DNA of 41,535 nt from Acidobacteriota bacterium (GCA_022827025.1 JAJDTT010000178.1:1-41535), one strand, 5' to 3'. Shown: positions 1 through 41,535, numbered from the stretch's first letter. Translations and numbers: made by a program. Notes: generated from the letters alone by a model not told the origin.

Positions 1-171
1 ACTTTTGCCACGGGCTGTTACCACCGGGAAGCCGCGTCAGCCGTGGTACGCGGCGACTTCGAACACGGGCGCATAGTAAACTGAGCCCGGCATACCTGTG
101 CCATGAACCCGTCCGATCGAAGCGCGCCCAAGGCTGAGATCGGCATAGCGCACTCGGGGAGACACTTTCCA

Positions 172-1857
172 ATGGCGACGATGACGGGAGCCCGATTTCT
201 GGCCGAGACCCTCCACGGTTACGGCGTCACTCACTTCTTTTTCATGCCGGTGGTCATCCCCGAGGCCATGCCCGAAATGGAGCGCATGGGCATCACCAGA
301 GTCATGACCCACGGCGAGAAGGCGGCGGCCTACATGGCTGACGGTTACGCCCGGGTGCGCCGGGGGATCGGCGTTTGCGGCGCCCAGTCGGTGGGCGCCC
401 TCAATTTGGCCGCCGGACTCCAGGACGCCTATCTGGCCTGTTCCCCCGTACTCGCCCTGACGGGGCGGCTGCCTCAGGTCCGCCAGGACAGGAACGCCTA
501 CCAGGAGGTGGATCACACGGCACCCTTCACTGCCGTGACCAAGTACAGCAAGGCCGTGACCGCGGTGGACCACTTTCCCCGCTTTCTCCGCCAGGCCATT
601 CGGGAGGCCACGACGGCGACGCCTCGTCCCACCAACCTGGAATTGTGGGGAATCTTCGGCGGAGAGGTAATGAGCGGGGAGGCCGACCTGGAGATTGTGG
701 TGGAAGAGCCCTTCGCCCGTATTCCACCGTTTCGACCCGAGCCGGAGTTGCCGCCGGTGCTCGACGCCATCAAGCTGCTGGTGGAGGCCAACCGGCCGAT
801 CGTGGTGGCGGGAGGCGGCGTGACCGTCTCGGGGGCGGGCCGGGAACTAGTGGAGCTCGCGGACCGGCTTCAACTGCCCGTCATCACCTCCCTGAACGCC
901 AAGGAGACCTTCCCCTTCGACCACCCTCTGGCCGTCGGCGTTTCGGGCCAGTACTCCCGCACCTGCGCCAACCGGGCCCTGGCCGAAGCGGACCTGGTCT
1001 TCTTCGTGGGAAGCCACACCGGCGGCCAGGTGACCAACGACTGGCGGATCCCCCGGCCCGGAACCCGGGTCGTCCAACTGGACATCGATCCGGCGGAGCT
1101 GGGGCGGTCCTTCCCCATTTCGGCGGGCATGCAGGGCGACGCCCGGGCCGGACTCCGCAAGATGCTGGCCCACTGCGGAGGCGTCGATTCCACGGAGCTG
1201 ACCCGGTCCCGCGCCGGCTGGATCGACCGCGTTCACCAACTGGTCCAGGAGTGGCGGGACGAAGTGGCGCCCATGGTCGACTCCGATCTGCTCCCCATGC
1301 GGCCGGAACGGCTGTGCAAGGAGTTGACGCGGCTGCTGCCGGACGACGCCATTCTCGTGTCCGACACCGGGCACTCCGGCATCTGGACCGGCACTTTGGT
1401 GGACCTGACGTCGCCGGATCAATCCTACATCCGCTGCGCCGGGTCCCTGGGATGGGGCATTCCGGCGGCCATCGGCGCCAAGTGCGCCGCCGGAGACCGG
1501 CCCGTCATCTGCTTCACCGGAGACGGCGGTGTCTGGTACCACATGACGGAATGGGATACGGCGCTCCGCTACGGCATCCGCATGGTGACGCTGATCAACA
1601 ACAACGCCTCGCTGAACCAGGAGAAGGATCTCAACGAAAGGATCTACGGCGGGCGTCAGCCGGGATCCGATCTGCTCTGGCGGCTCACCGATGCCGACTT
1701 CGCAAAAATCGCCGAATCCATGGGCTGCTTCGGCGTCCAGGTCAACAAGCCGAGCGAGCTGGCCGGAGCCCTGGAGCAGGCGCTGGCTTCCGACCGTCCC
1801 GCCGTGATTGACGTGAAAACCCACATCGAGGGCATCGCTCCGAAGGCCTGGGACTGA
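172..1857 (+). CDS. Thiamine-diphosphate enzyme, acetolactate synthase-like
   Basis: A 561-residue ThDP-dependent enzyme of the acetolactate synthase / benzoylformate decarboxylase superfamily. The N-terminal Pyr domain carries the conserved glutamate in HGEKAAAYMADGYAR (E49), which activates ThDP. A central Rossmann-like domain follows, and the C-terminal PP domain has the Mg-ThDP motif starting at GDGGVW (about residue 450) and ending in NNN. I chose the ATG at 172 because GGGGAG lies about 10 bases upstream; an in-frame ATG at 103 has no comparable ribosome site. No regulatory small subunit (ilvN-like) is adjacent, so a catabolic 2-keto-acid decarboxylase or carboligase is as likely as branched-chain amino acid synthesis. 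The substrate cannot be read from the sequence. A TAGTAA box at 74-79 is a weak -10 candidate. Confidence 0.85.
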   Translation: MATMTGARFLAETLHGYGVTHFFFMPVVIPEAMPEMERMGITRVMTHGEKAAAYMADGYARVRRGIGVCGAQSVGALNLAAGLQDAYLACSPVLALTGRLPQVRQDRNAYQEVDHTAPFTAVTKYSKAVTAVDHFPRFLRQAIREATTATPRPTNLELWGIFGGEVMSGEADLEIVVEEPFARIPPFRPEPELPPVLDAIKLLVEANRPIVVAGGGVTVSGAGRELVELADRLQLPVITSLNAKETFPFDHPLAVGVSGQYSRTCANRALAEADLVFFVGSHTGGQVTNDWRIPRPGTRVVQLDIDPAELGRSFPISAGMQGDARAGLRKMLAHCGGVDSTELTRSRAGWIDRVHQLVQEWRDEVAPMVDSDLLPMRPERLCKELTRLLPDDAILVSDTGHSGIWTGTLVDLTSPDQSYIRCAGSLGWGIPAAIGAKCAAGDRPVICFTGDGGVWYHMTEWDTALRYGIRMVTLINNNASLNQEKDLNERIYGGRQPGSDLLWRLTDADFAKIAESMGCFGVQVNKPSELAGALEQALASDRPAVIDVKTHIEGIAPKAWD

Positions 1858-1885
1858 AACTGACGCCCTCCCCACCCCTGCCGAG

Positions 1886-1922
1886 TTGCTGAGAGGCCTA
1901 ATATGTAGTAATGTACCTACAT
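1886..1922 (+). promoter_or_regulatory. Promoter with overlapping palindromic operator of the toxin-antitoxin operon
   Basis: TTGCTG (1886-1891) and TAATGT (1909-1914) are separated by 17 bases, a plausible sigma-70-type promoter. The -10 lies inside the inverted repeat ATGTAG-N8-CTACAT (1903-1922). Phd/YefM and VapB antitoxins usually repress their own operon by binding such palindromes, so this is the likely autoregulatory operator. It lies 28 bases before the GTG start of the antitoxin. Confidence 0.5.
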
Positions 1923-1949
1923 CCAACGGGAAGGCAGGAGGTTCAACCT

Positions 1950-2207
1950 GTGGGGATCACGACCATTACCAGTCGAGAATTCAATCGGGACGTGAGTAAG
2001 GCCAAGCGTTGCGCCGCAACCGGACCGGTCTTTATCACTGACCGCGGCCGTACCGCCCATGTCCTTTTGACCATCGAATCCTACCTCAAGATCACGAACA
2101 AAGAAGCGACCATCGTCGATCTACTGGCCATGCCGGACGCGGCCGACATCGATTTCGAGCCGCCGCGCTTGGACGGGAAATGGTTCGAACCGGCCGACTT
2201 GTCCTGA
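1950..2207 (+). CDS. Phd/YefM-type antitoxin
   Basis: An 85-residue antitoxin. The N-terminus (GITTITSREFNRDVSKAKR, then VFITDRGRTAHVLLTIESY) matches the Phd/YefM fold: a short DNA-binding N-terminal half followed by a toxin-neutralising tail rich in acidic residues. I placed the start at GTG 1950 because a perfect AGGAGG lies at 1936-1941; an ATG at 1911 would sit inside the operator palindrome. The stop codon overlaps the first base of the toxin ATG, so the two are translationally coupled. The protein should neutralise the PIN toxin and repress the operon at 1886-1922. Confidence 0.85.
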   Translation: MGITTITSREFNRDVSKAKRCAATGPVFITDRGRTAHVLLTIESYLKITNKEATIVDLLAMPDAADIDFEPPRLDGKWFEPADLS

Positions 2208-2623
2208 TGTATCTCGTCGATACCAATGTCATTTCCGAATTGAGAAAGGCGAGGTCCCGAGAAGTCGACAGGAACGTGCTGGCTTGGGCCAACAGCGTCC
2301 CGGCATCGAGCCTCTATCTGTCAGCAATCACGGTCTTGGAGCTTGAATTGGGCATCCTGTTGATTGAACGTCGAGATCCTGCCCAGGGTACGATGCTTCG
2401 CTCTTGGCTTGATACTCACGTCTTACCGGCGTTCCTCGACCGGGTATTGCCCGTGGATACCGTGATTGCACGACGTTGCGCCAAGCTTCACGTTCCCGAT
2501 CGGCGCCCTGACCGTGACGCGCTCATCGCGGCAACGGCACTGGTCCACGGAATGACAATGGTGACCCGTAACGTCCATGATTTCACCGGGACAGGGGTCG
2601 AAGTCATCAATCCTTGGAAGTAA
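2207..2623 (+). CDS. vapC: VapC-type PIN-domain ribonuclease toxin
   Basis: A 138-residue PIN-domain protein. It begins MYLVDTNVISELRK, with the first metal-binding Asp at residue 5. A conserved glutamate follows in the LELELGILL helix, and the later acidic residues lie in PDRRPDRDALIAATAL. It ends with the typical TMVTRNVHDF strand and helix. VapC toxins are Mg-dependent endoribonucleases that cut tRNA or rRNA. The ATG overlaps the antitoxin stop by one base. Longer in-frame starts upstream (2180) fall inside the antitoxin gene and have no ribosome site. The stop TAA overlaps the ATG of the next gene, so the TA pair and the toroid gene may share a transcript. Confidence 0.9.
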   Translation: MYLVDTNVISELRKARSREVDRNVLAWANSVPASSLYLSAITVLELELGILLIERRDPAQGTMLRSWLDTHVLPAFLDRVLPVDTVIARRCAKLHVPDRRPDRDALIAATALVHGMTMVTRNVHDFTGTGVEVINPWK

Positions 2624-3642
2624 TGGAACGAATCCAATTTCCGGACGACCGCCGATTTGCCGAAAGCCTGAAGTCGGGATGCCGCTGGCTCCGATCACTG
2701 ATGGACGAGCGGGGAAGCGTCCAGGGATCCGACCACGCTTCGCTCTACTACAAGGTTCCCGGGAGTCTGGCGGTCAACGGCGCCTTCGACGCGGCGTCCT
2801 CCTGCCTTGATTGGTTCGCCTCGCGTTTCCTGGGAAACCGCGGCCAACTGGCGATTCCGCCGGAGCAGGAGGCGTCCCGGTTCACCAACACCTACGATCG
2901 GGGCTGGCTGGTCTGGGGCGCCGGGATCTGCGGCCGATACGACATCGCCTTTCCACTCGCCGAGGACATCCTCGCCTATCAGGACGCCGAAAGTGGAGGC
3001 TTCGTGGACCGGGCGGCGGACCTCAGCACAGGCACCGGCATCCAGCACGCCATGACCGCCGGGTTCGCCGGTCTGGGCCTTCTCTCCACCCGTCACGTTT
3101 CCGCCGCTCGGCGCGCGGGTGATTTCCTCATCGACCTGTTGAAGCTTCAGCCCCACCCAGAAGACGGGCTGTACCTGGCGGCCAACCGCTGCGCGGACGG
3201 ATCTCTGGAATTACTCTTGGAACGGACCAGCAGGGACTTCATGGACCGCGACGGGCTCAAACAGCGGCCGGCCCGCCTGGGGCCGGTCCAGGTGTTGTTG
3301 GTGCGCCTTTATCGGCTGACCCGGAAAAAACGCTATCTCGACGCGGCCCGGACCTACACGGACGCCGTCCTGACCGGAAGAGACGGGATCTACGACTGCG
3401 TGGAATCCCACAAGTTCCTCTGGGGCCTCACCGAGCTGCACCAAGTGTCTCCCCGGGATCGTTACCGGCGGGCAGCCCGCCGGATCGCCGCCTATCTGAT
3501 CGGAAGCCAGCAGCCGGACGGGCAGTGGTGGGGCGACGCCGTGGGCGGCGGAAAACCGGGCCAGTCACTGGACCTCCGGCTCAACACGACCTGCAACGCG
3601 CTGGTGGGACTGGCCGCCTATCGCTCCTGGACCGAACGCTGA
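2623..3642 (+). CDS. Alpha/alpha-toroid protein, possible glycosidase or cyclase fold
   Basis: A 339-residue protein built from repeated helical hairpins with glycine- and tryptophan-rich turns (YDRGWLVWGAGICGRYD, DAESGGFVDRAAD, SQQPDGQWWGDA). This layout fits the (alpha/alpha)6 toroid superfamily (six-hairpin glycosidases, terpene cyclase and prenyltransferase-like folds). It has no signal peptide, so it is probably cytoplasmic. ATG 2623 overlaps the vapC stop; a TTG at 2614 (three codons longer) is an alternative, and neither has an ideal ribosome site. It ends 55 bases from the convergent VOC gene. I do not recognise a specific family, and catalytic residues cannot be assigned. Confidence 0.6.
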   Translation: MERIQFPDDRRFAESLKSGCRWLRSLMDERGSVQGSDHASLYYKVPGSLAVNGAFDAASSCLDWFASRFLGNRGQLAIPPEQEASRFTNTYDRGWLVWGAGICGRYDIAFPLAEDILAYQDAESGGFVDRAADLSTGTGIQHAMTAGFAGLGLLSTRHVSAARRAGDFLIDLLKLQPHPEDGLYLAANRCADGSLELLLERTSRDFMDRDGLKQRPARLGPVQVLLVRLYRLTRKKRYLDAARTYTDAVLTGRDGIYDCVESHKFLWGLTELHQVSPRDRYRRAARRIAAYLIGSQQPDGQWWGDAVGGGKPGQSLDLRLNTTCNALVGLAAYRSWTER

Positions 3643-3697
3643 GGTTCGCCTGCCGGCGAATGCGCGCGAGCGGATTCCCGTACCCTGACGGGCTTCG

Positions 3698-4108
3698 TCA
3701 CGCCAGCCAGGGCCGCACGGGCGCGGTGCGATAGACGAGCTGCAGGATATTGTCCTCCGGGTCCCGGAAAAAGACCAGTATGGTGCCGTTCGGGAGCTCC
3801 CGTGGCTCACCGAGCTCCACGCCCTTCTCCTGCAGAGCCCGGCAAGAGGCGTCCATGTCCTCCACCAGGAACGCGATGTGCCGAATTCCGGCGTCGTCGT
3901 CCTCTTTGCGGGTCCGGGCCTTCCCGTTGGAGTTCAGGATCTCGAGCAGTGCGCCACCCGACAGGCCCAGAAAGTGATAGTCGATCTCCGTATCACCGAG
4001 CACGACGGTCCCCTTTGACAGGAGCTCGAAACCAAGGGTCTCGCAGTACCAGTCCGCCAGGTTCTCGGGATCGTCCGCCACAATTGCCACATGTTCCAGA
4101 ACCTTCAT
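3698..4108 (-). CDS. VOC (glyoxalase/dioxygenase) superfamily protein
   Basis: A 136-residue vicinal-oxygen-chelate protein with two beta-alpha-beta-beta-beta modules. It begins KVLEHVAIVADDPENLADWY. The second module has IRHIAFLVEDMDASCRALQ, and the protein closes with FFRDPEDNILQLVYR, the usual C-terminal metal-binding Glu/Gln region. The metal ligands would be His6, Glu in LLEIL, His in RHIAF and Gln in LQLVY. I chose the ATG at 4108 because a strong GGAGGAAG sits 8 bases upstream; an upstream in-frame extension overlaps the cupin gene. It is the last gene of the leftward SDR-cupin-VOC cluster, and probably lyases, isomerises or cleaves a small metabolite. Confidence 0.8.
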   Translation of the reverse strand: MKVLEHVAIVADDPENLADWYCETLGFELLSKGTVVLGDTEIDYHFLGLSGGALLEILNSNGKARTRKEDDDAGIRHIAFLVEDMDASCRALQEKGVELGEPRELPNGTILVFFRDPEDNILQLVYRTAPVRPWLA

Positions 4109-4148
4109 GATTACTTCCTCCAGGAGTTCTTCTACTGATGAATGCGGG

Positions 4149-4565
4149 TCAGGGATTGGGAGGCGAGGTGCAGATGAGAATCTCCATGGTCTCATCTCCC
4201 GTATTCTCGACGCCGTGCTCGCACCATGGGGGCAGATGAATGAAGGTGCCCGGGCCCACCGGGACCTGTTTCCCGGCCAGGGTCATGGTCCCCTGCCCTT
4301 TGAGGATGACGTAGCATTCCTCGGTGTGGTGGCTGCCCACCCCCAGGACCACGTGGGGCGGGACGAAGAACATGACCATTCCCATGTTCTCGGCCGGGGC
4401 CCTGGGATTGGACGGGTGCACCACACGGACACCGATTCCCTCGCAACCCGGGTATTTGACGGGAACGCCGTCCTGCACGGTGACGATGTTGGGCTCCACC
4501 AATTCGTCCGGCTTCGGAATCGGCGGCTCCCCCTCATATCCCCGGAACTCGGTGATCTTGGCCAT
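4149..4565 (-). CDS. Small cupin-domain protein
   Basis: A single-domain cupin of 138 residues. Cupin motif 1 is the stretch GVGSHHTEECYVILKGQG, with a His-His-Glu metal site. Motif 2 is PVGPGTFIHLPPWCEHGVEN, with the expected His and terminal Asn. Such proteins are sugar or keto-acid isomerases, dioxygenases or binding proteins. The ATG at 4565 has GGAG about 9 bases upstream; a TTG six bases earlier is less likely. It lies 40 bases before the VOC gene in the same direction. A truncated relative of this gene and of its ribosome site lies at 6295-6373, immediately after the intact SDR gene, so the ancestral order was SDR-cupin-VOC. Confidence 0.8.
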   Translation of the reverse strand: MAKITEFRGYEGEPPIPKPDELVEPNIVTVQDGVPVKYPGCEGIGVRVVHPSNPRAPAENMGMVMFFVPPHVVLGVGSHHTEECYVILKGQGTMTLAGKQVPVGPGTFIHLPPWCEHGVENTGDETMEILICTSPPNP

Positions 4566-4599
4566 CTGCAATTTCTCCGTAACTGTTGTTCAACTACCA

Positions 4600-4815
4600 G
4601 TCTCGAGTATATCCGGTGGTCCACCCCCCCATCGACCGTCAGGACCGCTCCGTTGACGTAGCTCGCTTCCGGCGAAACCAGGAAGAGCACCGACCAGGCG
4701 ATTTCCCGGGTCTCGGCTGGACGTCCCAGAGGAATATGGGCCAACAGGCTCGCAGCGTTCTCCGTGTAGACCCGTCGGCGCCGTAGAAGAACTTCTTCGT
4801 TCCGCGGGTCAATTC
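4600..4815 (-). pseudogene. SDR oxidoreductase 3' fragment (decayed second copy)
   Basis: The leftward reading matches the C-terminal ~70 residues of the intact SDR at 6402-7196. LTRGTKKFFYGADG is followed by a lost base, giving a frameshift; HIPLGRPAETREIAWSVLFL runs on in another frame through VLTVDGG; then one extra C in a C-run (7 instead of 6, near 4624-4630) shifts the last codons. No start codon or Rossmann half remains. The similarity continues past the stop into the spacer before the cupin. This is one half of a broken tandem duplication (see 6295-6373). Confidence 0.85.
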
Positions 4816-4831
4816 GACGACAGACACTTTC

Positions 4832-4975
4832 TCAACCCAGAAACGGCTTGGGCTCCCTGTCCGGCTCTCGCGCCTTCAAGCGCCTGTCTTTGGTCCAGAT
4901 ATGCACCCGCCACGCAAGCCCCCGATACGTTTCCCGGCGCAGACGGTTTGCCTCGTCGATGAGAACAGAGTCCAC
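4832..4975 (-). CDS. Small ORF directly after the AAA ATPase, possibly a truncated partner gene
   Basis: About 47 codons open in the ATPase frame beyond its stop, running from GTG 4975 (ends uncertain by a base) and containing LIDEANRLRRETYRG and RVHIWTKDRRLKAR. The composition looks like real protein, charged and free of the proline/arginine bias of shadow frames. Another possible start, a GTG overlapping the ATPase stop (GTGA), begins TTIPVYGG in a neighbouring frame and would need a frameshift to reach this sequence. AAA_21/OLD-type ATPases are often paired with a downstream nuclease, so this may be a short remnant of one. I do not recognise the family. Confidence 0.3.
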   Translation of the reverse strand: MDSVLIDEANRLRRETYRGLAWRVHIWTKDRRLKAREPDREPKPFLG

Positions 4976-4993
4976 CGTAGACTGGGATGGTCG

Positions 4994-6274
4994 TCACGAC
5001 ACATCCTCCAGCCATTTCATAACCTTGTTCCGCTGCCGTTCCTCGAAGTCCGGCACGAGATGCTGCTCGATCGCTCGGCGAGCCACCAAATCACCGAGAC
5101 GACCACGTTCCAGCAGCTCGTCGTACCTTGCCAATCGGTCGAGCCGAACCAGGTTGGCCGATCCTTTTTCGGCGTCCCAGGTGCACAGGACCACGCCTTC
5201 CAGTTGCTCCCGTGTGAGAAAATTCATGGTTGCAGGGTTGTGAGTGGTCACCAATACTTTCAAATTACGTTTCTCTGCGACCTTCGCAATGGCCTCCGTG
5301 AGAACTCCAACCCGGCTGGGGTGCAGTCCGTTGTCAAATTCTTCCACAACGATGCGAGAACCCTCGGAAACGGTCTCGAATGCTGTGAGAATGGCCAATA
5401 TTCGGAGGGTCCCATCCGACAGGACACGCGCATCGACGGTGTATCCCGAGCTCTCGCGCAAGCTGAAGATCACATCTCCAAGATCAGTCCGTGTGAAATC
5501 AAACTTTACGAAAGGCTCGTCCGGCAATTGGCTGACGCCATCAAGAAGCCGATTCAAGGTCGCACGCTGATCGTCATCTCCCTCACTGAGTCCATACAAC
5601 ACCGCCGAGAGATTGGAGCCGTCCCATTTCAAAATGCTGTCTCCAACTCGCTCGTAGTTCCGCATCCGCTTGGGGTTCGGATCAAAAACGAAGGGTGCCT
5701 GCAAGTGCGCCATCACGATCCTTACCAGGCGAAGACAACTCTTGAGTCTTTTATTTGAGGTTGAAAATTCCTGGTACTGTGACAGCATCGATCGTCTGGA
5801 CGACACTCGGGCTTGCGGCTTTATACCGCCCCGTGCGAAATTGTCGTATCTGACCTTGATGCCATACGATGGCGAGTCTTGCTGCGTTGGCAGGGTCTCA
5901 TAAAGTGTCCGGTTGCCGATCACAAGCCACTCTTCGGCAATTCGCGGGCGGGGCCGTGTACAGATCTCAACCCGAAAATCAAGTAACTCCTGCTCGTATT
6001 CGAACTTGGCACGCGCTACGAAACCGAGGACAAATCGATCTCTTCCCATGCGGCCGCAACTCTGCAGCCCGCCACGCACCTGGAGTCCGTTACCTCCTCT
6101 CCCGACATCGCCGATCTCATGTAACGGGCGGCCACTCGCAACGAAGGACAACAGTTCGACGGCCTCGATGACGTTGCTCTTGCCCGATCCGTTCGGCCCA
6201 ATCAGCAAACTGAACGGTTGGAGCAACTCGATGCGGGCATCGGCAAATCCCTTGTAATCCTTCAAGTGGTGCAT
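4994..6274 (-). CDS. AAA_21/RecF-OLD-like ATPase, possible defence component
   Basis: A 426-residue SMC/ABC-type ATPase. Walker A is GPNGSGKS (26-33); the ABC signature-like LSDGTLR is at 286-291; Walker B is SRIVVEEFDNGLHPS (306-320); the switch histidine is in TTHNP (343-347). Between Walker A and the signature is an insert of about 250 residues. There is no Toprim domain, unlike full OLD nucleases. The closest description is the AAA_21 family that occurs alone or with a separate effector in anti-phage islands. The DNA has visibly lower GC than its neighbours and sits exactly between two damaged copies of the SDR-cupin unit, which suggests later arrival. Start ATG 6274 has GAGG about 9 bases upstream. 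Confidence 0.8.
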   Translation of the reverse strand: MHHLKDYKGFADARIELLQPFSLLIGPNGSGKSNVIEAVELLSFVASGRPLHEIGDVGRGGNGLQVRGGLQSCGRMGRDRFVLGFVARAKFEYEQELLDFRVEICTRPRPRIAEEWLVIGNRTLYETLPTQQDSPSYGIKVRYDNFARGGIKPQARVSSRRSMLSQYQEFSTSNKRLKSCLRLVRIVMAHLQAPFVFDPNPKRMRNYERVGDSILKWDGSNLSAVLYGLSEGDDDQRATLNRLLDGVSQLPDEPFVKFDFTRTDLGDVIFSLRESSGYTVDARVLSDGTLRILAILTAFETVSEGSRIVVEEFDNGLHPSRVGVLTEAIAKVAEKRNLKVLVTTHNPATMNFLTREQLEGVVLCTWDAEKGSANLVRLDRLARYDELLERGRLGDLVARRAIEQHLVPDFEERQRNKVMKWLEDVS

Positions 6275-6294
6275 ATCATCGTTGCCTCATGGGG

Positions 6295-6373
6295 TTCCGT
6301 ATGAAGCAGGAGGTCTCGGCGTGACGAACGCCGACGCCAAAGACCACGTGGAGCGGAACCACGAATCGGCCAT
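6295..6373 (-). pseudogene. Cupin fragment (decayed copy of 4149-4565)
   Basis: Directly after the SDR stop, the spacer and ribosome-site region (GGAG then ATGGCC at 6373) align with the start of the intact cupin gene. Most of the N-terminal half is then missing. The next readable stretch, in a shifted frame, gives FVVPLHVVFGVGVRHAETSC, which matches FFVPPHVVLGVGSHHTEECY of the cupin. Similarity ends near 6295, just before the ATPase gene. Confidence 0.75.
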
Positions 6374-6401
6374 CTGTCACCGCTCCGTCGCTGCTGCGAC
6401 A

Positions 6402-7196
6402 TCACCAATCTCGCATATATCCGGCGGTCCACCCCCCATCGACCGTCAGGACCGCTCCGTTGACGTAGCTCGCCTCCGGCGAAACCAGGAAGAGCACCGA
6501 ATAAGCGATTTCCCGGGTTTCGGCCGGGCGTCCCAGGGGAATATGGGCCAGCAGGCTCGCGGCGTTCTCCGTGTAGACCCCATCGGCGCCGTAGAAGAGC
6601 CTCTTCGTTCCCCGAGTCAGTGTGGAACCGGGCGCCACCGCGTTGACCAGGATGCCTTGAGGCCCCAGTTCCAAGGCCATGGAGCGGGTCAGATTGACCA
6701 CGCCCGCCTTGGCCGCGACGAACGCGCTCTGCAGGCGCAAGGGCACCAGGCCGGCGACGGATGAGATGTTCACGATGCGCCCGCCACGGTTGCGGATCAG
6801 GGCCGGGACCGCGGCCTTGCTGGTGACGTAGACGCCGGTCAGGTCCACCTCCAGGATCCGGTTCCAGTCTTCCTCCTGGAACTCGTGTATGGGCACTCGC
6901 CCGCCCAGGGTGTTGATACCGGCGTTGTTGATGAGTATCGAGAGCTTGCCCCACTCCTTCACGATCCGGTCGACGGCCCGTTCCATCTGCCCGAAACGGC
7001 TCACGTCCCCCTTGATGGACAGCGCCTCTCCTCCGGATTCCCGGATCCCGGCCGCCGTTTTTTCAGCCGCATCCAAATCGATATCCACGATGGCCACGCG
7101 AGCGGCGTTGGTTGCCAGAAGCGTGGCAATGGCCTGCCCGATGCCGTTGGCCCCTCCGGTGACCAAGGCCACCTGATTCTCGAGATCGACCTTCAA
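6402..7196 (-). CDS. Short-chain dehydrogenase/reductase with altered catalytic Tyr
   Basis: A classical-length SDR of 264 residues. The NAD(P)-binding motif is TGGANGIG (13-20), with acidic residues (VDIDLD) at the end of beta-2 suggesting NAD+ preference. NNAG is at 90-93 and the serine in NISSVAG at 145-146. The catalytic YxxxK is replaced by FVAAK (F159, K163), so the usual proton-donating tyrosine is missing. It ends in the standard VLTVDGG and a short tail. I chose TTG 7196 because GGGAGGGAG lies just upstream and the length then fits the family. It follows the secreted propeller gene at 7283 in the same direction. The substrate is unknown, and the Phe raises doubt about ordinary dehydrogenase activity. 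Confidence 0.85.
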   Translation of the reverse strand: MKVDLENQVALVTGGANGIGQAIATLLATNAARVAIVDIDLDAAEKTAAGIRESGGEALSIKGDVSRFGQMERAVDRIVKEWGKLSILINNAGINTLGGRVPIHEFQEEDWNRILEVDLTGVYVTSKAAVPALIRNRGGRIVNISSVAGLVPLRLQSAFVAAKAGVVNLTRSMALELGPQGILVNAVAPGSTLTRGTKRLFYGADGVYTENAASLLAHIPLGRPAETREIAYSVLFLVSPEASYVNGAVLTVDGGWTAGYMRDW

Positions 7197-7282
7197 AACT
7201 CCCTCCCGCGGGTTCCGCTGCCGGCAGCCGCCCGCAATCCGTTCCCGTTCCCGGTCTCCGTCCAGGCTACATGATCGACCGG

Positions 7283-8767
7283 TCAAGGCCGGGTGGACCC
7301 GAGGCCATAGACTCGCGCCCGTTCCAGATACAGCTTGAGCCGGAAGGGTTGCAGCACGGCGTCGCCCAGACTGGGCTTTCCCCTCCACTGGACCAACAGT
7401 TTCGAACCCTTTTCGACGATGGGAACGCTCTCCTGCCTCGAATAGCCTCGAACGACCTCCCCGTCCGAATCGAGCAACTCGGCTTGGATCGATCCTCCGG
7501 AAGCATCCCCGTTCACGTAGAGGGTCTCCCTATGCCCGCCGACTGCCAGAGGATGGGTCGTGAGAGTCCCCCGAGTCGCGGCCTCCCAGGCGACGAATCC
7601 TCCCTGGTCCAGAAACGCCACACCGATTCCGGGCCGGCCTCCGGCGCCGTGGCCGATATGGTCCCCCCGGTAGTAGACGGCGGTGTGGCTTCCGATGGAG
7701 ACCTCCGACGGCGACGGGTAGATGGAACCGGCGTCCCACTCCCCCTCCAAACCCAATGGAAGGAAAGGGGCACGAAACCGGTGCCAGTCGATTCCATCCC
7801 GGCTGACGGCCAACTGACCGAAGAGCCGGTCACCGGCCCGATCGAAGGCCGCGGTGTAGAGGACATAGGTATCCGAGGCGCGGCTGTATTTGAAGACGCC
7901 GGGCGTGTAAAGGTCGAAGTCTCGGGGATCGTCTTCGTCGGGTCCATGCACGCTCACGGGATGAGACCAGTGGAAGGCATCGGGACTTGTGGCGCGGGCG
8001 ATGAAGCGCCGCCCCAGCATGCGGGTGCGGAAGTAGCCCACATACTGTCCCACCCGGTCGTCCCAGAAGAAGATGTTGTGGGTGTCGAATCCCCCGTGGA
8101 GGTTCACCCGGGTGTCCGTCTTCCAGTGCAGGCCGTCCGCCGAGTAGGCGATCCCCACGCCGCGGCCCCGAAAGTCCCAGAGGTGGAACATCATCTTGTA
8201 GCGTCTGGCCGGGTCCGGGTCGGCTCGATCCTTGATGACCCAGTAGACCTTGTTGCGAGCCCCCTCCGGACCGGCGAAGACGATGTTGTTCTCCCGGGAA
8301 CCGTGGCTTTCGACGATTCCCAGGATCGGCTTCTCCCAGACCAGTCCATCTTTGGAGGTAGCGTACAGGCACCGTCCCTGCTCCAGGTTGGGGCCCCGGA
8401 GCTGCCCCGGGTTGAGGCGGGACTCGTACCACATCTTGTAGAGCTTCTCCTCGCCGTCATAGAAGACGCAGGCGTACCCGACGGAACCGGCCTCCCAGGG
8501 ACGATCGGCCACGAGGATCGGGTTGCCGGGATGCTTCCCGACCTTTCCCATGACACGCTCCAGGCCCTGGGACCGGGCGACCACCCGATGGTCGTGGAGC
8601 AAGAGGGCCTCCATGCGGCCCCAGCCTCCGACTCGCTGACCGACATGGACGAGGCGAGACTTTCCAGCCGGTTCCGGAATCCCTTTCCCGGCGGCCGGGC
8701 CCGCCTGCAGCGCCCAGTGGGTGAAAAGAGACACGCAGAACAGGAAAGAAGCAGGTCTTACGATCAT
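7283..8767 (-). CDS. Secreted five-bladed-propeller glycosidase-like protein (paralogue 1)
   Basis: A 494-residue exported protein with an N-terminal signal peptide (FLFCVSLFTHWALQAG). It belongs to a family with five members in this window. Shared motifs are DRPWEAG (88-94), KMWY (111-114), YATSKDGLVWEKP (135-147), NNI (160-162), RYKMMF, DTHNIFFWD and a C-terminal beta module beginning GFVAWEAATRGTLTTHPL. The fold is most like the arabinanase/levansucrase/invertase five-bladed propellers (GH43, GH32, GH130 relatives), but I cannot identify a known catalytic triad. This is the most divergent of the five. It lies upstream of the SDR gene and probably shares its transcript. Start ATG 8767; its ribosome site AGGA is unusually close. 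Confidence 0.75.
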   Translation of the reverse strand: MIVRPASFLFCVSLFTHWALQAGPAAGKGIPEPAGKSRLVHVGQRVGGWGRMEALLLHDHRVVARSQGLERVMGKVGKHPGNPILVADRPWEAGSVGYACVFYDGEEKLYKMWYESRLNPGQLRGPNLEQGRCLYATSKDGLVWEKPILGIVESHGSRENNIVFAGPEGARNKVYWVIKDRADPDPARRYKMMFHLWDFRGRGVGIAYSADGLHWKTDTRVNLHGGFDTHNIFFWDDRVGQYVGYFRTRMLGRRFIARATSPDAFHWSHPVSVHGPDEDDPRDFDLYTPGVFKYSRASDTYVLYTAAFDRAGDRLFGQLAVSRDGIDWHRFRAPFLPLGLEGEWDAGSIYPSPSEVSIGSHTAVYYRGDHIGHGAGGRPGIGVAFLDQGGFVAWEAATRGTLTTHPLAVGGHRETLYVNGDASGGSIQAELLDSDGEVVRGYSRQESVPIVEKGSKLLVQWRGKPSLGDAVLQPFRLKLYLERARVYGLGSTRP

Positions 8768-8868
8768 CTTCCTACGGCGATGTCACCTGAGATACGCGCG
8801 GCTGGCACGCCGATGAGGTCGGGCCGTTGGACGCTCAACTCCGGGAAACGGGACCTACCACGGGAGAA

Positions 8869-8945
8869 TGGTCGGGGCAGAGGGATTTGAACCCCCGACT
8901 TCCTGCTCCCAAAGCAGGCGCGCTACCAGACTGCGCCATGCCCCG
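8869..8945 (-). tRNA. tRNA-Pro (anticodon TGG)
   Basis: The minus strand folds into a full cloverleaf. The acceptor CGGGGCA pairs with TGCCCCG, the D-arm has GCGCAGTCTGGTAGCGC, the anticodon stem CCTGC/GCAGG encloses the loop TTTGGGA (anticodon TGG), and the T-arm contains GGTTCAAATC. The CCA tail is encoded (discriminator A followed by CCA at 8871-8869). It decodes CCA and, by wobble, other CCN proline codons. Confidence 0.97.
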
Positions 8946-9023
8946 CCACGACCGAGAATTGGAGAATATCACACGGTGTTCCGCTGGCAGCAGGCACGCC
9001 CTCTGCGGATGGCGCGCTTGCGT

Positions 9024-9029
9024 TAGAAT
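9024..9029 (+). promoter_or_regulatory. -10 box of the tRNA-Leu gene
   Basis: TAGAAT lies 12 bases before the first base of tRNA-Leu, at the right distance for transcription to start just upstream of the mature 5' end. No clear -35 hexamer is visible 17 bases upstream. Confidence 0.4.
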
Positions 9030-9041
9030 GTTCCCGGCAAA

Positions 9042-9126
9042 GCGAAAGTGGCGGAATTGGCAGACGCGCCAGATTTAGGATCTGGTGGGGTTACTCCCCG
9101 TGGGGGTTCGAGTCCCCCCTTTCGCA
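9042..9126 (+). tRNA. tRNA-Leu (anticodon TAG)
   Basis: An 85-base class II tRNA. The acceptor GCGAAAG pairs with CTTTCGC, the D-loop contains the GGCAGAC region, and the anticodon stem CCAGA/TCTGG encloses the loop TTTAGGA (anticodon TAG, reads CUA/CUN leucine). A long variable arm follows (TGGGGTTACTCCCCGT), then a T-arm with GGTTCGAGTC. No CCA is encoded. Confidence 0.97.
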
Positions 9127-9134
9127 ATTTCCTT

Positions 9135-10658
9135 CTATTCCGTAACCCCCTCTGAGAATTTTTCTTCGGCCCCCAGCCGGCGCAGCAGATCCGCGGTCTC
9201 GCTTTCGACCGGGAGCGGTGGAGAACCGGGATGGAAATAGTGCCGGGCCACGAACAGCGGCGTGTGTCCCTCCCGGTTGCTCACGTTCACCTCGGCGCCG
9301 TGGTCAACCAGCAGTTGCACCACGGCGGGGGACTTGATGCGGGCGCCGCCGTGGAGAGCCGTGTCCCCGGCCTGGTTGGCGGCATTCACGTCGGCTCCCC
9401 GCTCCAGGGCGAGCCGGACCGCCCGCAGCGACTGTTCTTCAGTCACCCGGCTCTCGGTCAGGTTTCGACCCACACCCGCCGCCGCCATCAGCGGCGTCGT
9501 CCCGTCGCCGGCCGCCAGTAGGGGAGAGGCGCCCGCCTTCGCCAGAACCTGCATGACGCCTGTGTCTCCGGCCATGGCCGCCAGCAGGAAGGGAGTCGCC
9601 CCCGCCGGCCGTTGCCGGTCGGCCGTGTAGCCGAACCGCGGGGGATGCTTCAGGAGCCGGGCATCGGGGTCCGCTCCCCGCGCCAACAGCGCGTGAATCA
9701 GTTCCAGCTTGCCCTCCTGCAGGCCTCGCATGGCGCCCCACTCGTGGCCGGGGCGCGCCACGATCCCCTTGGGACCGGTCATCTCGGTTTCCCAGGAACC
9801 TGCGGCCCAGTGCAGGGCCGTGTATCCCAAACCGTCGGCGTTCGGGTCCGCCCCCTGCTCGAGCAGCCAGAGAGCCAAGGGCACATGGCCGCGGACGGTC
9901 GCCACCACCAGCGCACTTTCACCGCGAGAAGCCGTCTCGTTCGGGTCCACTCCCGCCGCCAACAAGGCTCGGGCGCCGTCGAGGTCTCCGGCGCGAGCGG
10001 CAAACAGCAGAGGCGTGAAGCCGAACCTGGAACGTGCGGAAACTTCTGCGCCATGCTCGATCAGGGTGCGGGAGACCTCCGCATGTTTCTCCGCCAGCGC
10101 CCACATCAGCGCCGTCTGCTCTTCCACGGGAGTCTTGGCGTTCACTTCCGCGCCATTCAGCAGCAGGTGCTTGACCGCGTCCAACGAACCGCTTCGGGCC
10201 GCATGCATGAGAGGAGTCTCGCCGCTGGAGGGAGCGGCGTTGGGATCGGCGCCGGCTCCAAGCAGAACCCTCACCATGGGGGCGCTCCCGTTGATGCAGG
10301 CCAGCCAGAGGGGTTGGACTCCAAGATCGTTGGAAGCCTTCACGTCGGCGCCGGCGTCGATGAGCAGCACTGCGTCGTCCAGGTCATCCCGGTGGGCCGC
10401 CCAATGCAGGGCCGTGGCGCCATCGGCCTGACGCTGATTCACGTCCACATGCGCGGCCAGCAGAGACCGCAAAGCCTCACCGTTCCCCGACCTGGCGGCC
10501 TCCACCAGTCGATTCGGGGAGATCCGGCCGGCCGCCTCCGTCATATCGGGCAGCGGCACCAGGAACACCAGAACGGAAAGACCGAGGGAACGGAACGCCG
10601 ATCCGACAGGCGGCCCAGGGAAACGGGAGCCACGGTTGCTGATCGGTTTGAATCTCAT
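9135..10658 (-). CDS. Exported ankyrin-repeat protein
   Basis: A 507-residue protein of about ten to twelve ankyrin repeats after an N-terminal export signal (SLGLSVLVFLVPLPDMTEA). Repeats show the consensus G-TALHWAA, L-AGADVNA and G-TPL-AAA, for example GATALHWAAHRDD and GETPLMHAARSGSLDAVKHL. A less regular insert (about residues 290-350) interrupts the array. I chose ATG 10658; an ATG at 10709 (17 codons longer) lacks a ribosome site, and the open frame continues far upstream only as a shadow of the DUF1592 gene. Ankyrin arrays bind proteins. Its divergent position next to DUF1592/DUF1552 suggests a shared exported complex. Confidence 0.85.
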   Translation of the reverse strand: MRFKPISNRGSRFPGPPVGSAFRSLGLSVLVFLVPLPDMTEAAGRISPNRLVEAARSGNGEALRSLLAAHVDVNQRQADGATALHWAAHRDDLDDAVLLIDAGADVKASNDLGVQPLWLACINGSAPMVRVLLGAGADPNAAPSSGETPLMHAARSGSLDAVKHLLLNGAEVNAKTPVEEQTALMWALAEKHAEVSRTLIEHGAEVSARSRFGFTPLLFAARAGDLDGARALLAAGVDPNETASRGESALVVATVRGHVPLALWLLEQGADPNADGLGYTALHWAAGSWETEMTGPKGIVARPGHEWGAMRGLQEGKLELIHALLARGADPDARLLKHPPRFGYTADRQRPAGATPFLLAAMAGDTGVMQVLAKAGASPLLAAGDGTTPLMAAAGVGRNLTESRVTEEQSLRAVRLALERGADVNAANQAGDTALHGGARIKSPAVVQLLVDHGAEVNVSNREGHTPLFVARHYFHPGSPPLPVESETADLLRRLGAEEKFSEGVTE

Positions 10659-10739
10659 CCCAGCCGGACCCTTGCCATGCGCTTGCGGGCCATCGCGGGC
10701 CGTCGCCATAATACTTTGAAAAGAGCCGGTCGCGAATTT

Positions 10740-13130
10740 ATGAATTCCAGGATGATCGCCGCCTGTCTGGGAGTCTCCCTGGCCGGGGCCCCTCAATTCC
10801 ACGCGGCGGGCAAAGGTGTCTTCAAGAGTCCCGGCGCCGGACTCCAACAGCAAATTCCCCCCCCTGCCCCACCGTCGCTGAACCCATACCGGACGCTCCT
10901 GGACCGCTACTGCGCCGGCTGTCACAACCGGCAACTCAAGACCGCGGGAGTCGAGCTCGATCATCCGGACCTGGCCCGGGTCGGTGACGACGCCCCGGTC
11001 TGGGAGAAGGTGGTTCGCCAACTCAGATCCGGTGCGATGCCGCCGGAGGGGATGCCGCGGCCTCCGGCGGAGGAACGTTCGGCGTTCAGTTCCTGGCTGG
11101 AATCGGCGCTCGACCGGGCTGCGGAGGCCGATCCCAACCCGGGACGTCCGGCCACCTACCGCCTCACCCGGACCCAATACGCCAACGCCGTTCGGGACCT
11201 GCTGGCGCTGGAGATCGACGGCCCATCGCTGTTGCCGCCCGACGATCCGGCGTTCGGTTTCGACAACATCGCCGATTCCCTCTCCTTCTCTCCACTGCTC
11301 TTGGAAAGATACCTTTCGGCGGCCCGGAAGATCAGCCGGCTCGCCGTCGGCGACGCCACGATGCAACCGGCAGCCGCCACCTACACGCCTTCGCCTCTGG
11401 CGGTGCAGTCCGGCCGCATGAGCGAGGAACTCCCGTTCGGTTCCGGCGGAGGACTGGCGATTCGACACCATTTCCCGCTCGACGGCGAGTACGTGCTGAC
11501 GATCTCGCTGCAACGGCGCCGGACCAGCCGGCCCCGGCAACTGGACGTCCGACTGGACGGGAAGCGGCTCCGGCTCATTCAGTTGGAAGGCCAGGATCGG
11601 CGCTCGTCGTACGGTCAACCGGCGACGCCGGACTTGACCGTCCGTTTTCCGGTCGAGGCGGGGACCCGGTCGGTCGGGGTCTCGTTCCTCCGGAGAGCGC
11701 CGGCGCCCGAAGGATTGGGCCCGGCGCGGCTGCCCGTGGGCAGCCTGCGAGGCGGCCATTCCGATTGGGGAGTGCGCAGCCTCCGGATCGACGGACCCTT
11801 TCAGGCCGAGGGGCCCGGGGACACTCCAAGTCGTAGACAGATTTTCATCTGCCGTCCGCTCTCGGCGGAAGAATCCGACAAGTTGGACTGCGCCCGGCGG
11901 ATCCTGGCCAACCTGGCCCGCCGCGCCTTCCGCCGCCCGGTGACGAACGGCGACGTCGATCCCTTGCTCGGGTTCTACCGGGAGGGCCGAAGCCGAGGGG
12001 ACTTCGACGCCGGCATCCGGACGGCGCTGGAAAGGATCCTGGTCGATCCCGAGTTCCTGTTCCGGGTGGAGCGGGACCCTCCGGCGGCGGCGCCGTCAAC
12101 CGCCTTCAAACTCCGCGACCTGGATCTGGCTTCCCGCTTGTCCTTCTTCCTCTGGAGCAGCGTTCCCGACGAGGAGCTGCTCGAGGCCGCGATTGCCGGA
12201 AAGCTGGGCGATCCCCCTGTCCTGGAAGACCAGACGCGGAGGATGCTCGCCGACCCCCGCTCCGGGACTCTGGTGACGAGCTTCGCAAGCCAATGGCTGC
12301 ATCTCCGGAACCTCCGGGCCGTCACGCCGGACGAGAACCGGTACCCGGAGTGGGACGACAATCTGCGCGAGGCGCTCCGGCGGGAGACGGAGCTGTTTCT
12401 GGAGAGTCAACTGGTCCAGGACCGGAGCGTGACCGAGTTGCTGGACGCCGGCTACACCTTCGTCAACGAACGCCTGGCCCGGCACTACGGAATCCCCCAC
12501 GTCTACGGGAACCGGTTCCGGAGGGTGGACCTGGACGACGGGCGCCGCCGGGGCCTGTTGGGCCAGGGCAGCGTCCTGACCGTCACTTCGTACGCCACTC
12601 GCACGTCGCCGGTGCTGAGGGGCAAATGGCTGCTGGAGAATATTCTCGGAACCAGGGTTCCTCCGCCGCCGGCCGACGTTCCGGAGTTGCCCGAACATGG
12701 AGAGGCGGCGCGTCCCGCCTCGCTCCGGCAGCGCATGGAGCAGCATTCCAGGAACCCGGCCTGCTCCAGTTGCCACCGCCTGATGGATCCCCTCGGTTTC
12801 GCTCTGGAGAACTTCGATGCCATCGGCCGGTGGCGGGACCGGAGCCAGGACGGCGTGCCTATCGATCCCCTGGCCACCCTGCCGGACGGGACCACGATCC
12901 GCGGTCCGGCCGACCTCCGGAGCGTGATTCTGAACCGCCGGCGGGAGTTCATCCAGACTCTGACCGGCAAGCTCCTCACCTATGCCGTGGGCCGCGGCGT
13001 CGAACACTATGACATGCCGGCCATCCGTGAGATCATGAGGGAAGCGGCGCCGTCCAACTATCGCTGGTCGGCGCTGATCCTGGGCATCGTCAAGAGCCGG
13101 CCGTTTCGGATGAAAAGGTCCGCACCATGA
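10740..13130 (+). CDS. Exported c-type haem protein, DUF1587/1595/1592/1588/1585
   Basis: A 796-residue exported protein with the full planctomycete-cytochrome-associated domain chain. An N-terminal CxxCH haem site (YCAGCHN, about residue 58) is followed by DUF1587 (RLTRTQYANAVRDLL, ~140), DUF1595 (RRAFRRPVTNGDVDPLL, ~394), DUF1592 (DLASRLSFFLWSSVPD, ~458), DUF1588 (RGLLGQGSVLTVTSYATRTS, ~603) with a second CxxCH (ACSSCHRLMDP, ~675), and C-terminal DUF1585 (FIQTLTGKLLTYAVGRG). The family is widespread in Planctomycetota, Verrucomicrobiota and Acidobacteriota; its biochemical role is unproven, with periplasmic electron transfer coupled to oxidation of a macromolecule proposed. The stop overlaps the start of the DUF1552 gene by four bases (ATGA). 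The long frame upstream of 10740 is a shadow of the ankyrin gene. Confidence 0.9.
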   Translation: MNSRMIAACLGVSLAGAPQFHAAGKGVFKSPGAGLQQQIPPPAPPSLNPYRTLLDRYCAGCHNRQLKTAGVELDHPDLARVGDDAPVWEKVVRQLRSGAMPPEGMPRPPAEERSAFSSWLESALDRAAEADPNPGRPATYRLTRTQYANAVRDLLALEIDGPSLLPPDDPAFGFDNIADSLSFSPLLLERYLSAARKISRLAVGDATMQPAAATYTPSPLAVQSGRMSEELPFGSGGGLAIRHHFPLDGEYVLTISLQRRRTSRPRQLDVRLDGKRLRLIQLEGQDRRSSYGQPATPDLTVRFPVEAGTRSVGVSFLRRAPAPEGLGPARLPVGSLRGGHSDWGVRSLRIDGPFQAEGPGDTPSRRQIFICRPLSAEESDKLDCARRILANLARRAFRRPVTNGDVDPLLGFYREGRSRGDFDAGIRTALERILVDPEFLFRVERDPPAAAPSTAFKLRDLDLASRLSFFLWSSVPDEELLEAAIAGKLGDPPVLEDQTRRMLADPRSGTLVTSFASQWLHLRNLRAVTPDENRYPEWDDNLREALRRETELFLESQLVQDRSVTELLDAGYTFVNERLARHYGIPHVYGNRFRRVDLDDGRRRGLLGQGSVLTVTSYATRTSPVLRGKWLLENILGTRVPPPPADVPELPEHGEAARPASLRQRMEQHSRNPACSSCHRLMDPLGFALENFDAIGRWRDRSQDGVPIDPLATLPDGTTIRGPADLRSVILNRRREFIQTLTGKLLTYAVGRGVEHYDMPAIREIMREAAPSNYRWSALILGIVKSRPFRMKRSAP

Positions 13131-14485
13131 GGATCATCCGCAAGCTTTCACTGCCCCGCCGCACGTTCCTCCGCGGCCTGGGCGCCGCCATCGGACTGCC
13201 CTTGCTGGACAGCATGGCGCCGGCCCTGTCCGCCGGCTCCGCCGTGGCGAACCCGCCGGCCAACCGGCTGGGAGTGGTCTACGTGCCTCACGGGGCGGTG
13301 ATGGAGAATTGGACTCCCGCCGCCGGAGGGGCCGACTTCGAACTGACCCCGATCCTGAAACCGTTGACTCCGTTCCGGGACCGCCTGCTGGTGCTGACCG
13401 GACTCGACAACGAGCCGGCCGTGTCGCTGCCCGGCGAACCCGCCGGTGGACATGGCCGCATCGGCGGAGCGTTCCTGACCGGCGTGCACGTGAAACCGAC
13501 GGAAGGGGCGGGAGTCGAAGCCGGGGTTTCGCTCGACCAGATCGCGGCGGCGCAGTACGGGCAACACACCCAACTGGCTTCCTTGGAACTGGCCCTGGAG
13601 GCGACCGGCCTGTCGGGGGCCTGCGACGTCGGCTACAGTTGCGCCTACATCAACACCCTCTCGTGGCGGAATTCGACCACTCCTCTCCCCACGGAGAACA
13701 ACCCGCGCGCGGTCTTCGAGCGCCTCTTCGGCGACCAGGAGAGCACCGACCCGGCCGAGCGGCTCCGCCGGATCCGGACCAAACGGAGCATTCTCGACTC
13801 GGTCACCCGGAAAGCGTCCCGGCTGCAGGCGCGGATCGGCGCCGGCGACCGCAACAAGCTCGCCGAATACCTGGACGCGGTGCGGGACGTGGAGCGGAGG
13901 ATCCAGATCGCGGAAACCCAATCGGGCAGGCAGGCGGCGGTGCTGGAACGTCCCGCCGGGATCCCCGGCAGCTTCGAAGAGCACGCCAAGCTGATGATCG
14001 ACCTCCAGGTCCTGGCCTACCGGTCGGACCTCACCCGCGTCATCACCTTCATGATGGGCCGGGAACTGAGCCAGCGGACCTATCCCGAGATCGGCGTCCC
14101 GGACCCGCACCACCCGCTCTCCCACCACCAGTACGATCCGGAAAAGCTGGAGAAACTGACCCGGGTCAGCATTCTCCACATGCGGATGTTCGCCTATTTC
14201 CTGGAGAAGCTGCGATCCACCCCGGAAGGGGACGGCTCACTGCTGGACCAGGTGACCCTCCTCTACGGAAGCGGCATGAGCGACAGCGACCTGCACACGC
14301 CCCGCAACCTGCCCATTCTGGTGGCCGGTGGAGGCGCGGGACGGCTCAAGGGCGGCCGCCACGTCCGGTTCGCGGAGGGGACTCCGCTGACCAACCTCTA
14401 CATGACGGTGCTGAGCCAGTTGGGAGTGCCGGCCGAGCGCATCGGCGACAGCACCGGACAGGTGGAGCTCCTTTCGGACGTGTGA
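13127..14485 (+). CDS. Tat-exported DUF1552 protein
   Basis: A 452-residue DUF1552 protein. It begins with a twin-arginine signal (SLPRRTFLRGLGAAIGLPLL), so it is folded in the cytoplasm and exported by Tat. Family features include LGVVYVPHGAVMENWTP, LLVLTGLDNEP and, near the end, LLYGSGMSDSDLHTPRNLPI followed by VLSQLGVP, a layout reminiscent of the DUF1501/alkaline-phosphatase-like fold. It is coupled to the DUF1592 gene through a 4-base overlap, the usual pairing for these families. Function is unknown. Confidence 0.9.
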   Translation: MRIIRKLSLPRRTFLRGLGAAIGLPLLDSMAPALSAGSAVANPPANRLGVVYVPHGAVMENWTPAAGGADFELTPILKPLTPFRDRLLVLTGLDNEPAVSLPGEPAGGHGRIGGAFLTGVHVKPTEGAGVEAGVSLDQIAAAQYGQHTQLASLELALEATGLSGACDVGYSCAYINTLSWRNSTTPLPTENNPRAVFERLFGDQESTDPAERLRRIRTKRSILDSVTRKASRLQARIGAGDRNKLAEYLDAVRDVERRIQIAETQSGRQAAVLERPAGIPGSFEEHAKLMIDLQVLAYRSDLTRVITFMMGRELSQRTYPEIGVPDPHHPLSHHQYDPEKLEKLTRVSILHMRMFAYFLEKLRSTPEGDGSLLDQVTLLYGSGMSDSDLHTPRNLPILVAGGGAGRLKGGRHVRFAEGTPLTNLYMTVLSQLGVPAERIGDSTGQVELLSDV

Positions 14486-14662
14486 GCCGGCCCCGGCTTG
14501 CGCGTCGTACGGCGAGAAGGCCAGAGGCCAGACCCATCACCTGCCGGACGATCACGGCATCGCTCCGGCCAGACGCATCTTCCGGACCACTCGCCGGCCG
14601 GACTTGTCCCCAGTGTTGACCCCATGCCGAACCTCCGATTTGAAATGAATTTCGCGCAGCCT

Positions 14663-15844
14663 CTACGACTGCGCCACTCGTTCCCGATGCCCCTGGACGA
14701 CTTCCCGGTAGCAGTCGAACAGCGATCCGAAGACCGCGTCCCAGGTTCGCTCCAGCGCCAACTCCCGCGATCGGGCGCCCATGCTCTCTCGCAACCCCTC
14801 ATCCTGGATCAGTCGATTCAGGTAGAGCTCGAACTCCTGGTCATTGGAGGCGACGAAACCGTTGGAACCATGATCGACCAGCTCCCGGGGACCCATCTTG
14901 TCGGTGACGACGACGGGCAGGCCCGAGCTCATGGCCTCCAGGACCACGTTGCCGAAGGTGTCCGTCTCCGAGGGGAAAGCGAACAGATCCGCCGACGCGT
15001 AGGCCCGGCTCAGTTCGAGTCCGGTCAGGAATCCGGTGAAATTCGCATTCGGCGCTTCCTGCTCCATGCGTTTGCGAAACGGTCCGTCTCCCACTACCTG
15101 CAGACAGGCATCCCCGCGCCGCCGGAAAATCCGCGCCAGCAACGGGAGGTTCTTTTCCACCGACACCCGGCCCACGTAGAGGACGGTCGTCCGGGAGGGC
15201 TCCCGGCGATGTTCCGGACTGAATTTCCGCGTGTCGACGCCGCGGGAGAAGCGGTCCATGGGGACACGGATCCGCCGTCCCAGGATTCGGGCGATGCTGC
15301 GGGACGGAGCCAGGACCTTTTGGCAATGCCGGTAGTACCACTCGACGAACTTCCAGCAACCCTCCAGCGTGAACTGCTCCAGGAGACCGGAGGGAAGACC
15401 CAGCCTCGTCATGAGACTCCGTCTCCGGGTTCCCACGTACTCGGGCAGAGCCGTGTGGTACACGCCCACCAGGGGAAGCCGCAGTCTCTTGGCGGCCGCC
15501 AGAGCGTTGAGGCCCATGGATCCCGGGGTCGCCGCGTGAATCAGGTCGTATCCTCCCTCGCGGCAATCCTCCAGGAGGTTCCCTCGCGGCGTCCAGAGAT
15601 CGAAGACCAGCCCCGCGTAGTAGCGAACGGGGAGCCGGGGCCGGTAACGATAGATCCGGACCGAACCCTGTTTCTCCAGGGAGGTCCGGGAACCGTAGGT
15701 GTAGAAGTCCAGGTCGATCTTTCGCCGCCGGCAGTAGGCGGCCAGGTATTGGTACGTGTTGGACACGCCGTTCACCTGGTCCAGAGTGTCGGTGAAAACG
15801 GCGATTCCGGGCACCGGAACCACCTTGGCGCCGTCACGCCGCAT
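14663..15844 (-). CDS. Family 4 glycosyltransferase
   Basis: A 393-residue GT4/GT-B glycosyltransferase. The N-terminal acceptor domain contains VFTDTLDQVNGVSNTYQYL, the conserved opening of the MgtA/PimB-like lipid glycosyltransferases. The C-terminal donor domain has VLYVGRVSVEKNLPLLARIF, VGDGPFR, and the SETDTFGNVVLEAMSSGLPV motif, in which Asp stands in for the first Glu of the EX7E pair, as is common in this subgroup. Likely a cytoplasmic, membrane-associated enzyme that glycosylates a lipid or envelope precursor. Downstream of ppk in the same direction. The start (ATG 15844) is the first Met; it has no strong ribosome site. Confidence 0.85.
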   Translation of the reverse strand: MRRDGAKVVPVPGIAVFTDTLDQVNGVSNTYQYLAAYCRRRKIDLDFYTYGSRTSLEKQGSVRIYRYRPRLPVRYYAGLVFDLWTPRGNLLEDCREGGYDLIHAATPGSMGLNALAAAKRLRLPLVGVYHTALPEYVGTRRRSLMTRLGLPSGLLEQFTLEGCWKFVEWYYRHCQKVLAPSRSIARILGRRIRVPMDRFSRGVDTRKFSPEHRREPSRTTVLYVGRVSVEKNLPLLARIFRRRGDACLQVVGDGPFRKRMEQEAPNANFTGFLTGLELSRAYASADLFAFPSETDTFGNVVLEAMSSGLPVVVTDKMGPRELVDHGSNGFVASNDQEFELYLNRLIQDEGLRESMGARSRELALERTWDAVFGSLFDCYREVVQGHRERVAQS

Positions 15845-15886
15845 AGATGGTCTCGGCAGACTGGAGAATGGGGATGTGTGTCGCCA

Positions 15887-16006
15887 TCAATCCAACCTGA
15901 TCACTTTCAGGCTCTCGAATTCCCGATCATCGACGATCCGGGCGGCAAAGGGGCCGGTGACCCGGGCTTTGTTGGGGTCGATTCGGGGAGGCGACGCGCC
16001 GCCCGG
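15887..16006 (-). pseudogene. Short protein-like remnant between ppk and the GT4 gene
   Basis: About 39 open codons without a usable start, reading RIDPNKARVTGPFAARIVDD and ending ESLKVIRLD before a stop. The frame begins right after the ppk stop. RVTGPF-type strings are, as I remember them, found in adenine-specific DNA methyltransferases of type III restriction systems, so this may be the C-terminal stub of a lost gene. The evidence is thin. Confidence 0.25.
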
Positions 16007-16029
16007 TCATCCTCTTGTGCGAAGGCTTC

Positions 16030-18216
16030 TCAGATTCGCCGAAGCGTCATTCTGCTCGATCGACGTCCGGGTTTCCTGTTGCCCGGTTGAGATGTCGTTC
16101 CGGCCCGCTCAATGAAGACTTCCTGGGCCGCTCGCGCCGGCTGTCCAGGTTCAGGCGAACGTCCCACGTACGTTCCGTCCGGCCGGCAGTCCCACGCCGA
16201 CGCATTGTCGCTCTCGTAGACCCCCAGGATCTCTTCCAGCTCCTGCTTCAGGTCCGGGTTCCGAACCGGCACGACGGTCTCCACCCTTTTCTTCAGGTTC
16301 CGCTTCATCCAGTCCGCGGACCCGAGGAAGTATTCGGGATCGCCGCCGTTGACGAAACGGTAAATCCGGCTGTGCTCCAGAAAGCGCCCCAGGACGCTGA
16401 ACACCCGAATGTTCTCGGACAGCCCCGGGACTCCGGGCCTGAGGCAGCAGAGTCCCCGAATGTTCAGGGTAACGGGCACTCCGGCCTGGCCCGCCTTGTA
16501 GAGCTCCCGAATGATTCCCGCGTCCTGGAGTTGATTCATCTTGGCGTGGATGCCGCAGGGTCTGCCGGCGGACGCATGTTTGGCTTCGCGCCGGATGAGC
16601 TGATTGAATCGCTTTCGCATGGCCACCGGCGCGACGATCATCTGCGAGTACCCGGTGTGCGGCGTCTTTCCCGTCAGCGCGTTGAAGACCGCCGCGATGT
16701 CGCGGCAGATCTCCGGGTCGGAGGTCAGGATCCCCACGTCCTCGTACACTTTCGCCGTTCCCGTATGGTAGTTGCCCGTTCCCACGTGGGCGTAGTGGCG
16801 GATCCTTCCCTGCTCTTCTTCTCGAAGCACCAGGGCCAGCTTGACGTGGGTCTTGAGCCGCTCCACGCCGTAGGCCACGTGGACGCCCTCGTTCTCCAGG
16901 TACTTCCCCCAGGCGATGTTGGGAGCCTCGTCGAACCGGGCCGTGACCTCCACCAGCACCGCCACCTGTTTCCCTCGACGGGCGGCTTCGGCCAGCGCCT
17001 TGACGATGGGCGAATCTCCGCTGGTCCGGTAGATGGTCAGCTTGATGGCCAAGACGTCCGGATCGACGGCGGCGGCCTCGATGAACTTCAGGACCGACGA
17101 GTCGAAGCTGTGATAGGGATGATGAAGGAGGATGTCTCCGAGGCCGATCTCGTTGAATATGACGGCGGGCCGGCCATATTCCAGGCGGCGCAGGCGGGGA
17201 TGCGTCATGGGCCGGTGAGGCGCGAATCGGAGGTTCTCACAATTGCCCGGATTGAATTCGGCCAGGTCGCTGAGCCTGAGCAGTTGCCTGGTGGGATAGA
17301 GATCAGCGGACTCCAACTCCAACTGCCGGATCAGCCACTTGGCGAGCTTTGCGGGCATGTCCGGATTCACTTGGAGCCGCACCGCGCCCGCGAAGCGCCG
17401 GGCCTTCAGCTCGCCGCTCACTTGCTGAATGATGCTCCCCGGCGCCTGGGACTCGTCCTCCAACAGGTCCCGGAACCGGTCCGGATCTCCCGAACTGCCC
17501 CTGGTCACGCGGAAGGCGTAGATTCCCAGCGGAGGGATCTCCGGGTACAACAGGTCGATGTTCCCGGCGATCACCTGCTCCAAGGGCGTGAAACCCGAGC
17601 CGTCCGGGAGCGGCACCCACCGGGGACGATTGTCCGGCACCTTGATCCGGACGAAACGCTCGCGTCCATCGTCATCGGTGAAAAGGATCGCCAGATTCAG
17701 TCCCAGGTTGCTGATGAAGGGGAAGGGGTGCTCCGGGTCCACGGCCAGCGGCGTCAGGATCGGCATCACCGTATCTTGGAAATACTCCCGCAGGTGTTGT
17801 CTCTGCGACTTCTGCAACCGATCGTAATCGACGATGCCGACTCCCTCGGCGGCCATGGCCGGGCCCAGATCCCCCAACAGCGTCTCGCCCAGCCTCCTGG
17901 ACTGATTCCGCAGTTCGATCTGGCAGGCCCGGAACACGGTTTCGGGCGAGCGGCCGTCGATGGTGGTTTTCTTGGAACGATTTCGGATCTGGCGCTTCAA
18001 CCCGCTGATCCGCTTCATGAAGAACTCGTCATGGAGCATGCCGGCGATTCCGGCGAATTTGACTCGCTCCAGGAGGGGAAGTTCGCGATTCTCCACCAGG
18101 GCGACCACGCGGCTGGCGAAGCCCAGCCAGCTCAGTTCGCGGTTGAGATAGGCTTCCGGGGAATTGACTGCCATGCGGGACCGGGCCGAGGACGAAGTTC
18201 CAGAAACTGCTGACAT
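16030..18216 (-). CDS. ppk: Polyphosphate kinase 1
   Basis: A 728-residue PPK1, which reversibly makes polyphosphate from ATP at the membrane. The N-terminal domain starts with YLNRELSWLGFA, followed by the head domain and two phospholipase-D-like catalytic domains. The autophosphorylated histidine lies in HVGTGNYHTGTAKVYED (about residue 475), and a second active-site His is in LEHSRIYRF (about 614). It has a longer than usual C-terminal tail rich in Arg and Gly. The start could be 18216 (GGAAA about 9 bases upstream) or the Met at 18174, from which the conserved region begins. Divergent from ppx, with about 214 bases of shared upstream DNA that include a hairpin repeat block. Confidence 0.95.
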   Translation of the reverse strand: MSAVSGTSSSARSRMAVNSPEAYLNRELSWLGFASRVVALVENRELPLLERVKFAGIAGMLHDEFFMKRISGLKRQIRNRSKKTTIDGRSPETVFRACQIELRNQSRRLGETLLGDLGPAMAAEGVGIVDYDRLQKSQRQHLREYFQDTVMPILTPLAVDPEHPFPFISNLGLNLAILFTDDDGRERFVRIKVPDNRPRWVPLPDGSGFTPLEQVIAGNIDLLYPEIPPLGIYAFRVTRGSSGDPDRFRDLLEDESQAPGSIIQQVSGELKARRFAGAVRLQVNPDMPAKLAKWLIRQLELESADLYPTRQLLRLSDLAEFNPGNCENLRFAPHRPMTHPRLRRLEYGRPAVIFNEIGLGDILLHHPYHSFDSSVLKFIEAAAVDPDVLAIKLTIYRTSGDSPIVKALAEAARRGKQVAVLVEVTARFDEAPNIAWGKYLENEGVHVAYGVERLKTHVKLALVLREEEQGRIRHYAHVGTGNYHTGTAKVYEDVGILTSDPEICRDIAAVFNALTGKTPHTGYSQMIVAPVAMRKRFNQLIRREAKHASAGRPCGIHAKMNQLQDAGIIRELYKAGQAGVPVTLNIRGLCCLRPGVPGLSENIRVFSVLGRFLEHSRIYRFVNGGDPEYFLGSADWMKRNLKKRVETVVPVRNPDLKQELEEILGVYESDNASAWDCRPDGTYVGRSPEPGQPARAAQEVFIERAGTTSQPGNRKPGRRSSRMTLRRI

Positions 18217-18304
18217 TGTGAAGTTTCCATAAATTGGACCACAACCAACCCGAGTTCTTCAAGAGAACGGGACACCGGACTTTCCCAATTTTCTCTCCCG
18301 GTCC

Positions 18305-18390
18305 GCAGGGGCGACCCTTGTGGCCGCCCTCGCGGTGCAAAAACCAAAGAGGGCACCCGCAAGGGAAAGGGCACCCACAAGGGGTGCCCC
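18305..18390. repeat. Intergenic palindromic repeat block between ppk and ppx
   Basis: Two GC-rich hairpins and a half copy. GGGCGACC (18309-18316) pairs with GGCCGCCC (18322-18329) with one mismatch. The perfect 8-base stem GGGCACCC (18369-18376) / GGGTGCCC (18382-18389) encloses ACAAG. A related unpaired GGGCACCCGCAAGGG lies between them. The pattern is that of small repeated intergenic palindromes found in many high-GC genomes rather than a single terminator, since no T-run follows on either strand. Confidence 0.6.
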
Positions 18391-18430
18391 TACTTGCCAG
18401 ATTTTCATGCTCTCCTATTATCAATCACTT

Positions 18431-19927
18431 ATGGAAACCCTCGACCGGCATTCGGTGGCCGCCGTGGACCTGGGATCCAACAGCTTCCACATGATCGTGG
18501 CGCGCGCCCGAACGGGAGACGTCCTGGTCCTGGACCGGCTGCGGGAGATGGTCCAGTTGGCAGCGGGACTCGACTCCTCCAGGCGCCTCTCCGGCGACGC
18601 CCGGCTTCGAGCCCTGGACTGCCTGAGGCGCTTCGGCCAGCGGGTGATGTACATGGCGCCCGAAAGAGTCCGCGCCGTGGGAACCAACACCTTCCGGAGC
18701 GCTCACGACGCTCAGGATTTTCTGATCCAGGCCGAAGCCGCCCTGGGCCACCCCATCGAGACCATCTCCGGTATCGAGGAGGCCCGCCTCATCTACCAGG
18801 GAGTCGTCCACGGCCTGGCCAGTCCGGCCGGACGCAAGCTGGTGGTGGACATCGGTGGCGGCAGCACCGAGCTGATCGCCGGAGAATCCTTCGACGCCGT
18901 CCGGATGGAGAGCCTCTTTCTCGGCTGTGTCTCCATGAGCCGCACCTACTTCGCCGATGGCGAAATTACTTCCCATCGCTGGCAGCAAGCGGAGCTGGCG
19001 GCGCTCCAGGAATTCGAATCGGTCCAGGCACGCTACCGGGATTTCGATTGGGACGAGGCCCTGGGAGCTTCGGGCACCGTCCGCACCATCCAGGCCGTGG
19101 TCCGGAACGCCGGCTGGAGCCGCGGCGGGATCACCCCCAAGAGTCTCAGGCGCCTCAGAGACGCCGTCCTCAAAACCGGCGCCGCCGGCAAGCTGCGCTT
19201 CAACGGACTGCGCCGGGCGCGCCGCGGCGTCTTCCCCGGCGGACTGGTCGTGCTCATGGCGGCGTTCGAATCGCTGGGGGTCGATCGCATGCGCTCGGCC
19301 GACGGCGCGCTTCGAGAGGGCCTCCTCTACGACCTGGTGGGGCGCATCCGCGAAGAGGACGTCCGCGGCCAGACCGTCGACTCCTTGTCCGAGCGCTACC
19401 ACGTGGACCGGCCCCACGCCGAGCGGATCCGGACCACGGCGCTGGACTTCCTGAACCAGACCGCCCAAAGCTGGGAACTGGACACCAAGGAAGCCCGGCT
19501 GTTGCTCTCCTGGGCGGCCCAGTTGCACGAGATCGGACTCGACATCGCCCACCATCACTACCACAAGCACGGCGAGTACATCATTGCCCAATCCGACCTG
19601 CTGGGCTTTTCCCGGGAGGAGCAAAAGCTGCTGGCCACGCTGGTCCGCGCGCACCGCCGGAAGTTCCCGGTTTCGGTGTTCAAGCAGTTGCCGGCACAGC
19701 AGCGTTCCAGCGCCGAACGGCTGGCCATCCTGCTCCGGCTTTCGGCCTTGCTGCATCGCAGCCGGTTCTCGATCCCCTTGCCTGAACCTCGGCTTCGCGT
19801 CGAGGAGAAGCGAGTGACCGTGGAGTTTCCCGCCGGTTGGCTGCGGCGGCATCCCCTCACGGGCGCCGACCTGGATGAAGAGACGGCGTATCTCCGTTCA
19901 GGCGGCTACACGCTCCGTTTCTCGTGA
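18431..19927 (+). CDS. ppx: Ppx/GppA exopolyphosphatase with HD domain
   Basis: A 498-residue Ppx/GppA phosphatase. The ASKHA ATPase-like core contains VAAVDLGSNSFHMIVAR near the start and VVDIGGGSTELIAGE (about 135-150), the two phosphate loops. The C-terminal third is an HD-type helical domain (LSWAAQLHEIGLDIAHHHYH) typical of the long-form enzyme. It cleaves terminal phosphate from polyphosphate and, in many species, pppGpp. I chose ATG 18431; an ATG at 18407 is in frame but the conserved region starts with METLDRHSVAAVDLG. Divergent partner of ppk and upstream of sixA, so the three form a polyphosphate/phosphate signalling locus. Confidence 0.92.
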   Translation: METLDRHSVAAVDLGSNSFHMIVARARTGDVLVLDRLREMVQLAAGLDSSRRLSGDARLRALDCLRRFGQRVMYMAPERVRAVGTNTFRSAHDAQDFLIQAEAALGHPIETISGIEEARLIYQGVVHGLASPAGRKLVVDIGGGSTELIAGESFDAVRMESLFLGCVSMSRTYFADGEITSHRWQQAELAALQEFESVQARYRDFDWDEALGASGTVRTIQAVVRNAGWSRGGITPKSLRRLRDAVLKTGAAGKLRFNGLRRARRGVFPGGLVVLMAAFESLGVDRMRSADGALREGLLYDLVGRIREEDVRGQTVDSLSERYHVDRPHAERIRTTALDFLNQTAQSWELDTKEARLLLSWAAQLHEIGLDIAHHHYHKHGEYIIAQSDLLGFSREEQKLLATLVRAHRRKFPVSVFKQLPAQQRSSAERLAILLRLSALLHRSRFSIPLPEPRLRVEEKRVTVEFPAGWLRRHPLTGADLDEETAYLRSGGYTLRFS

Positions 19928-20073
19928 GCGCGAACGGCGGGCGCCACCACTCGGCGGACTCATCCCTTTCCGAATTCGCCTGGCGGCGACGGCTCCGAGA
20001 GGTCTCCGGCTCTTGTTGGGAAGGCTCCGAGGGTCGGTTCCCGAGACCAGGAACGATCTCCACTCTTCCTGGG

Positions 20074-20101
20074 TTGCACGCTTGACGAGGGGCCGTAGTA
20101 A
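20074..20101 (+). promoter_or_regulatory. Possible sigma-70-type promoter of sixA
   Basis: TTGCAC (20074-20079) and TAGTAA (20096-20101) are 16 bases apart, 39 bases before the sixA ATG. A similar TAGTAAACTG string occurs at 74-83 before the first gene of the window. Inferred from position and spacing only. Confidence 0.35.
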
Positions 20102-20140
20102 ACTGGCTGTACTTCGGATAATGACAGGATTCAGCCCGTC

Positions 20141-20641
20141 ATGAAACAACTGCTCATTTTTCGGCACGCCAAATCGGATTGGAACGCCGCGTACCGGTTT
20201 GACCACGATCGTCCGCTGGCGCGGCGGGGCATCGCCGCCGCCAAACGGATGGGACGTTTCCTCGCCCGCTTGGGCCAGGTCCCGGACCGGGTGATCTCCT
20301 CCTCCGCCGTCCGGGCGTGGCAGACCGTGGAACTGGCCGCCCAAGCCGGCGAATGGCCCTGTCCCCTGGAAGCCACGGGCGATCTGTACGACACCACCGC
20401 GGACGAGGTGCTGGAGATCATCCGCGGCTGCTCCGATACCGATTCGCGCCTGCTGGTGGCCGGACACCAACCCACCTGTTCCTCGCTGGCCGGCCGGCTC
20501 ATCGGGAGAGGCCAGATGAGATTCCCCACCGCGGCCATGGCCCGGATCGACCTGCCGTGGGACCGTTGGGGGAACGTCCGTTGGGACGAGGGGAGCCTGA
20601 CCTGGTTCGTCACTCCGAAGCTGCTGAAATCCGTGATGTAG
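20141..20641 (+). CDS. sixA: Phosphohistidine phosphatase SixA family
   Basis: A 166-residue histidine phosphatase of the SixA/phosphoglycerate-mutase superfamily. The catalytic motif RHAKSDW (8-14) supplies His9, and the second histidine is in LLVAGHQPTC. SixA removes phosphate from phosphohistidines on PTS or phosphorelay proteins. The compact length fits the family. A separate promoter candidate and a 213-base gap suggest it is not strictly coupled to ppx. It converges with the VOC gene 34 bases downstream. Confidence 0.88.
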   Translation: MKQLLIFRHAKSDWNAAYRFDHDRPLARRGIAAAKRMGRFLARLGQVPDRVISSSAVRAWQTVELAAQAGEWPCPLEATGDLYDTTADEVLEIIRGCSDTDSRLLVAGHQPTCSSLAGRLIGRGQMRFPTAAMARIDLPWDRWGNVRWDEGSLTWFVTPKLLKSVM

Positions 20642-20675
20642 GGGCTTCCGGAGCGCCCCGGTCCCGGCACGCGGG

Positions 20676-21143
20676 CTAGTGCCAGTACTGGAGCTCGACG
20701 ATGTTGCCTTCCGGGTCGGTCATGTAGATGAGGGTGAGCCGGCCCTCTTCCCGGATGTCCAGGGTGGTCACGCTCCCCAGATCCGCACCTCCCCACTCCA
20801 GCACTTGAAGGCGCTTCTTTTCCAGGTCGTCCACCTGAAAGGCGATATGGGCGAAGCCGGGCCGGTTGACGGCCGGGGCCGGGCGCCGGGCATTCTCGTC
20901 GAATTGGAAGATCTCAAGCGTGGGGCCGCCTTCGCCATATCCGGGAAGCTTCAGATGGACGCCCTCCATGTGGACTCCCTCGAGACCGGTGAGGGCGTCG
21001 ATGTGCGCTCCCTGCCGATCCCGTTCCGTCCCCACCTGACGGCAGTCGAAGACCTCCACGTAGAATTTCACCATCGCTCTCCAATCATCGGCGACCAGGT
21101 TGGTGTGAGCGTAGCGGATGCCTCGGCGTCGTCTTTCAGGCAT
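20676..21143 (-). CDS. VOC (glyoxalase) superfamily protein
   Basis: A 155-residue VOC protein: RRGIRYAHTNLVADDWRAMV opens the first module, FAHIAFQVDDLEKKRLQVLE the second, and MTDPEGNIVELQYWH the end. The putative metal ligands are the two histidines at the module starts and the Glu residues in TLEIF and VELQY. I chose ATG 21143 because GGAGA lies about 9 bases upstream; the longer frame upstream is the antitoxin-gene shadow. Its start overlaps the end of the AbrB-like gene by 8 bases, so the two are probably one transcript. Not closely related to the VOC gene at 3698. Confidence 0.8.
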   Translation of the reverse strand: MPERRRRGIRYAHTNLVADDWRAMVKFYVEVFDCRQVGTERDRQGAHIDALTGLEGVHMEGVHLKLPGYGEGGPTLEIFQFDENARRPAPAVNRPGFAHIAFQVDDLEKKRLQVLEWGGADLGSVTTLDIREEGRLTLIYMTDPEGNIVELQYWH

Positions 21144-21405
21144 TCGGTCGTGTCTCCTGCAAACAGAACGTACCGGACAGAGTGTCCGTCGATTCGGAAG
21201 CGATGGGAGTGAAGAACCCTTTCTCGGGACAACTGAGCAACCAGTCGACCAGACCCTCGTTCGGTGGTTTCGTCCGCCGAACGAATCGATACACACCTCG
21301 ATCCAAACGCTCGACGTCGAACTCCTGACCGGGCTCGATTTGGTCCTGTTTCCGGAACTCGGCCGGCAACACGATGTGTCCCTCGGATGAAATCGTGGTC
21401 TTCAT
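21136..21405 (-). CDS. AbrB/MazE-like antitoxin, no toxin beside it
   Basis: An 89-residue protein with an N-terminal swapped-hairpin AbrB/SpoVT DNA-binding domain: KTTISSEGHIVLPAEFRKQD, then IEPGQEFDVERLDRGVYRFV. The tail (LVDWLLSCPEKGFF) resembles the toxin-binding extension of VapB/MazE antitoxins. No PIN or MazF gene follows; the next gene is the VOC protein, overlapping by 8 bases. It may be an orphan, a relic of a TA pair, or a small regulator of the VOC gene. Confidence 0.75.
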   Translation of the reverse strand: MKTTISSEGHIVLPAEFRKQDQIEPGQEFDVERLDRGVYRFVRRTKPPNEGLVDWLLSCPEKGFFTPIASESTDTLSGTFCLQETRPNA

Positions 21406-21704
21406 ACCGAATACGATAGTGACTTACCATGCTGGACGTCGAGTCCGGGAGTCCTTCGCCCACTGGTAATGTTCGGAACTGGTACTCCGGAACTGATGGC
21501 CGGCTCGCGACCGGACCAGCCGGGAATACCGTCCGCTTCCGTCCCCTGCTGCGGCGTGATCCCAAACCGGGGTCGGGGTATGATCTCATGGACCGAGCCG
21601 GACAGATCGTCCCTCCAGGATAGATTCCAAGCCTGTTTCAATCCCATGCGAACGCATCCGAGAAGATTGTCCTGCAGGCCGGCGTCAGGCGGGGAGAACT
21701 CCTG
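21406..21704. other. Intergenic region between antitoxin and symporter
   Basis: About 300 bases between divergent genes. No convincing coding frame or RNA gene was found. It must hold the promoters of both flanking genes; a TATGAT-like box near 21578 is the only element that stands out, and no matching -35 box is evident. Confidence 0.4.
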
Positions 21705-23324
21705 GTGAGACTCCACCTCGTCGATCACCTGATCCTGATCGCCTACCTCGTGGGCATGATGATGCTGGGCTGGAGGCTGTCCAAGCGGCAGCACAGCGAC
21801 GAGGAGTATTTCCTGGGCGGCCGCCGCATGCCCTGGTTTGCCGTCGGGGTGAGCCTGATCGCCACTCTGCTCTCCAGCGTCGCCTACCTGGGGACCCCGG
21901 GGGTGGTCTGGCGCTTCGGCTTCGCCATCTTCCTGAACACGCTGGTGGGCATCGGTATCACCATCGTGCTGGTTCTGTTCGTCACCATCCCCTTCTTCGT
22001 CCGATTCCGCTTCACCACCGCCTACGAGTACCTGGAACACCGGTTCAACCTCTCGGTGCGGCTTCTCGGAGCCACCATGTTCCTCCTGTTCATGACCATC
22101 TACATGGGCGTGATCGTGCTCCTCTCCGCCCGGGCGCTGGCCGTCGCCACCGGGCTGCCCCTGGTGCTCATCATCGTCAGTGTGGGGACCGTCGCCACCC
22201 TCTACACCATGATGGGCGGGATCCGGGCCGTGATCTGGACCGACGTGATCCAGGTCGCCCTGCTGGTGGGGGGCGGCCTGTTCGCCATCGGGTACGTGGC
22301 CATGTCCACAGGGTCGGGGCCGCTGGACTGGATTCAGGCCGTGAACGCCAGGGACAACGAGAGCATCCCTCTGGCGTCATTGGACCCCACCATTCCGGCC
22401 ACCGTGGTCACCCTCATCCTGGGAGGCTGCCTCTGGACCCTGATGTCCCACACCGCCAACCAGACCATCATGCAGCGCTACTTCTCGACGGTGGACATGA
22501 GGGCGGCCAAGCGCAGCTACGTCACCAGCGCCGCCGTAGACGTCCTGCTGCTGGTGCTGCTCACGGTCATCGGCGCCAGCCTGATCTACTACTTCACCCA
22601 GGGCGCCGGAACGCTCCCTCCGGACCTGGACCCGGCCAGCGGCAAGGACCGCGACGGCATCTTTCCCTACTTCGTCGCCACCCGCATTCCCGCCGGACTC
22701 GCAGGCGCCATCTTCGCCGCCCTTCTGGCCGCCTCCATGTCCACCATCGACTCGGGCGTCAACTCCTTCGCCACCGTGGCCACCGTGGACTTCGGCCGGC
22801 TGCGCCGGCGGAAGACGGAAAACCACGTGGCCCAGGCCCGTGTCATCACGGTCGTCGTGGGACTGGCCGTCACCCTGTTCGCAGTATTCTTCGACCGGCT
22901 GACCGGCACCGCCGACATCCCGACGATCCTCCCCAAGACCTTCAACTCGCTGGCAGGCGGGTTGGGAGGATTGTTCCTGGCCGGCATGTTGATCCCCCGG
23001 GCCGGCAGCCGGGCGGTCTGGCCCGCGGCCCTGGTGGGTGTCGTTTCAGCGCTCGCCGTCGCCTACTCGGGAGAACTGCTTCGCTACCTTGGGCCTTCGG
23101 CCGTCGACATGGTGGGTGGTTGGCTGGGGACGGAGTTCGCGCAGCGGCTGGCCGCCCAGGGGATGGGCTTCACCTGGATCATCCCATCCTCCACCGCGGC
23201 CAGCCTGGGGACGGCGTGGTTGCTGAGCTTCGTCTTTCCCAACCGGGACCCGGAGAGAGTCCGCGGACTCACCTGGTCCACGCGCCGGGAACCGTCTCCC
23301 TACACCGGCCAGGGCCGAGCCTGA
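21705..23324 (+). CDS. Sodium/solute symporter (SSS family)
   Basis: A 539-residue membrane protein with about 13 hydrophobic segments, typical of the SSS family (SGLT/PutP/sialic acid transporters). Diagnostic features are EEYFLGGRRMPWFAVGVSL after TM1, YEYLEHRFN, AVIWTDVIQVALLVGG and the AALLAASMSTIDSGVNS stretch of TM8 that forms part of the sodium site. It imports a sugar, sugar acid or related solute with Na+. The start is GTG 21705, with GGGGAGAA about 7 bases upstream. It faces the SelA-like gene tail to tail. The sugar-acid and polysaccharide genes downstream make a uronate or aldonate a reasonable substrate guess. Confidence 0.88.
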   Translation: MRLHLVDHLILIAYLVGMMMLGWRLSKRQHSDEEYFLGGRRMPWFAVGVSLIATLLSSVAYLGTPGVVWRFGFAIFLNTLVGIGITIVLVLFVTIPFFVRFRFTTAYEYLEHRFNLSVRLLGATMFLLFMTIYMGVIVLLSARALAVATGLPLVLIIVSVGTVATLYTMMGGIRAVIWTDVIQVALLVGGGLFAIGYVAMSTGSGPLDWIQAVNARDNESIPLASLDPTIPATVVTLILGGCLWTLMSHTANQTIMQRYFSTVDMRAAKRSYVTSAAVDVLLLVLLTVIGASLIYYFTQGAGTLPPDLDPASGKDRDGIFPYFVATRIPAGLAGAIFAALLAASMSTIDSGVNSFATVATVDFGRLRRRKTENHVAQARVITVVVGLAVTLFAVFFDRLTGTADIPTILPKTFNSLAGGLGGLFLAGMLIPRAGSRAVWPAALVGVVSALAVAYSGELLRYLGPSAVDMVGGWLGTEFAQRLAAQGMGFTWIIPSSTAASLGTAWLLSFVFPNRDPERVRGLTWSTRREPSPYTGQGRA

Positions 23325-23331
23325 TCCCGGT

Positions 23332-24462
23332 CTACGCCGTCAAGACAGCGGCCACCCGTTGCGCCACGATCTCCGCTTCACCCGGTTCCAGGGTGGCCGG
23401 ATTGAGGAGGATGCCGGACGGGGTCTCCGCCACGATGATGCTGGGGTCTCCTTCCCACAACTCCGCCATCACTTGTCCCGCGGTCTTGGCGACCCGTCGG
23501 GAGTCCCACTCCACGAGCGTGAAGGGCAGGCCGTCGGGATGCACGGCCAAGCCCGTGGATGCGGGAGGCGAATCTCCCTTCCTGGCGCGGACACCCGGAA
23601 CCTGGGACAGGGTCTCGATCATGGAGCCGGAACGCTGTTCCCAACGGTCGTACATCTTTCGCTCGAATTTGGGATCGGACCAGAGCTCCACGGCGGTCAG
23701 GAGACCCGCGATCTCCTCCTTTCCCACCTTCATGGGACGGCCGACGCCGTGGTTGGGGCTGCCGTTCATGGCGCAGGCCTCCACCAGGTCTTTTCGCCCC
23801 AGGATCAGACCGGAGGATTGGGGTCCCCGCAGTCCCTTGCCGCCGCTGAATATGGTGAGGTCGGCTCCCAGCTTCCAGTAGTGACTCAGGATCGAAAAGG
23901 GAGGGAACTCGGCGGCGGCGTCCACGATCACCGGGACCCCGCGGTCATGCGCCAGCTCGATGACTTGATCGATGGGGAGATCGGTGGGGGGAGAATAGGC
24001 CGGAAAGTGGACGACCGCGGCCGTCTGAGGGGTGAAGGCCGGCTCCAGGTGCCAGGGATAGGTTCGATTGGCCAGACCGACGGGGACGATCCGGGCTCCC
24101 GTCAGCCGGATCATGAGCTCGTAGAAGTTGATCTGCATCCGCTGGACGATGACCTCGTCCTTCATCCCGTCCGTGCCGGGCAACTGGTGGATCCGGGCGT
24201 TGCTCGATCCCGTCATGCACGCGGCCACCGAGACCGCGACGCCGGCGGCCGCTCCGTTGGTGATGGCGCAAGCTTCGACTCCTGCCAGTTCGGCGATCCG
24301 GCTCCCCGCCTTTTCCAGGAGTTCCGGGATGCTGACGTGGGACCGGCCGGCCTCCTGCATCGCCGCCACCACCTCCGGGAGCATGATGGACCCGCCGATG
24401 GAGGTCCCGTTGGCGGCGGCGTTGATGCGTTTTTTCACGGCGAGTTGTTCGTAGATGCTCAT
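23332..24462 (-). CDS. PLP-dependent SelA/DgaE-like enzyme
   Basis: A 376-residue fold-type I PLP enzyme. KKRINAAANGTSIGGSIMLP opens the protein, AITNGAAAGVAVSVAACMTG is the phosphate-binding region, IVDAAAEFPP holds the PLP-ring aspartate, and FSGGKGLRGPQSSG carries the Schiff-base lysine. This arrangement matches the SelA-related group, which includes D-glucosaminate-6-phosphate ammonia-lyase (DgaE) and other sugar-acid enzymes, more closely than true selenocysteine synthase (normally larger and with selD/selB nearby). Likely beta-elimination on an amino sugar acid or a hydroxy-amino acid. Convergent with the symporter. Confidence 0.8.
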   Translation of the reverse strand: MSIYEQLAVKKRINAAANGTSIGGSIMLPEVVAAMQEAGRSHVSIPELLEKAGSRIAELAGVEACAITNGAAAGVAVSVAACMTGSSNARIHQLPGTDGMKDEVIVQRMQINFYELMIRLTGARIVPVGLANRTYPWHLEPAFTPQTAAVVHFPAYSPPTDLPIDQVIELAHDRGVPVIVDAAAEFPPFSILSHYWKLGADLTIFSGGKGLRGPQSSGLILGRKDLVEACAMNGSPNHGVGRPMKVGKEEIAGLLTAVELWSDPKFERKMYDRWEQRSGSMIETLSQVPGVRARKGDSPPASTGLAVHPDGLPFTLVEWDSRRVAKTAGQVMAELWEGDPSIIVAETPSGILLNPATLEPGEAEIVAQRVAAVLTA

Positions 24463-24551
24463 GGTTGGTCTGCCTTTCTTGTTCGTCGGGTGAGTATAAG
24501 ATCTCGTGAGCGGTTGTTGGAGAGGTGGCGGGGTGTGCAGGAGGGACTATC

Positions 24552-24720
24552 GTGCCCGTGGGCACCCGACCGGGCGCCTAAAAGGCGCTCCTTCCCAGTC
24601 GGCGACTAGAAAGTCGCCGCTCCAGACGCCCTTCCCAGTCGGCGCCCGGGAGGACGCCGCTCCTGGAGACACGGGGCGACTAGAAATCGCCCCTCCAATT
24701 CGGCGGCAGGGATGCCGCCG
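24552..24720. repeat. Array of five small hairpins sharing a CTAGAAA-type loop
   Basis: Consecutive palindromes: GTGCCC/GGGCAC (24552-24565); GCGCC/GGCGC (24574-24588); GGCGACT-AGAA-AGTCGCC (24601-24618); GGGGCGA-CTAGAAA-TCGCCCC (24673-24693); CGGCGGCA-GGGA-TGCCGCCG (24701-24720). A weaker imperfect one lies near 24641-24659. Most are followed by the spacer CTCC and several preceded by CAGTCGG or AATTCGG, so units repeat as stem-loop plus spacer. A related unit with loop TTTCTAG is at 41200-41218. Stems differ while loop and spacer are kept, the signature of compensated hairpins. Confidence 0.75.
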
Positions 24721-24731
24721 CTCCGCTCCCG

Positions 24732-24740
24732 TGCTAACAT
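24732..24740 (+). promoter_or_regulatory. Extended -10 box before the dehydratase gene
   Basis: TGCTAACAT (TG, one base, TAACAT) lies 13 bases before the ATG at 24753, directly after the hairpin array. It looks like an extended -10 promoter giving a very short leader. There is no clear -35 hexamer. Confidence 0.3.
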
Positions 24741-24752
24741 CGCCAAACCAAG

Positions 24753-25952
24753 ATGAATCGTCGTTACTGGCTTCGCCTTGGAGCCGCCGCGGGCACCATG
24801 TTCGGACTCGACGCCCTCTTTACCGCCCGGCGCACCAGCGCCGCGGCCGTCGGTCCCAACGACAAGATCAAGGTCACCAAGATCGAGACCTTCGTGCTGA
24901 CCAACACCTGGGTCTTCGTCAAGGTGTCCACCGACGCCGGGATCGTGGGCTGGGGCGAAATGCTCAAGGATGACGCCAAGGCGTGCGCCGCCGGGGCTCT
25001 GGAGGTGGGCGACTACCTGGTGGGCCAGGACCCGTGCCGCGTCGTGCACCATTGGCAGGCCATCCACCGCGGCGCCTTCTACCGCGGGGGCCCCATCAAG
25101 ACGGCGATCCTGAGCGGGATCGATCAGGCGCTCTGGGACATCAAGGGGAAGGTCTACGGCGTCCCGGTGTACAAACTGCTGGGGGGACCCACCCGGGACC
25201 GCGTCCGCGTTTACGGCAAGGTCAATGAGGAGACCGGCGTCAACGCCATCAAAGTCGGTCCGAACGCCATGGGACGCCAGGCGATCAAATACATCGAAGG
25301 TCAGAGATTCGTGGACGCCGTCGTGGAGAACTTCCGGGCGTTGCGCGAAAAGTACGGGGACGGCGTCGACATCGGTGTCGACTTCCACGGCGCCGTTCAG
25401 CCGCCGACAGCCATGTTGCTGGTCAAGGCGCTGGAACCCTACAATCCCTGGTTCTACGAGGAAGTGGTGCAGCCGCTCAACGTGGACGTGATGGCCGAAA
25501 TCGCCGCCAAGACCCATATCCCGCTGGCGACGGGAGAGCGCATCTTCACCAAGTGGGGATTCCGCGAGATCCTGGAAAAGCGCGCCGCCTACATCCTGCA
25601 GCCGGACGTCTGCTACGCGGGCGGCATCACCGAGCTCAGGCTCATCGCCGGAATGGCCGAGTCGTACTACTCTCCCCTGGCTCCCCACAATCCCAACGGC
25701 CCGGTGTCGCTGGCCGCCAGCCTCCAGATTGCGGGTTGCATCCCCAACTTCCTGATCCAGGAGCGCGGGGACATGGAGCATGACCTGCTGGCTGAACCGC
25801 TGGCTCCTGTCAAAAACGGTCATCGCCCGCTGCCGGCGGGTCCGGGCCTCGGCATCACCATCGACGAGGACAAGTTGATGGCCAGGGTCGGCGAACCCCG
25901 CGAGTCCCGGACCATTTACGATAAGGACGACGGATCCATCGTCGACTGGTAG
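24753..25952 (+). CDS. Enolase-superfamily sugar-acid dehydratase (galactonate-dehydratase-like), exported
   Basis: A 399-residue mandelate racemase/muconate lactonizing enzyme family member closest to D-galactonate dehydratase-like enzymes. After an N-terminal signal (MNRRYWLRLGAAAGTMFGLD, a Tat-like Arg pair), the capping domain includes VKVSTDAGIVGWGEM. The barrel carries metal ligands in GVDFHGAV (Asp), WFYEEVVQPLN (Glu) and TGERIF (Glu), with PDVCYAGGITE and the catalytic His in SPLAPHNPNGPV. The reaction would be loss of water from an aldonate to a 2-keto-3-deoxy acid. An export signal is unusual for this family. It is followed 52 bases later by the TIM-barrel gene. Confidence 0.85.
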   Translation: MNRRYWLRLGAAAGTMFGLDALFTARRTSAAAVGPNDKIKVTKIETFVLTNTWVFVKVSTDAGIVGWGEMLKDDAKACAAGALEVGDYLVGQDPCRVVHHWQAIHRGAFYRGGPIKTAILSGIDQALWDIKGKVYGVPVYKLLGGPTRDRVRVYGKVNEETGVNAIKVGPNAMGRQAIKYIEGQRFVDAVVENFRALREKYGDGVDIGVDFHGAVQPPTAMLLVKALEPYNPWFYEEVVQPLNVDVMAEIAAKTHIPLATGERIFTKWGFREILEKRAAYILQPDVCYAGGITELRLIAGMAESYYSPLAPHNPNGPVSLAASLQIAGCIPNFLIQERGDMEHDLLAEPLAPVKNGHRPLPAGPGLGITIDEDKLMARVGEPRESRTIYDKDDGSIVDW

Positions 25953-26004
25953 CCGTCTCCTCTCTCTGCGGCATACCGGGTAAAACCAAGGCTGGAATCA
26001 AGAC

Positions 26005-27246
26005 ATGATCAACAGGACACTATCGATCGCCGTTCCCTTCCTCATTCTCTCCCTGCCGCTCCAGGCCAAGGAGAAGCTCATGATCCTGAGTTGGGGCGAC
26101 GTCATCTGGCAACACAAGGGGGAGGGCACCGCGCAGCTCGACACCCCCGAGAAGGTGGTCGAGGCGGCCCGGATCTGGAAGGAGCGGGGAGTGGACCGGG
26201 TCCTGTTCCGGGCCGACGACTTCCGGGTGCTCCTCTTTCACCACATCAAACCCAGTTACAACAACGCCTACATTCAAGAGTGGTTGAAGACCACCAAACA
26301 GGCCTGGGAGCAGGGGCTGCTGGAAGTCGCCGTCAAGGCCATCCACGAGCAGGGCATGAAGGTCGACATGTGGATCACCATCTTCGACGAGGGATGCCCG
26401 GAGCACGTTCTCTACAGCGACTCCGATTTCTTTTCGTGGCAATCGCATTTCACCCGGGAGAACCCGCAGTTCCTCTCCGCCGACCGGTCTCTGACCGCCA
26501 ATCAGCGCAAGCACCACTGGGGCGTCATGGAGTACGCCTACCCCGAGGTGAGGGCCTACATGCTGAAGGTGATCCGCGCTTTCTCCGATCCTCTGGATTT
26601 CGACGGCGTCTTCCTCAGCGTGCGCTCGCACTCGCCGCCCGCCGAACACGCCGACCAGTTCGGGTACAACGAACCCATCGTCAAGGAGTTTCAGCGCAGA
26701 TACGGCAGGAACATTCTCCAGGCCAGCTTCGACCTGGAGAAGTGGAGGGAGCTCCGGGGCGAGTACCTGACCCAGTTTCTCAGCGAGGTGAAGGAGCACC
26801 TCCGCGCCAAGCGGCAGACCCTTTCCATCGGCGTGGCTCAGGGAGACTACATCGGGCCTCCCTTCGGCAACATGAAGCTGCAGTGGCGGCGGTGGATCAG
26901 CGAGGGGATCATCGACTCCCTGGTGGTGGGCCATATCACCAACGAGAGGGCCCGTTACCCCAACCGCACCCAGAGAGCCATGGGGTACATCCAGAACCAG
27001 GAAGAGGACATGGGCCTGCCGGCCATCGAGGACGCCGTTCGGCTGAGCTACGGTCCGCTCTGCAACCGTTTCGGAGTCGGCCTCTACCTGGCTCCCGGCG
27101 GTTTCCGCATGAGCTTCCGCCATCCCGCCTACGGAAGGGGCTCGCAGACGCCCGAGGTCCGCAAGTGCCTCATGGAAGCGTTCGAGAAGGATCCCGCCGT
27201 GAAGGGACTCGTCTACGGTTACGGGTCGGTCATGAAAGAACGGTAG
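26005..27246 (+). CDS. Exported GHL10-like TIM-barrel protein
   Basis: A 413-residue exported protein with a signal peptide (LSIAVPFLILSLPLQA) followed by a TIM-barrel-like pattern: ARIWKERGVDRVLFRADDF, AVKAIHEQGMKVDMWITIFD, then YAYPEVRAYMLKVIRAF and DFDGVFLSVRSHSPP. This resembles the GHL10/"family 10-like" secreted glycosidases in which a strand-end acidic residue follows a WITIFD-type strand. Candidate catalytic acids are the Asp/Glu in FDEGCPEH and the Asp in DFDGVF. The substrate is unknown. It follows the dehydratase in the same direction, probably as one operon. Confidence 0.65.
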   Translation: MINRTLSIAVPFLILSLPLQAKEKLMILSWGDVIWQHKGEGTAQLDTPEKVVEAARIWKERGVDRVLFRADDFRVLLFHHIKPSYNNAYIQEWLKTTKQAWEQGLLEVAVKAIHEQGMKVDMWITIFDEGCPEHVLYSDSDFFSWQSHFTRENPQFLSADRSLTANQRKHHWGVMEYAYPEVRAYMLKVIRAFSDPLDFDGVFLSVRSHSPPAEHADQFGYNEPIVKEFQRRYGRNILQASFDLEKWRELRGEYLTQFLSEVKEHLRAKRQTLSIGVAQGDYIGPPFGNMKLQWRRWISEGIIDSLVVGHITNERARYPNRTQRAMGYIQNQEEDMGLPAIEDAVRLSYGPLCNRFGVGLYLAPGGFRMSFRHPAYGRGSQTPEVRKCLMEAFEKDPAVKGLVYGYGSVMKER

Positions 27247-27285
27247 CGGGTTCCTTCCGCCGGGCGCGGCGCGACCCGATTCGGT

Positions 27286-28011
27286 TCACCGCATGTCGGC
27301 GACCCGGGCCTCGATCCGGAGAACGTCCATGGACAACCGGCCCGTCACCTCTTCTCCTTCGGGAAACCCGATGAAGGAGAAGCCGTAGCTCACGCATTCC
27401 CTCAGCACCCGGTCCAGGCTGGCCGGACCGGTCCAAGCCCAGGTGCGGGTCCACTTGGACTCGTCGTTCTCCAGGACGAAGGTATGGCGCCTTCCCCAGG
27501 TCCCCTGGGAGATGAGTATGGGATGGTCCGTGAAGTGCCAGCGGTTGTTCCCGATGTGAGCCCAGAAGTAGCACTGGGCGCCTTTGAGGTCCAGGTCGTC
27601 TCCCCGCAGGTTCACGGAAATCCGCGCTCCGCGCAGATCCAGCTTGGGGCCTCCCACCCACCGGCGGTAGAAGATCAGCGCCAGAATGGAATTGGGCTGC
27701 TCCGGGGTGTCGATTCTCCAGCGGGAGTCGTCGGTCCAGATGAATCCGGAACCGAAGGCGCCTCCCTTGGGTTCCCAACTCACCGGATGGAAGACATCGG
27801 AACCGCTCTCGACACCGCCGTCGTAGTCGTAGCTGTGCCAGCCTTCGCTCTTGCCCAGGCTGTCGAAGCCGCTGTAGAGAATGAGCCTGGCGCCTGGCTG
27901 GCCCGAACGGGAAGACGTCCGGTCCAGGCGGGACGGCGGCCGGCACGCTCCCGCCAAACCCAGCAGAAGCAGACAAACTACCCATCGGAGTCCACGCGGC
28001 TCTCGAATCAT
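27286..28011 (-). CDS. Lipoprotein, possible carbohydrate-binding or cleavage partner of the sulfatase
   Basis: A 241-residue protein with a lipobox signal (VVCLLLLGLAGAC), so it is membrane-anchored after export. The body is a beta-rich domain with alternating aromatic and charged residues (YSGFDSLGKSEGWHSYDYDG, SGFIWTDDSRWRIDTPEQ, FYRRWVGGPKLDLRGARISV, YFWAHIGNNRWHFTDHPI), similar in style to a concanavalin-like or carbohydrate-binding beta sandwich. The start ATG 28011 follows the sulfatase stop by only two bases, so the pair is co-transcribed. Binding of a polysaccharide substrate is a guess. Confidence 0.6.
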   Translation of the reverse strand: MIREPRGLRWVVCLLLLGLAGACRPPSRLDRTSSRSGQPGARLILYSGFDSLGKSEGWHSYDYDGGVESGSDVFHPVSWEPKGGAFGSGFIWTDDSRWRIDTPEQPNSILALIFYRRWVGGPKLDLRGARISVNLRGDDLDLKGAQCYFWAHIGNNRWHFTDHPILISQGTWGRRHTFVLENDESKWTRTWAWTGPASLDRVLRECVSYGFSFIGFPEGEEVTGRLSMDVLRIEARVADMR

Positions 28012-28013
28012 TC

Positions 28014-29483
28014 TCAAACCCTGCCTTTCTCGAAGGGCAGAACGGCCCACTTCTCTCCATGCCGCCGCAGCCAGGTGACCAGTTCTCCACGCAACCGGTC
28101 CGTGACTCCGGCCAGAGCCGGGTCGCCGATCCGGTTGCGGTGTTCCGTGGGGTCGGTCGCCAGATCCCACAGCTCGTTGGGACCGAACCCCTGGTTGCGC
28201 ATCACGTACTTGTAACGGGGCTCCCGGACGCAGTAGGTGTTGCCCAGGTAGGCGTAGACCCGGTCCACCCAGCCCGCCGGACGCCGTCCCCGCAGCAAGG
28301 GCCCGCACCTCCGGCCGCAGTAGTTGCCCTCCCGCGGCAGTCGAATGCCCAGCAGGTCGCAGAGGGTGGGCAGAATGTCGTAAAAGCTCACCAGTTCCCG
28401 GCGCACCGCGCCCGACTCGATCCTTCCCGGCCAGCGCCACAAGGTGGGAACCTGCAGAACCTCCTCGTACATGACCGGCGGCCAAGCCGCCTCTCCCTTG
28501 CTCCAGAGGCCGTGGCGGCCGTGCAGGTAGCCGTTGTCGCCCACGAACAGGACCAGTGTGTTTTCGGCCAGGCCGTTGTCGTCGAGGTAGTCCAGCATCC
28601 AGCCGATCCGGTCGTCGAGGGCGGTGGTGGAGGCGGCGGCGCCCCGCATGTTGGCGACCGGATCGTCCATCAATTCCGCCTCCCGCAGGGCGTCGCGCCG
28701 CTTGGGCTCGAAGCCCACCGACTCGAAGTCCTCTTGGGCATACAGGTCGTAGTACTTCTGGGGATGGCCTGCGTACGGCGTGTGCGGATTGAAGTGGGAC
28801 AGGGTGAGAAACCACGGCTCGCGCCGGTCCCGCACCTGCTCCAGAAAACGGATCCCCTCCTGGTGGATGAGGTCGGCGATGTAGCCTTTCTCAGACACCG
28901 GCTCCGTGCCTCGGAACATGTTGGGGTTCCGGTTCAGGTTGGGGCGGTCCTGCGTATACCAGAACCCGTATCCATGCTGGGGCCTGCCGTTTTCGCCCAG
29001 GTGCCACTTGCCGCTGTAGCCGCAACTGTATCCCTCCTCCTTCAGGAGGTCGGAGATGAAGATCTCGTCTCGCCAGCTCCGGGGAAGCCGCGCCTGTCCC
29101 TGAGGCGGATTGGCGATGGGCCGCGGCGTGAGCCAGTCGTGGATCCCGGTCTGGGGCGGAATCCGACCCGTCATCAGCGTGGCCCGGCTGGGAGAGCAGA
29201 TGGGGGTACAGACGAATCCGTTCTCGAACCGGGTGCCGCCGGCCGCCAGACGATCGATGTGGGGCGTCCAGATCACCCGGTTGCCGTAGCAGCCGGTCAT
29301 CCAGGCAGCCAGGTCGTCGGCAATGATGAGCAGCACATTGGGCCGTCTCTCCCGACCCCGGAGCAGCGACGGGGCCCCCAGGGCGGCGCCGGTCAAGGCC
29401 GCGGCCGTCTTCAAGACCTCCCGCCGGGACCGGCTCCTGGCGGAAGCAGGGCTCCCCGGGCTGGATCGAGGTTCTGAAGTCAT
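28014..29483 (-). CDS. Tat-exported type I sulfatase
   Basis: A 489-residue alkaline-phosphatase-fold sulfatase. A Tat-like signal (RSRREVLKTAAALTGAALG) is followed by PNVLLIIADDLAAW (metal ligands D56/D57) and the formylglycine site CSPSR (96-100), in which Cys is the residue oxidised by a formylglycine-generating enzyme or anaerobic sulfatase maturase. Further conserved strings include YSGKWHLGE and LVLFVGDNGYLHGRHGLWSKGE. It removes sulfate esters from sugars or other organics. The Met at 29483 is the start; longer in-frame starts overlap the divergent propeller gene. No maturase is seen in this window. Divergent from the propeller gene at 29563. Confidence 0.9.
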   Translation of the reverse strand: MTSEPRSSPGSPASARSRSRREVLKTAAALTGAALGAPSLLRGRERRPNVLLIIADDLAAWMTGCYGNRVIWTPHIDRLAAGGTRFENGFVCTPICSPSRATLMTGRIPPQTGIHDWLTPRPIANPPQGQARLPRSWRDEIFISDLLKEEGYSCGYSGKWHLGENGRPQHGYGFWYTQDRPNLNRNPNMFRGTEPVSEKGYIADLIHQEGIRFLEQVRDRREPWFLTLSHFNPHTPYAGHPQKYYDLYAQEDFESVGFEPKRRDALREAELMDDPVANMRGAAASTTALDDRIGWMLDYLDDNGLAENTLVLFVGDNGYLHGRHGLWSKGEAAWPPVMYEEVLQVPTLWRWPGRIESGAVRRELVSFYDILPTLCDLLGIRLPREGNYCGRRCGPLLRGRRPAGWVDRVYAYLGNTYCVREPRYKYVMRNQGFGPNELWDLATDPTEHRNRIGDPALAGVTDRLRGELVTWLRRHGEKWAVLPFEKGRV

Positions 29484-29562
29484 GGGCAAAATCTCAGTCC
29501 GAACGGTACACTGGACGGCGTCTCGCGCCAAGAGCCTGGACGTGTCCCGTACAAGCAAAACC

Positions 29563-31080
29563 ATGAGTCGGACGGTCTACAGCCTGGTTCCATGGCTGCT
29601 TCTGTGTTTCCTTCCCGGTTACGCGAAACCTTCTTCGGTTGGGACCGTCATCGACGTGGGGTCGAAGAAACAACTCTTCATCGACGACTTGTTCGTCGCA
29701 TCCTGGAATGGTGTCCGGCTGACCGTGAACCCGCCTCACAAGACCCGGGAGCGGAATCTCGTGCCCGATCCGGACCGTCCCTGGGAGGCGCTCCGCATGG
29801 CGTATCCCTGCACCGTCATGGAGGACCGGGGGAAATACCGGATGTGGTATGACGCCATGTACGACCGGCAACCGGAGGATCAGCTCCCCTACCGGCTCGT
29901 CTGCTATGCCGAATCGGACGACGGCATCGACTGGCGCAAGCCCATCGTGGGCGCGTACGCGTTTCGGGGCTCCAAGCGGAACAACATCTCGATCCCGACG
30001 GCTCCGGGAAGCGTGTTCATCGACCCCAACGCCCCGCCGGAGGAGCGTTACAAGTACTTTGGGAGAAACCGCGTGGCAATGCTCGAGGACCGGGTCGCCG
30101 GAGCCGGATCCTGGGTCTACGCGTCCGCCGACGGATTCAGCTTCAAGCCACTGTACGGAAGACCGGCCACGTGCCAGATCAGCGACACCCACGACGTCGC
30201 TTTCTGGGACCCGGTCATCGGTCGATACGTCGCCTACACCAAGTACATCGGCCACTTCGATTCCCAGGGCGCGCTGGTTCGGCCCGATCTCCCCACCGGC
30301 GTGAGGAAGGGCCGGAAGATCTGGCGCATGACCACCGATCGCCTGGACCGGTGGCCTGAAGCCAAGGTCGTCCTGGCCATGGACGCGGGGGACCCCCGGG
30401 ACGCCGACTTCTACAACTCCGCCGCAATCCGCTACCCGTACGCCGATCGGACCTATTTCGTCTTTCCCAGCGCCTATTACCACTTCGTCGGCGAGTCGGC
30501 GCGGCGCAACGACGGCCCCATGGACATTCAACTGGCAGTGAGCCGCGACGGTGTCCACTTTACGCGCCCCTCCCGGAGTCCCTTCGTGCGGCGAGGACGG
30601 GACGGGTCCCATGACAGCGGTCACATGTACATGGGCCGGGGCATGCTGCGCCGCGGCGACGAGTTGTGGATGTACTACGTGGGATTCGACTACACCCACG
30701 GCGACCGGGACGCACTGGAGGAGGGAGGCAACGGGGTGATCAGCCGGCTGGTCCTGAGGCTCGACGGATTCGTGTCTGCCGACGCGGACTATCGCGGGGG
30801 AGAGATTATCAGCCGGCCGATCCGTTTCCAGGGCAACCGTCTCGAGTTGAACATGGACGCGGGAGCCGGCGGGTCGGTCCAGGTCGCGCTCCTGGACCCG
30901 GAAGGCGAACCGATCCCGGGCTACACCCTGGAGGAGTCGCAGGCGCTGGGCGGGAATTCGGTTCGGCGTCTCGTGACCTGGCAGAAGGGATCCGATCTCT
31001 CGGAACTTTCGGGAAAACCGGTGCGCCTGCGCTGGAAACTCCGGGACGTGAAGCTGTATGCCTTTCAATTCCAGGATTAG
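29563..31080 (+). CDS. Secreted five-bladed-propeller glycosidase-like protein (paralogue 2)
   Basis: A 505-residue exported member of the same family as 7283-8767, with a signal peptide (VYSLVPWLLLCFLPGYAK). In order: LFIDDLFV (38-45), DRPWEA (71-76), YRMWY (92-96), CYAESDDGIDWRKP, NNI, RYKYFGR, DTHDVAFWDPVIGRYVAYTK, LAVSRDGVHF, then the C-terminal module LDGFVSADADYRGGEIISRP with VALLDPEGEPIPGYTLEES and a final RLRWKLRDVKLYAFQF. The Sec signal and propeller suggest extracellular or periplasmic action on a glycan. It is divergent from the sulfatase across 79 bases. No catalytic triad of GH43/GH32 can be pinned down with confidence. Confidence 0.75.
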   Translation: MSRTVYSLVPWLLLCFLPGYAKPSSVGTVIDVGSKKQLFIDDLFVASWNGVRLTVNPPHKTRERNLVPDPDRPWEALRMAYPCTVMEDRGKYRMWYDAMYDRQPEDQLPYRLVCYAESDDGIDWRKPIVGAYAFRGSKRNNISIPTAPGSVFIDPNAPPEERYKYFGRNRVAMLEDRVAGAGSWVYASADGFSFKPLYGRPATCQISDTHDVAFWDPVIGRYVAYTKYIGHFDSQGALVRPDLPTGVRKGRKIWRMTTDRLDRWPEAKVVLAMDAGDPRDADFYNSAAIRYPYADRTYFVFPSAYYHFVGESARRNDGPMDIQLAVSRDGVHFTRPSRSPFVRRGRDGSHDSGHMYMGRGMLRRGDELWMYYVGFDYTHGDRDALEEGGNGVISRLVLRLDGFVSADADYRGGEIISRPIRFQGNRLELNMDAGAGGSVQVALLDPEGEPIPGYTLEESQALGGNSVRRLVTWQKGSDLSELSGKPVRLRWKLRDVKLYAFQFQD

Positions 31081-31239
31081 TTCCTTGACCGAAGCCGTCT
31101 CGAGGATGCCCGCGCGCCCCGGATGATCGTCTACTGCACCCATCCGCGCGCCGCCCATCCGGCTCTGCCTCCAATGGAACTGCCGGAATGAAGGGCGAGG
31201 AGGTCCCGTAAAGACGTCGGTGCAGCGGCCCGGTCGAAA

Positions 31240-32730
31240 TCAGCGAAGAAACCGGATGGAGTAGAGATCGGCGTCCTTCAGGACAAACCGCAGGCGCACG
31301 GGTGTGGCGGACAGAGCGCTGAGATCGCGAGTCCGCGTCCAGCTCACCACCTGTTCCACCGAGTCGCCGAAAAGCTCCCGGGAATCCCGCAGCGAACAGC
31401 CGGGAATCGGCTTGCCTGCCTCGTCCTGGATCTCGACCCGGATGCTTCCGGCGGCCGACGTCGAATAGTTCAGGATCAGGCGCGAGCCGTTGAAGCGGAT
31501 GAGGCGAGTGGTCATTTCACCGCCGGCCAGGGGCGCCTGCACCGACACGAAGCCGTCCAGCCGGTAGGTGTACCGGCGCAGGCGGCTGGCCGGCCCCGAG
31601 TAGTAGCCTTCCGCGGCATAGATGGAGAGCTCGTCCGGTTCACCCGCTACGGATGAGGGAAGTGTGAGGATTCCCCAGCCGATCATGTTGTTGCGGGTGA
31701 CCCATCGCTCCGGCTGAAGCCCGGGGCGGATCACGGCTTCGCCCCAGCGGTGGAAACGAACACCGTCCCGGCTGCTCATGAAGACTCCGTCGGAGACTCC
31801 CGGGAATGGCCCGTCTCCATCTCTTTCGGGCAGGAACCGCTTGGGGAAACCCAGGTAGATGTGCGGTGCGCGGTCATACGGGCGGATCTGGTTCGTGTAG
31901 AGATGCTCCACCGGCGCTCCCGGATACTGCAGGAACACGGGCTCGGACCAGGTCAGAAAGTCGCGGGAGACGGCGGTCTTGACGTCGCGGACGCGCTGCC
32001 CCGTGGGATGGGTGCGTCCACTCCGAAGATAGCAGACGTAGCGCCCCCTCAGGCTGTCCCAGAAAGCCAGGTTCTGGGAATCGAGGGACATGTCTCCCTT
32101 GGGAATCACCGGCTCCTTGGCCAGGAGGGACCAGTGGATACCGTCGGGCGACTTCAGGGCGTAGACGCCGTCGTCCCCCCGGGCGATCGACTTGTACCGG
32201 GCGTCGGGAGAGGCATCGGGGTTGGTGTCCTTGAAGACCCCCATGGGATTCCGCTGTTCCGAGTCGGCCCAGGGGTCGTCCATCCAGACGATGTTGTTGG
32301 CGCGGGACCCTTCGTACTCGAACTGCCCCAGGTTGGGGCGTGTCCAGTGGATGCCGTCCCGGCTCTCGGCGTAGCAGACCAACACGTGCCGGACCTTCCG
32401 GCCCGGCTGGTAGTGCCGGCCCCCGTAGTACATGCGGTAGACGTCGCCGTCCCGGAACAGGGTGTGATGGGCGGTGAGGTTGCCCTCCCAGGGAGCATCG
32501 TGCACCAGGACCACCTCCCGGCGTTGGGGCTTGTGGAGCTGCAGGCGGGCGCCGCCGGAGAGCGACCGGATCAGGTATCGATCCACCAGGGGTTCCAGGC
32601 GCGAACCCAGATCGATGGGTTCGGAGGGCGGCTCTGACGCCAACGCCACGGCGAAGACGGCCATCCAGACTCCGCAGGCAGCGGACCGCCGTCGAAATGA
32701 ATTCCAGGATCTACCCAGGCATCGGACCAT
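31240..32730 (-). CDS. Secreted five-bladed-propeller glycosidase-like protein (paralogue 3)
   Basis: A 496-residue paralogue, very similar to the neighbour at 32792. Signal peptide at residues 15-32 (AACGVWMAVFAVALAS); DLGSRLEPLVDRYLI (40-54); DAPWEGN (78-84); GDVYRMYYGG; CYAESRDGIHWTRPNLGQFE; NNIVWMDD; LAFWDSLRGRYVCYLRSG; then APHIYLGFPKRFLP and FMSSRDGVRFHRWGEAVIRP. The C-terminal module begins LDGFVSVQAPLAGGEMTTRL and ends PVRLRFVLKDADLYSIRF. I chose ATG 32730 because GGAGGAG lies just upstream; the longer frame has no signal sequence. Divergent from paralogue 4 with only 61 bases between starts, so the two share a promoter region. Confidence 0.78.
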   Translation of the reverse strand: MVRCLGRSWNSFRRRSAACGVWMAVFAVALASEPPSEPIDLGSRLEPLVDRYLIRSLSGGARLQLHKPQRREVVLVHDAPWEGNLTAHHTLFRDGDVYRMYYGGRHYQPGRKVRHVLVCYAESRDGIHWTRPNLGQFEYEGSRANNIVWMDDPWADSEQRNPMGVFKDTNPDASPDARYKSIARGDDGVYALKSPDGIHWSLLAKEPVIPKGDMSLDSQNLAFWDSLRGRYVCYLRSGRTHPTGQRVRDVKTAVSRDFLTWSEPVFLQYPGAPVEHLYTNQIRPYDRAPHIYLGFPKRFLPERDGDGPFPGVSDGVFMSSRDGVRFHRWGEAVIRPGLQPERWVTRNNMIGWGILTLPSSVAGEPDELSIYAAEGYYSGPASRLRRYTYRLDGFVSVQAPLAGGEMTTRLIRFNGSRLILNYSTSAAGSIRVEIQDEAGKPIPGCSLRDSRELFGDSVEQVVSWTRTRDLSALSATPVRLRFVLKDADLYSIRFLR

Positions 32731-32791
32731 CGCGCTCCTCCGGGCAAAGAATACGAGAAGGGAGACGCCGCCGCATGTAGAATTCCAACCC

Positions 32792-34315
32792 ATGAAGAAA
32801 CTCTCCACTCGATTGCTGCTCTGGACTTTGCTGGCGGCCGCCGGCGTGTTCAACGGACCCGGCGCCCTGGCGTCCCAAGCGCAAGGAACCACCCCGGAGG
32901 TCCTGGACATCGGGAGCCGCCTGGAACTCTTCGTGGACCGTCATCTCATCGACGCCATGGACGGTGTGGAGCTGGAGCTGGGGCAACCTCAGCCCCGGGA
33001 GAAGGTTTTCCGGTTCGACCAGCCCTGGGAGGGCAATACGCCGGGCCACGTCGCCGTCTTCAAGGACGGCGACGTCTACCGCATGTACTATCGGGGCAGC
33101 GCCCACGAAGATTACCTCATCCGGGAGGAACTGCATCCGGGTGAGAAGATCGTTCCCTCGCACCCGAAAGTGAGTTGCTACGCCGAGAGCCGGGACGGCA
33201 TCCACTGGACCCGGCCCCATCTCGGCCAGGTGGAGTTCCAGGGGTCCCGGGACAACAACATCCTGGATCTGGGGGGCGCCACCAAGTTCAATCCGTTCCG
33301 CGACGAGAACCCCGAAGCGCCCGAATCGGCGCGGTACAAGGGGATCGGTTTCCACCGGGTCCCCGGCGCCCCACCCCACTCGGGCAAGCTGAGGGGACTG
33401 GTTCCGCTCCAGTCCTCCGACGCCATGAACTGGACCTGGATGGCTCCGGAACCGGTCATCACCGACGGGTATTTCGATTCCCACAACGTGGCCTTCTGGG
33501 ACGGAGTCCGCGGCCATTACGTGGCGCTCTACCGGGACTTCGCCCACGGGGTGCGCTCGCTCAAGTACGCCACCTCGAAGGACTTCATTCAGTGGACCGA
33601 GGGCGAGTGGGTGGACTACGGCGACGCCCCTCAGGAACACCTGTACACCAACGCCACGGTCCCCTATTTTCGCGCGCCGCACATCTACGTGGCCTTTCCC
33701 AAGCGGTATGTGCCCTGGCGGAGCCCCCAGCACTACGACTACCCGAGCGCCGCCGAGCGGCCGGGACTCTCGGAGGGGGTCTTCATGAGCAGCCGCGACG
33801 GCGTGCACTGGAATCGTTTCGTGGAAGCCTTCATCCGGCCCGGACGGGAACGGCGCAACTGGATCCACCGGACCAACTTCGTGGGCCGCGGAATCATCCG
33901 GAGCGCGGACGACGAGATCTCGTTGTACGTGACCCGGCACTACACCTATCCCAGCGTCCACGTCCGGCGGATGAGCCTGCGGCTCGACGGGTTCGTCTCG
34001 GTGAGCGCGGGCCATCCCGGCGGCGAGTTCACGACGCGGCCCCTGGTCTTCCAAGGGAAGAACCTGGTTTTGAACTACGCCACGGCGGCTGCAGGAAGCA
34101 TTCAAGTGGAGATTCAGGATGCGGGCGGGAGGCCGCTGGCCGGATTCGCCCTCCAGGACTCGATCCCCATCTGGGGAGACGAGATTGAGGGTACGGCCCG
34201 CTGGCGCCGGGCCAATGGCCGGGACCAGGATCAGCTCCGGCGCCTCGCCGGAATGCCCGTGCGCCTGAGGTTCGTCATGACCGACGCCGACCTCTATTCG
34301 TTGCGTTTTCAATGA
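32792..34315 (+). CDS. Secreted five-bladed-propeller glycosidase-like protein (paralogue 4)
   Basis: A 507-residue exported paralogue with a clear signal peptide (STRLLLWTLLAAAGVFNGPG). DIGSRLELFVDRHLI (39-53), DQPWEGN (76-82), GDVYRMYYRG, CYAESRDGIHWTRPHLGQVE, NNILDLGG, VAFWDGVRGHYVALYRDFA, the YATSKDFIQWTEGEW blade, APHIYVAFPKRYVP, FMSSRDGVHWNRFVEAFIRP, and the C-terminal module LDGFVSVSAGHPGGEFTTRP through PVRLRFVMTDADLYSLRF. The pair 3/4 is an inverted duplication. Longer in-frame starts upstream overlap the divergent gene and lack a signal peptide. Confidence 0.78.
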   Translation: MKKLSTRLLLWTLLAAAGVFNGPGALASQAQGTTPEVLDIGSRLELFVDRHLIDAMDGVELELGQPQPREKVFRFDQPWEGNTPGHVAVFKDGDVYRMYYRGSAHEDYLIREELHPGEKIVPSHPKVSCYAESRDGIHWTRPHLGQVEFQGSRDNNILDLGGATKFNPFRDENPEAPESARYKGIGFHRVPGAPPHSGKLRGLVPLQSSDAMNWTWMAPEPVITDGYFDSHNVAFWDGVRGHYVALYRDFAHGVRSLKYATSKDFIQWTEGEWVDYGDAPQEHLYTNATVPYFRAPHIYVAFPKRYVPWRSPQHYDYPSAAERPGLSEGVFMSSRDGVHWNRFVEAFIRPGRERRNWIHRTNFVGRGIIRSADDEISLYVTRHYTYPSVHVRRMSLRLDGFVSVSAGHPGGEFTTRPLVFQGKNLVLNYATAAAGSIQVEIQDAGGRPLAGFALQDSIPIWGDEIEGTARWRRANGRDQDQLRRLAGMPVRLRFVMTDADLYSLRFQ

Positions 34316-34620
34316 GGTCAGGAAGAATGCAAATGAAAGACCCTCAAAGCCGTGTCGTTGAAGATCGATTGGACTCACGCCTGAGCGATATCGCTGGAAC
34401 CGTTCGGAGCGAAGGCGGACGCGCTCGTGACACGGGCCGAGCATTCGCCGAATCCTTGCAGCTAGTCGATAAGGAATCTGCCCTTGATTCTGGTCGCGGC
34501 GCGACTACTGAACCGTCTGACCGGGTACGCTCCCGTTGATCAGCGCAACACCTCCAAGTGGCCTGCCCGACCGGCAGTGGCCGACTCGGAGAATCAGCCG
34601 GGGGAACCGTATAATGGCTC
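34316..34620. other. Intergenic region without a confident gene
   Basis: About 305 bases between paralogue 4 and the FG-GAP gene. A frame of about 70 codons starts at ATG 34327 (DRLDSRLSDIAGTVRSEGGR) but lacks a convincing family match and has shadow-like composition at its end. GC is slightly lower than in the neighbours. TATAAT at 34610-34615 stands alone without a -35 hexamer, six bases before the next ATG, so either it is coincidence or the start of the next gene lies further in. Confidence 0.35.
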
Positions 34621-36321
34621 ATGCTCCGCGTTCTTCTCCTGCTGGGCATCCGATTCCTGGACATCGCCCCTGAGGCCGGCCTCGACTTCCGGCACCACAG
34701 CGGAAGTCCCGAGAAAAAGTACATCCTGGAGACCATCGGCGGCGGGGTCGCCTGGATCGACTACGACCGGGACGGTTGGCCCGACCTCTACTTGGTGAAC
34801 GGGGGCAAATGGGACGAGCTGCTGGCCGGCAACAGGAACGTTTCCAACGCCCTCTACCGCAACAACGGCGACGGCACCTTCACCGACGTCACCGCCGGAT
34901 CCGGCCTCACCAGTCCCCATTGGGGCATGGGAGCCGCGGTGGGCGATGTCGACAATGACGGCTGGCCCGACCTCTACCTGTGCAACTTCGGTCCCAACAT
35001 CCTCTACCGCAACAACGGCGACGGCACCTTCACCGACGTCACCGTCGGCAGCGGCGCCGGGAACCCCCGCTGGAGCTCGTCGGCCGCCTTCGGCGACTAC
35101 GACGGGGATGGCTGGATCGACCTCTACGTGGCCAACTACGTGGACTTCGATCCTCATTCCCCGCGTCCGCCCGAGTGCAGCTACCGGGGAATCATGGTCC
35201 ATTGCGGTCCCAAGGAAATGGTGGCCGCCCCCGACGCGCTCTACCGCAACCAGGGAGACGGAACTTTCTCGCAAGTCACTTCAGAGGCGGGCATGGAGGT
35301 GCGACCCGCCTACGGCCTCGGCGCCGTCTGGGGCGACTACGACAACGACGGGGACACGGACCTCTACGTGGCCAACGACTCCATGGCCAACTTCCTGTTC
35401 CGGAACCGGGGCGACGGGCGATTCCTGGACGTGGCGGCGCTGGGAGGGGTCGCCTACAACCGGGACGGCCGCGAGCAGGCGGGCATGGGAGTGACCTTCG
35501 GCGATTACGACCGGGACGGCTATCTGGATCTGTACGTCACCAACTTCTCCGACGATTACCACACCCTCTACCGCAACCGGAGAGGAAGACTGTTTCGCGA
35601 CGTCACCTACGCCGCGGAAGTCGCGTTCCCCAGTTGGCAGTTCCTGGGCTGGGGGGTCCACTTCGCCGATCTGGACAACGACGGCTGGCTGGACCTGTTC
35701 GTTTCCAACGGACACATCTATCCGCAGGTGGACGGCTACGAGACGGGCACCCGCTTCGCCCAGCGCAAGCTCGTTTTTCGGAATCAGGGGAACGGGAAAT
35801 TCCGGGAGGCAGCGGGAGAGTGGGGTGAGGATCTGTCGAAGACCTGGTCCAGCCGGGGAGCGGCCTTCGCCGACTTCGACAATGACGGCGACCTGGACGT
35901 GGCCGTCAACAACCTGGATGCGCGCCCCTCGCTCTTTCGCAACGACGGCGCCGGAGACGCCGGACACTGGCTGAACCTGGCACTGAAGGGAGGACCCACC
36001 AACCGGAGCGCCATCGGCACCCGGGTGATCCTTCAGGCCGGAGACTGGAGCCAGTTGCAGGAGGTCCAGGGAGGATCCAGCTACCAGGCCACCAACGACT
36101 TCCGGCTCCATTTCGGCCTGGGAGATTTGTCGGAGGCGAAGAAGCTGATCGTCCGCTGGCGCAGCGGCTCGGTACAGACCTTCGAAGGAGTCCCGGCCGA
36201 TTTTCACTACCGTCTGCAGGAAGGCGGAAAGCTCGAGACTCGACCCATCAAGGTACGAAAGGTTCGCGGCAGGACCTCCTCATCCCGAACTGACGGTGTC
36301 GCTACGAGACCCGCCGAATGA
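34621..36321 (+). CDS. FG-GAP/VCBS propeller with ASPIC/UnbV C-terminal domain (CRTAC1-like)
   Basis: A 566-residue calcium-binding beta-propeller. Seven DxDxDGxxD motifs occur: YDRDGWPDLY, VDNDGWPDLY, YDGDGWIDLY, YDNDGDTDLY, YDRDGYLDLY, LDNDGWLDLF and FDNDGDLDVA. The C-terminal ASPIC/UnbV domain holds GTRVILQAGDWSQLQEVQGG and LHFGLGDLSEAKKLIVRWRS. The N-terminus is short and hydrophobic (LRVLLLLG), a weak export signal, so an upstream start is possible, though none looks better than ATG 34621. Such proteins are secreted, adhesive or scaffolding, common in Acidobacteriota. Two exact 44-base repeats occur inside the gene (34851-34894 and 35001-35044). Confidence 0.88.
   Translation: MLRVLLLLGIRFLDIAPEAGLDFRHHSGSPEKKYILETIGGGVAWIDYDRDGWPDLYLVNGGKWDELLAGNRNVSNALYRNNGDGTFTDVTAGSGLTSPHWGMGAAVGDVDNDGWPDLYLCNFGPNILYRNNGDGTFTDVTVGSGAGNPRWSSSAAFGDYDGDGWIDLYVANYVDFDPHSPRPPECSYRGIMVHCGPKEMVAAPDALYRNQGDGTFSQVTSEAGMEVRPAYGLGAVWGDYDNDGDTDLYVANDSMANFLFRNRGDGRFLDVAALGGVAYNRDGREQAGMGVTFGDYDRDGYLDLYVTNFSDDYHTLYRNRRGRLFRDVTYAAEVAFPSWQFLGWGVHFADLDNDGWLDLFVSNGHIYPQVDGYETGTRFAQRKLVFRNQGNGKFREAAGEWGEDLSKTWSSRGAAFADFDNDGDLDVAVNNLDARPSLFRNDGAGDAGHWLNLALKGGPTNRSAIGTRVILQAGDWSQLQEVQGGSSYQATNDFRLHFGLGDLSEAKKLIVRWRSGSVQTFEGVPADFHYRLQEGGKLETRPIKVRKVRGRTSSSRTDGVATRPAE
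34851..35044 (+). repeat. Exact 44-base direct repeat inside the FG-GAP gene
   Basis: The 44 bases at 34851-34894 and 35001-35044 are identical, 150 bases apart start to start (50 codons, in frame). They encode LYRNNGDGTFTDVT twice. Identity at the third codon positions shows recent duplication or gene conversion between neighbouring propeller blades. Confidence 0.9.
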
Positions 36322-36435
36322 GGCGGAGAGTCGAACAATCTCCGCTATTGCATCCGTTTCTGGGAGTCTCTTTCGTGCCACGAACCCTCCATTGAACCCG
36401 TACTTTGATTGAAAGCCGCTTCGCAAGACAGAGTC

Positions 36436-36690
36436 TCACGTATACGCGGGGTGCGGTTCGGCGGTGGCAATTCGGACGACATGGACGCCATCAACCCGTT
36501 TTACATCGGTCACTGCCGATCGGATCGCTTCGGTCCGGGTGGGCGCTTCGCGGTCAAAGTCGAGGTATTGGATTCCACCGGTACGGCCAACCGTTGCGTC
36601 GGCACATCCCGCTTCGAACAACGCGTCGATGAACGCATCATCCTGCAGGTCGGCACCATCGACAATCAGTGTGAAATGATGGATCGACAT
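36436..36690 (-). CDS. Small partner protein of the HicA-like gene
   Basis: An 84-residue protein (HHFTLIVDGADLQDDAFIDA, then CADATVGRTGGIQYLDFDRE, then AIRSAVTDVKRVDGVHVVRI). This is a known uncharacterised family in high-GC bacteria that usually accompanies the HicA-like gene found here just upstream, with longer versions carrying a C-terminal helix-turn-helix domain; here it ends with EPHPAYT before any such domain. ATG 36690 has GGAG about 8 bases upstream. By analogy with HicAB it may be the antitoxin. Family recollection only. Confidence 0.6.
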   Translation of the reverse strand: MSIHHFTLIVDGADLQDDAFIDALFEAGCADATVGRTGGIQYLDFDREAPTRTEAIRSAVTDVKRVDGVHVVRIATAEPHPAYT

Positions 36691-36711
36691 CTATGGCTCC
36701 GCTCGTAGATA

Positions 36712-36945
36712 TTACACCCATTCGTGCAGGCAACGTCTGATGGCACGCCGTAGTTGGTTGGCGTGGCCACCGGCATTGCGGGGAGTAGACCAGATCGACA
36801 CTTGGCACCCTGAACGACTGGTTTCTCCACATCGCATCACACCCCAACGATGCCCGGATGGCGTGGGCGTCACCGTCCACCCGACCACCTCGGCTTCGGC
36901 GAGGGCGCTCTCAACCTCCTTCTTCGGGTGTCTCGCCCTGGCCAC
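36712..36945 (-). CDS. HicA-like small protein, putative toxin
   Basis: A 77-residue protein beginning ARARHPKKEVESALAEAEVV and GWTVTPTPSGHRWGVMRC, with SIWSTPRNAGGHANQLRRAI near the end. The pattern of a helix, a GW-type strand, a Gly-His pair and a terminal RNA-binding-like strand matches HicA-like dsRBD-fold toxins. The start is GTG 36945 with AGGAG 6 bases upstream. It is followed 21 bases later by its small partner, so the pair is one operon. Toxin activity is inferred from the fold and gene pairing, not shown. Confidence 0.6.
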   Translation of the reverse strand: MARARHPKKEVESALAEAEVVGWTVTPTPSGHRWGVMRCGETSRSGCQVSIWSTPRNAGGHANQLRRAIRRCLHEWV

Positions 36946-37151
36946 GTTTCTCCTGCCAGCAACTCAGTTTCGAAATTGATGGTGGGAAAAAACATTCGTC
37001 TTCATTTTACCGCCTGAGCCGTTCAGTTTCTTTGTATTCCAGGTCCGTAGAGGGAGATCCGTTGTTGCACAAAATCCGTTAGCGGTCTTCCCGGGCCGGG
37101 ATCGTTGCAACGGCGCCGCGACTGTGACAGATTGCCGACAGAGGAGACACC

Positions 37152-38417
37152 ATGATCGGCGTTGCCATCGCCGTCGTAACGGCCATCATTCTGGCAAGTC
37201 CGCTCCGGGCACAGGCGCCTCGTTTCTCGGAGCACCTGATCCAGGACGGCTACACCTACACCTACGGAGTCGGAGCCGGTGACCTGGATGGCGACGGCGA
37301 CGTGGACCTGACCAGCGCCGACGCGTTTGGTCACGACTCCCTCTACTGGTTCCAGAACGACGGAACCGGAAAATTCACGAAACTTTTCATCCAGAAGGAC
37401 GATCCCGAGCGGCTGGAACGCCATGCCCTGGGGGACGTCGACGCCGACGGGGATCTGGACGTGGTCATCGTCAAGAACCTGCACGGCGACCTGCTCTGGT
37501 TCCGGAACAACGGGACGCCCCAGGACGGTCGACTCTGGCAGAGGGTCGTCCTCACCCAGGGGATGCCCTATGCATACGACGTCGTGCTGGGCGACCTGGA
37601 CGGCGACGGGGACCTGGATGCGGCCGCTTCCGGCTGGAAGGGCAGCCACTTCTACTGGTTCGAGAATACGGGATGGCCGGGGCGGGGAGGATGGCCCAGG
37701 CACCGGATCGAGAGCAGTATTCGCGGCCGCGACAACGGGCCCTCCAGGACCCGGACCATGCGGGCCGGCGACTTCGACCGGGATGGGGACCTGGACCTCC
37801 TGGGGACGGCGCCCGAAGCCGACCTCATCATCTGGTATGAGAACCGCCGCGCCGCGCCTTCTGCAGAACCGCCCTGGCCACCCTCGAAGCCGGCGCCGGT
37901 GATCTGGACCAGGCATGTCGTGGACGACCGGACCCGCTACCCAATCCACGGACAGCCGGTGGACATGGACAGCGACGGCGACCTGGACATCCTGATGGCC
38001 ATGGGCATGCACGGGAAGCCCGGAGACGCCACTACCCATCAGGTCGCATGGTACGAGAACAACGGGACTCCGGCGGCAGGCGCTTGGCCCAAGCACCTGA
38101 TCCGGGACGGATTTCAGGACGCCTTCGAGGTGGTGGCGGGGGATCTGGACGGCGACGGCGACCTGGACGCGGCGGCCACTTCCTGGCGGACCCCGGGGCG
38201 GGTGGCGTGGTTCCGGAATCACGGCCGTCAGGATGAGCCCTGGACCATGCACCTCTTGAAGGAAGACTGGCGGAGCGCCAATCAGATCCTGATCGCGGAC
38301 CTGGACGGAAACGGCCGTCTCGACATCGTGGCCTGCGCCGAAAAGAGCACCCAGGAATTGCGCTGGTGGCGTAATCAGGGTCCGCCGGGCCGTCCCCAGG
38401 CGAGCGGGTCTCGATGA
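37152..38417 (+). CDS. FG-GAP/VCBS beta-propeller protein
   Basis: A 421-residue exported propeller with a signal peptide (IGVAIAVVTAIILASPLRAQ). Seven calcium-binding motifs occur: LDGDGDVDLT, VDADGDLDVV, LDGDGDLDAA, FDRDGDLDLL, MDSDGDLDIL, LDGDGDLDAA and LDGNGRLDIV. A strong AGAGGAG stands 6 bases before the ATG. The stop (TGA) overlaps the ATG of the next gene by four bases, so the two are translationally coupled. It is a tandem duplicate of the N-terminal ~400 residues of the fusion protein that follows: blade by blade the same motifs occur in the same order (SEHLIQDGYTYTYGVGAGDL against SEHLILDNYTYAFGVAAADL). Confidence 0.88.
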   Translation: MIGVAIAVVTAIILASPLRAQAPRFSEHLIQDGYTYTYGVGAGDLDGDGDVDLTSADAFGHDSLYWFQNDGTGKFTKLFIQKDDPERLERHALGDVDADGDLDVVIVKNLHGDLLWFRNNGTPQDGRLWQRVVLTQGMPYAYDVVLGDLDGDGDLDAAASGWKGSHFYWFENTGWPGRGGWPRHRIESSIRGRDNGPSRTRTMRAGDFDRDGDLDLLGTAPEADLIIWYENRRAAPSAEPPWPPSKPAPVIWTRHVVDDRTRYPIHGQPVDMDSDGDLDILMAMGMHGKPGDATTHQVAWYENNGTPAAGAWPKHLIRDGFQDAFEVVAGDLDGDGDLDAAATSWRTPGRVAWFRNHGRQDEPWTMHLLKEDWRSANQILIADLDGNGRLDIVACAEKSTQELRWWRNQGPPGRPQASGSR

Positions 38418-41194
38418 GGAGTCCCGTCCTTTCGGTCGGTCCCGCCCCATTACAGATCCTCTTCATCCTGGCCACGCTGGGGCACGGCGCTTCCCTGCCG
38501 GGGCAATCGGCCAGATTCTCCGAGCACCTGATTCTCGACAATTACACCTATGCCTTCGGCGTGGCGGCCGCGGACCTGGACGGCGACGGCGACCTGGACC
38601 TGACCAGTTCCGACGCCTTCGGGCACGATTCTCTCTACTGGCTGGAAAACGACGGGTCCGGGAACTTCCGGCGACATTTCATCAGTAGAGACGATCCCGA
38701 ACGCCTCGAGCGCCACGCCATCGGAGACGTGGACGGCGACGGCCATCTCGACGTGGTGGCGGTCAAGAACCTCCATGGCAACCTGCTCTGGTTTCGCAAT
38801 GTCGGGAACCCGAAGGACGGCCTCCTGTGGCAGCGTCTGGTCATCACCCGCGCCATGCCCTACGCCTACGACGTGGAGCTGGCCGATCTGGACGGGGACG
38901 GAGATCTGGACGCGGCGGCATCGGCCTGGAATGGGAGCCACTTCTTCTGGTTCGAGAACCGGGGATGGCCCGGAACCGGAGGCTGGCCGCGGCATCCCAT
39001 CGAGGACGACCTTCGCGCCCGGGACAACGGCCCCGCCCAGACCCTGACCATCAGGGCAGCCGACTTCGACGGGGACGGGGACCAGGACCTGCTGGCCACC
39101 GTTCACGAGGCGGACCTGGTGGTCTGGTACGAGAACCAGGGAAGTCGTGGCCGCGGGAAGGTGTCATGGAAGCGTCATTCGGTGGACGCTGCGACGCCTT
39201 ACCCGACCCACGGACAGCCGGTGGACCTGGACGGCGACGGCGATGTGGACATTCTCATGGCCCTGGGCATGCACGCGGAGCCCGGAGACGCCAATACCCA
39301 TCAGATCGCCTGGTATGAAAACACCGGGAAACCAACGGCGGGAATCTGGCCCAAGCACGTGCTCGCCCGGGGTTTTCAGGACGCCTTCGAGGTCGTCTCC
39401 GGTGACCTGGACGGGGACGGAGACCTCGACGCCGCGGCCACGTCCTGGCGGACCCCCGGCCGGCTCGCGTGGTTCGACAACCCAGGGGTCCGAGACCGGC
39501 ACTGGCGGACCCATGTCCTGAAGGCGGATTGGCCCAGCGCCAACCAGGTGCTGCTGGCCGACCTGAACGGCGACGGGCGACTCGACATCGTGGCCTGCGC
39601 CGAGCGGGGCAGCCAGGAACTGCGCTGGTGGCGAAACGAGGGGCGGGACCGGACCGGCGCCAGGGATGGCATCCCCGAGCCGCCGGATTCGGGACCGTTC
39701 CGGGATCTGGACGACGCGATCCTGGGGGACGCCGTCATCGTCAACGGCAAAGAGATGTTTGTCGACGATCACATCATCCACGAGCTCAAGGGGGCCCGCA
39801 AAGTCCTGAAACGGGCCGTGAAGCACCCCGACAATCCCCTGATGGTCCCCGACCGGCCCTGGGAGACCCAGAAGCTCAACCGGGGCGCGGTCCTTTACGA
39901 CGAGCCGGAGGGGATCTTCAAGATGTGGTACCCCTACTTCGTCAAGGAGGAGATGACAGCGGACGGCTGGGAGATCGAGGGTGTGCTGGGCTACGCCACC
40001 TCCCGGGACGGGCTGGCCTGGGAAAAACCGATCATCAATACCCGCGACGGGAACAACCTCGCCGACGCTCCCGTCCACGCCAATCCACCGGCCGTCTTCA
40101 AGGATCCGGCCGATCCGGACCCCCGGCGCCGCTACAAGATGATGTACGGCGGCGTGGATCCCAAGGTGCCGAACGGCTGGGCCACCTTCGTCGCCTACTC
40201 GCCGGACGGCATCCGCTGGACGCCGGAGGCCCTGAACCCGGTCGTTCCCCACAGCGACACGATCTGCTCCGTCCATTGGGACCCGCGATCCCGCAAATAC
40301 GTGAGCTACCTCCGCTTCGGGCCGCCCAACATCCGTCTCATCGCCAGGACCGAGAGCGAGGACTTCGTCCACTGGTCTCCGAAGCTCACCGTGATCCGCC
40401 GGACCAGGATGGACGAACCGTTCGCAACTCAGCACTACGGGATGAAGATCATGCCCTACGAGGGGGTCTACATCGGATTGCTGGAGGCCTACCACGGCCA
40501 GACCAACGAACCGATCCCGGCGGACAAGCTCTGGATGGACAAAGCCGACACCCAGTTGACCTTCAGCCGCAACGGCCTCACCTGGACCCGGGTCGGCCCG
40601 CGGGGCGCCATCCCCCATAGCCAGTTGGAACGGGGAGGGCGCGACTGGCGGAAGATCGCCCGGGAGTCCACCATCCTCTCCTATGGCGAGCATGGGGAGG
40701 ACTGGGACTGGGGCAGCGTCTACGCCTTTCAGCCTACCCTCGTGGTCGGCGACCGGATCCGGATCTACTACCTGGGAAACACGACCCGCCACGGGGGAGT
40801 CCGCTACCACGGCGACAGGGAAACGAGCGGGGTCGGTCTGGCCACGCTGCGGCTGGACGGTTTCGTCGCAGTCCAGGCTGCCAAGACCGGAACTCTCACC
40901 ACCAAACCCCTCGTCTTCATCGGCGACGAGCTGGAGGTCAACGCCGACGCCGAAGGGGGGACGATCCGGGTGGAAGTCCTGGGTCCGGACGGAAAGGCCA
41001 TCGAGGGATTCGGCCGGGAAGACTGCACGCCCCTCACCAGCGACAGCGTCCGTCACGTCCTGGAGTGGAACGGGAATCGGGACTGCCATTCGATCCAGGG
41101 GCGGCCCATCCGCCTGCGTTTTCACCTCGAGAGGGCGGACCTGTACTCGTTTACGCCCAGGATCCGGCATATCCAGTACGTGCCGACGCAATGA
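38414..41194 (+). CDS. Fusion: FG-GAP propeller plus five-bladed-propeller glycosidase-like domain (paralogue 5)
   Basis: A 926-residue protein. Residues ~30-410 are an FG-GAP propeller with seven calcium motifs (LDGDGDLDLT, VDGDGHLDVV, LDGDGDLDAA, FDGDGDQDLL, LDGDGDVDIL, LDGDGDLDAA, LNGDGRLDIV), homologous to the previous gene. After a linker (about 415-430) comes a full copy of the secreted family seen four times elsewhere: MFVDDHIIHEL, DRPWETQ, IFKMWYPYF, YATSRDGLAWEKP, NNL, RYKMMYGG, the VSYLRFGPPN blade, then LDGFVAVQAAKTGTLTTKPL with EVLGPDGKAIEGF and RLRFHLERADLYSF. A weak N-terminal signal is present (LQILFILATLGHGASLPG). The ATG overlaps the upstream stop by four bases. Confidence 0.85.
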   Translation: MRSPVLSVGPAPLQILFILATLGHGASLPGQSARFSEHLILDNYTYAFGVAAADLDGDGDLDLTSSDAFGHDSLYWLENDGSGNFRRHFISRDDPERLERHAIGDVDGDGHLDVVAVKNLHGNLLWFRNVGNPKDGLLWQRLVITRAMPYAYDVELADLDGDGDLDAAASAWNGSHFFWFENRGWPGTGGWPRHPIEDDLRARDNGPAQTLTIRAADFDGDGDQDLLATVHEADLVVWYENQGSRGRGKVSWKRHSVDAATPYPTHGQPVDLDGDGDVDILMALGMHAEPGDANTHQIAWYENTGKPTAGIWPKHVLARGFQDAFEVVSGDLDGDGDLDAAATSWRTPGRLAWFDNPGVRDRHWRTHVLKADWPSANQVLLADLNGDGRLDIVACAERGSQELRWWRNEGRDRTGARDGIPEPPDSGPFRDLDDAILGDAVIVNGKEMFVDDHIIHELKGARKVLKRAVKHPDNPLMVPDRPWETQKLNRGAVLYDEPEGIFKMWYPYFVKEEMTADGWEIEGVLGYATSRDGLAWEKPIINTRDGNNLADAPVHANPPAVFKDPADPDPRRRYKMMYGGVDPKVPNGWATFVAYSPDGIRWTPEALNPVVPHSDTICSVHWDPRSRKYVSYLRFGPPNIRLIARTESEDFVHWSPKLTVIRRTRMDEPFATQHYGMKIMPYEGVYIGLLEAYHGQTNEPIPADKLWMDKADTQLTFSRNGLTWTRVGPRGAIPHSQLERGGRDWRKIARESTILSYGEHGEDWDWGSVYAFQPTLVVGDRIRIYYLGNTTRHGGVRYHGDRETSGVGLATLRLDGFVAVQAAKTGTLTTKPLVFIGDELEVNADAEGGTIRVEVLGPDGKAIEGFGREDCTPLTSDSVRHVLEWNGNRDCHSIQGRPIRLRFHLERADLYSFTPRIRHIQYVPTQ

Positions 41195-41199
41195 GGGAG

Positions 41200-41218
41200 C
41201 GGCGGTTTCTAGCCGCCG
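41200..41218. repeat. Single hairpin of the CTAGAAA-loop repeat family
   Basis: CGGCGG (41200-41205) and CCGCCG (41213-41218) enclose TTTCTAG, the reverse complement of the CTAGAAA loop at 24673-24693. Flanked by GGGAG on the left and ATTAGGG on the right. It starts six bases after the stop of the fusion gene and may also act in transcript 3' end formation. Confidence 0.5.
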
Positions 41219-41253
41219 ATTAGGGAGGTCAGGGGGGACGATAGTCCACCCTC

Positions 41254-41278
41254 TACGATTTCCGACCACGGAATCGTA
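41254..41278. mobile_element. Bulged terminal hairpin, probable right end of an IS200/IS605-type element
   Basis: TACGATT (41254-41260) and CCG (41262-41264) pair with CGG (41269-41271) and AATCGTA (41272-41278) around the loop ACCA, leaving one bulged T at 41261. Imperfect hairpins with one extrahelical base close to the ends of IS200/IS605 elements are the binding sites of the Y1 transposase TnpA. It lies about 100 bases beyond the stop of the tnpB gene fragment, the right place for the right end. Confidence 0.55.
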
Positions 41279-41420
41279 CAGAAACACGAAAGAAGACGGG
41301 GGACAGGAAAGTCTCCCCTCCTGGCGCTCCCAGGGACTGCCTCCATGTTATGGGGATTATAAAGAGTGTTTGACACGCCCTACAGTTCTGGTGGCACGCT
41401 CGGCCTATCGGCCCACGTTC
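41279..41420 (-). ncRNA. Candidate omega/reRNA region at the 3' end of tnpB
   Basis: In TnpB systems the guide RNA scaffold covers the 3' end of tnpB and the DNA up to the right end. Here the 100 bases after the stop hold a stem-loop (GGGGGAC at 41298-41304 paired with GTCTCCCC at 41311-41318, with one G-T pair). Placement follows from the family rule; the fold of the whole RNA was not computed. The boundaries are approximate. Confidence 0.35.
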
Positions 41421-41535
41421 CGCCACCGGCGGCAGAAACCCCAGCCGCCAAGATGTTGATCGCAGCGTTATGGTCCCTGTCCATCCGGAGTCCGCAGGTG
41501 CGGCACCTGTAGGTCTCACTGCGTCCCGGATCGTG
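41380..41535 (-). CDS. tnpB: TnpB C-terminal end, IS200/IS605 family RNA-guided nuclease (cut by window edge)
   Basis: Fifty-one codons run in from the window edge to the stop at 41380-41382. They contain YRCRTCGLRMDRDHNAAINI: the second CxxC of the TnpB zinc ribbon and the DRDxNAAxNI block with the third RuvC aspartate. The remainder is a short Gly/Ala-rich tail ending PPEL. TnpB is the omegaRNA-guided DNA endonuclease of IS200/IS605 elements, an ancestor of Cas12. The 5' part and any tnpA lie outside the window. No truncation is visible within the part seen. Confidence 0.85.
   Translation of the reverse strand, partial: HDPGRSETYRCRTCGLRMDRDHNAAINILAAGVSAAGGGTWADRPSVPPEL

Follow-up and report, generated by a model that had tools for sequence, protein, structure and literature searches.

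The gene at positions 38414-41194 (plus strand) is a genuine fusion of two protein families and not an assembly join. In the window, by which we mean the whole stretch of 41,535 nucleotides that was analysed, it is one uninterrupted open frame, 926 codons long, with an ATG start and coding-like GC3 throughout, defined by ORF calling, same-genus homologues and dN/dS. Its N-terminal part (N-part) is an FG-GAP/VCBS propeller, and its C-terminal part (C-part) is a propeller with a beta-sandwich, predicted to fold like carbohydrate-active enzymes. We consider it reasonably probable that the product is a secreted modular carbohydrate-active protein, in which the C-part would be catalytic and the FG-GAP part accessory.

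Architecture and conservation of the fused gene

The 926-aa protein begins with a putative signal peptide or disordered N-terminus (residues 1-30, 38414-38503), recognised by eye from its composition and modelled with pLDDT <50, and is presumably secreted. There follow, all on the plus strand, the FG-GAP/VCBS propeller (residues 31-410, 38504-39643), a linker that AlphaFold2 predicts to be disordered and that varies in length between species (residues 413-436, 39650-39721), a five-bladed GH32/43/130-like propeller delimited by paralogue alignment, profile and fold (approximately residues 441-829, 39734-40900), and a C-terminal beta-sandwich (approximately residues 830-915, 40901-41158), since GH32 fold matches span both of these last domains.

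The preliminary description of this DNA had recognised both halves, and what it observed of them is borne out. Residues 16-410 share 67% identity with the product of the upstream gene at 37152-38417 (E = 2e-165), in agreement with the duplication proposed for residues ~30-410. The remainder (~430-926) had been described as a full paralogue of a second family, and residues ~441-915 indeed align over the full length, at 29-35% identity, with four unfused window ORFs identified by protein alignment: 29323-31080 (plus strand), 31240-32910 (minus), 32474-34315 (plus, with the true start probably at about 32690) and 7283-8767 (minus).

In the fused protein, PF13517 (FG-GAP_3) is matched in 7 stretches (E=3.6e-41, 140 bits against a gathering cut-off of 26.9), and DxDxDG motifs at residues 54, 105, 158, 217, 271, 331 and 383 mark one blade each. 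The AlphaFold2 model has the strands of a seven-bladed fold over residues 35-408, with fold matches to aldos-2-ulose dehydratase (AUDH) and CRTAC1. The N-terminal Ca2+-binding propeller supposed earlier is supported by this FG-GAP/VCBS assignment. Seven DxDxDG blade motifs are common to the N-part and to known propellers of this type (PF13517: AUDH, CRTAC1, integrin alpha and the PVL lectin, a sugar-binding member of the VCBS superfamily; PMC8023676). Unlike AUDH and integrin alpha, the N-part has no cupin or integrin tail domains, and the fused protein ends in a GH-like propeller and sandwich, not in leg domains and a membrane anchor. It represents a subfamily of its own, which among 396 genomes of the phylum was detected at E<=1e-35 in this genus alone.

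A protein search revealed the fused open frame in three more genomes of the same genus (G001 C32, G002 C315, G003 C108), i.e. the fused gene occurs in 4/4 sampled species. The N-part showed a dN/dS of 0.11-0.22 among these species, the C-part 0.17-0.29 and the short linker 0-0.38, with values of 0.11-0.38 in nearly all comparisons of the three segments; both parts and the linker are under purifying selection. It is the occurrence in all four species, together with selection that includes the linker, which establishes that the two parts were not joined by the assembly. The genome assembly is fragmented (318 contigs), which could favour the view that an assembly error or frameshift merged two genes, and the preliminary description had left room for a fusion found in one assembly only. 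However, three other independent genomes share the same open frame and its linker is under purifying selection, so the probability of such an artefact is practically negligible.

Outside the genus, no fusion of the FG-GAP part was found at E<=1e-35 in 38 genomes of the class and 396 of the phylum. It had been suggested earlier that the architecture be sought in other genomes; it is shared by all the sampled genomes of the genus and, at the sensitivity used, confined to them. Two genomes, G035 and G022, have long frames that were considered as FG-GAP fusions and rejected, as they are explained by a fusion to LamG or by upstream extensions that are spurious. A plasmid search gave partial, weak matches only, and the literature on the C-part family, or on FG-GAP-glycosidase fusions in such bacteria, offered nothing directly on point.

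The standalone gene and the origin of the pair

The upstream partner (37152-38417, plus strand) encodes a standalone, presumably secreted FG-GAP/VCBS seven-bladed propeller of 421 aa (PF13517 E=2.3e-35), and its ATG is preceded by a Shine-Dalgarno-like GGAG. The stop of this gene and the start of the fused gene overlap by ATGA (38414-38417, plus strand), as had been noted before, and the junction reads ...CTCGATGAGG.... The overlap is kept in three species (the window genome G000, G002 and G003). It had been proposed that the two proteins are made together; the conserved overlap agrees with this where it occurs, but in G001, the fourth species, the fused gene has no standalone copy beside it. 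Where present, the standalone gene would provide this FG-GAP propeller as a separate protein, and translational coupling is the probable means.

In a tree of FG-GAP parts, the standalone and fused copies formed sister groups. The dS between standalone and fused copies (about 0.9-1.0) exceeds that between G000 and the G002/G003 pair (about 0.28-0.35), which indicates that the duplication is older than these species.

The G001 gene (G001:C32:2142-4985, L046) has a composite character. At 69 paralogue-distinguishing sites it resembles the standalone copy as far as residue 294, with a few exceptions, and the fused copy from residue 304 on without reverting, which is the pattern expected from one crossover between tandem copies. 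On these sites, we interpret it as the product of a single crossover that recombined the standalone gene with the fused one. This form suggests that the standalone protein seems dispensable in the G001 species and that the two FG-GAP parts look interchangeable within the fusion. Together, the tandem of single and fused genes and the recombined gene of a sister species show how modular proteins of this sort come to be assembled and pruned.

The C-part family: fold, candidate active site and accessory domains

The C-part matched no Pfam family, and none of the curated enzyme families scored above the cut-off; the NCBIfam GH130 model gave a weak score (23.5 bits against a cut-off of 450) and Pfam PF04041 no match. 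A profile of 27 paralogues was more informative, matching in the PDB GH130 mannobiose phosphorylase (1e-11, 5e-9), GH32 fructosidases (1e-8) and GH117/GH43-type propellers. The AlphaFold2 model of the C-part (pLDDT 85.8, pTM 0.88) matched a GH32 endo-levanase over propeller and sandwich (4.7e-12), and its five-bladed propeller resembled the GH130 structures 7fir, 7fip and 9fj8 (TM 0.69-0.73 by target).

With the GH130 beta-mannoside phosphorylases and mannosidases (7fip, 9fj8, BT3780), the C-part has in common the five-bladed propeller and Asp564 of its FKDP motif, which the profile alignment places at the invariant catalytic-acid Asp of the family (the Asp of EDPR in 7fip). In GH130 the D142N mutant of this residue in BT3780 is inactive (PMC4599007). 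The residue is retained in 25/27 of the aligned paralogues and in 35/38 of a wider set, and R573, K575, D598 and other polar residues are likewise strongly conserved across the paralogues. The enzyme that the preliminary description had supposed in the C-part gains support from this Asp and from the carbohydrate-enzyme-like fold. However, the C-part is only about 16% identical to GH130 proteins and carries an extra C-terminal sandwich. By our reading of a weak alignment, the GH130 substrate-binding Asn/Arg near the first blade are not evident at the aligned positions, nor are the phosphate- or water-activating residues in the similarly weak profile alignment.

The GH32 fructosidases and levanases (BT1760, Thermotoga invertase) have the same layout of a five-bladed propeller followed by a beta-sandwich, but identity in the fold matches is 11-13%, and no equivalent of the GH32 Asp nucleophile (WMNDPNG-type) or of the Glu acid/base was found in the family alignment or in a weak invertase alignment. 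As neither the GH130 Asn/Arg nor the GH32 nucleophile is evident, the catalytic set of the C-part appears to be incomplete or different from those of both families; for the same reason we place the modelled C-part in the GH32/GH43/GH130 fold superfamily, but in neither the GH130 nor the GH32 family. One paralogue with a C-terminal LamG domain has Thr at the aligned position of Asp564, so that some members of the family, at least, may lack catalytic activity.

The family is remarkably expanded in the window genome (5.3 Mb), where 115 loci match the C-part, 106 of them over >=1200 bp, giving about 105 full or near-full copies. At E<=1e-15 it was detected in 8/60 relatives, four of them being of this genus; at most about 25 candidates per genome were scored in this search, so the per-genome counts are lower bounds.

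Real fusions were picked among the long open frames by coding-type GC3. A LamG domain is fused to the N-terminus of the C-part in C63 and to the C-terminus in C205, BNR-like propellers occur in C316, C129 and C285 (the Pfam evidence being weak and limited to C285), and an unnamed sandwich-like domain is found in C76. Such BNR-like, sandwich-like and LamG fusions are located at L081, L082, L083, L084, L086, L078 and L088. A LamG-like fusion, judged by eye, is also present in another family of the class. Many long frames of the window genome (in C102, C213, C242, C84, C83, C44 and others) were dismissed as fusions, since the GC-by-codon-position pattern of their extensions is not that of genes.

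A tree of 38 C-parts requires the fusion label to change at least four times, which shows that C-part fusions arose repeatedly. The FG-GAP domain is known on 1 of the about 105 C-part genes and looks like an exchangeable accessory, one case of a modular habit. CAZymes that bear accessory binding modules such as LamG are comparable, in that sister C-part genes have LamG at either end; the accessory of the fused gene differs in being an entire FG-GAP propeller. The fusion had been regarded as a hint to the function of both families. Since FG-GAP is one of several fused partners, next to LamG, BNR-like and sandwich domains, this hint is weakened for the C-part, while the accessory view of the N-part is supported.

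Proposed function and genomic surroundings

In the reading that we favour, the C-part, with its GH32 layout and a propeller nearest to the GH130 fold, is most likely the catalytic domain and would cut or modify a glycan, with Asp564 serving as the acid. The N-terminal propeller, bearing seven Ca2+-type loops and followed by a flexible linker, would most likely be accessory and bind or position the substrate or matrix; the LamG, BNR-like and sandwich domains of the sister genes may play the same role. A secreted carbohydrate-active module would thus have repeatedly gained accessory binding domains, FG-GAP among them. The preliminary description went further and had both propellers acting on one ligand. 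In the whole-protein AlphaFold2 model the domains are confident, but because of the low-confidence linker and a pTM of 0.61 it gives no interface to judge, and neither a fixed interface nor a ligand common to both propellers finds support in it.

The evidence may also be read in other ways. FG-GAP domains are integrin- and lectin-like and the C-part is without a complete recognisable catalytic set, which would suit a secreted adhesin or glycan-binding scaffold composed of two non-catalytic recognition domains. We regard this as unlikely, given the strong conservation of Asp564 and the other polar residues across paralogues and the fact that the best fold matches of the C-part are almost only enzymes. 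It is very improbable that the C-part is a propeller of the sugar deacetylase type and not a glycosidase: its best PDB profile match is 6n1a (7.8e-13), identical in sequence to 6n1b, which is labelled as an N-acetylgalactosamine deacetylase, but this match is split into three segments whose register shifts along the blade repeats, and in the fold search it ranked below GH32 and GH130.

The roles could also be divided differently, the N-part being an enzyme of the AUDH kind and the C-part a second enzyme or a binding domain of a bifunctional sugar-converting protein. AUDH is the best PDB match of the N-part by profile (5.8e-7) and by fold (ranks 1-3). Invariant polar residues (R100, H101, R214, H266 and E326 in P0001 numbering) stand where strand A begins, immediately ahead of the DxDxDG loops, and propeller geometry suggests that they line the channel, and H266 is aligned with an AUDH His (residue 337 by our count of the alignment), which we take to bind the active metal. 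However, only one of two aligned AUDH His positions is conserved in the N-part family, the other varying between His (P0001) and Pro (P0002), the Pfam model of the AUDH propeller, PF22301, remains below its cut-off (16.2 bits against 27 for P0002), and the match reflects a common VCBS ancestry that includes lectins and integrins. We find this bifunctional arrangement rather unlikely.

Returning to the catalytic C-part with an accessory N-part, we tentatively suggest that the C-part represents a family of carbohydrate-active enzymes, as yet unnamed, within the GH32/43/130 fold superfamily (about 105 copies in one 5.3 Mb genome) that has repeatedly captured accessory propellers and lectin-like domains, the FG-GAP copy being a dedicated two-propeller enzyme of the genus. 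The fused protein is ordinary in kind, as a modular secreted propeller, while its paralogous family is unusually large and unnamed. That one genome holds so many copies of an uncharacterised glycosidase-fold family points to a large repertoire for glycan processing that is still unexplored, and the variety of fused accessory domains provides natural constructs for telling the binding domain from the acting domain.

It had also been suggested that separate genes for the two domains might be neighbours. A standalone FG-GAP gene divergently adjoins a C-part gene in C88, an arrangement kept in G001 and G003, and in C129 and C53 the C-part gene nearest to a standalone FG-GAP gene lies about 5 kb off. 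As 20% of all genome positions have a C-part gene within 6 kb, and 6.7% have one within 1 kb, the closeness of these three FG-GAP genes, one adjacent and two within about 6 kb, is only suggestive.

The window also encodes a sulfatase, a GHL10-type hydrolase, an enolase-superfamily protein, a TPP enzyme, an SDR and a sodium:solute symporter, a gene content that fits a sugar-processing island. A separate FG-GAP protein with an UnbV_ASPIC domain (34621-36321) is encoded upstream of the pair, and is near it in G001-G003 too. Elsewhere (L049:3399-5845), a standalone FG-GAP gene is followed on the same strand by a BNR-repeat (sialidase-like) gene, which is conserved in the genus. At 9612-14485 a PSD/PSCyt-domain gene (DUF1592/1588/1595/1585/1587) adjoins a DUF1552 gene, a pair that occurs in planctomycete and verrucomicrobial genomes. 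Finally, 41379-41535 (minus strand) was recognised by eye as the C-terminal zinc-ribbon end of a TnpB-like (IS605-type OrfB) protein, ...TYRCRTCGLRMDRDHNAAINILAAG..., and the contig probably stops at 41535 due to this gene.
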